64,000 bases of DNA from Alopecurus myosuroides (taxonomy: Eukaryota; Streptophyta; Magnoliopsida; Poales; Poaceae): NCBI GenBank assembly GCA_028641055.1, contig CM054060.1:53470292-53534291 (forward strand). Reading direction: 5' to 3'. Of the stretch, positions 1-64,000 are shown in pieces; the first letter of the stretch is position 1; each line of letters begins with the position of its first letter. The notes under the pieces were generated by a model. It had not been told where the DNA came from. It searched no databases and saw only the letters and a program-made list of their open reading frames with translations. The position numbers and the translations under genes were made by a program.

Positions 1-129
1 CTCCGTGATGCCACTCACCAAAAGGAATGTCCCAGAACTCGAGTTCAGCCCGAGCAGGGACACTCGAAAGCATCAAGTGCATCCGACAGAATCCGCAAAG
101 ACGGCGATCATGTCCACTACCCTATCATC

Positions 130-916
130 CGCATAGGAAGGCGCGCTCGTTGAACTCCTCCGTGAGTACTGGGAGATTTTCGCCTGGAAGCCCTCAGATA
201 TGCTAGGAATACCCAGGGAGTTCGCCGAGCACTCATTAGAAGTGTTCAAATATGCAAAGCCAGTTAAACAGACCACTCGACGTTTTTCCGAGCAAAAACA
301 GAGCTGAACAGATTGCTAGCTGCCAAGTTCATGAGTGAAATCAAGATATCCACCTAGTTAGCAAACCCGGTGTTGGTCCCGAAGAAAAACACGGACATCC
401 TTCGCGTGTGCATCGACAATACGTTGCTAAACAAACACTGCCCCAAGGATAACTTCCTGTTACAATGGATCGACCAGATCGTGGATTCTACGGCAGGCTA
501 TCAACGCCTCTCCTTCCTGGACGCCTACTTGGGCTACAACCAAATCAGGATGAAGAAGGAGGATGAAGAAAAGACATAATTCCTCACACCACACGGTGTG
601 TATTGCTACACGACAATGCCTTTTTGGTCTAAAAACGTAGGCGCAACATATCAGCGCTGCATGAAAAAATACCTCGCCAAGCTCATTGGCAAGAACGGAC
701 AAGTGTATGTTGACGATATCGTCATCAAGACTCGAGTGGCGGACACACTCCTCGAGGACATCAGGGAGACATTCGACGCCCTCTACGCATACAGAATCAA
801 GCTCAACCCGGTTCCTGCTGGCCAACTCCTCGGCTATCTGGTCTCTTCCCGTGGAATTGAGCCAACTCGGAGAAAATTCAGGCAATCTTGATGATGAAGA
901 ACCGACAAATCTATGA
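130..916 (+). pseudogene. reverse transcriptase domain, broken (Tat-lineage pol)
   Basis: Translation from about 130 gives the segment that precedes gypsy RT (EYWEIFAW, then EHSLEV). RT motifs follow in separate frames: SFLDAYLGYNQI (about 518-550), the finger motif before GATYQRCM (about 620-665), and the catalytic YVDDIVIKT box (about 706-735). A stop lies at 305-307, another ends the first RT segment at 577-579, and the reading frame must change several times. RT would copy the element RNA into DNA. This copy cannot encode an active enzyme. Confidence 0.85.
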
Positions 917-919
917 GGC

Positions 920-1860
920 ATGCAGCAGCTCGCTGGACGAGTGGCAGCCCTCAGCAGGTTCATCGCAAGATTGGGCGAGCAAGTGCTCCACTTCTACAGA
1001 TTGCTGAAGAAAACTGACAAGTTTGAGTGGACACCCGAAGCAAAGAAAGCGTTCATCGATCCGAAAAAGGTACTCCAGAGCAAGAAAATATTGGCCACAC
1101 CTCAGGAAAAGGAGCCCCTATACCTATATCTTGCCGCAACAAATCAGGTGGTCAGTACAGTACTAGTGGTCGAGCGACCAGGAGAGGGAAAGCCACACGG
1201 CGTACAGAGACAAATATACTGCCTCGACGAGGTACTCTCACCGTGCAAACAGCGATACCCCCACTACCAGAAGTTTGCGTATGGAGTTGTCTTCACAGCC
1301 CGCAAGCTCAAGCATTACTTCCAGGAACATACTGTCATGGTGCTGAACGACGCATCACTCGGTACAATCATGAACAATCCTATGGCATCCGGAAGAATTG
1401 CGAAGTGGAGCTTCGAGCAAGGCGTCTAGGACATCATATACACAGGGCGCAACACCCTAAAATCCCAGGTGGTCGCGGATTTCCTTTCAGAGTGGACAGA
1501 GTTGCAAACCCCAGGGCCACCCGAATACACGAGCTCTTAGATCATGTACTTCCACGGGTCGAAAAGAAAAGAGGGAGGTGAAGCCGGAGTAATCCTCATA
1601 TCTCCAAGGGGCGACAAGCTCCAGTACGTTCTGCGAATCAATTTCCCCCTAACGATCCAGCGTCCAACAAAGATGCAGTGTACGAGGCGCTCCTACACGG
1701 CATGAAGATGGCGATTGCCTGCAGAGCAACTCGATTGATGATCTACAGAGACTCTAATCTTATCGTGCAGCAGACGATGAAGGAGTGCAACGCTGTCACG
1801 GATAACATGATCGCCTATCGCGACATGAAGCAGAAAGACTGGCGACCATAGGGTCAACAA
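920..1860 (+). pseudogene. RT connection and RNase H region, broken
   Basis: The open segment 920-1429 matches the RT thumb/connection of Tat-type elements (FEWTPEAKKAF, then YPHYQKFAYGVVFTARKLKHYF). From about 1535 other frames give an RNase H-like series: an FxGS-type start, VILISPRGDKLQYVL, HGMKMAIACRATRL and then YRDSNLIVQQ. The protein is split by stops at 1427-1429 and beyond and by frameshifts. RNase H would degrade the RNA strand during reverse transcription. The region is clearly related to the family but is not functional here. Confidence 0.7.
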
Positions 1861-2014
1861 ACGACCTTGTTCCAGCAGGAATCTACTTCGAGAGAATAAG
1901 CAAAAGGTCAGTCAAGATCAAAAAGCAAGCAGAGGCACCCGCAGCAACAGAAACGCAGGCCAGACAACAAATCGCCTTCATCGAACTCATCCATAACATC
2001 TCGAGCAAGTCTTC

Positions 2015-3265
2015 TTGGTCGAGCCAGTTTGTACACAGAAATATCTCGATTACTTGACAAACAAGCATCTCACAGAAGACATTTGCGAGGCACGACAGAT
2101 AGTTCGACGCAGCAAATCCTTTCGGGTGATAAAAGGAGAGTTATACAAGCAAAGCATATCAGGAGTGCTCCAAAGGTGTATCGCACGAGAAGATGGAAAG
2201 GAACTGCTCCGTGACATGCACCAAGGCGACTGCAGGAACCACGCAAGTTGGAGAGCGATAGTAATGAAAGCTTTCCGGGCAGGTTTTTATTGGCTCACGA
2301 CAGCCAGAGACGCCAAAGACCTTGTCGAGAGGTGCAATGCCTGCCAGAAGTTTGCACCCAAGCCACATGCACCGGCCATAGAGCTCCACATGATCCCCAT
2401 CACCTGGCCCTTCGCTCAATGGGGGCTAGACATGATGGGACCGCTGCGGAAATAAACACCGAGAGGATACACCTTCCTGCTGGTAGCAGTCGATAAATTT
2501 ACAAAATGGATAGAGGCCATGTCAGTCACGTCGCAGCACGCCGAGTGCGCCGTTAGATTCCTCGATTCCATCGTGTGCAGGTTCGGTGTTCCACACAATA
2601 TCATCACAGATAATGGGACCAACTTCATAGCCAAGGAAACCCAGGCCTTTTGCAAGGAAAAGGGGATAACTCTCAGCTTCGCCTCGGTGGCTCACCCGCA
2701 AACCAACGGCCAGGTCGAACGATCCAACGGATTAGTTTCGGCTGGCCTGAAGAAGCGGTTGTTCGGCCGGCTACACACAGCAGCAGGGCATTGGGCCGAT
2801 GAACTACCATCGGTGCTGTGGAGCCTACGAACAACACCAAACCGATCGACAAACTACACACCATTTTTCATGGTCTACGGAGCTGAAGCTGTGTTACCCG
2901 AGGACGTCAAGTTGAGCGTTCCACGAGTCGTCGCATACAACGAAGAAGCTTCCAACAAGGCACTCGCGGAAGATATGGACGCACTGGACAAGATCAAGGA
3001 CATCGCACTCGCAAGATCCGCCATCTACCAGCAATCCCTGCGCAATCAACACAGTTGCCGCATACGCCACAGATCCTTTGTGGTAGGTGACCTGGTATTG
3101 TGACTCAAGAAAGAAAAGGGACACAATCTAGAGCCACCATGGGAAGGACCCTTCATCGTACATGAAGTGATCCGAGGAGACGCCTATTACTTGAAGAACC
3201 AAAAGACAGGCGGCATCTATTCCAAACCGTGGAACGTGGCGCACCTCTGCAAGTTCTACCCCTAG
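2015..3265 (+). pseudogene. integrase, broken (Tat-lineage pol C-terminus)
   Basis: Residues encoded from 2015 include the HHCC zinc finger (HQGDCRNH, then CNACQKF) and the first catalytic aspartate (GLDMMGP). A stop near 2453 and a frame change follow. The next segment carries the second aspartate (ITDNGTNF) and the glutamate (GQVERSNG) with the standard 35 residues between them. A stop at 3101-3103 is followed in frame by the C-terminal module (PWEGPFIV) ending at TAG 3263-3265. Integrase inserts the cDNA into the chromosome. This copy is broken at two or more places. Confidence 0.88.
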
Positions 3266-3586
3266 GATTTTCTCCTTTACTCGCAAGAAATAAGGTTGTT
3301 CCAGCCAGATTGTAACCCGAGAAGAAACACATGACTTCTCAGTCATTGCAATACAAAACATGGTTTCTCGACCATAGCTATAAAGACTACTTCAGTCCCA
3401 CTTATTTTTTGTTTCCTCCAAACATTCTGATACACGGTAACACCCCAACACATAGGGGCTACACCAAACCAGCATAAACTATCTTCGAGTGCCCGCGCAC
3501 AAATATTATACAAGGTTACAAGGTACACACCTTAAAAACACCTTAAACAAAAATACAAGGTATATACACCTTAAAACTATACAGAG
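3266..3586. other. spacer between pol stop and antisense gene
   Basis: This non-coding stretch of the Tat element lies between the pol stop and the convergent antisense gene. It contains a weak PPT-like motif (ATAGGGGCTACACC, about 3457-3470). Nothing else is recognised. Confidence 0.5.
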
Positions 3587-6500
3587 CTATCGTCGCAAGG
3601 CAGCCTCTTGAAGCAATCGCTCCGTCTCTGCAGCAGTTAGCCGCACGATCCCTTCAGCTGCCGGTCGCACAACCTCATAGTGCAGGACAAAGTCAACAGG
3701 CACTCCTCGGGTATTAGGGAGTTGCGTCATAGAGTTAAAATTGACGCCATGATGCCATAGCCGCACGAAGGCAAGAGCCACCTGAGCGCCGCAAATGAGC
3801 TGCTGACGCATGCACTCGTGAAAATCCTCCACCCAATGAAACATCCTCAGCAGGCCACTCAGTTTATCGGGGACAACCTCGAACAGATAAAACGCCTGAT
3901 GGACCGAAGAAAGAGCCTCCCGACAGGATTCAACAAAGAGTTGTGTCTGACTCACCCGATACTGCAGCGTAGCCAGAACAAAACCCCTACCACGGTCAGA
4001 CCAGAAGTTGCTTGCATGGAATTTGGAGCTGCTTGACTCACAAGCCACGCGGTTATCCACCCAGTGACCTTCGCACGCTCCATCAGCCTCAACAACTGCA
4101 CAGACAAGATGCATGTTAAGGCCACAACCCAGAACAGTACCGAAAAACACTTGGGGGCTTGCAGGATTTATAAAGCATGCTTTTTGCAACGCTCGCCAGC
4201 TCATCCATCACAAACTGCTCGTGATCCGCCGCAAGTCTCCGCTTGGATTTGGCAACATCCGCCACACCCTGCAGAGCCTTGAGCTTGCGCTCGCCATCCG
4301 CGACGCAGCCACGAAGTGAAGCAAGCATACTTGTATCCGTAATCAACGGCTCAGTCAAAGGAACAACACCACTCGATAAACCTCCACCGGAATCACCCAC
4401 CTGAAAAGTACAAAGGAGTTTCGGAGACAAAGTCACACCCACTCGATGATTTACAACAAATATATCTTCGAGTGCTCGGGGGCTACTCCCATCGGGAGAA
4501 CACAAAGTAAGGCACGATAAAAGAATGTTGACTCTTTAAAAACACCTCGATTGCAAAGCAAAGTACAGGATGCACCCCAAGGTTCATTACACATAAAACA
4601 TATAGAAGCAGGAACAACGCTCATCCTAAGGAACTACAGATTTTCCAGAGGTAGCTCCACTCGCAGCAGGCTTCCCACCACGGCCGCGGGAAACTACCTC
4701 GGAGAGTGTCTTCACAAGCTTCCCTGCATGATCGCCAAAGGGTCGGAGCGCTACCTTTTTGCCCTACGCGTCCCGAGGAAGTTACGAATACACCTTATCT
4801 AGGGCACCCGAGACGCTGTGCGCCAGGGAAAATTCGATAGTTGTCTTGGCTGCACACTCGGTTTGCGCGAGGTAGTACTCCTGAAGGGGATCATCTTCGC
4901 CAAGGAAGACTTGCAGGAGGCCACCAAGAGTTGGCGGAACCGGTCTATCCACAAGTAATCGATGGTGCAGTTGCGTCAGCACTCGGGCAGCATCACGAAG
5001 GGCGAAGCAGGCTTTATTTCCGTGCTCCTGTAGCTGAGTGCACATGTCCGTCAGGGCGTCGACTCAAACCCCTCCGTGTAGCGCCAGCTCAACTCCAATA
5101 GCATCTAAACAAAAATGGAGCAAATAAACATCAGAAAGAGAAAAGAGCAAGCCACAGTCGACAGAAATTCGCGCATAACTCACCAGCCAGAGTCTGGGTC
5201 AAGGGAAAGAGTACGTCGACCAAATCGTTATCGTGCGTTGCGCCCTGCTTCTTCCAGCTTCTTCAAGGCCTCCTGAGCTTCCACGAGACGGTCAGCTGAA
5301 TTCTTGCGCATGGACTCTAACTCCTTTCGGGTAGACTTCAGCTCCTTCTCGAGGTCTTTAACTCGGGAAGAAGCATCCGCCTTCTCGGTCCTCAGGCGGG
5401 TAACCTCATCTGCAACATGGAGTATGCTCGTTAAATAACAATCGCGGCCAGAAGAAGCACAGCCAGAGGAAGAAGCGTATGATTAACTCACCCAACAAGA
5501 GGCGAGCATCTTGAAAAGGTTGGTCGCGCTCTCCCCAAAGAGAAGTGCTCTCCACCTCGGCCGTAATTAGGCGGCTCCCAAAGGCAGCCAAAGAATCAAG
5601 GACAGCCTACAAAAATTTCCTATGGGATTAGAAAGTTATTGCTTGAGCGTATACACGACTGTACACAGTCAAGTATAGCCTCCGGGGCTACACCCATCGG
5701 GAGCACTATCGTGCACCCGATAAAAGTAAAAATCAAGAAGCAGACAAGAAAGAGAAGTCTCGACTTGAGTCATAGCCAACTGCAAGCAGTCGACCATAGA
5801 CTCGGGGGCTACTCCCATCGGGAAAACTGCCGTGCACCCGATATAAAAAAAATAGGAATACAAACTGCAGAAAGACAAGAATACTTTACCTTGCCCTCGC
5901 GGTTGACAACGGATTAGCCTAGCTAGCCGAAATTTCCTTGCTCGCTGACGCCCCGGCATCTCTAGGCCGCCCACCCGCCGAACTAGGCATCACGTACTCC
6001 AAAGTATCGACAGCCTTCATAGGCCTTGGGGTCATCGAATGGGGCTTGGAGCTGGAGCAGGGTTCACGACGGCCTCCTTTCGCTTCACGGAAGGAGCCGA
6101 AGATACGAACTTGGTCGTTCTGATCGCCACAAGACTACGATAAAAGTTAGAATCAGAAGATAAGAAAGCAACTCTGCGCCGAAGAAAAACACACGACTCA
6201 CTTTTCATCGTCATCATCGCCGAGGTTGTCCGGGTCCCAGGCAGTGGAGATCTTCGATTGATGGATGGTGGAGGGAAGCACGTTGAGAGGAGTTGCCTGG
6301 ATGGGTGCAATTTCCTCAACGCGATCATACTCAAGGAATTATCCTTGGAACTGACCTCGGCCTCCTCTGCCCTGCGACGCTTGCGGTCGCGGAGTGAAGG
6401 CTCACCCTCATCGTCCTCTTCCTCCGGAAACTCTTCGCTTGACTTAGCGCCAGCAACGCTGGTGTCGAGAGGAACCTCGAGGTTGCTCGCCAGAAGGCCC

Positions 6501-7590
6501 GGGACACCGTCATCCGCAGAAAGTGGCCGGTAGCACGTCACCACATCCTGGTTCTATCAAGACAAAGGAAGGAAAGACGACGGATCAATCGATGAAACCC
6601 AAAACAAAAAAGAAATAAGAAAGAAGGATAAGAAATTTACCTCACGCGGGGGATTCTCGGCGTCGAAAGGGGTGAGAGGGCACGGCGAGTAGCTCTCCCC
6701 TTTCTTCAAGGAAGTGATGGCGGCGATCTTTTTTCGAATTCTGCATTCGAAAGAACATGTTCGCACGTGCGGCTCTGATCATTGACACTTGTATACTCCC
6801 ACAACGGGGTCGGCCTGTCTTGGAGCGGCTGGACCCTCCGGCGTAGAAACACACCCGCCAAGTGTATCCCGTTCCGTGGAGTTCCCTGCTCCTTGTCGTA
6901 GAAGCGGGCCACTTTCGCGAGCAGAGGAGCAACCACCTTGGATTATTCGGCTGACAGCGCGTGCGACCAAGACTTCCTCGGCTTCAAGAAGGCGAACAGG
7001 TGGAATTCCAGAACACCACCTGCGCTGTTGTCCGCGACGTAAAACCACCTCCGATGCCACCCTTGATCTGAGTCGACGAAACTTATCTCCAGGTACGGGA
7101 TGTCCTTATTCGCCTGGATCCCGAAGCCGCCGGTCGCCAGCGGCGCCTCTCCGATCCTCTCGCCTGGCAGGGGCTTCTCCCGAAAGATCTGCACCTGGAA
7201 GATGGCGTTCCAAAGCCCCAGTGCGGGCAAATGCCGAGGAAGCACTCGCAAAGCACGATAAAACACGAAATGTGGTGTATCGCATTAGGAGGAAAGTCGT
7301 GCAGTTGTATGTCATACACATACAGCAGCCCGACGAGAAAGGGATGGAGAGGAAAAGATAGACCTCGGGCAACATGCTCCGAGAACACGACGCGCTCATT
7401 GGCGAGCAGATTGTGCATCTCCTCCTTCTTCATCGACATCTGGACGCGCTTGGATTCCTCGGGAGGAGCAGCCCCTCCCTCTGCATCTCAACGATGCTCT
7501 TCTTCGTCGTGTTGGCCGGATGCCACTCGCCGCTTCCTTGCCGGACGTCGTGGCTGCGCCGCGCTTCTTGCCTCCTGCCATTGAAACTTT
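3587..7590 (-). pseudogene. antisense gene of the Tat element (putative gypsy-type transposon domain), decayed
   Basis: Read on the minus strand, about 7585 begins a basic N-terminus (MAGGKKRG). It is followed in shifting frames by HVARGLSFPLHPFLVGLLYVYDIQ and LHDFPPNAI (about 7380-7260), the hallmark of the grass putative gypsy-type transposon domain (Pfam PF04195). Further segments lie at 7266-6943, 6936-6706, 6544-about 6330 (acidic/basic region), 4505-4116 (helical region) and 4204-3587 (C-terminal segment ending in RLLQEAALRR). The layout matches the better preserved gene at 40174-45306, including a long 3' coiled-coil region. Function is unknown. Several frames are disrupted. Confidence 0.65.
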
Positions 7591-7962
7591 TTTCGTTCTC
7601 GCAAAAAGGGAGGAGTGTGCCTGATAAGGAAGAAGGTGAACGTGTGCTAGGAAAGTTACCTCTTCCCTAAGGCCCATTATTTGTACCAAGGCTAGGCAAC
7701 TGTGAGCCGTTGATCCACGAACGTGGCGCTCATTGCCACCGCCATGTGTGAAGCAAAAGAGAAGAGACGGGGAATAGTTACCCCCCGCACAATCTTTACG
7801 AGAGATCGTGCGTAATTACTGCACGACCAACGGATAAAACGGAGCGCGACCGCTCGTTTCCGGTCAAAAAGCTGGAAGGTAGGCCCTACACGCTCTGCCC
7901 CACTGCGTCACGTCCCATCTGGAGGAGGCGAGTGCGCGGTGACGTCATCGCACACCTCATCA
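7591..7962. other. upstream region of the antisense gene, non-coding
   Basis: This GC-rich sequence lies between the start of the minus-strand antisense gene and the minisatellite. By position it should hold that gene's promoter, but I see no clear TATA box. It shares short blocks with the corresponding region of the nested Tat element (around 39840-39900). Confidence 0.4.
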
Positions 7963-8137
7963 AAACAAAATCTCTTTCGTATGGACCTCAAGACACGAAA
8001 ACTCTTTCGTATGGAAGACGTTGGCACGAAATTTCTTTCGTATGGACCTTATGACATGAAATTTCTTTCGTACAAACGCTCAACACGAAATCTCTTTCGT
8101 ATGGATCTCATGACACGAAATTTCTTTCGTATGAATC
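7963..8137. repeat. 30-bp minisatellite with hairpin core, six copies
   Basis: The motif TTTCGT recurs at 7975, 8005, 8036, 8066, 8095 and 8125, a 29-31-bp period. The core reads ACGAAATTTCTTTCGT, in which ACGAAA and TTTCGT are exact reverse complements, so most units can fold into a small hairpin. The array lies in the 3' non-coding region of the Tat element, about 650 bp before the 3' LTR. The spurious plus-strand ORF at 7939-8214 comes from this array. Confidence 0.9.
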
Positions 8138-8774
8138 TCTCAAAAATCGCAGAACAACAACAGTGGCACTCGCTACTATTCAGGGACAGAAGGAAGCACT
8201 CCATGCGCATCTAAACGGAAATTGCGAGTGTGCGGCTCCCGCAACATCGCATCACGACGTACTAACACGTCATTTTAATCCCAGGTGGTTCGGCCAACTA
8301 GGCACATCCCGATGCCGTATTCTTTAGAGTACGAAGGTAAGACCCAAGGATCTCTCATGTGGGCTTGGAATCGCACTCGAGCTGCGTCCTCCAGTAAACT
8401 TTCTGTGTCAACAACACGAAAAAAAATCCTAGCGGACGCGCCGTGTACCCCTTTAAGGTTAAGTTAGACTCGATAAGACCTCCACGGCTCAGTCGCAACG
8501 ATCACCTCGCCGAGTTTGAGTCGAAGGTCTCGAATTCGTGTTGGCCAAAACTGTTTTTTCCCTAGATGCAATTAATCGGCCCTGATCTTTCGGGAGAGCC
8601 AAGCGACTGAGCCATACCCTTCTGCGAAAAAAGGCAACATAAGGTGCATTTACCACTCGATACTCGAGTACATCCCAGGGTACACTCCCTTGAAATCAGG
8701 TGATTGAATTACTAGTCGCAAATTCCAGGAACGAACTTTGAGTGCTTAATCGACTATTCTCAGTCGAACAAACA
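8138..8774. other. 3' non-coding region of the Tat element
   Basis: No gene is recognised between the minisatellite and the polypurine tract. Confidence 0.5.
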
Positions 8775-8786
8775 CTCGGGGGCTAA
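8773..8786 (+). promoter_or_regulatory. polypurine-type tract before the 3' LTR
   Basis: CACTCGGGGGCTAA directly precedes the TG that opens the LTR at 8787. The same CTCGGGGGCTA core occurs at about 4474 and 5801 (and in shorter form at 5692) within this element. This is the expected position of the plus-strand primer site. Confidence 0.6.
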
Positions 8787-9250
8787 TGACGTGGGGATGA
8801 CTCCAGGACCTGTCGAGTGGGCCTACCTGGTCCAACACCCAAGACCAAGGCCCAACGTAAGGCGCTACCCCGCAGCTCTAGAAGGCCCAGTGGAAGCCCA
8901 CCCGCAAGACTTGCGGATCAAGAAGGAAAGTTTCCACCGACCTAAAGCTAGGGTTTGTAACCCCCGGGATACGGTTTGAGACACAGCCATCTATTTAAAG
9001 GCTGGGAGAACCACCAGGCGGGGGATCCAACCTATTTTCCACCACCATAGCCATAAGTTCGATATCCGATCTCTCGGCTTGTGCAGCCACCTTTGTAATC
9101 GATCTATCCATAATACAGATCAGAAGAGCAATAGTAAGGGTTTTTCCTCTACGAGGGCCCCGAACCTGGGTAAATCATGCACCTACTTCGTTCTCTTAAT
9201 CGAAACCCTACCGGATCATCCAAGAGACTTGTCGACATGACTAATCGACA
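8787..9250 (+). repeat. 3' LTR of the Tat-lineage element
   Basis: The LTR starts TGACGTGGGG right after the polypurine tract and ends in CGACA at 9250. It contains a TATA-like TATTTAAAGG at about 8991-9000, placing the U3/R boundary roughly 30 bp further on. The right boundary is inferred from the abrupt change at 9251 to reverse-oriented Sukkula/Athila-like sequence (CCAAGCTTAACTC). With the 5' LTR outside the window, neither length nor age can be confirmed. Confidence 0.65.
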
Positions 9251-11417
9251 CCAAGCTTAACTCATGCTCGTCCTGGAGTAGGTAAGTGATAACAAAATAA
9301 TTTTTTGGGTGGCATGAAGCCAACACAAATCTTGATCAACATCAGGTAAAAGCATTGCAAAGCTGAGATCAGAGTACTTTAACAAAGGCATGATAAATAT
9401 TATTTCAACTAATATAAACTTAGCAACTATGTTGCACATGAAAAGAAACACAAAATAAAAGAAAATAAATAATGAAACAATGAAAGTGATACGGTTGTTT
9501 CGATCATAAATAAAAACGTAATAAAGTGGTATCCAGCTAGTCCTTCGTGTGTAGCAAAACATAAATGCGAGGACACCTTCAAAGTTTAAATGGTGACTGG
9601 ATACAAATAATTTGAGAGCAAGCAATACGAAAAATCATTAATCAGTCTATAATAAATTTTGGGACTATGCACATTATACTCAGAATGACAACTATGCTCT
9701 GTCAATTGGTGCATAAAGTAAGAAGATGAAGACTCAACATAAAATTAAAAGAAAGGATCTTCACTTAGGGAAGCATGGATTACTCATGTGCTAGAGTTTT
9801 TTATTTGATAAAAAGAGATATTGAAAACAATTTTGAGAGTACCGTATGTCTATGTCAACAAAATGTAATGAAAAACTTATCATAATCCATGTCAAGCAAA
9901 GTTCTTAGACTTTTGAGAGCATTTTTTTTGTTTTATTAGTTTGGCACTTCGCCCCATCTTTCTTTCACAAACCAGGGATAGCCCTGTTCACGGGTACCCA
10001 AGAGATTTCATCAAACCATGGGAAAGTGCCTTTTTGTTATTTTTTGCACTAGCTCTCTGCAAATTTAGATGAGAACAAGTCCCACACTCATCAGGTGAAA
10101 GAAGGAAGAAGAACTTTGCTTTACACAAACCATAATAAAAATTAAACTACTTCCTCATGAGCTAAAACAAGAACACAAAACACGGTATAATTTTGAAGGC
10201 TTAAAGGTAGGACACGAGATATTTACTTGGAGTGGCGGTTAAATACCACATATAGGTAGGTATGGTGGACACATTTGGAAAAAAATTGGAGTTGGATGCA
10301 CGAGTAGAACTCATACTCAGTACAGGTGAAGCTAGCAAAAGACTGGGAGCAACCAACAAAGACAAGAATAACGGCAAAAATCATGTATAGAGATAAAACA
10401 TCTTTACTTCAAAGCATGAAGTGATATTACAAGGAAAAAACTAAAAGATAATCAAGTCAAGAGATGACTTGCTTATATTCATAGCATGGTGTGAGCATGA
10501 GCCTAGTTAATACAGATAAAGCATTCAAAGGAGAAATATCACCATACCATGCTTCAATATTAGAGAACAACACATTATTAAATTCAATGGCACATTAAGC
10601 ACTCTCGGCTATTTGAGACTAGTCATAATAAATCATAAATAACTAAGCACATAAGTAAAATAACATCTAGAATGACATGCGAAAGTCTACGCCACAGTGA
10701 AAAACAAGCTTCCTTTTGCACCACTATAAGCATGAAACAATTTACTATTTTCCAACACCCATTAACTTATTTGAAACAACTCTTAACGCAAATATTTATT
10801 AAAAACTAGAGAGCTAATTATTTACAAATTTATAAAACAAACAAGCTCTGAACAAAATTTAAGTGAAAAACAAGAGCTAAACGCAGTACTAGCAAAACAT
10901 GAACACTCGCCGAACATTAAGAGTGAAAACAATAGTGTTCTATGCAATGAAAACAGAGCGCATCTCTCCCAAAGTAAAATATCTAGGATCCAACCAAAAC
11001 TACATCAAAGAAAACAAAATAAACTCAAAGCAAAATAACAAGATGCTTCAATAATAACACATATCATGTGAAGCAATAAAATATAGTGTTTTGACAAAAA
11101 ACATGATATTTTGTTGATGAAGAAGAGGATGCCTTGGGTATCCCCAAGCTTTGACACTTCTACTTATTGGATATGTCTTGGGGTGACATGGGCATCCCCA
11201 ATCTTGAGATTTTGTCCATCCTTCGTCTCATCACATCATTCTTCTCTCCCTACACTTGAAAACTTCTCACACCTAAAACTTCTCATAATCTTGATTAGCA
11301 ACGTTCATATAATAAAAATAATAAAACCATTTGGTTCAGTTTCAACACAAGTCTCGCACTTCAATTAAAACATTAGCTACTGTCGCAACCTCTTTTAAAG
11401 CTCTCCCTCTCAAAAGA

Positions 11418-11422
<5 letters not shown>
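9251..11422 (-). mobile_element. Sukkula/Athila-like (LARD-type) gypsy non-coding internal region, reverse orientation
   Basis: The reverse complement begins, at the right, with the 11128-11240 segment whose AAGCTTGGGGAT-type motifs are typical of the non-coding internal part of Triticeae Sukkula/Athila-like large elements. It ends at 9251-9285 with the motif GGACGAGCATGAGTTAAGC that sits shortly before the 3' LTR of such elements. The rest is AT-rich and has no coding potential. The 122-residue minus-strand ORF at 9257-9625 shows no domain. The Tat element appears to have inserted into this older element. Family assignment is from memory of motifs. Confidence 0.5.
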
Positions 11423-11495
<73 letters not shown>

Positions 11496-11510
11496 CGGGA
11501 GAGAGAGAGA
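11423..11510. repeat. (GA)n microsatellite
   Basis: About 88 bp of nearly perfect GA dinucleotide repeats, with a few interruptions (GGGA, GCGGGA) near the right end. Confidence 0.98.
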
Positions 11511-12948
11511 TTGGGTTAAAATTTTGATTGTGAAGGTAAAAGGTTCGCAACTACCCGCAATCACTACATGCTCGTTAGGATAGTTGATGAATGTCAAAAT
11601 GTGTGTGGATAAACAATATTTCTTAAGAAAACCTGTGATCTTGACATTTAGAAGTTAAGTATATAATTTATCAAAACTAGCTAGTATACACGGTAATATT
11701 TGGGTTCACCGTTATTTCAATTGTTCGAATTATATAGGCATGCTGAGAAACTAAACAAGAGGTATACAAAAGTAGAGTTATCAAATACGCTATTGCATTA
11801 TTTTCTTCCATGGAGCTCAATATAGTTACTTCCATGCATCCAGGGCATTTCCCGTTCTCACCCTCCTTAATAGGTTGGCTTCCTGATAATCATATTGATC
11901 ATATGATTTGAAGATTACATGGGTTTATTTTGATGATCCTATGGTGAAAAAGCATTAAGTTTTTAGTCTAAAATTCGATTGAGACTAAGGAGTAATGTTC
12001 CTGAACAAACATATTCTACAAAACACAAGTTATTGTATTGACAAAACCCATTGGTTCACCATATTGTAAAAACATGACCATGTTCGCTTCGCCAGTCTAT
12101 TTACGTCCGAAAAATGAAGTGATTAAGTTATATGGGTAAAAAGTAAAAATAATTAGCAAATGTATATTTTTTTATTTCAACAAATTGCCAATTAGCCATC
12201 AAGTTCGACTACATTTGTGTTGAGATCTTATTTTGATTGCTTTATACGAATTTAATCTCTCTTGTGGCTCATAAATTTTGTGGAGTTCACCACGACATTA
12301 AAAAATATATAATAGGTTTCAAAGGTCTAATTTGGGCTTCATTGTGGTTTGGGATAGTACGAAAAAAAATTATGAGATTACACAATTTGCATTCAGTTTT
12401 CCTTGATATTCATGTATTTCGTTAAGGTATTATTTTGATTTTTTCGTTGTCATACTATTCAACATCTTCCAACATCGGGGCAAGGTATTTGGGTGAAAGC
12501 GTGAATTGTATTGGTTCGGGAGATGGATGTCCTTCTCACTCTACTTTCTCCTCTAGGCTGTCGCTTTGATCTAATATGTTCTTCTTGGTGGTTTGACAGA
12601 CTCCAGCATTGCGGTCGGCAGGTGCCATGTGGGAGGCGTAGGGTTCCGCATGGGAGCTTGTGTGGAAATGGCTGTTTCGACGAGCGAAGCATTGGTTGTA
12701 GCAAGATTTTGTTAGTTGGATTTTTCTTGTGTGTTTGCCGGGTCTTTGTGTTGGTGTTCAGCTGCAGAGAAGTTGGACATGTGGCCACATAGTTTGACCA
12801 ACAACGATGATTTGTTCTTTCATTCTGAAGATACTCAATGTAGAAAGTCGCGCATATCTCCACTTCAGAGCTAATTAGCAGAATCCGGGCTTCGGTCTTC
12901 TACGGGACTAGTTGACTTTTCGCATGGTCTAAAGTGGTCTTCACGAGG
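11511..12948. other. unrecognised intergenic or decayed repeat sequence
   Basis: The first part is AT-rich and shows nothing recognisable. From about 12480 to 12900 it is richer in G and T and carries short ORFs on both strands (for example minus 12459-12863), but none shows a known domain. The last five bases (CGAGG, 12944-12948) would be the left target duplication of the chromovirus. Confidence 0.5.
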
Positions 12949-13738
12949 TGTAACATCCCAAGTATGAAAACCACCCTAGAATGTTTGTTTCTTGTTTATT
13001 AAAGTTTTGCATCATGTCATCATACTCATTGCTTTGTTTGCATTTGTTTTGCATCTGTTTTCAATTGCTTTCTATTTCAAATTCAAACCAATTTACAAAT
13101 CAAATTGTTCATACTTGTATGTTACAACTTTCCAAATAAAAGGTTCAAATAAAACATCCAATTGTTTCCATGAAAAATAAAAAGCTCAACTATTAATTTG
13201 TTCCTTAATAATCCACTTAATTCAAATGGCATTCAAAATTCAAATCACATATTACAAACAACACCCAATTTGAAATTATGGAAATTACAAAATAATTCAT
13301 TCACTTGCTTCAAAGAAACTTGAATTTAAAACCTATTTGCTCAAGTTCAATTATTCTCAATTAATATTAATCTCATTCAAATTTTAAACAAATTTCAAAC
13401 AGCACCTAAATTCAAATCATTTTGAACAGACAAAAGTGCACTTTGTGCTGTTAACATAAATAAGTAATATGAAATTTTTGCCCTAATTTTTCTAAGCCCA
13501 AAACTTATCTATTTCTTCCTATTTCATTTCAGCAAAAAAAAATAATAAGAACCAAATAATAAAAAAACGCACGGAGGGAGTGGACAGCCAGGTGGGCTGC
13601 GCCCACCGGCCCAGCCCAGCTCCACGGCCCGGTACCCCTTCGCCCCTCGCTCCTCTTCTTCTACCTGTACGGCGAGCCATCGCGGCTATCCACGTCGACG
13701 CCGTCGCGCAGCAACGGCCACCGAGCAGCCCTAGCCCC

Positions 13739-13745
13739 TATAAAA
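13739..13745 (+). promoter_or_regulatory. LTR TATA box (left LTR)
   Basis: TATAAAA lies in a GC-rich promoter-like zone and is followed about 35 bp downstream by CCCTAACCCTAGG, which contains a telo-box (AACCCTA) of the kind often seen near plant transcription starts. It is the likely start of the genomic RNA. Confidence 0.65.
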
Positions 13746-14299
13746 CCTAGCCTAGCTAGCCCGAGCGCTGCCCTAACCCTAGGCCTACCCTATCCCCCTC
13801 GCGCCGCCGTCGTTTTCCCTCTCACTGCCCCGGAATCCTCCCTCTCTGCAACCACACCGAGCCACCGTCCTCTGAATCTCTCCGGCGATCATCCGCCTCC
13901 GATGCCTCTCTGCGTGAGCTAGCGCTGGGGACGAGATCCCCGTAGCCCCCTCGACCTCTTGTACATCTCTGCGAGCACGGGAGGAGCCTGGATCGCCGCC
14001 GCCAAACTCGTCGCTGTCGCCGCCGGAGTTCTTCCCCGAGCCTCTGCTACCTCAACGGCGAGGGTGAGCACGCCTCTCACCTCCCTCTGTTCCCCTCTCT
14101 GCAGCGCGTGCACACACAGCAGCACACGCACTCATCCACGCACACCACAGCAGCAAGCCAGCACGACAGCAGCCGCGTTGATCGCCGCCGGCCACCGCTC
14201 CGTTTTGTCAAAGTTCAGAAAACGTTCTTCAGTTAAAAGTTCAGATTCGAAACTGAACCTAATCTTAGCTGCGTAGCGTATACTGACAAGAACGATTCG

Positions 14300-14360
14300 C
14301 ACACCGTAGTGGTAACGCACCACTGCTCGCCTTCCGCAGCGCGGGTTCGAGCCCTGACGC
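14300..14360 (+). promoter_or_regulatory. tRNA-like box A/box B segment in the LTR
   Basis: CGTAGTGGTAACGC (14305-14318), resembling part of a tRNA 5' half with box A, is followed by GGTTCGAGCCC (14344-14354), a close match to the RNA polymerase III box B consensus. No complete cloverleaf is evident. It is repeated in the second LTR at about 24728-24785. It may be a decayed tRNA-derived insertion. Activity is not implied. Confidence 0.4.
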
Positions 14361-15544
14361 TCGCGATTAAAACCCAACATTTTGCGCGAGCAACTGACAG
14401 GCGTGGCCCACCTGTAAGTGGCCTCTGCTGCCACGTCAGCGCCACGCAGCCACGGGACCCTCTGTCAGTGGCTAGGGCTACCCACTGCGGAGTAACAAAT
14501 GTTTTTCTGCCCAATTTCTTTTAAGTTTAGGTCCAACTCTATTACAGTTTGGTCCCTGCTTTTAAATTGCTAATAATTTTTAAAATCTAAATCCAAATAA
14601 TGTAAACAAAATATGTGTACTGCACCAAATAAAATTCCCTACCTAATTAACACATTTGTTTTCTGTTTTGCACATTTCAAATTGTTTCAAATTTCAAATT
14701 CAAACAATTCACTTCCAATTTGATTAAATGCATAAGTAATTCATACTTAATTCAAATAACACAAATAAAATATGTTTTCCATGCTATTTTGAACCACCTT
14801 TCAAATATAAATTTTGTTTCATGTTTTGAATAATTAAAATTGCTTAAATAATTTAAACCTTGTTTAAATCATTTAAATTTGCTAAATTCATAACTTGCTC
14901 AAATTAAATTATTTTTGAAAGTATAAAATATGTTTTCAAACCAGAAAAGTATAAACTTTTCAAATGTGAATTTGGATTGATGTTTTGAACAAATAAAAAT
15001 TCAAATAAATTCATACTTGAATTAAATTCAATTAAAACTTGTTTAAACTTGTTTAATTCATAATTAAATCATTGTAATTCCTTTTTCAATAATTGAAACA
15101 TGTAATCCACCTAAAATTTTGTGCTCCTTTCAAATATTAACTTTGCTATCTGTTTTGAACAATTAAACTTGATGACAACAACAAATGCTTGTGTAACTCA
15201 TTAAGAAGCCAAAATTCTTAACTTGTTAAATAAAATTCCAAACATTGGTAAACCTTATTTCAAATTGTTTCTGTTGTTGTTTTCCTTTTGTTAACATCAT
15301 GCATGCATCATGCTAGGCAACTTGCACATGGTAATTAGTTGTAGATCATTTAATCCCACATTAAACTCATGGGCATCCATATGCAATCCAACTTGCATAT
15401 GGGTCCATTTAAACATGTTATCTTGTCAATTAGTTTATTTTGATGCATCAATTAATTGCCATGCATCATCCCATGATTGTGCATTATATCATGTTATTGA
15501 TTGTCCGTCTCTTTTCGATTGTGTGTTTTCTTCGTCTCGATTAG

Positions 15545-15622
15545 ACGACGACATTGAGACAGACGAGACTTACGACACCCCTTCTGAGGAGTTAGCTCAG
15601 TACCAGGCTTCTGGGTTTGCAG
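15545..15622 (+). other. exon-like acidic segment inside the LTR
   Basis: The segment is bounded by AG at 15543-15544 and by GCAAGT at 15623, a GC-type splice donor. It encodes an acidic peptide (DDDIETDETYDTPSEELAQY and on). Joining its last base to the segment at 16839 keeps the frame open to a stop. It is preserved in the other LTR (around 25970-26047). See the matching finding. The interpretation as an exon is inference. Confidence 0.35.
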
Positions 15623-16838
15623 GCAAGTATTCACTCACATGAACCACTGTGTTCCTTTCAACCTTGGTTACCGATACTTTCCGTTGTCTATTCTGCTAGC
15701 CATAAGTATCGTTGCTTGTTCTCCGAACCTATCACATGATATCCTGAACCCTGATATTGCCTCATCTCCACACCTATAACCATTGTTTGTTGCCTTAGTC
15801 CTACTAGCATGCTTAGGGTTGCTTTTGCTCGAGTCTGTTGTCCGTTACTTGTTTTACCTTACTTATTTATATTCTATTTGGGCTCGATGGTTAAACAATC
15901 AACCTGTTAATGCTATGGGTAATAATAATTTGATGATAAGGCACCGGCAGGAGGCCCAGCGTGGTTTTGAGGCCTGCTAGTGTCGACCCTAATAGGAAAA
16001 GGGTCTTGTCTACTGATCCATGATGAGCGCACTACCCGCATGTGGGAAGCGTGTATGGGCGCCCCCCTCAATTTGACTCGATTCGCATCTCGTCCAAATC
16101 GCCGCACTTAGTTCGGGCTTTCCATTTGCTGCACGCATATGCAGGTACGAACCCGAGGCCAGGGTGGAACTTTTGTAGTCGGCATTTAGGGCGGCGTGGT
16201 CTTCCAGTGCTATGAGGGTCCCCTTTTCTTCGTGGGGCTCGATTAGCCGCGCACGCACAGCACGTGGTGCTTTGGCCTTGATGCGAAGAAGAGTTGAGTT
16301 GTGTTGAGTGCCTCGCTTGGTGGGTTTAATTCCCGTCTGGCGGGATATTCTTACGTGTACGGCCAAATTGGTGCACCCCTGCAGGGTTAAATCTTCTCGA
16401 GAAGCCGTGTTTTCCGCGGTTATGGTTGACTTGGTGAAAGTACTGGCTAACAAGTACTCAGAACAACTTACACCTAACTAATACTAAGTTGACTAGTAAT
16501 AGGATTATTGACACAATAACTTGAACCATCATTAATCCAACTGTGTGAGTTATCCTTGGGTTGCTTCCTTAGTAGGGGGTAACATTGGATGGGTTTTGCT
16601 TGAAGTTAGCTTTCAGTTGGTTACGATACGCTATCTTATCTTCTCTCTGTTAGCCGGAAGTTGTAGCGTGTCTCTGTAGTTGGTTACCGCAGCCCGCTGC
16701 TATACTTTTGTATCACCTACTCTTCCGTTGAACCTAAAGCATTTGTACCTGGTGTTGCCAGGTACACCTTGGTGAAGTGTGAGTCTTGCTTACCAGTACT
16801 TGTCTGTACTGACCCCTATGGGGCTGCGTGTTCTGCAG

Positions 16839-16903
16839 ACTACGGTTCCGAGGATCCCCATGGAGGCTACTACGTGGAGTACGACGAGGCTGTTGACGAG
16901 TAG
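16839..16903 (+). other. second exon-like segment inside the LTR, with stop
   Basis: It is preceded by a pyrimidine-containing TTCTGCAG acceptor-like site and encodes YGSEDPHGGYYVEYDEAVDE followed by TAG (16901-16903). It is phase-compatible with the segment ending at 15622. The same segment lies in the right LTR at about 27264-27328. Confidence 0.35.
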
Positions 16904-17376
16904 ATAGCGGACCCGGGCAGGATCCGAGACATCGTGGATGGGCTCCGTCTTTTCGTTTCCGGCTTCTTAAGCCTATTTGGATTTTGTCTGTACTCAGACA
17001 CTTTGTTTGCTTCCGCTGCTATGTAATGATGATATGTTGGGACATGTGTCCTCTTGATGATTGTATTTGCTATTCTCTGCCCTAGTGAGGGCCAGTTGCA
17101 ACTTATTTCCATCTTTTGTGTCCTAGAGATATGTTGTGCTATCATTTCGTTTAACGCCGTTGACGTACCATGTGTGTATGGTATGAAGTACGTCAATGGT
17201 AGTATCTTGATCTCTATGGGATAGTTTACATCGACGATGTATAGTAGAGTTTGGTTGTCGCACATAAGTGCTGGCCTACTCGTAAGAGGATGCGGGAGCA
17301 GATAGGCCACGTAATCCAAACATCTACTATTCAGTTCGGCCCGGTGAGTATCCTCTAGAGGTCAGGGTGCGACAAA

Positions 17377-17388
17377 TGGTATCAGAGC
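17377..17388 (+). promoter_or_regulatory. primer binding site (tRNA-iMet type)
   Basis: TGGTATCAGAGC, the standard plant PBS complementary to the 3' end of initiator tRNA-Met, lies 2 bp after the LTR end. It defines the left LTR boundary and the plus orientation of the element. Confidence 0.95.
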
Positions 17389-17915
17389 CTGTCTGCCTGT
17401 AGGATCCCTTTTACTGGTCGCAGTGTGAGTCTAGAAACTATTTTGTAGCTATATAGGGAAAATAAAACGTGAGAGTAGGAATTCTGTTCTTTTTCTTCTT
17501 TCCCCACCCACCCTCCCTTTTTCTGGTAAGGAAGTGCAACGTTGTTTTTCTCTTCTCATCTAAACTTTCAAGTTAGGATTTCACGTATCCTAGTTTCTCT
17601 AGGATAGTTATATCTACTAGACCATAGGAATGGAGGTGGTTGTGACATGATTTATCATGTTGCCTACTCACGATTGAGAACGGAGGCGTGTAAGCCCCGG
17701 AAGCGGATCCTCTATTCCTTAAGCAGTAGATATTGATCCTCTAGAAGCTCGGATGGGTTCCGTAGTACCTCAGGAGTTTTTGGTCTCGTGTTTCCTGAAT
17801 GTTGCTTCGATATCCTGTTCTTCTCAACATCCTTATCGTCCTTTGAAACCTTGTTGTTGCTTTCCACTTCAGTTCTTCTACCGGCGTCTAATCAAAACTT
17901 CCACATCAGCTGCAG
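17389..17915 (+). other. chromovirus leader between PBS and ORF0
   Basis: Untranslated leader. It ends with a splice-acceptor-like CATCAGCTGCAG directly before the ORF0 start codon. No other feature is seen. Confidence 0.5.
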
Positions 17916-18731
17916 ATGGATCTTAGGTTCTACCCGCAGGTGGTTCGTATGACCCGTTGTGAGAGCACCGCCGGGTATCCGGAGATGCTGAGAGACATGG
18001 TCACTTATCTGGGGTTCCGTTGGGCACCAGAGTACCAGGTCTACGAGCACCAGCGAGAGTTTGAGCAGACCTACTACCAGGCTATCGTCTACATCCTGTC
18101 AGATGATGGCATGAGTGTAGCCCACCGCTACGAGGCAGTAGGTTCCACAGTGGATATGGCTGCGCAGCAGGCAGCTTATGTGAGTCTCACCGTCCTTCGT
18201 GCTGACTACTGGGGATTTGATGATTCCATCTATCGCCACATCCCCCGTGGTTACGTCACTTCAGAGGGAGTTCACTTCACTCTCCACGACAACTTGGACG
18301 TTTACGAGCATGATAGCTCCAGGCTGCACACCACCGCTCAGTTTGTGACACACAGTGACGCACTTGCCAACACACTATCGCAGGAGTTGGTTTCAGTCAG
18401 GGAGCAGCTCTACCTTGCTTTGACTCGTCTGGCGACTTACACCACAGACTTTGTTGGAGATGAGCGCTTTGCACGTTTCCATGAGCCAGTTGGTCGTCCT
18501 CTACCAGATGCTGGAGGTTACGAGCCGATCAGAGGTCCACTCCTCAACCTTGGTGCTGGTTACACTGGTATTCCCTGCTTTGGAGCACAGGGAGCCGATG
18601 CTATGTACTTCACCACACCTAGAGTTGGGCTCAGACCATGTCAGTTCTATGTGGATCGTCGTTCTACATACTTTCGTGGGCGTCCTCCTCACCGTACCTC
18701 TCGCCGTACTACTCACCGCCGTCGTGCGTGA
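17916..18731 (+). CDS. ORF0, extra protein upstream of gag, unknown function
   Basis: This is an intact 271-residue reading frame starting at the first ATG after the leader. It has no domain I recognise. The N-terminal 230 residues are evenly mixed, with many aromatic residues and histidines (for example VTYLGFRWAPEYQVY and YWGFDDSIYRHIPRGYV). The C-terminus is strongly basic (RTSRRTTHRRRA), suggesting nucleic-acid binding or nuclear targeting, but that is inference. It lies 210 bp before gag in the same direction and a second, truncated copy sits at 28341. Extra ORFs at this position are, as I recall, reported for RIRE3-type rice elements. Their role is unknown. Confidence 0.7.
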   Translation: MDLRFYPQVVRMTRCESTAGYPEMLRDMVTYLGFRWAPEYQVYEHQREFEQTYYQAIVYILSDDGMSVAHRYEAVGSTVDMAAQQAAYVSLTVLRADYWGFDDSIYRHIPRGYVTSEGVHFTLHDNLDVYEHDSSRLHTTAQFVTHSDALANTLSQELVSVREQLYLALTRLATYTTDFVGDERFARFHEPVGRPLPDAGGYEPIRGPLLNLGAGYTGIPCFGAQGADAMYFTTPRVGLRPCQFYVDRRSTYFRGRPPHRTSRRTTHRRRA

Positions 18732-18941
18732 TGAGCATGGGGGTACCGATGTATCCATTTCCTAGCTATGTTTAGTTATCCTTTCGCATTCGAACCATGT
18801 ATGGTGTGTTGGATATTCTGATGTACTTGAACTCGTGATGATGTACCTGTTGGTTATCTATTCATGCGTCGGAATAATCTCTCTTTCGGTTACCAAGTCT
18901 ATCCTTTTCTGTTGTTGTGCTAAAATGCATTTCCATTCAGG

Positions 18942-19826
18942 ATGCCGCCAACAAGGAACAGCCCGCCTGAGCCGCCGCCAATCGCGGAGCTGTTGACTCA
19001 GATGACCCAAGTCATGACGCAGATGGCCCAGTTCCAGAATAATCAGCACAACAACCAGACCGCTCCACGAGTCAGTATCAAGGAGTTTCTCAGTCTGGGC
19101 CCGAGAGCTTTCGTGATAACACACGAGCCTCTGGATGCTGACGACTGGATCCGTGAGATAGCCAAGGCGCTGGACATTGCTCACGGTGCTGAGGAAGACA
19201 AAGTCAAGTATGCCTCCTATCTGCTGAAGGGTCAGGAAGCCACTTGGTGGGAAAACTACCAGACCATGAGAGCTGGCTATCCAATCACCTGGGGTTGTTT
19301 CAAGGATGCCTTCCTGAAGCACCACATCCCAGATGGTCTCATGGAAAGGATGCATGAAGAGTTTTGCTCTCTCAAGCAAGGCAAGCTGGACGTCATCGGC
19401 TATCAGAGTGAGTTCAATCGCCTCGCTCGATACGCTGGAGACGAGGTGTCCACTGAGGCTAAGAAGATGGCAAGGTTCCGCAGAGGTTTTAACCCGGAAC
19501 TCAAGTACGCCCTCACCAATGTCAAGACCAAAGACTTCGAGGAGCTCGTTAACACCGCGCTCAATGAAGAGAATGGGCGCAAGGCGTTCGAGGAGTCTCG
19601 CAAGCACTCGCGTGAGGGTGTATCCTCCTCCAACATGACCACCCCTCCGCAGAAGCGCCGCATCTGGGTGCCAAATGGTGCTGTCACACGGGCTCCATAT
19701 GCCCAAGCTTCTCCAGGCTTTGCTCCCCGCCCACCCAACCTAGCTCAGATGCATGGTCAGAGGTTTTCAATGGGGCAGCCAAGGCCAGATCCTCCTCGTG
19801 TCGTCACTTGCTTCAAGTGCAAGTAG
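18942..19826 (+). pseudogene. gag of the chromovirus, ended by a stop in the zinc knuckle
   Basis: The ATG follows a TTCCATTCAG sequence. A proline-rich start is followed by glutamine/methionine repeats and the retrotransposon gag domain (LLKGQEATWWENYQ, WGCFKDAFLKHHIP, then ARFRRGFNPELK). The C-terminal zinc knuckle reads CFKCK, stop, TGHYADKC: the TAG at 19824-19826 sits where the family has a sense codon, so the CX2CX4HX4C motif is interrupted. Downstream sequence stays in the same frame as protease. Gag packages the element RNA. The protein here would lack half of its only zinc finger. Confidence 0.9.
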
Positions 19827-20523
19827 ACTGGGCACTACGCTGACAAGTGCACTCAGAGGATGCTACCTCCACCACCACCTCGTCCCAACACCAACCAGGC
19901 AATGGTGCGCGCTCCCCTGCATAAAGCCTTCAACTCCAACAACAGGCCTGTCGGGAGGACCGCAAGGGTGAATCATGTCAAGATCGACAAAGCTGAGGAA
20001 GCTCCTGACGTTGTTCTCGGTACATTCCCCGTAAACTCTAACCCAGCTAAAGTGTTGTTTGATACCGGAGCATCGCATTCTTTTGTGTCAAAGATCTTTG
20101 CGACAACAAGTAAACTCCCCTTTGTTGGTTTGGGTTCCCCGCTAGTGGTAAACTCCCCTGGAGCAACCATGCAAACTTCCAAGATCAGTCACAGAAATCA
20201 AATTCTAATTGGAGGCCACATATTCCTTGCTTCCCTCATACTACTTGGAAATTCTGACATTGATGTCATTCTTGGTATGGATTGGTTGAAGGCCAATAAA
20301 GCTAAAATTGACTGTGCTCAAAAGTCAATAACTCTGTTCCACCCTTCTGGCCAGATAGTCTATTCTCCAAATGAATCAAGTGCCATCCAGATATACACAC
20401 TCGATGCAAAACCTCTACCTCTACTCGAAAATGTTCCGGTGGTTTGCGAATTCCCTGACGTCTTTCCAGAAGAATTGCCAGGGATGCCTCCGGACAGAGC
20501 AGTTGAGTTCGTGATCGATCGAG
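19827..20523 (+). pseudogene. aspartic protease region, frameshifted at its end
   Basis: The frame continues from gag after the stop. The catalytic motif FDTGASHSFVS is at about 20058-20090 and the second protease motif VILGMDWL at about 20266-20290. Near 20519-20523 about four extra bases (within GATCGATCGAGCTT) shift the frame, so the ORF stops at 20526-20528 and the RT part lies in another frame. The protease would cut the gag-pol polyprotein. The active-site triad itself looks intact. Confidence 0.88.
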
Positions 20524-23337
20524 CTTGAGCCAGGTACTGCTCCAATCTCTAAGCATCCATACAAGATAGCTCCTCCTGAACTGAAATTGTTAAAGGAGCA
20601 AATCGATATGTACATGGAGAAAGGTTACATTCAACCTAGTTCCTCGGCTTGGGGTTGCCCAACTCTGTTCGTTGCCAAGAAGCATCAAACAAAGAGACTC
20701 GTTGTTGACTATCATCCTCTTAACGAGAAAACCATCAAAAACAAGTATCCAATTCCTCGTATCGATGATCTTTTTGATCAACTTGCTGGAGCCTCAATAT
20801 TCTCTAAGTTGGACTTGAGGATGGGTTACCATCAAATAAAGATCACAAAGGAAGATATTCCAAAGACAGGCTTCACCACTCGCTACGGTCTATATGAATA
20901 CACCGTCATGTCCTTTGGTCTCACCAATGCACCGGCGACCTTCTCTCGACTCATGAATTCTGTCTTCCATGAATACCTCGACAAGTTCGTTGTGGTATAT
21001 CTTGATGACATTCTTGTCTACTCAAAATCCGAGGAAGAGCATGAAGAACATCTTCGTCTCACTCTCATCAAACTTCGCGAGCATCGTCTCTATGCCGAAT
21101 TCTCCAAATGTGAGTTCTGGATTCCAGAAGTTGCTTACCTTGGTCATGTCATCTCTGCCAAGGGCATAGCCATTGATCCAGAAAAGGTTAAGGCAATTGT
21201 TGATTGGAAACCTCCCAAGACGGGGAAGCAAGTAAGAAGTTTTCTTGGCTTGGCTAGCTATTGCCGTCGTTTCGTCCAAAACTTCTCCAAGATTGCCAAA
21301 CCTCTCACTGATCTCACAAAGAAGGACAAGAAGTTCGTTTGGTCTCCACAATGTGATGAAAGTTTCAATCTCCTGAAGACTAAACTCACTTCTACACCAG
21401 TTCTGGTTGGCCCAGATACTACCAAACCTTTCCAGATATTCTGTGATGCATCTCTCCAAGGTCTAGGTGCAGTTCTTATGCAAGAACGTCAAGTTGTGGC
21501 TTATGCTTCACGTCAGTTGAACACCCATGAGCAAAATTATCCCACACATGACCTTGAACTCGCAGCAGTTGTGTTTGCCCTCAAGAAATGGAGACAATAC
21601 TTGTTGGGTAACCGCACTGAAATCTTTTCCGATCATAAGAGTCTGAAATACATCTTCACTGAACCAGATCTAAACCTCAGGCAAAGGAGATGGATTGAAA
21701 AGATCAAAGACTTTGATCTCACCATTTCTTACACTCCAGGCAAGGCTAATGTTATGGCCGATGCTCTCAGTCGCAAATCATATTGCAATAATCTCATGAT
21801 TATGGAAAGCCAACCTCCACTTCATGAAGAATTCCAGAAGCTGAACCTTGGTCTTGTTCCTCAAGGCTATCTTGCGAGCTTGACAGCCAGTCCAACTCTC
21901 GAGGACAAGATTCGTTCTGAACAACTTCGTGATGCTGAAATCAAGAAGATGGTAGAGCACATCAAAGAAGGCAAGGACAAATTCAAGTCCTTCTCAATTG
22001 ATGACAAGGGAACTGTGTTCTTCGAAGGACGCATTGCAGTTCCTCAAATTCAAAGTCTCAAAGATATCATTCTCAAGGAAGCTCATGAAACTCCTCTCTC
22101 CATACACCCGGGAAGTACAAAGATGTACCAGGATCTTAAGACACTGTATTGGTGGCCTAGCATGAAACATGAAATTGCTCAATACGTTTCTGAATGCGAC
22201 GTTTGTCAACGTGTTAAGGTAGTTCATCAGAAAACAGCCGGTCTTCTCCAACCTCTCAAAATCCCCGAGTGGAAGTGGGACATGATTGAAATGGACTTCG
22301 TTACTGGTTTTCCAAAGTCTAAGAAGGGCAACGATGCAATCTTCGTTGTCATTGACCGTCTCACTAAAGTAGCTCACTTCTTTCCTGACAAAGAGACAAT
22401 CTCAGCTAGCCAGTTAGCAGAGCTCTACACAACAAAGATTGTTCCTCTTCATGGTGTTCCATTGGAAATAAGCTCAGACCGTGGAAGCATATTCACTTCT
22501 CATTTCTGGAAGAGTTTCCAAGATGCTTTGGGCACCAAACTTCTGTTCAGCACAGCTTATCATCCTCAGTCTCAAGGGCAAGTCGAAAGAGTCAATCAGA
22601 TTCTCGAGGATATGCTCAGAGAATGTGGTATCTCCTTTGGCATGAAATGGGAGGATTGTCTTCCATATGCTGAATTCTCCTACAACAACAGCTTCCAGGC
22701 AAGCCTAGGCATGGCACCATTTGAGGCACTTTATGGCCGCAGATGCAGGAGTCCAATCAATTGGTCTGGAGCTGGTGGACGTTCACTCTTAGGCCCTGAC
22801 ATTGTTAAGGAAGCCGAAGAGAAAGTTCGCATCATTCGTGACAATCTCAAGATTGCTCAGTCTCGTCAGAAGAGCTACTATGACAGCAAGCAACGGGATA
22901 TGATCTATGCACCTGGTGACAAAGCATATCTCCGTGTAACTCCCCTCAGAGGCACTCATCATTTTGGTGTGAAAGGAAAGCTTGCACCAAGATACATTGG
23001 TCCTTTCAACATTCTCTCGAGGCGTGCGGAAAATGCCTATCGTCTTGAACTTCCAGAAAAACTATCCAAGGTGCACGATGTGTTTCACGTGTCACAGCTC
23101 AAGAAGTGTTTCAAAGATCCAGATCGTGCAGTTGATCATGATTCCATTGAACTGCAAGAAGATCTCTCTTATGAGGAGCACCCTATTCGAATTCTCGATG
23201 AGACCGAGCGTAAGACTCGCAACAAGAGCACCAAGTTCTTGAAAGTGCAGTGGTCGCATCATTCCGATAAAGAGGCAACGTGGGAGACCGAACAGGATCT
23301 TCGCAAGAAGTATCCAGACCTTTTCTCTTCTCAGTAG
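20524..23337 (+). CDS. pol: reverse transcriptase, RNase H, integrase and chromodomain
   Basis: A long uninterrupted frame (first Met at 20587, 916 residues) that would normally be the C-terminal part of gag-pol. RT spans roughly residues 1-190 from that Met, with the catalytic YLDD at 138-141. RNase H follows, beginning at [13 protein letters not shown] (about residue 285). Integrase has the HHCC finger ([17 protein letters not shown]) and the DD35E triad ([20 protein letters not shown]), all present. The C-terminal 55 residues form a chromodomain ([19 protein letters not shown]), which in chromoviruses guides integration to modified chromatin. The frame itself is intact, but it is separated from gag-protease by a stop and a frameshift. 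Confidence 0.95.
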
Positions 23338-23360
23338 GAATCTCGGGGCGCGATTCCTTC

Positions 23361-23374
23361 AAGGGGGGGCATTT
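23361..23374 (+). promoter_or_regulatory. polypurine tract of the chromovirus
   Basis: AAGGGGGGGCATTT immediately precedes the second LTR. It is the expected primer site for plus-strand DNA synthesis. Confidence 0.9.
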
Positions 23375-24163
23375 TGTAACATCCCAAGTATGAAAACCAC
23401 CCTAGAATGTTTGTTTCTTGTTTATTAAAGTTTTGCATCATGTCATCATACTCATTACTTTGTTTGCATTTGTTTTGCATCTGTTTTCAATTGCTTTCTA
23501 TTTCAAATTCAAACCAATTTACAAATCAAATTGTTCATACTTGTATGTTACAACTTTCCAAATAAAAGGTTCAAATAAAACATCCAATTGTTTCCATGAA
23601 AAATAAAAAGCTCAACTATTAATTTGTTCCTTAATAATCCACTTAATTCAAATGGCATTCAAAATTCAAATCACATATTACAAACAGCACCCAATTTGAA
23701 ATTATGGAAATTACAAAATAATTCATTCACTTGCTTCAAAGAAACTTGAATTTAAAACCTATTTTCTCAAGTTCAATTATTCTCAATTAATATTAATCTC
23801 ATTCAAATTTTAAACAAATTTCAAACAGCACCTAAATTCAAATCATTTTGAACAGACAAAAGTGCACTTGGTGCTGTTAACATAAATAAGTAATATGAAA
23901 TTTTTGCCCTAATTTTTCTAAGCCCAAAACTTATCTATTTCTTCCTATTTCATTTCAGCAAAAAAAAATAACAGAACCAAATAATAAAAAAACGCACGGA
24001 GGGAGTGGACAGCCAGGTGGGCTGCGCCCACCCGCCCAGCCCAGCTCCACGGCCTGGTACCCCTTCGCCCCTCGCTCCTCTTCTTCTACTTGTACGGCGA
24101 GCCATCGCGGCTATCCACGTCGACGCCGTCATGCAGCAACGGCCACCGAGCAACCCTAGCCCC

Positions 24164-24170
24164 TATAAAA
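24164..24170 (+). promoter_or_regulatory. LTR TATA box (second LTR)
   Basis: TATAAAA in the same context as in the left LTR. Because an internal region follows this LTR, it could drive transcription of the truncated ORF0 copy. Confidence 0.6.
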
Positions 24171-24727
24171 CCTAGCCTAGCTAGCCCGAGCGCTGCCCTA
24201 ACCCTAGGCCTACCCTATCCCCCTCGCGCCGCCGTCGTTTTCCCTCTCACTGCCCCGGAATCCTCCCTCTCTGCAACCACACCGAGCCACCGTCCTCTGA
24301 ATCTCTCCGACGATCATCCGCCTCCGATGCCTCTCTGCGTGAGCTAGCGCTGGGGACGAGATCCCCGTAGCCCCCTCGACCTCTTGTACATCTCTGCGAG
24401 CACGGGAGGAGCCTAGATCGCCGCCGCCAACCTCGTCGCTGACGCCACCGGAGTTCTTCCCCGAGCCTCTGCTACCTCAACGGCGAGGGTGAGCACGCCT
24501 CTCACCTCCCTCTGTTCCCCTCTCTACAGCGTGTGCACACACAGCAGCACACGCACTCATCCACGCACACCACAGCAGCGAGCCAGCACGACAGCAGCCG
24601 CGTTGATCGCCGCCGGCCACCGCTCCGTTCTGTCAAAGTTCAGAAAACGTTCTTCAGTTAAAAGTTCAGATTCGAAACTGAACCTAATCTTAGCTGCGTA
24701 GCGTATACTGACAAGAACGATTCACAC

Positions 24728-24785
24728 ACCGTAGTGGTAACGCACCACTGCTCGCCTTCCGCAGCGCGGGTTCGAGCCCTGGCGC
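24728..24785 (+). promoter_or_regulatory. tRNA-like box A/box B segment (second LTR)
   Basis: Second copy of the box A/box B-like segment described at 14300-14360, with GGTTCGAGCCC conserved. Confidence 0.4.
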
Positions 24786-27700
24786 TCGCGATTAAAACCC
24801 AACATTTTGCGCGAGCAACTGACAGGCGTGGCCCACCTGTAAGTGGCCTCTGCTGCCACGTGAGCGCCACGCAGCCACGGGACCCTCTGTCAGTGGCTAG
24901 GGCTAGCCACTGCGGAGTAACAAATGTTTTTCTGCCCAATTTCTTTTAAGTTTAGGTCCAACTCTATTACAGTTTGGCCCTGCTTTTAAATTGCTAATAA
25001 TTTTTAAAATCTAAATCCAAATAATGTAAACAAAATATGTGTACTGCACCAAATAAAATTCCCTACCTAATTAACACATTTGTTTTCTGTTTTGCACATT
25101 TCAAATTGTTTTAAATTTCAAATTCAAACAATTCACTTCCAATTTGATTAAATGCATAAGTAATTCATACTTAATTCAAATAACACAAATAAAATATGTT
25201 TTCCATGCTATTTTGAACCACCTTTCCAAATATAAATTTTGTTTCATGTTTTGAATAATTAAAATTGCTTAAATAATTTAAACCTTGTTTAAATCATTTA
25301 AATTTGCTAAATTCATAACTTGCTCAAATTAAATTATTTTTGAACATATAAAATATGTTTTCAAACTAGAAAAGTATAAACTTTTCAAATGTGAATTTGG
25401 ATTGATGTTTTGAACAAATAAAAATTCAAATAAATTCATACTTGAATTAAATTCAATTAAAACTTGTTTAAACTTGTTTAATTCATAATTAAATCATTGT
25501 AATTCCTTTTTCAATAATTGAAACATGTAATCCACCTAAAATTTTGTGCTCCTTTCAAATATTAACTTTGCTATCTGTTTTGAACAATTAAACTTGATGA
25601 CAACAACAAATGCTTGTGTAACTCATTAAGAAGCCAAAATTCTTAACTTGTTAAATAAAATTCCAAACATTGGTAAACCTTATTTCAAATTGCTTCTGTT
25701 GTTGTTTTCCTTTTGTTAACATCATGCATGCATCATGCTAGGCAACTTGCACATGGTAATTAGTTGTAGATCATTTAATCCCACATTAAACTCATGGGCA
25801 TCCATATGCAATCCAACTTGCATATGGGTCCATTTAAACATGTTATCTTGTCAATTAGTTTATTTTGATGCATCAATTAATTGCCATGCATCATCCCATG
25901 ATTGTGCATTATATCATGTTATTGATTGTCCGTCTCTTTTCGATTGTGTGTTTTCTTCGTCTCGATTAGACGACGACGTTGAGACAGACGAGACTTACGA
26001 CACCCCTTCTGAGGAGTTAGCTCAGTACCAGGCTACTGGGTTTGCAGGCAAGTATTCACTCACATGAACCACTGTGTTCCTTTCAACCTTGGTTAGCGAT
26101 ACTTTCCGTTGTCTATTCTGCTAGCCATAAGTATCGTTGCTTGTTCTCCGAACCTATCACATGATATCCTGAACCCTGATATTGCCTCATCTCCACACCT
26201 ATAACCATTGTTTGTTGCCTTAGTCCTACTAGCATGCTTAGGGTTGCTTTTGCTCGAGTCTGTTGTCCGTTACTTCTTTTACCTTACTTATTTATATTCT
26301 ATTTGGGCTCGATGGTTAAACAATCAACCTGTTAATGCTATGGGTAATAATAATTTGATGATAAGGCACCGGCAGGAGGCCCGGCGTGGTTTTGAGGCCT
26401 GCTAGTTTCGACCCTAATAGGAAAAGGGTCTTCTCTACTGATCCATGATGAGCGCACTACCCGCATGTGGGAAGCGTGTATGGGTGCCCCCCTCAATTTG
26501 ACTCGATTTGCATCTCGTCCAAATCGCCGCACTTAGTTCGGGCTTTCCATTTGCTGCACGCATATGCAGGTACGAACCCGAGGCCACGGTGGAACTTTTG
26601 TAGTCGGCATTTAGGGCGGCGTGGTCTTCCAGTGCTATGAGGGTCCCCTTTTCTTCGTGGGGCTCGATTAGCCGCGCACGCACAGCACGTGGTGCTTTGG
26701 GCTTGATGCGAAGAAGAGTTGAGTTGTGTTGAGTGCCTCGCTTGGTGGGTTTGATTCCTGTCTGGCGGGATATTCTTACGTGTACGGCCAAATTGGTGCA
26801 CCCCTGCAGGGTTAAATCTTCTCGAGAAGCCGTGTTTTCCGTTGTTATGGTTGACTTGGTGAAAGTACTGGCTAACAAGTACTCAGAACAACTTACACCT
26901 AACTAATACTAAGTTGACTAGTAATAGGATTATTGACACAATAACTTGAACCATCATTAATCCAACTGTGTGAGTTATCCTTGGGTTGCTTCCTTAGTAG
27001 GGGGTAACATTGGATGGGTTTTGCTTGAAGTTAGCTTTCAGTTGGTTACGATACGCTATCTTATCTTCTCTCTGTTAGCCGGAAGTTGTAGCGTGTCTCT
27101 GTAGTTGGTTACCGCAGCCCGCTGCTATACTTTTGTATCACCTACTCTTCCGTTGAACCTAAAGCATTTGTACCTGGTGTTGCCGGGTACACCTTGGTGA
27201 AGTGTGAGTCTTGCTTGCTAGTACTTGTCTGTACTGACCCCTATGGGGCTGCGTGTTCTGCAGACTACGGTTCCGAGGATCCCCATGGAGGCTACTACGT
27301 GGAGTACGACGAGGCTGTTGACGAGTAGATAGCGGACCCGGGCAGGATCCGAGACATCGTGGATGGGCTCCGTCTTTTCGTTTCCGGCTTCTTAAGCCTA
27401 TTTGGATTTTGTCTGTACTCAGACACTTTGTTTGCTTCCGCTGCTATGTAATGATGATATGTTGGGACATGTGTCCTCTTGATGATTGTATTTGCTATTC
27501 TCTGCCCTAGTGAGGGCCAGTTGCAACTTATTTCCATCTTTTGTGTCCTAGAGATATGTTGTGCTATCATTTCGTTTAACGCCGTTGACGTAGCATGTGT
27601 GTATGGTATGAAGTACGTCAATGGTAGTATCTTGATCTCTATGGGATAGTTTACATCGACGATGGATAGTAGAGTTTGGTTGTCGCACATAAGTGCTGGC

Positions 27701-27801
27701 CTACTCGTAAGAGGATGCGGGAGCAGATAGGCCCCGTAATCCAAACATCTACTATTCAGTTCGGCCCGGTGAGTATCCTCTAGAGGTCAGGGTGCGACAA
27801 A

Positions 27802-27813
27802 TGGTATCAGAGC
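27802..27813 (+). promoter_or_regulatory. second primer binding site after the internal LTR
   Basis: TGGTATCAGAGC again follows the LTR by 2 bp. Its presence after the 3' member of the LTR pair proves that internal sequence of a second unit follows. Confidence 0.95.
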
Positions 27814-28340
27814 CTGTCTGCCTGTAGGATCCCTTTTACTGGTCGCAGTGTGAGTCTAGAAACTATTTTGTAGCTATATAGGGAAAATAAAACGTGAGAG
27901 TAGGAATTCTGTTCTTTTTCTTCTTTCCCCACCCACCCTCCCTTTTTCTGGTAAGGAAGTGCAACGTTGTTTTTCTCTTCTCATCTAAACTTTCAAGTTA
28001 GGATTTCACGTATCCTGGTTTCTCTAGGATAGTTATATCTACTAGACCATAGGAATGGAGGTGGTTGTGACATGATTTATCATGTTGCCTACTCACGATT
28101 GAGAACGGAGGCGTGTAAGCCCCGGAAACAGATCCTCTATTCCTTAAGCAGTAGATATTGATCCTCTAGAAGCCCGGATGGGTTCCGTAGTACCTCAGGA
28201 GTTTTTGCTCTCGTGTTTCCCGAATGTTGCTTCAATATCCTGTTCTTCTCAACATCCTTATCGTCCGTTGAAACCTTGTTGTTGCTTTCCACTTCAGTTC
28301 TTCTACCGGCGTCTAATCAAAACTTCCACATCAACTGCAG

Positions 28341-29051
28341 ATGGATCTCAGGTTCTACCCGCAGGTGGTTCGTATGACCCGTTGTGAGAGCACCGCCGGG
28401 TATCCGGAGATGCTGAGAGACATGGTCACTTATCTGGGGTTCCGTTGGGCACCAGAGTACCAGGTCTACGAGCACCAGCGAGAGTTTGAGAACACCTACT
28501 ACCAGGCTATCGTCTACATCCTGTCAGATGATGGCATGAGTGTAGCCCACCGCTACGAGGCAGTAGGTTCCACAGTGGATATGGCTGTGCAGCAGGCAGC
28601 TTATGTGAGTCTCACCGTCCTTCGTGCTGACTACTGGGGATTTGATGATTCCATCTATCGCCACATCCCCCGTGGTTACGTCAGTTCAGAGGGAGTTCAC
28701 TTCACTCTCCACGACAACTTGGACGTTTACGAGCATGATAGCTCCAGGCTGCACACCACCGCTCAGTTTGTGACACACAGTGACGCACTTGCCAACACAC
28801 TATCGCAGGAGTTGGTTTCAGTCAGGGAGCAGCTCTACCTTGCTTTGACTCGTCTGGCGACTTACACCACAGACTTTGTTGGAGATGAGCGCTTTGCACG
28901 TTTCCATCAGCCAGTTGGTCGTCCTCTACCAGATGCTGGAGGTTACGAGCCGATCAGAGGTCCACTCCTCAACCTTGGTGCTGGTTACACTGGGATTCCC
29001 CGCTTTGGAGCACAGGGAGCCGATGCTATGTACTTCACCACACCTAGTTGA
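28341..29051 (+). pseudogene. truncated second copy of ORF0
   Basis: The first 235 residues match the ORF0 at 17916 with few substitutions (for example EQT to ENT, TSEG to SSEG). Homology ends at 29047, directly after the ACACCTAG shared by both copies. One new residue and a stop come from the flanking sequence, so the basic C-terminal tail is lost. The leader from 27800 is also duplicated. Confidence 0.9.
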
Positions 29052-29543
29052 TGTTTCTTTCATAATAATTGAATTGAATCCAATACACCTCTTAGGATTT
29101 GGAGGCATCAGGAGTTATGACTTCGCTGGTCTGAACCTGTTGACGAAGTAACATGTAACGATGGTTACCTATGCATTATGTACAACTTATACTACAACCT
29201 GGTGAGTTTGCTTAGTTGAAGTCACGGTGCCAAGGAGGCCGAGGTTTGTCGTGTTAGCCTCAACTCTTAGCATGGGCCCAAAAGATTGGAGCCATGGGGC
29301 ATGAGGATGTCAGAGTCACTGAGTAGTGTACCAAGACGAGGTGGTTTCCTCGATTTTTTAGGAGTGTGTACGAGATTCAATCATGTACCTACATCTTCAT
29401 TGAGATTCAGTCATGTACCTACGTGTTGTACTCAGCGATCTAGACGGCGAAGTACGTAGCAGCACTCAATCAACAAGACTACATGATAAGTTCTCATTTT
29501 CAAAAACTCTACCGCAAGTGTAGTGCCCAACAAAAAGTATTCA
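29048..29543. other. unrecognised flank between chromovirus and Harbinger element
   Basis: No coding signal. It contains a short direct repeat of about 30 bp (GAGATTCAATCATGTACCTAC at about 29369 and GAGATTCAGTCATGTACCTAC at about 29400). It shows no obvious continuity with the sequence left of 12949, which suggests a deletion when the second chromovirus unit was truncated. Confidence 0.5.
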
Positions 29544-29546
29544 TAA

Positions 29547-30568
29547 GAGCATCTCCGCTCCCCCCCACCCCCCTAAATCCCGCCCAGGACCACATTTTTA
29601 TCGCCGGGCAAAGAAAAATCTCCCACACGCCGTCCAAAGCCTCGTTTTTCGCAGGGTTGGGCCAAATATACAACCGGAAAACCCAAGTTGAACCCAGCGC
29701 CCAGAGGGACAACTGGGGGTGCCGGACGAGGCGGAGATTTGGGTGGGGCCCGGAAGTCAGGAAGCCAAGTGGTTTCCCACCATTTTTTCACCCGTTTCCC
29801 TCCTTTTCCTCCACACCAATCTAGTTCCCCCCGTATCTTCCTCCATTTCCCTCGATGCTCCCCGGATCCGCTCGCCATTCCTCCCAAAAAATACAAGCCG
29901 CCTCGTCCCACCGGCGGTTCCAGCTAGCCGAAGACAAGGAAGCCAAGAGCAGCGATGCCCCAGCAGCTAGGCTGGACGAACGCCACCTGAAAGATCGACG
30001 TTGAATGCAGAGAGCTGATCACCCCAAAAGGGACGTGATCAAGAAGGGGCGGCGATGGCGAGGAACAATGAATTGACGTTCTTTCTAGGATGAGACTCGG
30101 GGAAAATGTCCCCTTAGTTGGCGGCATGGTACCGGGCGGAGTGCATGCTCATTTTGGACCAGATGTTGTTGAATTCTACGGTGACTACAACACCCTCACC
30201 AGTGAGCTCTGTCGCTGCCGAGGAGGATACAACAACTATGCCGACATCCCTGGCGATCACCACACCTGCACCGACAGCCCCGCTGAGCACCAGTCCGCCG
30301 CCGCCCGCCGCCGCAGAGGAAGATTCCACCGTCTGATCGCCTAGTGACATCGTTTCATATTTCGCCGTCGAACTTTGGCTTATTTTGATTCTTGCCACCA
30401 AACTGTGGCATCCTCTCGCCGATGTGGCCGAACCTATGAGCTTTTTTTTGCTAGCTGGAGCCGAATGTTTAAATTTTACGCCGTTTTTTATTTGTTTGGG
30501 CCGGGGGTGACACAAGTGGAAAGTGATTCGGCCGCGTGCACTGGAGGGGCGAACAAGTGGAGATGCTC
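29547..30568. mobile_element. Harbinger-like DNA transposon, non-autonomous
   Basis: Terminal inverted repeats GAGCATCTCC (29547-29556) and GGAGATGCTC (30559-30568) are flanked on both sides by TAA (29544-29546 and 30569-30571), the 3-bp target duplication expected of PIF/Harbinger elements. The 1,022-bp interior is GC-rich and has only short ORFs. A plus-strand WYRAECMLILDQM-like segment near 30125 is also present in the copy near 63145. No transposase domain is visible, so movement would depend on another element. Confidence 0.85.
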
Positions 30569-30974
30569 TAACATTACTCGAGTCAACACCGTTCAAAAAA
30601 ATCAGAAAAAATCTATAGACGATGAAAGCATTTTTAGAAAGCCACTGGCTAAGTCTCGCCAGGCTGAGTGCTAGTATGTGTACGATGATGGATCAGCAAG
30701 TACTCCTAGTACATGACGACTTCGGTGTGATAATTCTCTTAGAACATTGGGTCTCAACTTGCAGGGGGCGACAACTCTAGTCACAACCTTTTTGGTTGAA
30801 CTACGTGATAGCTCCTTTCACGCGGCGTTCTATGATTGAAGGCATTGCTTGAATCTTTTCTGGACTCCTCTTCCGGTGAATAATAATGATCCTTCCCTTT
30901 TTTGAACAAAGAAGGGCCCCTAAGAACCCTAAAGAAACGTTTTATATTCAATATAGAACTGTACATTTCATATT
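30049..30974. repeat. duplicated block, copy A (matches 63071-64000)
   Basis: The sequence from inside the Harbinger element through about 400 bp of its right flank matches 63071-64000 in the same orientation. Shared landmarks are GCATGGTACCGGGCGGAGTG, the right inverted repeat and TAA, and the flank GATGATGGATCAGCAAGTAC. The match is interrupted by small indels and by an insertion with a CA microsatellite in the other copy. The duplication therefore postdates the Harbinger insertion, or the flank belongs to a larger repeat family. Confidence 0.9.
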
Positions 30975-31569
30975 TTGGCCAAACATATAGAAGAAATTAC
31001 AGTTCATGGCAAAGAGAATGCAGACACCCAAGCGAAAACTTGTTTACCAGATGTCGTCTAACTCGTCCTCTTCATCCAATCAGCCATGTCAAGTATGTCG
31101 AACCAGTTTGGTAGGTTGGTTTTCACCGCGTCGCAGAGTGATGAACTACTGCTAGCCTTTGAGAAGAAGCATGGTTTCCTCCTATATGGCCATGTGCCAG
31201 GTGGAATGAACTTGATTGCGCGATTCGCCTAGTCGCCTAGAAGATACCGCGATGTTGTGAAGAACGGTGGCCAAATTGACACCATAGAATTATAGCGGCC
31301 ACTGCAGGTAATGCATGCACTATCGAACCAAATTGAAGCACATAAGAAAGGGCTCAAGTTATGTTCCTCTCTAGCTTGCCTTCTCCAACATGGTTCTTGA
31401 ATAAATCCGAACAGAGGAAGAACAAAACTCTAGAACCAGAGCACAAAGAAGAAGACTCCTCCGCAAATCTGGAAGGTCAACGGCCTGATTCCTGGAGAAA
31501 CTGGCCGCATAGACCTTTCCCTCCTCCAGATCCATCCTCTCAAGCACCACGAGGAAGAGTATATCCAGC
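30975..31569. other. no gene recognised
   Basis: Mixed sequence between the duplicated block and the F-box relic. Short ORFs on both strands show no domain. The minus-strand part near 31571-31371 may continue the decayed F-box copy but is too diverged to say. Confidence 0.4.
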
Positions 31570-31775
31570 AACTATCGGCGCACGCGGCCCACTTGTAGAA
31601 ACCTACTCCGAGACACATTTTGGTCTCCGATACGGACTAACCTATTGGAGAGGTCAAAGATGATCTCCTCCGGCTCAAGCTGCTCAGAGGCGTGGAACAG
31701 CGATTTGACGCGGTCGGTTGTGGCTTCAGGGAGCATATCAAACTGGCTGGCATGGTTTAAAAAGCTTGTGTTCTT
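31570..31775 (-). pseudogene. F-box/LRR gene relic
   Basis: The minus-strand translation contains ATTDRVKSLFHASEQLEPEE followed by IIFDLSNRLV. This aligns with the segment SDTARFRSLLSAAARIDPEE and LLLVLPSWSV of the intact F-box gene at 33814-35474 (same strand). No F-box, LRR or FBD part is convincingly retained around it, and stops occur nearby. It is probably a leftover of a tandem duplicate of the neighbouring gene. Confidence 0.5.
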
Positions 31776-32604
31776 GGGGAAATGATGGTTTGGACTGCTT
31801 TTGTTGCACCGTTTCAAATCTGGCGATGGTGGTCCGTTTCGGTGCTCACGTCTGCTCCCCGGTAGATGCATCTTCATTCTCTCAAATATGAAGCCAATTT
31901 ACGGATCGACGGTTTCGTCGCAGGTTTCACCAAGGCTGTCTTCACAAAACTGAAACTGTCGCCGAACAAAGGTCATGTCGGTGCTGCGACCTACCACAGT
32001 TTTAGCTTGTCTCGCCTCTCCAGTCTTCAGTTAATTAGCCTTCAAAAGAGCAATCTGTATTAAAGATCATTCAGAGAAATGTCTGCAGCCAATGCTCAGG
32101 TGGGGAGTGTACTTCTCAGCCTAAACGTGATCATCCAGAAACATAACAGCTGCCGAAATGTCTGTTACCAAGCAGTTGGATAGATAGGAAAGACAACCAA
32201 GTCATTCTATTTAGTCATCATGAACTAGAGACTCGGTGCAGGACTGATATTTTTTTAGTTTCAGTGTAACGTGAGCTGAGCATGTTCCACTATGAATTCC
32301 GGTTGAAATTTTGCAAACAAATTAAGACTCGCTAGTGACTTTACCAAGAGACCGGTTCCAAGAGAAATAGCTACGACAATACATAGTATTTGCCTCCTTG
32401 CTCATCATGCATACAGTATGCACTAGTTCAGAGAAAAGAGGAAACATAATGCAATTCTCAGGTCAAGAGAGTTAAGCTAATCTGCTTCAGTAAGAAACGA
32501 AACAGAGAGATCACTCGGAGCACATGGCTGACATGGGTTGAGCAAAACAACTTCGGTCACTTAAAAAACAGATTGCTATTAAGGGTACAACACTCCTAGC
32601 AAAC

Positions 32605-33125
32605 TAGGATGATCTTGTCGATGCACACCAGGGATCCACAATTGTGACGATGAGAATCATCTCTACGGACAATTTTGACTGCCATGCACTAAACCTGCAG
32701 GGGAGGCAAATCGAAACTAGATTTGGTCAGTATCGTAGCATGCAAAGACTGGTGATGTGATTGGGAAATTAAACACAATGGCTTGCTGAGAGCGGAAAGA
32801 TGCCCAAAGTACTTGTCGAGAAGACTTTAAACAGAATCAAATAAGTTGTGCCAAACTCAAGGGCAATGGAAATTCAGAGAAGAGAAACTTCCAATAAGAC
32901 AACTAAGTTCAGGTGATTGAGAAACTGTGTTTGTTTTTTTACGCTGAGTACATATGCAAAACAGAAGTGCATAACAAACAAAGAAGATTACATAATACAG
33001 AGCTAAGGTGAAGAAAAATCTGCATAAAAAGTTTCGAAATAATTATCGCCTATTCCACTGTTCAGCTTCCAATTTGATAAAGATATGAGCGGGTGTGGGC
33101 ACAATGATTCAGAACACACTTATGT
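32605..33125. repeat. diverged tandem duplication, unit 1
   Basis: Shares with 33205-33700 an ordered series of matches at a 600-bp offset: GGATCCACA, ATGATGAGAATCAT-like, AAACCTGCA, GCAAATCGAAA, AAAGTACTTG, ATGCAAAA, AAGGT-AAG and GGGTGTGGGCACA. It lies downstream of the F-box gene. There is no coding signal. Confidence 0.65.
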
Positions 33126-33204
33126 AACCAGGATATATAATTGGGATGTAAAATTTCAACCATCCTAGAGATTAATTCTGGACAACATAAAAAAGGATGG
33201 AAAA

Positions 33205-33700
33205 AATTATGATCTTGGCAATGCCTACCATGGATCCACAGATATAATGATGAGAATCATGTCGACGGGCAGTTTTGGCTACCGTGCATCAAACCTGCAC
33301 ATGACGCAAATCGAAAACCAGCTCTGGTCAACATCGTGACTTGCAAATGTAGTCGGTGTATGTGTAAAAAAATGTTGTCATTGGCTCATTGCCAAATAAA
33401 ACGAAATCGATGTTGATGGCAAAAAGAAATAGCAAAGTACTTGCTAAACAAAGTTTAATTGGAACTATTAATGAGTGACAAACAATGAATTCAAATGATA
33501 CAACTTCAGCTAACCTAGATAGTTGGATACAAATGCAAAATAGAAGGGTGTGATCAATAGAGAAGACTACAAAAGGAAAAAATGACAACTAAGGTAAAGA
33601 AGCCCGCGTAAACATCGTGTTTTCATTATCACGACCCGCGCCAATCAGTTTCTATTTCGGAGGGTGTGGGCACATAAATTCAGCAGACAAATAGCACGTT
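33205..33700. repeat. diverged tandem duplication, unit 2
   Basis: Second unit of the 600-bp duplication, ending about 115 bp before the F-box stop codon. It probably includes the 3' untranslated or terminator region of that gene. Confidence 0.65.
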
Positions 33701-33813
33701 TGATTAGCTCATAAATGCGATCCATGCACGACAAAATTGTCAATTCGGCACGCCAAGTTTCGACAAATCTTACATGAACTGCCACTTATATCTCTGTTTC
33801 AACTAGGCGTATG

Positions 33814-35474
33814 TTAAACATCCATGCATAACAAATACTCACCACAGCTAAGATAAAGATAGCATTCCACGGTAGTATACGCCCCGAAGATGTCGTATAT
33901 TTTTGTGCATTTGTCACTACTTGCCGATGCCTCCTCTGACAGCTTCATGCTAACTCCTTTTAGCATTGGTGCACATTTGAGTATTAATTTTAACAAATCA
34001 AACTCATGATCCTCTCCTCCGAATCCGTTGATTTCCACTTGTTCGAGAGAAGTCAAAGAGAATGTTTGGGATTTCCAGTTCGGAGAATCACAAGGACAGT
34101 GTGGTGTGCATCCTTCTACCATCTAAAACAAAACAAAACAAAAAAGTGTATGTGAAATCGTGAGCTATTGAACACCGTATTATTGAGAGATAGAATCAGA
34201 TGAGAGAATTACCGTAGAGCTCTTTAGGCTGACCTTAAGCCTCTGCATACCGCAACGAATTCGATTTATCCCAAGGAGATGAACCACACATGCTCCGTAA
34301 ACATGTCCATTTGTTGTGAGGTGTAGCTCCAAAACAGAGAAGTCAATAATCATATGCTTCTGGATCTTCTCCGCAAGGTTGTCCCCTTCAGCGGGGAAAA
34401 TAGTACTCCACGAATACCTAGACGCGGTCTGAAAAAACAATTTACAAGATCATCCGCCATGCACATAATTTAGTTTAACCCGGAAAAGATTGCACTAAAT
34501 TGAGCAGGAGAAGGGACACAGACATCCAAGTGCAGCGAAGACAGCTGCCCTTCTCCTGCCGCCCTCTCTAGACTGAGCTGCATGAGGCTCCAGATACCAA
34601 AGAGAGTGATACATGAATAGCACTGCCAGGAAACCTTCTCCACCATTGGTGCCGAGAAGGAAACGACACCATTGTCGTCGAGTCTTAAGGACATGGTCAG
34701 TTGTCTTAGCATGGGGGCAAGGATGTTGACATGCTTTAACCATGTATTAGGACCCACAACAAGCTCCTGCAGCAGCGGTGAGGTGACATTCAGGACAGTG
34801 TCATAGAGCCAAACGTTGTCTAGCCGGAGCGTGCGCAATCGGGGGCAGAGGGGGAGCAAGGAGTCGAGATCGGCGTTGCAGTGGGACAGCGACAGCGTCT
34901 CGAGTGCGGGGAACCCAATGCCGTCTGGCACGCACAGGATGTCGATGGTGGAACAAAGATCCATCACGATGGAGGTGGCGCCGTGGAAACAAGGAAAATC
35001 GAGACGGAGAGAACCGCCGACGGACCACGAGGGGAGGACCAAGAGGAGCTCCTCCGGATCGATCCGTGCGGCGGCGGAGAGCAGCGATCTGAAGCGGGCT
35101 GTGTCCGAGTCGGGCCAATCCTCCATGGGAAAGCGCAGGCTAGGCATTGGGAGGCGAATTTGGAGGAGAGAAACAGCGGGCGGGGGAGGAGGGAAGCGGC
35201 CGAGCGCCGCTTCGACCGAGGGGAGCTCGACGTCGTTGAAGACGATCTGGCGGAGGCGGGACCACAGGCCTAGCCACCGGCGGGAGAGAACGCCGGTGCG
35301 CGCAGCGGCGGCGGCGCATCTGAGGCCGACGAGGATGAGGAGTAGCACATCGTCCGGGAGAGGGCTGATGAGATCCGGTCCGTCGCCTAGTGCTAGGCGG
35401 AGGGAACGCCGGCAGGGCCCCAATCTCGGCCGCATCGAAGCTCGGGAAGAAAGCGATGTATGGGCTGTATTCAC
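33814..35474 (-). CDS. F-box/LRR/FBD protein gene, three exons
   Basis: This is the only convincing host gene. Exon 1 is 34480-35474, exon 2 34213-34417, exon 3 33814-34122. The junctions use GT donors (GGGTTAAAC, ACGGTAATT) and AG acceptors (GCGTCTAG, TTTTAG), and the frame is open throughout, giving 502 residues. The F-box is at about residues 34-78 (ISPLPDDVLLLILVG, then VLSRRWLGLWS). Leucine-rich repeats follow to about 330 (FPALETLSLSHC, LCPRLRTLRLD). Exons 2-3 encode the FBD region (FSVLELHLTTNGHVYGA, CAPMLKGVSMKLSEEAS). Such proteins are thought to recruit substrates to SCF ubiquitin ligases; the target is unknown. A second start at residue 14 is possible. Confidence 0.88.
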
Positions 35475-36709
35475 TGCTACTGAGCAAAGGATGCCCTGGA
35501 TACCTCTCCTCGTCTTATTAGAAAATCGTTTTTTCTATCAGCTACTGTAGTTTTTCACATATTTGGGAAGTTGGCATATTCGTTTTATTGTTACAACAGC
35601 AGTACGAAATTACTATTCTCTATGGTTATACCAAGTGAATTGAAGCGATTTCCCCATTGGAAACTGTGTTAAGGATATTAATCTGTCGGCGGTACAAACA
35701 ATCTTTATAAAAATGTTCTGCGCCCGTGGCGTTCGTCGCCTCCGGCCCACCACCGGGCAAAGCTTGGTTGGTAGAGGCAGCGGGGCGTCCTCCTCGTCTT
35801 ACCTCGAGATTATCTTTCGTTGTGGGTCGACATGTGGACCCATGGGTGGTCGGTGGCCGGCGGCGACGGCGGTCTGCTGCTGGCTCAACGGAATTAGATG
35901 TGGTGCGTGCGGCGCCCCATGGTGATGCGGAGCTGGGGCATGGTGGTTAGGGGCCGCAAGCGGGTTAGATGGGCTTGGGCAGTCCTGGAGGAGCTTGGTG
36001 CGGCTATGCTGCGATGGAGTTGCTGGCTGGGATGTGGTGGTCTTGGTCACCAGTGCGGCAATAGTGGAGCCGACTGCCGGCTTAGCAACGGAGTTGACCT
36101 AGATATTTTCCATATATGTCCGTCTTGGAGTTGTCATGGTGGGATCATGGTCCGCATTCGTCGGCGATGAGGTGTGACTAACCTCGGCAGTGATTGGTGT
36201 TTACTTTATTTTGCCTCTTCTGAAGGACCTTGGGCCAAATGATTGGGCCAGGAATAAATCTTTGCGTGCGGATGATGTCAATGCTTGCGGGCAACCTTTC
36301 CTTCTTAGAGGCGTCTTCATGACCACATTCGTGATACCTGCCATAAGCACCAGGGGAAACCATGGATCGGCTTCTCGGATGAGGTGGCGTCGGCACCACG
36401 GTGTCATTCCCTCCTTGAGGCGCTTCCTAGGTTTCTTGGAGTCCCGGGGTGTGAGATAGAGTCGATGGTGGACGCTGTTCAGAGCATGAGTTTCAGCGGC
36501 ACAATGTACACCATTGCCGAGGCTTCCTCGGTGACACCTTAGTGCATCATTTTGATCCAATCTGACCGGGTTCACTCGCCAACTACTTCTAGGCACTTAG
36601 GGGTGGACAATAAGTTGATCTATGCCACCTTGGAGCTAGGTTGTGATAGCGAAGCTTCCGTCTTTTGTGATAGAGAAGCTTCCGTCTTGGTGGTGATGCA
36701 CCTTTGAGG
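35475..36709. other. upstream region of the F-box gene and unrecognised GC-rich sequence
   Basis: The first 230 bp are AT-rich and should hold the F-box gene promoter, but I see no clear TATA box. From about 35710 to 36600 the sequence is GC-rich with short ORFs in several frames and no known domain. It could be a decayed LINE 5' region or host sequence. A short tandem repeat (GTGATAG-GAAGCTTCCGTCTT) lies at about 36646-36688. Confidence 0.4.
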
Positions 36710-36731
36710 CTCTGTGATAGGGATATGCCTA

Positions 36732-36919
36732 AGGATTATGTTATCACAAGCATGAATGGAGAGTTGATAGAAGACAACATGACCATGGTGAAAACAAACA
36801 TTCAAGAGGTTGAAAACAAGATCACATTGGTGAAAACAATAAAGCAAGATGGTGAAAACAATTCATAACAATTGTTATTTTGATAGAACAATTGTTATTC
36901 ATCAAGACAAGGGGATAGG
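36732..36919 (+). repeat. copy of the element's 3' coding tail and polypurine tract, upstream of the left LTR
   Basis: This segment matches 53133-53320 almost exactly, including a 44-codon tail reading DYVITSMNGELIEDNM and on to a stop, and the tract AAGACAAGGGGATAGG. A normal 5' LTR would not be preceded by 3' internal sequence. It is preceded by ATGCCTAAG, the same nine bases that start gag at 50450, in frame with the tail. Confidence 0.85.
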
Positions 36920-37466
36920 TGCCTCCACCAAGTCAAATGCACCATAGAAATCCTATTTTCGAATAGGTATGGTTTGTATACCATGTGTGGCCGAAATCCC
37001 ATAGTGTGGGTCGGTTTGTATCCATATGTGTGTCCTAGTTGGACTCCTAGTCCTAATAGGAGTCCTAGTCCTAGTAGGAGGTGGGTTGCTTGCGCAAGGA
37101 ACCCTTGTGGCCGCACCCCCCCTTATATTCTTGCCACCTGCATGTGGATTAGAGGAGAACAAGTTAAAGAAACCCTGGTCTTGAGATTGTATTGCTGCTA
37201 AGCATTCATCTTGAAGTATTACCAAGTCAAAGTTGCGTGATATCTTGTTATTCCATTGGGAATAGGGGGATACAGGACCACTTGTAATCTTTGATTACTT
37301 GTGCAAGAGTGTGTAGTTGAGAATATCCAAAGGGCTTGATTGTTGTTGCATCTGGCAACAGGGATCATCCAAGTGAGAGGTCTTAGTGTAGCACTAGTTA
37401 TCAGAAAATACAGAAAATCCATAAAGAGAGAGAAGCTCATTGAGAAGATTGGGCCACCCCATATCA
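36920..37466 (+). repeat. left LTR of the outer non-autonomous element
   Basis: It starts TGCCTCCACC directly after a polypurine tract and ends CCCCATATCA, 3 bp before the PBS, for 547 bp. It matches 53321-53861 with roughly ten substitutions and a few indels by eye. It contains a perfect 9-bp stem (GGACTCCTA and TAGGAGTCC, about 37038-37062) and a TATA-like CTTATATTC near 37130. Confidence 0.8.
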
Positions 37467-37469
37467 TCT

Positions 37470-37479
37470 TGGTATCAGA
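37470..37479 (+). promoter_or_regulatory. primer binding site (tRNA-Met type)
   Basis: TGGTATCAGA, followed by TTCTCC, lies 3 bp after the LTR end. Ten bases match the iMet-type PBS. It fixes the LTR end and the plus orientation. Confidence 0.85.
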
Positions 37480-38600
37480 TTCTCCAGGTTTACTCGGTGA
37501 GCAAAGTTATCCCTAGTTTTTTTATTTTTATACCTATCCAGAGAAAGCCATACAAAAATAGTTGCTTAGTTCATTGCCAGAGCCTAGATCAACACCAATT
37601 TGCATCTACCTAGTTGCTGCCTTTTGTTGATTTGTGTTTCTGTTTTTTCTATTTTTAGGTTTTCATCTTTTAGGGTTCATCTAGTTTCTTTGAGTTGCTA
37701 TCCGAAAAATCCCACCAAAAATATTAGTGCTTTGATCTTGTTGCCTCGGGAAAGTCTACACCTACATCTTGTTCTCAAGGTGATCTAGTTTTTCGAGCTA
37801 CCTTTGTTGCGGAAAAGTTGGGTTCTAAATTGTGTTTAGGTTCTAGCCATCTTCGGTTTGCAATCCTATATCAATCGCAGCAAAAAAATTCCTACCGCAG
37901 CCACTTTTCCACCCAACCGATCCGATCCCTACCGCTATCGCTACATCCTTACCATATACCCCCACGGTAACCAAAATCCCTTACCAAACGCGCACCCGCT
38001 CCTTACCGCACTCGGTTCCTAGTTGCGCTCGGACTCGCTACCGTGAGGCCAAAACGCGCGCAAATCTCTACTGCCGATGCCGCCACTTCCGCGCCCACCT
38101 CTACTCGCTATCGGATTCCACTTACCCGCGCCCATTTTTTCCTTACCGCGCGCACCACCCCGCAGCACACCACCGCAATACACACTGCCCCTGCCGTGAG
38201 CTCTGCCGTGAGCCAAATTTGCTCTGTTTTGCTGCCGTACGGCACAAAAACAGCGTTTTCTCTGCCGTGAGCCTATAGTGCTGCCGTGAGCTCGTTTTTC
38301 TTCTAGTTTTTCATAGTTTTTCTTTTGTTTACTCCCTGTTATCTCTAGGATTCTTGTCTGATCTTTGATAATCCATAGCTACAGCCATTCTACAGCTACA
38401 TTTAGGTTCCCAAAACCCAAAGACTAGCTATTTTATTGCTCTAACAGGCTGCTCATTTTATCAAATCTGTCCACTAAATTTTGTTTCCATCTACTGTATT
38501 GCTCCTAGTTGATTCAAAGGCCATTGAAAAAATCAAAAAAATAGAAAGAAAGAAAAAAATTCAAAAGAGGCCATGCTACATATCACTAGTGGAAGCTATT
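37480..38600 (+). other. leader of the outer element, left part
   Basis: Non-coding leader. It includes a low-complexity zone rich in TACCGC/TTACCG (37880-38160) and several copies of CTGCCGTGAGC (about 38190-38295). The last five bases, CTATT (38596-38600), are the left target duplication of the nested Tat element. The leader resumes at 49980. Confidence 0.6.
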
Positions 38601-39473
38601 TGTCGTGGTGGTGTCAAGACAGATGCCATAGGATGGCTAAAAGTGTGGGAACGATGGACGCTGGAGACGCTCTTGGAGGGATCACGCGACGAGAAGCCGC
38701 GTGAGGTATAGATCAAACACTGCAAACAACACGATCTACCCAGGTTCAGGGCCCTCGTGAGGAGGTAAAACCCCTACTCCTGCCTTTCTCTATGTATTTG
38801 GTTGTCTCACCGAGTAGCCACAGTACAATGGTTCTTGCTACCGAGTAGCCACTCTTCTCTCTACGTGATGAACTAGGTCAAGAATCTAGGGTTTCCTGCC
38901 TTGTGATCGTCGTCCCTCGCGCAGGAGGCGGCGGGGCACCTTATATACACGGTGCCCAGCCGGATACAGCCAAATACAAACAAGTGTCGACATTGTGTGC
39001 ACACCGCCCTTCTTTCGAGTTGCCGCTGACAGATTTGGCTTCTAAGCTTGTCCTGATGCGGAAAGTCGTTGGGCAAAACCAAGTACCCAGTCTGTTATCA
39101 CTGTGCGAACACAGAGTAGGTCCCCCCTATCCTCCGACGGTCTGCTGCCACACTGTCACCGTCAGGCACGCCGGCCCAGATGAACAGTGATGTGAATAGT
39201 GCCAAGTACGGACCCCGGATACGCGGGATTCTGTGTCAGAACAGCTCCTTTGACTTCTGGCCCGAGTAGGTTCCCGCCAGTCTTACTCGGACCAGCTCTT
39301 CTACTCGAACTGATATAACTTGCTTGATATCTCCTTCTGGTCATCTTTCTGTAAGACCGAGTAGCAGTCGACCGGGTAGCGAGTACCGGGTAGGCGGCTA
39401 CTCGACCAACTTCTCTTCCGTCCCTTCGCCTTTACCACTTGCCTTTACCCTACTCGGGGGTAACCCCCCGACA
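38601..39473 (-). repeat. 3' LTR of the nested Tat element (left)
   Basis: 873 bp with TGTCG/CGACA ends. Being left of a minus-strand element it is the 3' LTR. On the inner side it is followed by GCAGTCCCCGAAGC, which on the minus strand is the polypurine-type tract (CTTCGGGGACTGC). Confidence 0.95.
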
Positions 39474-40173
39474 GCAGTCCCCGAAGCTGGTAGAGTCCTG
39501 CGAACTCGTTCACTGGGCCCTGCCAGCTTAAAACCAACCTTGGCAACCTTGCCCTTGAACCTCAATTTGCCGAGTAAAGCCTCCGAGTAGCACTCTGGGG
39601 ATTACCTTGAGTTTCTTTCCTTCCTAATAGAGCTAGCTTCCTACTCTGTAACCGAGTAAAAAGACTTAGGGAATTTCTTCAATCGAATCTTCGCAGCGCA
39701 GAGCACAATCCAGCCTTCCGGGCTGCGACTGGGCACATGTCACGCATCTAGGACCGCGACGCCTCGCTGCCCAGGACCTGACAGGCCACGCGCCCAGTTT
39801 TCACGGAGTGGGCCCACTGGCTCGTAATGTCCCATCACGCGCAGTAATCGCCCACGATCTCGTCGTGGGATCTAATGCGGCCGTTGCGCGCGCGTTCCGC
39901 GCTGTGTGCGTTTCTAACCGGCCACAGACCCCACGCCGCACGATTTATTGCCACGATCGATCCCACTACTCCCAATCGTAACGGTAATCCGTGGCGCGGT
40001 ATAAGTACCCCCACGGTAACTTCCTATTCTCCTTCCGCTTCATTTTCCTCTTCTGCCTCCTCATTCCTCCGCCGCCAGAGAGCTCTCCGCCGCCGCGCAA
40101 CTCTTTGCGCCGCCGCGGGTTTCTCCATTCCACCAATCTCTTCCAATTTCTCGCCACTTTCCTACTCGCTGTC
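39474..40173. other. 3' non-coding region and promoter of the antisense gene
   Basis: On the minus strand this is the region before the 3' LTR. On the plus strand it holds the likely promoter of the antisense gene, with TATAAGTA at 40000-40007, 167 bp before the start codon. No gene is seen inside it. Confidence 0.55.
40000..40007 (+). promoter_or_regulatory. TATA box of the antisense gene
   Basis: TATAAGTA, preceded by GC-rich sequence and followed by a pyrimidine-rich leader, sits at a suitable distance from the ATG at 40174. Confidence 0.5.
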
Positions 40174-43100
40174 ATGGCTCGCGGTGACAGCGCTCGCGCC
40201 GGCTGGGCCGGCTCCGACGTCACCGCGGAGGACTGCCAGTGGCTTGTGAACACCCGGAGGGTTCCTCCCGGTGTTCGCTGCCGGCCGTCCGACGGCGAGC
40301 TTTTTCCGACACCGCGGGAAGGCGAACACGTTGTCTTCCTCGCGCACTTCGCGCGGGGATTCGGCCTTCCTGCCTCCAACTTCCTCCGCTCTCTTCTCGA
40401 CCACTACGGTCTCCAGATGCATCACTTGCCTCCCAACGCCGTCGTCTTCCTCTCCTACCACGTCGTGGTGTTTGAAGCCTTCCTCGGCGTTCTTCCCACG
40501 ACGGAGACGTGGTCGAAGTACTTCTTCTTCCGCCAACAGAACCAAGGCAAGAAGGACGGGGCGGCCGCCAGCAGTCGGACAACCGACACCGGCAGCGCCA
40601 TGATGGTGCAGCGGACGGGAACCAACCACCCTCGCATCAAGGGTTTGGACTCCGTCCGCAAGTGGCAGAAATCCTTCCTGTATGTGAAGAATATGCCCGC
40701 CACGAAGGAAGCCAAGATTGAAGACCGCATCAATCTGCCCCCTTGGAGCAGCCGAGCTCCTACCGGGCAGAATTGGAAGAACAAGCCTTCCAACAGCAGG
40801 AATCTGGTGCAGATGGAGGAGCGGCTCGCCTATCTAAGCGGCGAAGGGCTCAAGAGCGACGATCCAGTCGCCTGTTGGATTCGCAACCGAGTGCTGCCTC
40901 TGCAACGACGCTCCCACCCCATGTGCTACATGGGCGGCCCCCGCGACTGTACTCGGACGACTACGTTCGAGCTCAGCAACGCGGATGTCGCCGCCTACGC
41001 CCGGTCCATCCTCACCACTGGCCTTCGAGACAACTGGCAGTATGGGTTCATCCCATACAGCCGCACGAAGCCGATTCCACGGGTACGTTCTTCTTACTCT
41101 GCTTCTTGTATACGCAATCCGAGTAGATAGCTTCCTCTCCTTGCTGCGACTAGCCTTCGTACTCTGCGCTGAGTAGGGCTCTCAGGAGAAGCACTTAGGC
41201 TTGATGTGCTTTATGTTTGCACGCCTTGCTGAGTAGGACACTCAGCCGAATCGCTTAGGCTTAATGTGCTTGATGTTTGCACGCCTAGTCGGGTAGGATA
41301 CTTAGGGGAAACACTTAGGCTTAATGTGCTTGATGTTTGCATGCCTTGCCGAGTAGGACACTTAGCCGCATCGCTTAGGCTTAATGTGCTTGATGTTTGC
41401 ACGCCTAGTCGGGTAAAGTGCTTTCATGCTATTCGGCTAACTTGTGATGTCTCTTTATCCTTCAGGTTCTTGATCGCCAGCTCGCTGAGAGCAGTGAACG
41501 CTTCGAGAGCAACTGGTTTGAGGACCGAGAAGAAGATGACGTGGTCTCCTTCGAGACCGCGGACAAGCTCAATCCTCCTGAAGCCGCCCAGGCGAGTGAG
41601 CATCACACGGACTTGTCTCTTCGTGACTGGTCCGAGGATGAAGGTGAAGGTAATTGAACTTATCCCCTCTGATCGTGAGCAGCGCAAACTAACTGCTTTC
41701 ACCTTCTGAATTGCTTTTGTTCCTTTCTATTTCACAGAGGGTGGTGATGCTGAGGACGCAGACGAGGATGAGGACGAGGACGAGAGAGCCCTGGTCGTCA
41801 AACCTCTTGCAGTTGCCGCTCCTGTTACCCGCAAGCGGGCGGGCAGCGGCGCCCAAGAGCCCCCTGCCAAGAAGAAGAAGCCGACCGAGAAGACGACCAA
41901 GAAGGTCGTGAAGAGGAAACGACCACCGATCCCTTCCCGCAAGGGGTAAGTTCTTTCTCGGTTGCACGCTTCGGTTCACCTCGTTCTTCTCGGTTGATCC
42001 CAATCCTTTTGCTTCGCTGTTTTCTCTTAGTTTCCTCTGCTCTCTTCTTATTTCTGAACGTAATTTTCTCTTCAGAGCCCCTTTGGACGCGGACGACGCT
42101 CTTGCGTCCACTGAGACCCAGAAGAAGGCCGCCATCGACGTTGACGAGCTTATTGACCTTGATGACGACGAGAACAACGCCGCCAACGCACAACCAGAGG
42201 GCACCAATGCCCAGAACGTCGAGCCTGAGCAGTAGTCCCGCGCCGAGCGGGAGGCGCAGGACGCTGCTCGCCAAGAGATGCCACCTTCTCCTCCGGCCAA
42301 CACTGCCGAGGAGAATCAAGAACAAGACACCGAGATGCACCATGACGCCGCCCTTGAGCGGCCGGGAACAGAACAGGAGCAGCCAGCCACAGGGGATGCT
42401 GAACAAGAAGACCCCGAGTCCCAGGCGCGGGTAGAAGCAATGGACGCCTCACAGCCAGATCCCGCTGCCGAGCAGCAGGTAGAAGACGCGACTGGGCAGT
42501 ACCCTCTGAGCGACGCGCAACCAATCGCTGCGCAGGGTAGCGCCCAGCCGGATGCCGCACCGGACAGCGCGCCCCTGGCGCCACCAACTGATCAAGGTAG
42601 CGCTCAGCCAGACTCTTCCTTGGTGCAGAACATCAAGGCTGTAGCCAGCCCTCCGGCCAGGCCGGTTACGAGGAAGAATGCTCAGGACGCTGCAGAGAGG
42701 AAGGCCGCCCAGAAGAAGGCCGCCGAGAAGAAGAATACCGAGAAGAAGCAAACCGAGAAGCCAATCGCCGAGAAGCCACCTGCCCAGAAGGAGAAATCGA
42801 AGAAACGGGCTGCCGAGATGCCGCCGCCAACATCAACTGCCCAGTCCAGTCAACTGGCTATTCGCGAGCCTGGCGCGGCTGCTGTCGCCGCTGCTGCATC
42901 CGGCGTCTCAGATCAGCCCGGCTACCCTCCTTATATGGTGAATGTCAGCCAGCAGTACCAGGTTGGCTTCACCTCTAAGGAACAGAAGCTTGCTCTTCAG
43001 AAAGGGAAGAAGGCCGTGGCAGTAGACTCCAGGCCCCGGCCCCAAATCAAGACAAATCTCTCTCCATTTCTTCGCGTGGAGTTCAGGACCAGGCGGTGAC

Positions 43101-45306
43101 GTCCCAGGGCCTTGAGCAAGTACTTGACTTGATTGGCTTCATCGATGCCAAGTGGGACAGCAAGGTTCTTGGCAACTCGAACTGGAACGACACCGATTTG
43201 GGCGACATAGACCATATGCGTGTCGACTGGAACAAGGTAGACCTGGGTTACAAACCCATGACTGTCTCATCTACCTCTGCTACACTTGCCGCCAAGATGT
43301 TTGTCCACCGCAAGAACGCCGAAGACCTTGAGCAATCCTACGCGGTAAGCTCCTACTCATCCTCTCTAAGCTGCATTTTCACTTCTCTTCTACTTGTCTT
43401 CTTTTCCTTATCCATCACCCAGTCCCCGAGATTCTGGCCGAGTAGGCGGATTCTCTCCCGAGTAGCCGCCTTCTCGGGTTGAATCTCTATTCCTTTGCCT
43501 GATTCTCTTCTCTTTAGCTTCTCAGAATAGCGTACTGAAACGGACCGACTTGCATCGTCGGCTACTCTGGAACCATGCCGTTGCCAAGAGACGCATTGCC
43601 GCCTTGGAAAAAGAGAAGATAGCCGCCGAGGCGGCTGATAAAGAAGTGATGAATAGCACCCTGAGGCTTTCTGAAGTTGAAGGTACGCTTTTAGCTACGC
43701 GGTTCTTGCGTTTGGTGTTTACGCCCGCTTCTGCTTTTTGCGCTAACCAATTTTACTCTTCAGGGAAGTTGAAAGCCCTGTCCGACGAGCATGAGAACTG
43801 CCGTGCCTTCGTCGAGAATGGCCAGGCCACCATCAAGAGATTGGAAGGTATGTTGCCGTCTTCTCAGCTTGTCTCTGTATTCCTTTCTTCGCTACTCTGT
43901 TGATCGTGCTTTGCTTTTCTCAGAAGATCATAAGAAGTTTGCCGAGGAACATCAAGACTGTCTCAAGCCTGCTGAGGTGCAGCAGCAATTGTCAAGCCAA
44001 TCTGTCGCGCTGCAGAAGGAACACGCTACCGAGATGGAGGAGCTCCAACTCCAGCTGCGCACTGCACTTCAGGATGCCCTAGACTTAGCAGCCGAGAAGA
44101 AAGAGCTGCTCTCCGAGAAGAAGAAGAATGAAGCAGCAGCCAAGGCCAGGGAGAGAGTTCTCGAGCAGGAGTGCGAGGTGCTAAAGAAGAGCAATGCTGG
44201 GCTCTTCACTCAGCTAGAGGAGCTCCGTTTGATTAAAGAGAAACATCTATCCAACGAGGAATCATGGAAGAACCTGCTGCAAGGAATGCGCTATGATTTG
44301 AATAGTAAGTGCTTCCTTTTCTTGGCTTCATCGCTACTCGACTGTACTTTCCTTCTCTGCTTCTCGTTTCTGATCTTCTCTGATAGCTTTTGCAGAAGTT
44401 TTCCCTGATATTGTGTCTTCTTGCGCACCCGCCCTGGCCAAGGCCCGAGCAGCTCGTGTTGAGAAGGGCGAGCCTATGGACACCCGAGCAGAAATTGAGG
44501 AGAGCATCCTGGTCATGCAAGGGCAGCTCCAGCGCCTAGCCGGCGTGGGCACCGAGCTGGTGCGCGTCGGCTTCCAGCTCCACGATCTCTTCTGGCCACA
44601 GGACCGCGCGCCAACAACCATCCGTGGTCTGGCCCTGAAGCTGTGCGGCGTGAAGGCCGAGCTGAAGAAATGGCGCGCATCGGGAGCTCGGGCAGGCGCG
44701 GACATGATGCTTCTCTTTATCACCAGTTGGTACGAGAACCTGAACTTGCAAATTGTTCGCGAGATGCGCCAAGACTCCAGGTGGGAGAAGAACGCCGACT
44801 GCGTGGCTATCCGCCAGCTTGTCGCTCACGAGGTCGCCCAGTATGCTGATACTGCGACCTTCTTCGACGGCCCCACTGAGCCCGACACCGAGGTGGACGA
44901 AGGCGAGGAGGGCGACGACGAAGAGACGGACACGGACGAGCTGGACCTGAGCTGCTTCGAAACTCCCGAGAAGGGGAAAGGGAAGGCCGCAGTCGTCGCA
45001 GGTAGCGACGAGGAGGACGAGGGCGAGAAGATGTCAATCGACACCGCCGCGCTCGAGTTCGGCACCTCGTCAGGAGCTGCCCTCGACGACACCCTCAACC
45101 TTCAAGCCCAAGCCCCCGGCTCCATCTCCGCGACAGCGCCTGTCTCAGTGTCCACGGCCACTTCAGACCAGGTAGCCACCGAGCCCGACGCCGAAGACGA
45201 AGCAGCGAAGGTTGTTGATGCCAGTACAGAGGCGGACGCGACCAATGCCACTATTGAAGACGAAGCAACCAAGGCCAGCACCGAGAACATCGCTACCTCG
45301 ACATGA
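40174..45306 (+). pseudogene. antisense gene of the nested Tat element, eight exons, nearly intact
   Basis: Inferred exons: 40174-41082, 41466-41649, 41738-41945, 42076-43344, 43526-43682, 43764-43847, 43924-44304, 44396-45306, all with GT-AG introns and compatible phases. Exon 1 holds the grass putative gypsy-type transposon domain (HFARGFGLPASNFLRSLLDH, MHHLPPNAVVFLSYHVVVFE). The middle is acidic then lysine/alanine rich. Exons 5-7 encode a long coiled coil (ALEKEKIAAEAADKE; LQLQLRTALQDALDLAAEKK). Exon 8 ends in an acidic tail. Two breaks lie in exon 4: an in-frame TAG at 42233-42235 and a frameshift near 43050-43095. Function is unknown. It converges on gag-integrase with a 657-bp gap. Confidence 0.75.
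41162..41414. repeat. 60-bp tandem repeat in intron 1 of the antisense gene
   Basis: About four copies with an exact 60-bp period. Each unit contains CACTTAGGCTTAATGTGCTT or a close variant, then GATGTTTGCACGCC and a GAGTAGG/GGGTAGG block. It lies wholly within intron 1, so it does not affect coding. Confidence 0.95.
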
Positions 45307-45963
45307 TCTTTTCCTGCAACTCATCCCGTAAACACTTATCAGATCCCCGGAATGCCGGGTGCAAATGTATCATACTATTTATGCCGTTTTGCTACTCATT
45401 TTTATTCACACTCGTTGTTTTCAACTTAATCATTTTGTTCAGCCTTGGCCTGATGCCGGGTTGCGTTATCATGCGAGTCCCCGAGTTGCATTTCTTATTC
45501 ACTCTCTCTTTTCGTCTCAGCTCTACCCGCAACTTGTTGCTTTTTTGGTATTCGAGTCACAAGAGTTGAAGAGCAGAGCTGCAAATACTTAGCCGCTTAG
45601 AAACAATCGTAGTAACGCAGCCCACCACTTAACCGAAAAGTAGAGACAAAGAATAACAGATAATGCACCCTACTCGGTTCCTGCACTCTTCCTTTTCTTA
45701 GTAATCTTTCTTGTGCTTATTGACCTTTTGCTTGTTCTCTTGCTTGCCATGAAGCCGGGTTTCGGACAGCAGCAGAGTCGAAGAGTTGGCATGTAGGTTT
45801 AAACACAATACTTGACGTACTTACGAATTTTGAAGCAGAGCAACCGAATAGACAAAAAGTAAGGCCGAGTAGAAACACTTAGAGCAATTTTGGACGAGGG
45901 CAGTCCCCGAGTTCAATTTCAGATTGCAGAGTAGAATTGAGAATACATACACATTTTTTCTCA
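45307..45963. other. intergenic gap between convergent genes of the nested element
   Basis: Non-coding. It carries two more copies of the AGTCCCCGAG motif (about 45476 and 45902) also found beside the 3' LTR and at the gag-integrase junction. Confidence 0.5.
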
Positions 45964-48900
45964 CTAATGAAAGCGACAAAGTAGGGCTACATTCCAGGGA
46001 CGCTTGAATTCCTCTCCAGCTTTGTCTACCCTGTTCGCCTGTGATGGACGCACGTCCACAAGATAGTAAGCATCATTGTGCAGCGCTTTGCTCACAATGA
46101 AAGGTCCTTCCCACGGAGGGGAGAGTTTGTGCATCCCGGCTGTGCGTTGCACAAGCCTAAGGACCATGTCTCCTTCTCGGAAAACCCTTGGGTTCACCTT
46201 TCGGCTATGATAACGCCGCAGGTTTTGCTGGTAGATAGCCGAACGTGACAGAGTCAGCTCTCTTGCTTCTTCAAGCAGGTCAACGTCGTCTTCTCGAGCT
46301 TCTCTCGCCTCCACCTCAGTGTAGAGGGTTACTCGGGGGGAGTCATGCTCTAAGTCTATTGGCAACACGGCCTCAGCCCCATATACCAAGAAGAACGGCG
46401 TGTAGCCGGTTGACCGGTTAGGGGTAGTCCTTAGACTCCACAACACTGCTGGCAACTCGTCTAGCCAACACCCAGGTGTTTTCAGCAGTGGCTCAATCAG
46501 CCTTGGCTTTATGCCAGCCAGCACCATGCCATTTGCTCTTTCAAGTTGCCCATTGGAAGTGGGATGCGCGACTGACGCGACGTCTAGTAGGATGTGCTTA
46601 TCTCTGCAGAATCGCACCATTGCTCCCTCAGCAAAATTTGTGCCATTGTCCGTGATGATGCTGTGCGGGTAGCCGTATCTCAGGATCACATCCTTCAAGA
46701 ATTTCACAGATGTAGCTCCATCGCACTTCCGAATAGGCTTCACTTCAATCCACTTGGTGAATTTGTCAACCATGACCAGGATGTGAGTCATATTGCCTCT
46801 AGCCGGCTTGAAGGGACCAACCATATCCAAGCACCATACAGCAAATGGCCAAGTAATGGGAATGGTTTTCAACTCGGAAGCAGGCATGTGAATCTTACTT
46901 GCGAACATCTGGCAGCCATTGCATTTCCTCACGATGTCTTCGGCTTGCTGCAGTGCTGTGAGCCAGTAGAAGCCATGCCGAAAGGCCTTCTTGACCAATG
47001 CCCGAGAAGAGGCGTGATGCCCACATTCTCCTTGGTGTATCTCTACCAGAATTTCTTCTCCTTCTTCTGGTGCCACGCAGCGCTGCAGCACACCAGTAGC
47101 ACTTCTCTTGTGCAGCACATCTCGGAATATAGTGTATCCCTTGGATCTTCTCTGAATCTGCCTTGCAGCAACTTCGTCTTCTGGCAGAGTATCGTCCCTT
47201 AGGAAGGATAATATGGGCATAGCCCAACTCGGTGTCTCCCGTGTAGGAAACACTGGTTCGTCCACTTCCATCGCAACAGGTACCTCTATCTCCTCTGGTG
47301 GGTTAGGAGCACTCCTTTGAAGCCCTGAGCGGTTGGCGAGAACCTCCTCAATGAATGCGACAGTCCCCGGGTCGAGGACAGCAGTCCCCGAGTGGGGAGC
47401 GGCAGTCCCCGAGTAGGGAACGGCAGTCCCCGAGTTCTGTGTTGCATTGAGCCAAGTGCGAGCAGGACCCTCTAGCATTTGCGGCACATAGCGCACAGCC
47501 CACCTCCGGTTGCCACTCGCGATATGGACCGCGGTGACGTAGTCGTTGAGCCAGTCTTCTGGCTTGGTGCTGCCGTTGTAGCTCTTGGTGCCCCTTGCGA
47601 GCTGGAAGTTCTTCACGGACGGCTCGTTCATGATGCGCGGACCAAAACATTCAGGGCCGGGAGGCCCCGTGTTTTCTAGCCGCGCGGACAGATTGATTCG
47701 ATCCAGCTTGTACCGAACATCCGCGGGCTCCAGCACGCGCTCTCCTACTCGGTCCAGGATATCATATCCAGCCAGCCCCATGGCCGAGTTGCCATCATTG
47801 TATCTATCCTCCTCCACGGCCGTAGGCTGCTCCACCAAGTTGGCTACTCGGCCAGCTGCACGCGGCTGAGCACCAGCAGCCTGACGAGGCCTCTGCCGAG
47901 CAGGCTGAGCAGCTCGCTGCCGGGAAGGATTAGGGCGATCTCCACCTCGCGAACGGCTATGAGCTTGATGGGCTTGCAAGCCTGCTCCAGCAGAGTTGTG
48001 TTCCTGGCCGGACTGTCGCGGCACAGCGTGCTGTTTCGCGGCGACAGTCGGGTCATACACCTGCATTTGCCTGTTCCTTCCCGAGGCGCCACTGCGGTCC
48101 CTCTCGCGGCTGGGGTGCGGAGATGAGGCCTGATCGTTAGATCTGGCCGCATGCGAGTGCACCACCTGCGAGCCGCCAGCACCCGGGTTGGCTTTCCGGA
48201 ACTCCTCGTTCTGCCTAGCAGCCTCCAGCACTAGCTCATTGAGCCTTTCTTGCGGCCTAACGCGCGCGTCGCCGTCGAGATGAGGCAACTCGGCGGCCAC
48301 GGCCTCTGCAGCTCTAAGTGTTTTGGCGGGGGTGCTGTACCTAGGCCTAGTGGAGGTGTTTGCGGTGGCGGACTGACTGGGAACCTCTCCAACGGTCGCC
48401 ATCTCGGCGCCTAAGTTGCGCCGCGTAGCGCCTACCCTGCTAGCTCTCCTAGTAACTGGTGTGAAACCATGAGCCTTGTTGTACTCATTTTGGTCTAGGC
48501 TAGGCTCTAGCCTAATCCTATCCAGCTCCGCCTGCTCGACGAGGAGCTCCTGGCGTTGCCGCTCGAGCTGCTCTTTCATGGTCAGGAGCTCGTTGTCGGT
48601 GGGAGGCAGCATGCCAGTCCGCACGGCGGAAGCAGGGATGGTTGGAGTAGTGGAGGGGACGCGGTTGCTCTCCTTCTCGTAGGGCTTGTGGGTCTTGCCG
48701 CCAGCACTCGAGCCAGCGACATCGTCGATGACGTTTGCGGCGCCAGCCGCGCCCTTGCCGGCGTCCGCGGCCAGGCCGTCCACCATTACCTCCGCGCAGT
48801 CCGCTGAACAACGCGCAGGCCTTCCGCGTGCTGCGATCACAGCAGGAGGATCCTCTGCGACCAGCACCTCCTCCGGGAACTTGTTGACGGTGATGGTGGC

Positions 48901-49053
48901 GACGTAGACGAGGTGTGAGCCGAAGGAGATCACCTTGCCGCCCTCCGGCATGGCTCTGCTGCCAAAGCAGCCTGCGTTGTCGGTGACGAAGTCGAAGGAG
49001 CCGAATTTGTGGACAAGGCCACAGACTACGCGCTCCGCCGAGGAAGATCCCAT
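45964..49053 (-). CDS. gag-integrase fusion ORF of the nested Tat element
   Basis: One open frame of 1,029 residues. The start (MGSSSAERVVCG) is the first ATG after the LTR/PBS; the frame also runs open into the LTR. A long low-complexity N-terminal half precedes the Tat gag core (YNGSTKPEDWLNDYV, RYVPQMLEGPARTWLNATQ, about residues 490-537). The frame then passes through a heptapeptide repeat (47361-47440) straight into integrase: HHCC finger (HQGECGHH, CNGCQMF, about 672-718), catalytic LDMVGP, ITDNGTNF and GQLERANG with 35-residue spacing, and the C-terminal module. Nucleocapsid, protease, RT and most of RNase H are missing. The protein could bind or integrate DNA but not copy RNA. Confidence 0.92.
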   Translation of the reverse strand: MGSSSAERVVCGLVHKFGSFDFVTDNAGCFGSRAMPEGGKVISFGSHLVYVATITVNKFPEEVLVAEDPPAVIAARGRPARCSADCAEVMVDGLAADAGKGAAGAANVIDDVAGSSAGGKTHKPYEKESNRVPSTTPTIPASAVRTGMLPPTDNELLTMKEQLERQRQELLVEQAELDRIRLEPSLDQNEYNKAHGFTPVTRRASRVGATRRNLGAEMATVGEVPSQSATANTSTRPRYSTPAKTLRAAEAVAAELPHLDGDARVRPQERLNELVLEAARQNEEFRKANPGAGGSQVVHSHAARSNDQASSPHPSRERDRSGASGRNRQMQVYDPTVAAKQHAVPRQSGQEHNSAGAGLQAHQAHSRSRGGDRPNPSRQRAAQPARQRPRQAAGAQPRAAGRVANLVEQPTAVEEDRYNDGNSAMGLAGYDILDRVGERVLEPADVRYKLDRINLSARLENTGPPGPECFGPRIMNEPSVKNFQLARGTKSYNGSTKPEDWLNDYVTAVHIASGNRRWAVRYVPQMLEGPARTWLNATQNSGTAVPYSGTAAPHSGTAVLDPGTVAFIEEVLANRSGLQRSAPNPPEEIEVPVAMEVDEPVFPTRETPSWAMPILSFLRDDTLPEDEVAARQIQRRSKGYTIFRDVLHKRSATGVLQRCVAPEEGEEILVEIHQGECGHHASSRALVKKAFRHGFYWLTALQQAEDIVRKCNGCQMFASKIHMPASELKTIPITWPFAVWCLDMVGPFKPARGNMTHILVMVDKFTKWIEVKPIRKCDGATSVKFLKDVILRYGYPHSIITDNGTNFAEGAMVRFCRDKHILLDVASVAHPTSNGQLERANGMVLAGIKPRLIEPLLKTPGCWLDELPAVLWSLRTTPNRSTGYTPFFLVYGAEAVLPIDLEHDSPRVTLYTEVEAREAREDDVDLLEEARELTLSRSAIYQQNLRRYHSRKVNPRVFREGDMVLRLVQRTAGMHKLSPPWEGPFIVSKALHNDAYYLVDVRPSQANRVDKAGEEFKRPWNVALLCRFH
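47361..47440 (-). repeat. 21-bp in-frame tandem repeat at the gag-integrase junction
   Basis: CAGTCCCC starts at 47361, 47382, 47403 and 47424, an exact 21-bp period. On the minus strand each unit encodes seven residues of the form SGTAVPY, SGTAAPH, SGTAVLD and PGTVAFI. The unit core is the same as the motif next to the 3' LTR (39474-39484). Confidence 0.95.
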
Positions 49054-49083
49054 CCGAACGGTAACTCCAGCCAGTGCCGCTGG

Positions 49084-49105
49084 TTGCCCCACGGTGGGCG
49101 CCAAC
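49084..49105 (-). promoter_or_regulatory. primer binding site of the nested Tat element
   Basis: On the minus strand the bases after the LTR read GTTGGCGCCCACCGTGGGG. TGGCGCC at this position indicates priming by a tRNA ending GGCGCCA. I do not assign the tRNA species. Confidence 0.7.
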
Positions 49106-49979
49106 TGTCGTGGTGGTGTCAAGACTGATGCCATAGGATGGCTAAAAGTGTGGGAACGATGGACGCTGGAGGCGCTCTTGGAGGGATCACGCGACGAGTA
49201 GCCGCGTGAGGTAAAGATAAAACACTGCAAACAACACGATCTACCCAGGTTCAGGGCCCTCGTGAGGAGGTAAAACCCCTACTCCTGCCTTTCTCTATGT
49301 ATTTGGTTGTCTCACCGAGTAGCCACAGTACAATGGTTCTTGCTACCGAGTAGCCACTCTTCTCTCTACGTGATGAACTAGGTCAAGAATCTAGGGTTTC
49401 CTGCCTTGTGATCATCGTCCCTAGCGCAGGAGGCGGCGGGGCACCTTATATACACGGTGCCCAGCCGGATACAGCCAAATACAAACAAGTGTCGACATTG
49501 TGTGCACACCGTCCTTCTTCCGAGTTGCCGCTGACAGCTTTGGCTTCTAAGCTTGTCCTGATGCGGAAAGTCGTTGGGCAAAACCAAGTACCCAGTCTGT
49601 TATCACTGTGCGAACACAGAGTAGGTCCCCCCTATCCTCCGACGGCCTGCTGCCACACTGTCACCGTCAGGCACGCCGGCGCCAGATGAACAGTGTTGTG
49701 AATAGTGCCAAGTACGGACCCCGGATACGCGGGATTCTGTGTCAGAACGGCTCCTTTGACTTCTGGCCCGAGTAGGTTCCCGCCAGTCTTACTCGGACCA
49801 GCTCTTCTACTCGAACTGATATAACTTGCTTGATATCTCCTTCTGGTCATCTTTCTGTAAGACCGAGTAGCAGTCGACCGGGTAGCGAGTAGCGGGTAGG
49901 CGGCTACTCGACCAACTTCTCTTCCGTCCCTTCGCCTTTACCACTTGCCTTTACCCTACTCGGGGGTAACCCCCCGACA
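49106..49979 (-). repeat. 5' LTR of the nested Tat element (right)
   Basis: 874 bp, TGTCG to CGACA. On the minus strand it holds a TATATAA box (about 49446-49453) inside an inverted repeat (GGCACC and GGTGCC). The likely transcription start is some 30 bp further along the minus strand. Confidence 0.95.
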
Positions 49980-50449
49980 CTATTTTCTATTGGAATTTTT
50001 GTGGACAAATTGAGCAATCTTGTGCCTGTTTCATTGAGTATTTGCTAGTGTCTTTCTCGTGGTTGCAAAATCTTTACCATATATTTTCTAAGCCACAATT
50101 GTCTCCAAGAGTGAGAGTGTTTCCTTTTAGTTATTTTTATCACATTGAGCAGTGCATTGGAGTTGTTATTTTGGTGTTTTTAGGAATCCCAACCAAGCCC
50201 CACCAAATACCCTGTTTTTGCATTGTAACACTTGAGAGCCTGGTTATTCTCTTCTCACACTTGACACAGTTCTCATTGGTACTTGTTGGTAAGTTGATCC
50301 TATTCACTTTGGAACAGTAAGTGAACCTTCTTTGCTGGTTTGAGTGAGTTTGAGAGGCACCACAACCCATTGATTATTTGTTCACTAACCTATTAATCAT
50401 GAGTTTTGCTAGTGAATCTTCTGTGCAGGGTGACAAGGAAGCTGATTAA
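49980..50449 (+). other. leader of the outer element, right part
   Basis: Starts with the right-hand CTATT target duplication (49980-49984) and continues the leader interrupted at 38600, up to the gag start. No gene. Confidence 0.75.
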
Positions 50450-52353
50450 ATGCCTAAGACAAAGACTGGTGAAGATCTATGTACATGGGCAGATTTTAAT
50501 CTCTTTAGAGGAAGGGTTGCTAATCGGATTGAGCAAAGAGTTGAGAAGAAAATTGAAGAATATGATGATGTCCTAAGGAAGGATTTGACAGTGATTATTG
50601 AGAAACAAAATGAGGCTGCTAATTCAGTGCATGTTCTCAAGAAGCCATGACTACTCTGACAAGGGAAGTTGCCAATATCTCCACACAATTACAAAGGGCT
50701 AATCTAGTTGCTAATCATGAAGAAGGCCGAGCCATTGCATATGGAGGTCGTGGCAATTATGCACCTAGAAGGGTACCATTGGAGGATAATAGAGAAGAGG
50801 GTGGCCTTGGGAAACCAAAATTCTTTGTGCCTACTCTCACATGTGATAATGATGATGTTGAGGAGTTCTTGATGTGGGAATTGAAGATAGAAAAGCTATG
50901 GAGATTTCATAATTACACTGATGAGAGGAAAATCAAGCTAGCATCTTCTGGATTTGATGGTTATGCTCTCTTGTGGTGGGATGGCATCATAAGATTGAGG
51001 GAAACACAAAATCAACCAGAAATTACTACATGGGCTGAGATGAAACAACTTATGACAGACAGGTTTGTTCCAACAAATTATTTGAGGACTCTCTATGACA
51101 AATTGCAAAATTTGAAACAAGGAACAAATTCAGTGGATCAATATTACAAGGAGATGGAATTAGTGCTACAAAGAGCTCGGGTTGTTGAAGCAAAAGAGCA
51201 AACAATGCAAAGATTTCTTTCAGGATTATCTTTTCAAATTAGATGCATTGTGAGGCATGTTCAATATAGCAATATGACAGAATTGTTGCATCAATCAAGG
51301 GAGGCAGAAAAGAGGTTGGCCGAGGAGGTTACTATGGCTCCAAGGAGGATTTTTCTATCAAGATCTTCTTGTTTTTCACCTCCAACACCTCCAATTACTC
51401 CAATTCGAGATAGTACACCATCCAAACCCGAGACAAGCATCACTAATACAAGGAAAACACCACAACCAGCAGCTAGTGGAAGTGGTTCTACTCAATCAAC
51501 AGCAAGGCATAGAGACATGACATGCCATTCTTGTGGAGGAAGAGGGCACTTTAAGAGAGAATGTCCTAACAAGAAAGTTATGGTGATCAATGCTAATGAG
51601 GAGTATGAGAGTGGAGATGATGCTGATCCTAATGGAGAGGATATATATGATGATGATGATGATGATGATGATGATGGTCCACTTAATGCTTTTGCTATAA
51701 ATTATCCAACCATTGTTTGCACCAAGGCTTTGAGTGTTATTCCTAGCAATGATGAGAGCCAAAGATGCAATTTATTTCAAACCAAGGCAATTGTTGGACC
51801 TAATATGGCTTGCAAGGTGATCATTGATGGAGGGAGTTGCAGAAATCTAGCAAGCAAGGAGTTATGTGCAAAGCTAAGGTTGAATTACAATCCACACCCA
51901 CATCCATATTATATTCAATGGTTAAATAACAAGGAAGAAATCAAGGTATGCCATATGGTGAGAGTGGATTTTCAAATTGGACCATACAAAGATACAATTG
52001 AGTGTGATGTGGTTCCCATGACAGTTTGTCACTTATTATTTGGAAGACCTTGGCAATTTGACAAGAAGGTTACACACATTGGGAGAGCAAACACATATCA
52101 CTTGAATTGGAATAATAAGGATATTGTTTTGAGGACTATGACACCACAACAGATTGTGAATGAATCAAGACACAAAATTGAGATGAATCTAGAGAAGGAG
52201 AGTGAAAACACCAAATCTATGGATGAAGACAAGTCTAGGCCGAGTGGAAGGAATAAAGGAGTGAGCCTTTTAACTAATGAAATAATTTCTCTTCCTAGTG
52301 TTGTTTCTTGTGTACAGGTTGCTATTGCAGAAAGGGAGCACAAAGGAACATAA
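50450..52353 (+). pseudogene. gag and aspartic protease of the outer element, with a frameshift
   Basis: ATGCCTAAG at 50450 opens a 66-codon frame that ends at 50648-50650. The rest continues in another frame from about 50640, consistent with loss of one base. Gag core: FFVPTLTCDNDDVEEFLMWE, FDGYALLWWD, then FVPTNYLRTLYDKLQNLKQG. One CX2CX4HX4C zinc knuckle (CHSCGGRGHFKREC) is followed by an aspartate run and a protease domain with VIIDGGSCRNLAS in place of the usual DTG/DSG, and LLFGRPWQFD. The frame ends with TAA at 52351-52353. DGG variants are usual in CRM/Reina-like elements as I recall. The product would form particles and process itself. Confidence 0.85.
51649..51676 (+). repeat. (GAT)n microsatellite within the gag-protease frame
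   Basis: About nine GAT units coding for a run of aspartates between the zinc knuckle and the protease domain. A length change here would only alter the acidic run if in multiples of three. Confidence 0.95.
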
Positions 52354-52368
52354 CAAACATCACACATA

Positions 52369-53214
52369 TTGGAGGAATATGCCACGGGTTCTAGCGTTCT
52401 TGCTTGTGATATGAAGGTTATTTTTGAAGAAAGGGAGCTACAACCTTCAAACTCACAAGATATTTATGAATTCATACCTACTATAAATGAGGAGCATAGT
52501 ATTGACAAAGGTATTGATTTCGGTTTAGTAAAAACAAGTATTGAATTATGTCATAATTTACAACCATATCATACTATGATGAATTCAAAATTTCACATTG
52601 TGGTTCTTATTACACATAAAGAAGTACTTGCTAAGATACCATCTAGTGATATTGTCTATTATATCATGTTAAAAGAACCAATTGATGTGCAATGTGCTAT
52701 GAATAAAATTGATTATGATAATTCTAGCACATATGATACTAGTTTCAAATTTAATTTGATTGGTGATTATAACTTGAGTAAAATTTTCATGCTACATCAC
52801 ATATGTATAACTTATGATAAAGTGGCCGAATTAAATAATATGTTACCTTGGATAGACGAATTACAAATTTTTACATATGGGCATAATATTACACATATGT
52901 TTAGTTTACCACAATATTGGTTGGATACATGTGCTTTTAAAACAAACTTCACTTATATTTGCAATTATGATTGCTATGGGAAGAAAGGATATGACTTTTA
53001 TGTGTTGTTTTCATACAAATTTCGTGATCATATGTCATATGCACGATATTTTGATTTCCTAAGCACTAATGAATGCCATTATAGATACATATATTGTGCA
53101 TACACGTTGTTCTTTTTGTTTCTTCCACTTTCAGGATTATGTTATCACAAGCATGAATGGAGAGTTGATAGAAGACAACATGATCATGGTGAAAACAAAC
53201 ATTCAAGAGGTTGA
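52369..53214 (+). CDS. unrecognised ORF after protease, in the place of RT
   Basis: This frame is the same as that of gag-protease and is separated from it only by the TAA at 52351-52353. It gives 281 residues (first ATG 52369) with no RT, RNase H or integrase motif. It is rich in Tyr, Asn, Asp, His and Cys (for example MLHHICITYDKVAELNNMLP, HMFSLPQYWLDTCAFKTNFT, YICNYDCYGKKGYDFYVLFS) and becomes hydrophobic near the end (YTLFFLFLPLSG). Beyond about 53130 the frame enters sequence shared with 36732, which in another frame continues the 3' tail. I cannot name a family. It may be a captured gene or a strongly diverged relic. Confidence 0.55.
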   Translation: MEEYATGSSVLACDMKVIFEERELQPSNSQDIYEFIPTINEEHSIDKGIDFGLVKTSIELCHNLQPYHTMMNSKFHIVVLITHKEVLAKIPSSDIVYYIMLKEPIDVQCAMNKIDYDNSSTYDTSFKFNLIGDYNLSKIFMLHHICITYDKVAELNNMLPWIDELQIFTYGHNITHMFSLPQYWLDTCAFKTNFTYICNYDCYGKKGYDFYVLFSYKFRDHMSYARYFDFLSTNECHYRYIYCAYTLFFLFLPLSGLCYHKHEWRVDRRQHDHGENKHSRG

Positions 53215-53270
53215 AAACAAGATCACATTGGTGAAAACAATAAAGCAAGATGGTGAAAACAATTCATAAC
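53134..53270 (+). CDS. 3' tail exon-like ORF before the polypurine tract
   Basis: A 44-codon open tail (DYVITSMNGE to GENNS, stop 53268-53270) is preceded by TTTGTTTCTTCCACTTTCAG, a textbook 3' splice site. The same tail at 36733 is instead fused in frame to ATGCCTAAG. It ends about 50 bp before the polypurine tract, as a pol C-terminus would. Whether it is expressed by splicing is inference. Confidence 0.4.
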
Positions 53271-53304
53271 AATTGTTATTTTGATAGAACAATTGTTATT
53301 CATC

Positions 53305-53320
53305 AAGACAAGGGGATAGG
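53305..53320 (+). promoter_or_regulatory. polypurine tract of the outer element
   Basis: AAGACAAGGGGATAGG directly before the TG of the right LTR. The same tract precedes the left LTR at 36904-36919. Confidence 0.75.
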
Positions 53321-53861
53321 TGCCTCCACCAAGTCAAATGCACCATAGAAATCCTATTTTCAAATAGGTATGGTTTGTATACCATGTGTGGCCGAAATCC
53401 GATAGTGTGGGTCGGTTTGTATCCATATGTGTGTCCTAGTTGGACTCCTAGTCCTAATAGGAGTCCTAGTCCTAGTAGGAGGTGGGTTGCTTGCGCAAGG
53501 AACCCTTGTGGCCGCACCCCCTTATATTCTTGCCACCTGCATGTGGATTAGAGGAGAACAAGTTAAACCAAAGAAACCCTGGTCTTGAGATTGTATTGCT
53601 GCTATGCATTCATCTTGAAGTATTACCAAGCCAAAGTTGCGTGATATCTTGCTATTCCATTGGGAATAGGGGGATACAGGACCACTTGTAATCTTTGATT
53701 ACTTGTGCAAGAGTGTGTAGTTGAGAATATCCAAAGGGCTTGATTGTTGTTGCATCTGGCAATAGGGGTCATCCAAGTGAGAGGTCTTAGTTATCAGAAA
53801 ATACAGAAAATCCATAAAGAGAGAGAGAAGCTCATTGAGAAGATTGGGCCACCCCATATCA
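53321..53861 (+). repeat. right LTR of the outer non-autonomous element
   Basis: 541 bp, TGCCTCCACC to CCCCATATCA. It is followed by CTCTG (53862-53866), which also precedes 36715. A shared GGACTCCTA/TAGGAGTCC hairpin is present. It lacks an 11-bp insert (GTGTAGCACTA-like, near 37386) seen in the left copy. Confidence 0.85.
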
Positions 53862-53866
53862 CTCTG

Positions 53867-54100
53867 TGTCTTGCATCCATGCCCGGTCGCAACAACGTGG
53901 CCGCTTGGTAGTTGGGAGCGACTACATGACTGACTTTTGGGCATTCTTATTGGTGAAGATATTCAACTAAAATAAATAAACGACTTGCAAAACTTAAGGT
54001 AATGTGATGCATTACTCTTATAAGGATATAAGAAGGTGAAACTTAAAAACTTTCTTCCATCAACTTCACAACCATCCTTCGTTGATGATAGGAGCATCTT
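53867..54100. other. host or unknown sequence
   Basis: No feature recognised between the outer gypsy element and the copia solo LTR. Confidence 0.4.
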
Positions 54101-55558
54101 TGAAGGGAATATGCCCGAGAGGTAATAATAAAGTGGTTATTATAGTATTCCTTGTTTATGATGAATGTTTATTTCTCATGTTAGAATTTATTAGCCGGAA
54201 ACGTTGATACATGTGTGTTTAATAAACAAACAAAGGTTCCTAGTAAAGCATCTCTTTTAACTAGCTCGTTTATTAATAGATGCTCAAGGTTTCCTGATCA
54301 TGAATATTGGATGTTGTTAATAACGGGGTCATGTCATTAGAAGACTGATGTGATGAACATAGACCCAAATTAAGTATAACAATACGATCAAGTCATTTAG
54401 TTTATATTGTTATATCTTCCATGGAAGCAACCTTATTCTTTGGACCATGAGATCATGTCAATCACTAATACTAAAAGAGTAATTTGGTGTCATCAAATGT
54501 CACGCTGTAACAGGGTGACTATAAAGGTGTTGTTGGGTATTCGGAAAGTATTAGTTGAGGCTCATGGATCAAAAGTGGGATTTTTTCCATCCAAATGACG
54601 GAGAGATATACTCTGAACCCTCTCGGTGATATGACATTGACACCGCTTGCAAGCACATGACTAGGTCATAGGGGTGTCATATCACAGAACGAGTAAAATA
54701 GTACTTGTCGGTAACGAGATCGAACAAGTTATGGTTGATACCAATGATCGGATCTCGGACAAGTAAAATATCGCGAGACAAAAGGAATTAGTAACGACGT
54801 TGATGGTTCACACGATCACGAGATTCATCATTGAATACATAGGAGTCATCACGGATCTCCAGATCCCGCTGTTGATTATTGATCGGAGAGGTGTCTCGAT
54901 CATGTCTATGTTATTCGCGAACCGTAAGGTGACACACTTAAGGTTCGATAACGCATTTGAGAGGATACGGAATATCAGAGAAAAGTTTGGACAACACCGA
55001 AATCGTTTCGGGTAAATTTGATATAGTTCAAGGGGTTTTATGTTGAATGGTTGTTAATAGAATTAACAAATGATTCGAGGTGCTATATGCAAATTTTTGT
55101 TAATAGAATTAAGAAATATAAAATAAATAAATAAAAATATTTTATTTATTTGAAAAAGATTTGGATTTTCTTAGTGGGAATTTATGGGAGCATAAGTTGC
55201 TGTGAGTGGAGTGTCCACTCGCATGAACAGGGAATAGGTGGGGGCACCACTATGGCTGGCGCACCCCCTTGTGCTTCTATCCCCTCCCCTATAAAGAAGG
55301 GTGAGGGCTCTCCCTCTTCGTACACTTGGTGTCATCTCCACCTCCCTCCTCCTGCAGCTCCACCTCATGTTCATGCGCTTGGCGAAGCCCTGAACGAAGT
55401 TTTCTCCACCACACCACGCCGTCGTGCTGTTGGAGTTTTGAGGGTATGTTCTACTTAAGACTCTCTTTCTCCCTGTTTCTTACATCTTCTAGATTAGATC
55501 TTGTCCCTTCGGGTGTCTATCGCCTAGAATTTTTTGTTTCTATGCAACGTACCCTTCA
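54101..55558 (+). mobile_element. copia solo LTR, BARE/Angela/WIS-like
   Basis: It begins TGAAGGGAATATGCCCGAGAGG and ends ACGTACCCTTCA, so TGAAGGG and CCCTTCA are exact 7-bp terminal inverted repeats. The AATATGCCC-GAGAGG-AATAATAAA start and the promoter layout are those of Triticeae BARE/Angela-type LTRs. There is no internal region or partner LTR nearby. The flanking pentamers (ATCTT left, AGCTC right) do not match, so the target duplication is mutated or was removed by recombination between different copies. Confidence 0.85.
55290..55296 (+). promoter_or_regulatory. TATA box of the copia solo LTR
   Basis: TATAAAG preceded by CCCCTCCCC, near the expected U3/R boundary. The promoter could still act on flanking DNA. 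Confidence 0.6.
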
Positions 55559-56396
55559 AGCTCATACTTCAAACACAACTTTTATCCACATGATCGCTTC
55601 ATTAATTTGTCTAAAGTCGTCCTTCTTCTTTCCCAGATGCCCGAATAAATTGATCATTCAAAAGTATTAAGTCCAACTTTTTCATGAAGACTTTCCTCCA
55701 GTTTATCAAAGGCATGGTATCCATCTACTCGCAATAATTATAATGGGGAACTGAATTGCTTCTTCGAGAGGAATCCAACCGAAGAGAAGCGGTCATCATA
55801 ATAGCTTTCTAAAAAAAAAGGGGACATTCGCGTCAATTAGAATGTCATTGACTCGGAAAGGAGTGTCAGGATTACCTCAAATGTGGCAAAGTATGGTGCC
55901 ACTTTTGAACCCCTAACCGTAAGAATGTAGGTGCCATACAAGTTTGCTAACTTGGCGGAAAACTGTAAACTACTATAAATAATGTATTTCATTTATGTTT
56001 TTACACATCCTTTATGTGTAGTGATTTATTTTTTCCATATATATAGACTATAGAGACAAAACAGGTAGGCTGATTCAAAAGCTAACTTCATCCACAATTA
56101 CAGAATTTAGTTTTGCTGGTGTAAACTACAAATGGATTCTTGGTCAAATTAAGTTGATGCAAGAAATAGATGCGCTAATGTTCCTAATCAAAGCCACATA
56201 ATCTGTTTCCTAATCATACTAAGCTAAGAAATCAAAAAAAAAGTTAGACATCGATATTCCCTCGGTTGAAAAGGGGCCTCTATTGGATGAGGCAATTTTA
56301 GTGCACATGAATAAAACATGCATGTCGAAAAGCCAAGGGTCTCTGTTAGCTTCCACACCTCTCTCAATTGTCGTGGCAACATTGCCAAGCCATTCA
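55559..56396. other. no gene recognised
   Basis: AT-rich intergenic sequence with only short ORFs. I see no terminal repeats or conserved motifs. Confidence 0.4.
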
Positions 56397-56399
56397 TTA

Positions 56400-56655
56400 G
56401 AGCATCTCCACTCGCGCCCCCCATTTAGGCGTCCAGATCGACGCCGGAAGATGCCATTTGGGGGTTGTTTGGACGGGAAGGCGTCATTGGGGGGCTCCCT
56501 TTCCCACTCGTAGCCGGTAACAAAATCCAAAAAAATCCATTCAAACTTTTTAAAGAAATTTTACAAGTTTTGAACAAAATTTTAACTAAACATAAACTGG
56601 CGTGTTCTACTGATAGAACACATAGTAATCCTCTTCCTTCACAAGGTTGCTGAAC
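56400..56655. mobile_element. Harbinger relic, one end only
   Basis: GAGCATCTCC (56400-56409) preceded by TTA (56397-56399) marks a left end of the same type as at 29547. No matching right inverted repeat is found before the next repeat starts near 56661, so the element is truncated. Confidence 0.6.
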
Positions 56656-56660
56656 GGACA

Positions 56661-57075
56661 ACGATGTTACCTAGAGGGGGTGAATAGGCGACTAACTTTT
56701 CCTGTTAAGTCTTCCTAAATGCGGAAATAAACTATGTGGTTAAATTAAAAAGCATACAGAAAAAATCTAGACTCAACTAAGTGCAGCAGAAACCTATGCT
56801 AAGTGGGACAAGTAACAAGTTGATAGCAAAATATATGGCTTCAAGCACTAAGCCTACCACAATGTAAATTGCATAAGTAAATAGTTCGGTCATAGAAATA
56901 CCAAGGCACACAGAGATGATGATGTATTCCTGAATTCCTCCTTTTGAGGTGAGTACGCATTGTTGGATGGATGTGAGATCGCCACAAGAGGCCTACTCAA
57001 CGCCACAAAGGCCTCACCCTATTCTCTTATGAATCTCGTCACAAAGGTCTAGTTCACGTTCCACTGATAACCTTC
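56661..57075. repeat. unclassified grass interspersed repeat, left part
   Basis: It contains the motif CTAGAGGGGGTGAATAGGCG, common in unclassified Triticeae repeats. It is interrupted by the CACTA element and appears to resume at 60980. TTC at 57073-57075 is the left target duplication of the CACTA insertion. Confidence 0.55.
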
Positions 57076-57109
57076 CACTAGTGGAAACAACCTCTCTCGT
57101 CCAGGGGGC

Positions 57110-57340
57110 CGGGGGGCAGCTGTCCCGGTTGCAACCAAATCCGGGACAAATGCCCTGCATTGGTCCCGGTTCGTGCGCTCGGGGCAACAGGAATCGCCTG
57201 GGCGCATTGGTCCCGGTTCGTGGGGGGCATATCGGTCCTGGCTCTTGCCACGGACCGGGACCAATGCCTAGCCACAGGTCACGTGGCACGCGCATGACCT
57301 ATTGTCCCGGTTCAGTCCACGAACCGGGACCAATGCCCCC
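57110..57340. repeat. left subterminal repeats of the CACTA element
   Basis: Several copies in both orientations of the motif TTGGTCCCGGTTCGTG and its complement CGAACCGGGACCAATG. In CACTA elements such arrays bind the transposase-associated protein. Confidence 0.85.
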
Positions 57341-57589
57341 TTCCCCTATATATACTGCCCCAGCCCCCCCTCCTTCCATCTTTTTTTTTTGCTTGGAGGT
57401 GTGAGAGAGTGTGGTGTTAGTGTGTTTTTTTTACTATGCACACGAGGTGTTCGACGAAATTCCCGAGACGCACACAAGCTCACTGAAAATGGTATCTTCG
57501 ACCGAGGTTAACAAATTATCTTTTTCATTTGTAACCGAAGTAAAGAAAAAATAAGGGAACAATTTCATCATACGATGAGCCGAAGCGTC

Positions 57590-58555
57590 ACATAGTTCTC
57601 TCAGGGAAAAGAAACATCGTGGGAATCGAGGACACGACAGACATGTCAGAAGATTATAATAAGTTTGTTGAAATTCCACCCTTCACAGTGAAAGCTGACC
57701 CCACCATCCCGTTAAATAATGAAGATGCTCCATGGTTACGGCCGAAGCGATCATAAGCAAGGGACACGAAGAAAATTCAGAAGACTAGATAGGGATGTTG
57801 TTGGTGATGTGTAATAATAAACGTGGAATACATGATCATAGTTCTTATAACGTAGTATGAACGAGATTTTGTTAGCCAAAATAATATTTATACATATTCT
57901 GTGATTATGAATGGAGTAGGTGCAAGTTTGACCAATAATTTGTATTGATCGGTCAAAAGCTGGCAAGCATTGAGTGCTTGACAACTATGACCAGACTGAC
58001 TTCATTATTATTCTGTTTCTCTCTCCTCCGTATTATTGCAGGATTATAACTACTTTCATTGGAGTTAACCACCATAAACAACCCAAAAAAGTTTTGACTG
58101 ACTGTTTTACATCGATAGGGGATGCAGTTGCTTCTGCTTTGCCAGGGACTGTCCACCGCTCGGATATATATCAAAATGCAACGAAAGTATTAAGGGATAT
58201 ATTGCACTGTTCGGAAACTTTCGCTCATGATTTTAGTAGGTCTTGGCGAAGTACAATCTGAAGGATAACGAGTGGCTACGTAGATTGTATGAGGATAGAG
58301 AAAGATGGGCTTTGCCTTATGGGTGTCATATATTCTGCGCAGATATTGCAGGCACACTTCGAAGTGATAGCCGGGATACCATCCGGACAGATATCATTAA
58401 AACAGAAATAGAGCTTCGATAGTTTTTTAACAGATATGATAAATTTTTGGAGGAGAAACGTCTAACTGAACAACGAAGATCCCAAATGTTGAAGGCGGAG
58501 GGGAGCTCGACTGCGACGGCGGACGAGCAGAGGAGAGGAAAACAAAAATTGTAAC
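57590..58555 (+). pseudogene. FAR1-related sequence (FRS) fragment inside the CACTA element
   Basis: From about 58040 the translation resembles the MULE-derived transposase domain of FAR1/FRS proteins: FIGVNHHKQ, then directly VLTDCFTSIGDAVASALPGT, with the usual stretch between them missing, then HRSDIYQNATKVL. After a frame change come LKDNEWLRRLYEDRERWALPYG and, beyond a stop near 58420, FLEEKRLTEQR. Plants use FAR1-type proteins in light signalling, but this copy has an internal deletion, stops and a frameshift. The part at 57590-57760 (DTTDMSEDYNKFVEIPPF) is open but not recognised. It probably entered the element by gene capture. Confidence 0.7.
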
Positions 58556-58799
58556 ATTTTTATATTCAAATTATATACAAATGATAAAATAATTAATATT
58601 TTCAATAGTTAGAATAATTATTTAGTTAAACGAAAAATGGATTTAAATTAGTTTTGCAAATTCTAGCATTTTTCATGTTTGATTTTTTGTCAAATTTGAA
58701 AGTATATAGAAGTTGTTAATGTGCAAACTTAATTCTTTTCAAATTTTGGCGCTAAAAATTTTTGGGCGCGCAGGGTGCCACCGAAATTCGAAACTAGTT
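58556..58799. other. AT-rich spacer inside the CACTA element
   Basis: No coding signal. Confidence 0.5.
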
Positions 58800-58885
58800 T
58801 TTGGTCCCGGCCCGTGGTACTAACCGGGACCAAAGGGGCTCTAGTCCCGGTTGGTGGCACGGGCCGGGACTAGAGGCCCAGGTGT
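58800..58885. repeat. internal inverted GGTCCCGG repeats
   Basis: Two palindrome-like blocks, TTTGGTCCCGG with CCGGGACCAAA and AGTCCCGG with CCGGGACT, of the subterminal type but in the middle of the element. They may be the old terminus of one of two fused elements. A TATA-like TATAAAAG follows at 58884-58891. Confidence 0.7.
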
Positions 58886-59210
58886 ATAAAAGAGCGGCCC
58901 TCTCTCCAGGCCGAACGAACACCCCACGACAGTGGACATGGCTTGGCGAAGCCATGCCGGCGGCGGGAACGAGCAGACAGATCCCGCCGGCGGACCGCCG
59001 GCGGGGATGGGCTAGGGACACAGTAGACTAGGCACACAACTTATATTAAAAAAAGGCCAGGGGCCTTGCTTACATAGATAGGGGCGGCGCGGCCACAGGC
59101 GACCGACCGTACTTGCATAAAGGGGGCGGCGGCGCGGCCACAGGCGGCCGGCCGTTTTCTTAGGGGGGGTAGCTTAGTCTAGGGGGCGCGGCCACAGGCG
59201 GCCGACCGAT

Positions 59211-60268
59211 CTACTCGTCCTCCTCGTCGGAGGAGATGCACTGGTAAGGGGGTGGCTGCCACAGGTGGGCAGGCGGCTGGGCCAGGCTCGCCGGGGGCGG
59301 AGGCATCGGGGGCATCGGGGGCGCGTACGGCGGTGGCGGGGGCAGCACCTCCTGCTGCGGCGGCGGTGGGGGCAGCTCCTCCTGCTCCGGCGACCAAACG
59401 CCGCCGGTCCAGGCCCAGTTCATGCCGTACTCTAGGCCTGGGGGGAGCGGCTGCGGCGGCGGCTGGTCCTCGGACGCCTCCCACTCGGCGTACAGCGCGT
59501 GCCAGCAGGGGGTAGGCTCGGTAGGGGGCGGCGGCGGCGGCATGGCGGCGGCGGCGGCATAGCGGCAGCGTCGGCGGCGGCGGCGGCCACGACCCGCTCC
59601 CACCGCTTGACCTCGTCCTCGATGAGGGTGCGGCGGGAGGCCTCGCAGGCCTCCTCCATGGCGGCCCGGAGCTCAGGGTCCTCCTCCCCGGAGAAGTCCT
59701 CCGGGATGTCCTCGAGGAGCCACAGCTCCCTCTCCCGGCCGGGCGGTGCCGCGGGGTAGTCCGCCACGTCCACCTCCTCGCGGGGGGCGGGGATGAAGGA
59801 GCGCCGGCGCTGCTCGTGCTAGCAGGTGGCCCAGTAGGGGGAGCTGCGCGCGTACGCGCGCTCCCTGCGGAGGGGGGCCGGCATGAGTTGGCGGCGGCGG
59901 TCGATCTCCTCGAGCAGCGCCTGGCCGGTCGGGGCCGGCGGCACAGGGATCCGCTGGGGGTTCAGGTGCCAGCCGTCCGGGAGGTGGACGTCTGGCCAGA
60001 ACACCGGCGTGGCGTTGTTCCAGTGCCACTCGGCCTCCACTGCCCGGATGTACCGGCGGAACCGCTTGCCCTTGGGCGCGGCGCGGGGCGGCGGGCGTGC
60101 CGCCGGAGGTGGCGCGGGGACGCGCGGCGTCCCGCCGATGCGGACGCCTCCAGGGCCGTAGCCGAAGGCCTCGGCCGGCGGGGGTGGGACGCGGCCGGCG
60201 CCACTCGAGGAGCCTTCGCCGTCGTTCCTGGGGCACTTGCCGGAGCCGCTCGAGAACCAGCGGGACAT
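59211..60268 (-). pseudogene. proline-rich CACTA-associated gene, one stop and one frameshift
   Basis: The start codon at 60268 opens MSRWFSSGSGKCPRND. A glycine/proline-rich stretch, a conserved-looking segment (RYIRAVEAEWHWNNATPVFW, PDVHLPDGWHLNPQRIPVPP) and RERAYARSSPYWATC follow, then a TAG stop at about 59819-59821. The same frame continues (VDVADYPAAPPGRERELWLL, ACEASRRTLIEDEVKRWERV) until a frame change in the GCC repeats near 59530-59570. The last part is polyproline and ends SSDEEDE at 59211. The function of this grass-specific family is unknown to me. A TTTTTAAAGG near 60335 may be its TATA box. Confidence 0.65.
59525..59592. repeat. GGC-rich low-complexity tract
   Basis: Runs of GGCGGC coding on the minus strand for alanine or proline runs. 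The frameshift in the overlapping gene lies here, consistent with slippage. Confidence 0.8.
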
Positions 60269-60784
60269 GGTGGCTAGGGTGGCTTTGCCTTGGGAGCTGC
60301 CGGGGTGGATGGGTTGTACGGGAGGCGGGGGCCCTTTAAAAAGGACCCGGGGGGCTGGCATGCCAACCGGCGGCCAGAACGTGGCGGCGGTTGCAGGCGG
60401 CCATGAATGCGGGCGGGAGCCGAGGCGTGGCGCGTGGGGAAGTGGGGGCGCGGGAAGCCGAGGCGGGGCGGGAAGACGAGGCGACAGTGGGCCCTTTGAC
60501 CGCCCTGTGGTCTTAATTTAAGGGACCAGGTGAGCCAGCCACTAGGCCGCTGGCCAGTGGCCCCTTCGAACCGTTGACCGACCATAATAAAAGACGCGGG
60601 CCAGTGGACCCTTTTGACCAAAAAATGTGGCCAGTGGGCTTAATAAAATACGTGGGCCTGGACGCGGTTGGGGAAGGGGAGGCCAGCTGGGGATTGGGAG
60701 ACAGGAGCCCAAAAAACAAAACAAAAAACCTACCGCCGCGTGGGCCTGGACGGCTATATATATTTTTTTTTCAAAAAAGTATCC

Positions 60785-60960
60785 ATCCCGGTCCCTTGAA
60801 CGAACCGGGACGAACTCCCTGGCCCAGGTTCGCCACGTGGCCTATCCTTACCATCCCGGGTCCTGGCACAACCGGGACCAATGGGGGAGGGCCATTTGTC
60901 CCGGCTAGCCCATCCCAGTTGCACAACCGGGACAACTGGCCCTTACGACCCGGGACAAAA
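60785..60960. repeat. right subterminal repeats of the CACTA element
   Basis: Several CCGGGAC/GTCCCGG blocks (for example AACCGGGACCAATGG) mirror the left array. Confidence 0.85.
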
Positions 60961-60979
60961 GGCCCTGTTTCCACTAGTG

Positions 60980-61270
60980 TTCAATCTGGCACGCATCCAC
61001 AACTTAATTGGAGGCTCTCGAGATCACCACAATATTGGGGCATGCATTCAGAACTTAATTGGAGCCTCCCAAAAACACCACAAAGTCGTCTAGGGTCCAA
61101 GACCCAAGAGTAACAAGTTCACAACCTTTCACTTCCATGAATCCTCGTAGAGAGAGCAAACCGATACAACCAATTTAAATGGAAAGAGCACTAATTTTTT
61201 ATGACGACGTGATCACGTTCTCATTGGGAGACCCCTAGCGGAAGGTACGATGTAGTCTAGTGTAAATTTT
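60980..61270. repeat. unclassified grass repeat, right part
   Basis: Continues the repeat interrupted at 57075. It includes an internal direct duplication (CACAACTTAATTGGAGGCTC and CAGAACTTAATTGGAGCCTC at about 61000 and 61049). It starts with the right TTC target duplication. Confidence 0.5.
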
Positions 61271-61839
61271 CCCCTTGTGTGGAACCAGAGTTTATCGAAT
61301 CAGTAGGACTTCGTAGTCTTGAAGAAGGTTACTTGTATCAACGGCACCGTTTACTGATGTTGACCAAGTATGGAACCTGCACACAAGCACAAACTCTCTC
61401 TTGCGCCAACTTTCCGAAAGGTTGTCAATCTTCTCGGCTTGCTGAAAACGGGAGAATTGAATATATAGAGTCTTGGAAAGTAATTAAATTAAAAAACATA
61501 CAGTAAGGAAACAATGATGAAAGTGCTTAAAATAAGTCTGTACTTATGAGGAAAATAGGAACGGGCCCTTAGGTTCACTTGTGGTGTCTCTCCAAAGAAA
61601 ACAAACATGATGAGTGAACAAAATACAGTTGGGAAATTGACAAATCATGAACGTATAACAATACTATTATGACGAGATAAAGTTCATGGTTCTAACATTC
61701 TAGGCATTACGTCAAGGCATATGAAACACTATTCAGCATGCATCCATATCTGAAATTCCACTTCAAGAAAGCTATCCAGCAAATCCCTTGGTATTAAGTT
61801 GTCGTAACGAAGTCATAGCCATATGTGCAACAGACAAAT
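61271..61839. other. no gene recognised
   Basis: AT-rich sequence with short ORFs only. It may be part of the adjoining gypsy relic. Confidence 0.35.
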
Positions 61840-62850
61840 GTATTAAGAACAATACGTAAAGTAAGCAGTGGTTCCCATCCATATACAAGAGCATTGCTAT
61901 TTTCTCCCTAGTGGCAACAATACATCCTCTCCCCCCCCCACATGTTTCTATCACTCAAGCACAGGCAACAAGGAGGGATGGACCCACTATCTAGCATATA
62001 AACCCTCTCTTGGAGTTGAAAAAAACTACGTGACTAAGGTAATCATAAACATCGAAGAGCATTGCAAGACAAGATTAAAACTCTCTACAAATATAAGTGA
62101 AGCATCTCAGAATTACATGAACAAAATAATCATAATCGCATGGTTCATCCGATCCCAGCAAATACAACGTGCAGAATTACATAAAGGTGGTCTCGATCAT
62201 GAGAGGCCTCTCACACGAGACTCTAGACATGGAGGCATAGGGGAGGGAACCACCATCTAGCTGCAGCTTTGGACCTGTAGTCCCGAGATGAACTACTCAC
62301 GCATCTGTACAAAAGGAGATCATGGTGAAGAAGAGGCCGGCCTCCGGTGACAATCCCCCTCTCCGGAAGGGTTCCAGAGCAGGACTCCAGAAGCCCTAGA
62401 TTGAACTTTCAAGGTGACAACGCGTCTCTATATGTTTCGTGGAAAATATCTTCGTCCTGGTGTTTTTAAGGCTGAAGGCAATTTATGGGAGAAGACGGGA
62501 CGACAGGCGGTGGCCAGGTTCCAACGGAGCCCACCAGCCGTAGCCTAGGGCCGCGCTTGTCACCCTCCTGGTGGCCACTGGCCCCTCTCGGCTCTTCTTT
62601 ATACTATGTCTCTGTTCCGGGTAAAAAATGATCTCTGTGGATTTTCAGCTCTTTCCGAAAATATTTCCTTAAGAACTTTTCTGGAATTGAAAAACAACAG
62701 AAAACAACAACTCGCCCGGGGCATCTTATTAATAGGTTAGTCTGTGAAAACATCCAGAAAACAAAGGAAAATGGAAGAAAACATGTGGAAAACCAAAGGT
62801 ATTGGGTAGAAAACAAGATAGAAGGATTCACGTACTCTAGGTATTCGAGA
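61840..62850 (-). mobile_element. Athila/Sabrina/Sukkula-like gypsy LTR relic, reverse orientation
   Basis: The reverse complement reads like the LTR of this Triticeae group: CTAACCTATTAATAAGATGCC, then a Gly/Pro-rich CCACCGCC/CTCCCATAAATTGCC zone, then CCGGAGAGGGGGATTGTCACC and CTACAGGTCCAAAGCTGCAG. Neither end nor a partner LTR is identified. The assignment rests on remembered motifs. Confidence 0.45.
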
Positions 62851-63070
62851 GCTAGTCCTTGTAACCCTAGATCGGAGTCTCGGCGACATTGCAGCCCGGG
62901 CTTTTAGATCACCAGTTGATATGATTTATCCTGAGCTAAACCATCTCCCAAACAGCAGAGTCGATTCTCCCCCATACTAAGTTAATCCTGGTAACGTCTG
63001 CCGTGAATATCCCACGACAGCGGTGATGAAAGAGGCTGATGTCAAGATCGACCACCACAGGTTGAACGTC

Positions 63071-63479
63071 GCGGCGATGAAGACGAACACCAAATTGGCG
63101 TTCTTGCTAGGATGAGACTCGGCGACAATGATCCCGCGGTAGGTGGCATGGTACCGGGCGGAGTGCTTGCTCATTTTGGACCAGATGTTGACTTCTACGG
63201 TGACTACAACATCCCCACCAGTGACTACAACCGCCCCGCCGAGGAGGATACAACAACTATGCCGACATCCCTGCCGAGACACCTGCATGAACAGTCCCGC
63301 TGAGCACCACTCCGCCGCCGCCCACCGCCGCGGAGGAAGAGTTCACCGTCTGATCGCCCAAGGACATTGTTTCATATTTCGGCCCCGAACATATGCCCTT
63401 TTTTTTTGCTAGCGGAACCGAATATTTAAATTTTACGCCTTTTTTATTTGTGTGGGGCCGACACGATTGGAAAGGTATT

Positions 63480-63522
<43 letters not shown>

Positions 63523-64000
63523 CCAAATGGTGTGCCTAGGGATGCGCCGAAAGTGATTCGCCGCGTGCAGGGGGCGAACAAGTGGAGATGCTCTAACATT
63601 ACTCGAATCAACACCGTTCAAAAAAGGAAGTCGGAAAAACCTATAAACGATGAAAGCATTTTTAGAAACGCACTGGCTAAGTCTCGCCAGGCCGAGGGCT
63701 AGTATGCGTACGATGATGGATCAGCAAGTACTGCTAGTACATGACGACTTCGGTGTGGTAGTTCTCTTAGAACATTAGGTCTCAACTTGCAGGGGCGACA
63801 ACTCTTGTCACAACCTTTTTGGTTGAACTACGTGATAGCTTCTTTCACGTGGCGTTCTATGATTGAAGGCACTGCTTGAATCTTTTCCGTACTCCTTTTC
63901 CGGTGAATAATAATGATCCTTCCCTTTTTTGAACAAAGAAGGGGCCCTAAGAACCCTAAAAAAAGTTTTATATTCAATATAGAACTGTACATTTCACATT
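63071..64000. repeat. duplicated block, copy B (matches 30049-30974), runs off the window
   Basis: It includes the right end of a Harbinger element (GGAGATGCTC 63584-63593 followed by TAA) and its flank, in the same order and strand as copy A. The left parts of the two Harbinger copies differ. Homology reaches the last base of the window. Confidence 0.9.
63482..63517. repeat. (CA)n microsatellite
   Basis: About 18 CA units inside the Harbinger portion of copy B. It is part of an insertion of roughly 80 bp absent from copy A. Confidence 0.97.

Follow-up and report, generated by a model that had tools for sequence, protein, structure and literature searches.

TR-GAG elements are non-autonomous LTR elements in which only a gag-type ORF is left, and they are not known to contain integrase. 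Retand and Ogre elements both carry an archaeal-type RNase H (aRH) between RNase H and integrase, Transposase_28 being a feature of Retand and the plant mobile domain a feature of Ogre, according to the excerpts of PMC6317226 used here. In the excerpted Retand survey PMC11963269, antisense Transposase_28 ORFs occur in 97% of clusters and tandem arrays in about half. A literature search for elements consisting of gag and integrase found none; the copia element in the excerpts of PMC3036077 has the usual gag-integrase-RT order. Among the proteins fetched in the searches described below, P0100, listed with gag and integrase only, retains an RT remnant.

The window, i.e. the whole analysed stretch of 64,000 nucleotides of Alopecurus myosuroides DNA, contains a complete LTR retrotransposon at 38601-49979 (11,379 bp, minus-strand element), delimited as follows:

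49106..49979, minus strand: 5' LTR, 874 bp, TGTCGGGGGG...CACGACA, 98.28% identical to the 3' LTR
38601..39473, minus strand: 3' LTR, 873 bp
49980..49984, minus strand: target-site duplication AATAG, 5' side
38596..38600, minus strand: target-site duplication AATAG, 3' side
49086..49103, minus strand: presumed primer-binding site TGGCGCCCACCGTGGGGC, 2 nt past the 5' LTR, assigned by position and sequence

The insertion has two LTRs, TG...CA ends, a primer-binding site by position and a target-site duplication, and the intact ends and 5-bp duplication reported in a first-pass annotation of this DNA were found again, AATAG standing on either side. That annotation had also called the primer-binding site perfect; a suitable stretch does follow the 5' LTR, but its grade is lowered here to presumed. 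The same stretch doubles as coding sequence in the gag frame (QLAPTVG). The LTRs differ by 14 substitutions (6 transitions, 8 transversions) at 873 aligned sites (1.6%) and by one indel, and the K2P distance of 0.0162 corresponds to about 0.62 My at 1.3e-8 per site and year, a rate also applied in the excerpted text of PMC1940013. Both the difference of about 1.6% and the recent insertion proposed earlier are thus borne out.

The element is nested in an older unit (36732-53861) with direct repeats at 36732-37466 and 53133-53861, about 740 bp long and 96.2% identical; compared with the 98.3% identity of the inner repeats, this fits insertion into an older element. The older unit holds a 568-aa gag/zinc-knuckle ORF at 50647-52353, and in the space between the outer repeats that the inner element leaves free, the only further ORF of at least 200 aa is that at 52369-53214 (281 aa). 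Elsewhere in the window, a chromodomain gypsy element at 12949-29047 has gag, protease, RT and integrase ORFs between very long flanking repeats (about 5.67 kb, 98.8% identical), and direct repeats 81-92% identical lie at 30049-30974 and 63071-64000, the second cut by the window end. A second, different Tat-type fragment occupies 200-3259 on the plus strand; its RT, RNase H and integrase regions keep their order but are broken into several frames by frameshifts and stops, and it agrees with P0071 at 59-63% across its four longest pieces, among them one of 60 columns. Its integrase, at 2024-3259, is 52% identical to that of the nested element and is the only integrase relative among the DNA searched.

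Relatives were sought in three protein searches, which gave 7, 113 and 726 matches (the search with 7 matches scored 7,990 candidates sharing most words); 240 proteins of these 846 rows were fetched and examined, including 120 of the 726. Relatives were found in Lolium, Aegilops, Triticum and Brachypodium, a spread consistent with a Pooideae host; the first-pass annotation had spoken of Triticeae. Between pol and the 3' LTR of the nested element, the opposite strand carries the following ORFs:

39991..41130, plus strand: antisense ORF, 379 aa, Transposase_28 (PF04195), E 2.2e-16
42278..45306, plus strand: further antisense ORFs of 273, 128, 117, 205 and 297 aa

The first of these is the Retand marker, an antisense Transposase_28 ORF between pol and the 3' LTR, and a 60-bp tandem array lies in the same region. 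A Pfam scan of the 273-, 205- and 297-aa ORFs gave nothing better than E 0.59, and Rfam at gathering cut-offs found nothing over 36000-52000. In the integrase relatives, RT and RNase H precede integrase, and both are missing from the present copy; the relatives also carry the archaeal-type RNase H (PF13456) before integrase, which is absent here, although the linker that follows PF13456 is retained. Judged by these sequence features, the insertion is probably a Ty3/gypsy Tat-type element of the Retand lineage, in a copy from which RT, the formal criterion, is absent. The original assignment to a Tat-type gypsy element accords with the Transposase_28 ORF, the domain order of the relatives and the element's sizes.

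The coding part of the element is organised as follows, residues being numbered from the ATG at 49053:

45964..49134, minus strand: open gag'-integrase frame of 1,056 aa if begun at the 5' LTR ATG, 1,029 aa if begun at the ATG at 49053
47446..49134, minus strand: gag remnant, N-terminal part and beginning of the capsid domain (tblastn of P0011 and P0097)
47437..47445, minus strand: deletion junction, about 9-10 nt assigned to neither flank; gag homology ends at 47446, linker homology (P0024) begins at 47436
47361..47435, minus strand: 21-bp tandem repeat, 3.6 copies, SGTA-type heptads; native linker preceding integrase
45967..47298, minus strand: end of the linker and integrase including its C-terminal part; HHCC, D743, D802, E838

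From 45964 to 49053, the minus strand contains 1,029 codons without a stop, as initially reported; the frame remains stop-free further upstream, to a TTG at 49230, and the 1,056-residue version has zero internal stops. The earlier start probably needs revision. The motif LAPTV, encoded across the primer-binding site, was present in 16 of the 240 fetched relatives (of 846 match rows), its leucine being residue 11, after a start MA, in 12 of the 16, and in tblastn residue 1 of both P0011 and P0097 aligns at 49134. Because of this placement and these alignments, the true start is likely to be the ATG at 49134, inside the 5' LTR. The gag frame apparently begins within the LTR and reads through the primer-binding site (49086-49134, minus strand), a layout seen also in 12 of the 240 fetched relatives. 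The plus strand was rejected as the frame carrier, there being 22 stops in the plus frame.

The gag half ends abruptly. The tblastn alignments of P0011 (residues 1-556) and P0097 (1-591) both stop at 47446. In P0011, a Lolium polyprotein, Retrotrans_gag covers residues 542-631, and the break corresponds to residue 556; P0101 and P0097 have a whole Retrotrans_gag followed by about 500 further residues. In the open frame, Pfam Retrotrans_gag was unmatched even with a reporting limit of E 10, and the scan found no zinc knuckle, protease, RT or either RNase H domain, nor the remaining capsid. As read from these alignments, the gag half is truncated within the capsid domain and has no gag core. The Tat gag core of the first-pass annotation must accordingly be withdrawn, whereas the loss of protease, RT and RNase H that it described agrees with the lack of domain matches in the frame. 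Out of an intact gag, protease, RT, RNase H and integrase, by which autonomy is judged, the integrase domains alone were matched.

The integrase half, in contrast to gag, appears whole. Pfam matched rve (E 4.7e-12) and the H2C2 zinc domain (E 0.0002, under its curated cut-off). The HHCC residues are H673, H679 or H680, C711 and C714, and the DD35E triad is D743, D802 and E838, with 35 residues separating the last two. The sequence matches PFV integrase across 341 residues and also Ty3 integrase. Decay of the integrase was considered and not seen: at near-invariant sites (at least 95% conserved in 40 relatives), 2 of 106 are changed here, both within the last four residues, and the same test among the 40 relatives gave 0 to 9.6% changed, so that the present copy falls inside their spread. 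The sample comprised those of the 240 fetched relatives that span at least 401 of 444 residues; the present copy was compared with all 40 and each relative with the other 39, and its 106 sites include less strict ones. Few changed sites are expected of a young copy. A structure predicted from an alignment of the present copy with 25 of the 240 fetched relatives had a mean pLDDT of 65.1 and a pTM of 0.36, and because these values are modest, domain matches of the model were used and its domain arrangement was set aside. In Foldseek, the top PDB matches of the model were PFV and Ty3 integrases (E 2e-17 and 2e-14), with TM 0.6-0.7 against foamy-virus core structures and TM 0.25-0.34 (rmsd near 30) against full-length PFV and Ty3 chains. 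By its residues, the retroviral-type integrase is complete (HHCC, DD35E core and C-terminal part), as had been claimed.

With the gag match stopping at 47446 and the linker match taking over at 47436, the two flanks of the deletion lie no more than about 10 nt apart; P0008 gives a weak alignment (28%) from 47454. The distance from the LTR to the end of pol is 3,142 bp; in the 12 domain-complete Pooideae clusters published in PMC11963269, as excerpted (the printed 5.501 for Poa annua 1b was taken as 5,501), it is 5,947-6,778 bp, so that 2.8-3.6 kb are missing. Matches to both sides of the junction were found in 14 of the 240 fetched relatives (of 846 rows), many of them gene models that are possibly spliced; the spacing from gag to integrase is 185-986 residues in 13 of them, compared with 49 here, and the fourteenth, P0025, has the sides in reverse order. 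Only a short repeat had been noted between the two halves. The repeat is indeed there, at 47361-47435, but it is the native linker: 217 of the 240 fetched proteins (of 846 rows) match the integrase side, 152 of these extend 40 residues or more upstream, and 69 of those 152, with examples from Lolium, Aegilops and Triticum, show a period-7 xGT repeat just ahead of integrase. The repeat was therefore rejected as a product of the deletion, and in general a repeat at such a junction can be native. The 9-mer CGGGGACTG occurs seven times in the window (0.36 expected), always on the minus strand inside the present element: at 39475-39483, one base short of the 3' LTR, in the place expected for the PPT; at 43420-43428; at 45901-45909, about 55 bp past the integrase stop; and four times in the linker repeat (47361-47432). 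By this distribution, the core of the linker repeat recurs at the border of the 3' LTR.

From these results, the element is probably a Retand (Tat) LTR retrotransposon that has undergone an ordinary internal deletion and kept its frame by chance. Its ancestor would have been a full-length element with gag, protease, RT, RNase H, archaeal-type RNase H, SGTA linker and integrase, and with a long stretch 3' of pol that bore an antisense gene. One internal deletion, about 2.8-3.6 kb in size and caused by a template switch in reverse transcription or by illegitimate recombination in the chromosome, would then have fused the capsid part of gag to the linker, the in-frame fusion being a matter of chance with a prior of one in three. 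We infer rather than observe a single event, because the full-length parent was not found in the searched proteins and contigs. Expression of the frame would yield a shortened Gag joined to integrase, with an incomplete capsid domain and with neither zinc knuckle nor protease. The RNA would retain LTRs and the primer-binding site and could be copied only with proteins of a full-length relative. The deletion may have preceded the insertion, in which case the element arrived deleted, having moved in trans, in few copies, or it may have happened in place afterwards; intact ends and the target-site duplication fit either order alike, and movement in trans is possible.

At half the LTR divergence, about 25 substitutions and 0.83 stops are expected in the ORF, giving a probability of 0.44 of no stop. 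With frame-breaking indels estimated from the single LTR indel, the probability of the frame being open since insertion is 0.13 (range 0.001-0.42); with the rice ratio of 0.095 deletions per substitution (PMC1940013, excerpted text), it is 0.09 (0.017-0.27 over the uncertainty of the substitution count). Staying open for about 0.6 My (P about 0.1) is thus mildly lucky. As the element was chosen for its openness, the open frame is weak evidence for selection, and an open fused frame in any element 0.6 My old should be treated with caution as a sign of function. The suggestion in the first-pass annotation that the fused protein may be useful therefore loses its force: gag and integrase are open in the relatives, one third of deletions are in frame, and the probability of openness is about 0.09-0.13. 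An open frame and an undamaged integrase would also be expected of a useful protein, and the P of about 0.1 leans slightly in its favour. We infer no selected role for the fusion.

The most serious competitor of chance survival, though itself rather unlikely, is an amplified non-autonomous family, in which the deletion arose in a source copy, the RNA was copied in trans by full-length Retand and the fused protein is incidental. Intact ends with the target-site duplication and the recent insertion agree with it, as do precedents in the excerpted literature: defective Retand clusters of at least 10 copies exist, 9 of 10 in Poales (PMC11963269), and wheat and barley contain many gag-only elements that partner full-length ones. 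The same junction, however, was found in 0 of the 240 fetched proteins (of 846 rows), and its exact 24 bases gave 0 matches in prokaryote contigs and 0 in viral contigs, as expected there. This counts weakly against such a family, for no close family member is present in these data either: the nearest proteins among the 240 fetched of 846 rows reach 84% identity over 55 residues on the gag side and 81% over 435 residues on the integrase side, which indicates that the element's own family is missing from the searched data and that the absence of a second copy says little. A pattern scan for related loci gave 3 viral-contig and 23 prokaryote-contig matches, with no confirmed relative. An assembly error, a collapsed or mis-joined repeat that dropped the middle of a full-length element, is the least probable of the explanations weighed. 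The 3' breakpoint does touch a 21-bp tandem repeat in a repetitive kind of element, but an error would need the clean joining of two coding frames, both LTRs and the target-site duplication fit a single insertion event, and nesting order and divergence are consistent with each other (98.3% inner, 96.2% outer).

That the Gag'-integrase fusion was kept because it functions in a semi-autonomous element, for instance by supplying integrase at Gag-like amounts or by competing with full-length integrase, strikes us as improbable. Its 1,056-aa frame is open with catalytic residues present, PFV and Ty3 integrases are matched by sequence and by a predicted model of modest confidence, and Gag-Pro semi-autonomous elements have been proposed in wheat (PMC9744471, excerpted text); against this, the capsid is cut early and the zinc knuckle and protease are gone, so that packaging and release of the integrase would both need help, and openness arises by chance in about 1 in 10 copies of such age. 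Equally slim is the chance that Triticeae harbour a small family of Retand derivatives, recently active, with a maintained fusion acting in trans on a full-length partner, as integrase donor or dominant competitor. Such a family might have been overlooked because the published Retand survey starts from RT, and RT-based surveys are blind to such elements. If the junction were common to many copies under purifying selection, it would mean a retrotransposon parasite donating integrase, not Gag, for which the literature searched offered no precedent.

Regarded as a chance deletion derivative, the element can be placed among described systems. Like Retand (excerpts of PMC11963269 and PMC6317226) it has an antisense Transposase_28 ORF and a tandem array in the pol-3'LTR region, and the relatives of its integrase are proteins in which an additional RNase H (PF13456) precedes integrase. 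Its sizes compare with those published in the excerpted PMC11963269: LTR 874 bp (315-1,194), internal region 9,632 bp (7,380-12,869) and pol-3'LTR region 6,490 bp (up to 6,566). It differs in having no protease, RT, either RNase H domain or most of the capsid, and the make-up of gag and integrase is found in 0 of the 63 Retand clusters tabulated in that survey, which began from intact RT and is blind to RT-less elements. The defective clusters among them (10 of 63) are likewise domain-lacking grass elements with intact ends; as excerpted, they are without gag, gag and protease, or RNase H and integrase, and none consists of gag and integrase alone. A Lolium multiflorum gene model, P0088 (832 aa), resembles the present frame in having gag and an integrase zinc domain with no RT or RNase H match, but its Retrotrans_gag is whole, 187 residues lead to the zinc domain, rve is unmatched and the junction is another one; it is possibly a spliced model. 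On sequence grounds, other polymerase-poor gag-integrase models do exist, of different make-up. RLG_Sabrina, RLG_WHAM and RLG_Quinta (excerpts of PMC9744471, PMC5738225 and PMC11302176) are also polymerase-less and are thought to be moved by full-length partners; amplification has been demonstrated for them, whereas one copy was found here. Those that code retain Gag or Gag-Pro but not RT and integrase, while in the present element, whose gag is truncated also in comparison with TR-GAG, it is gag that is broken and integrase that is kept.
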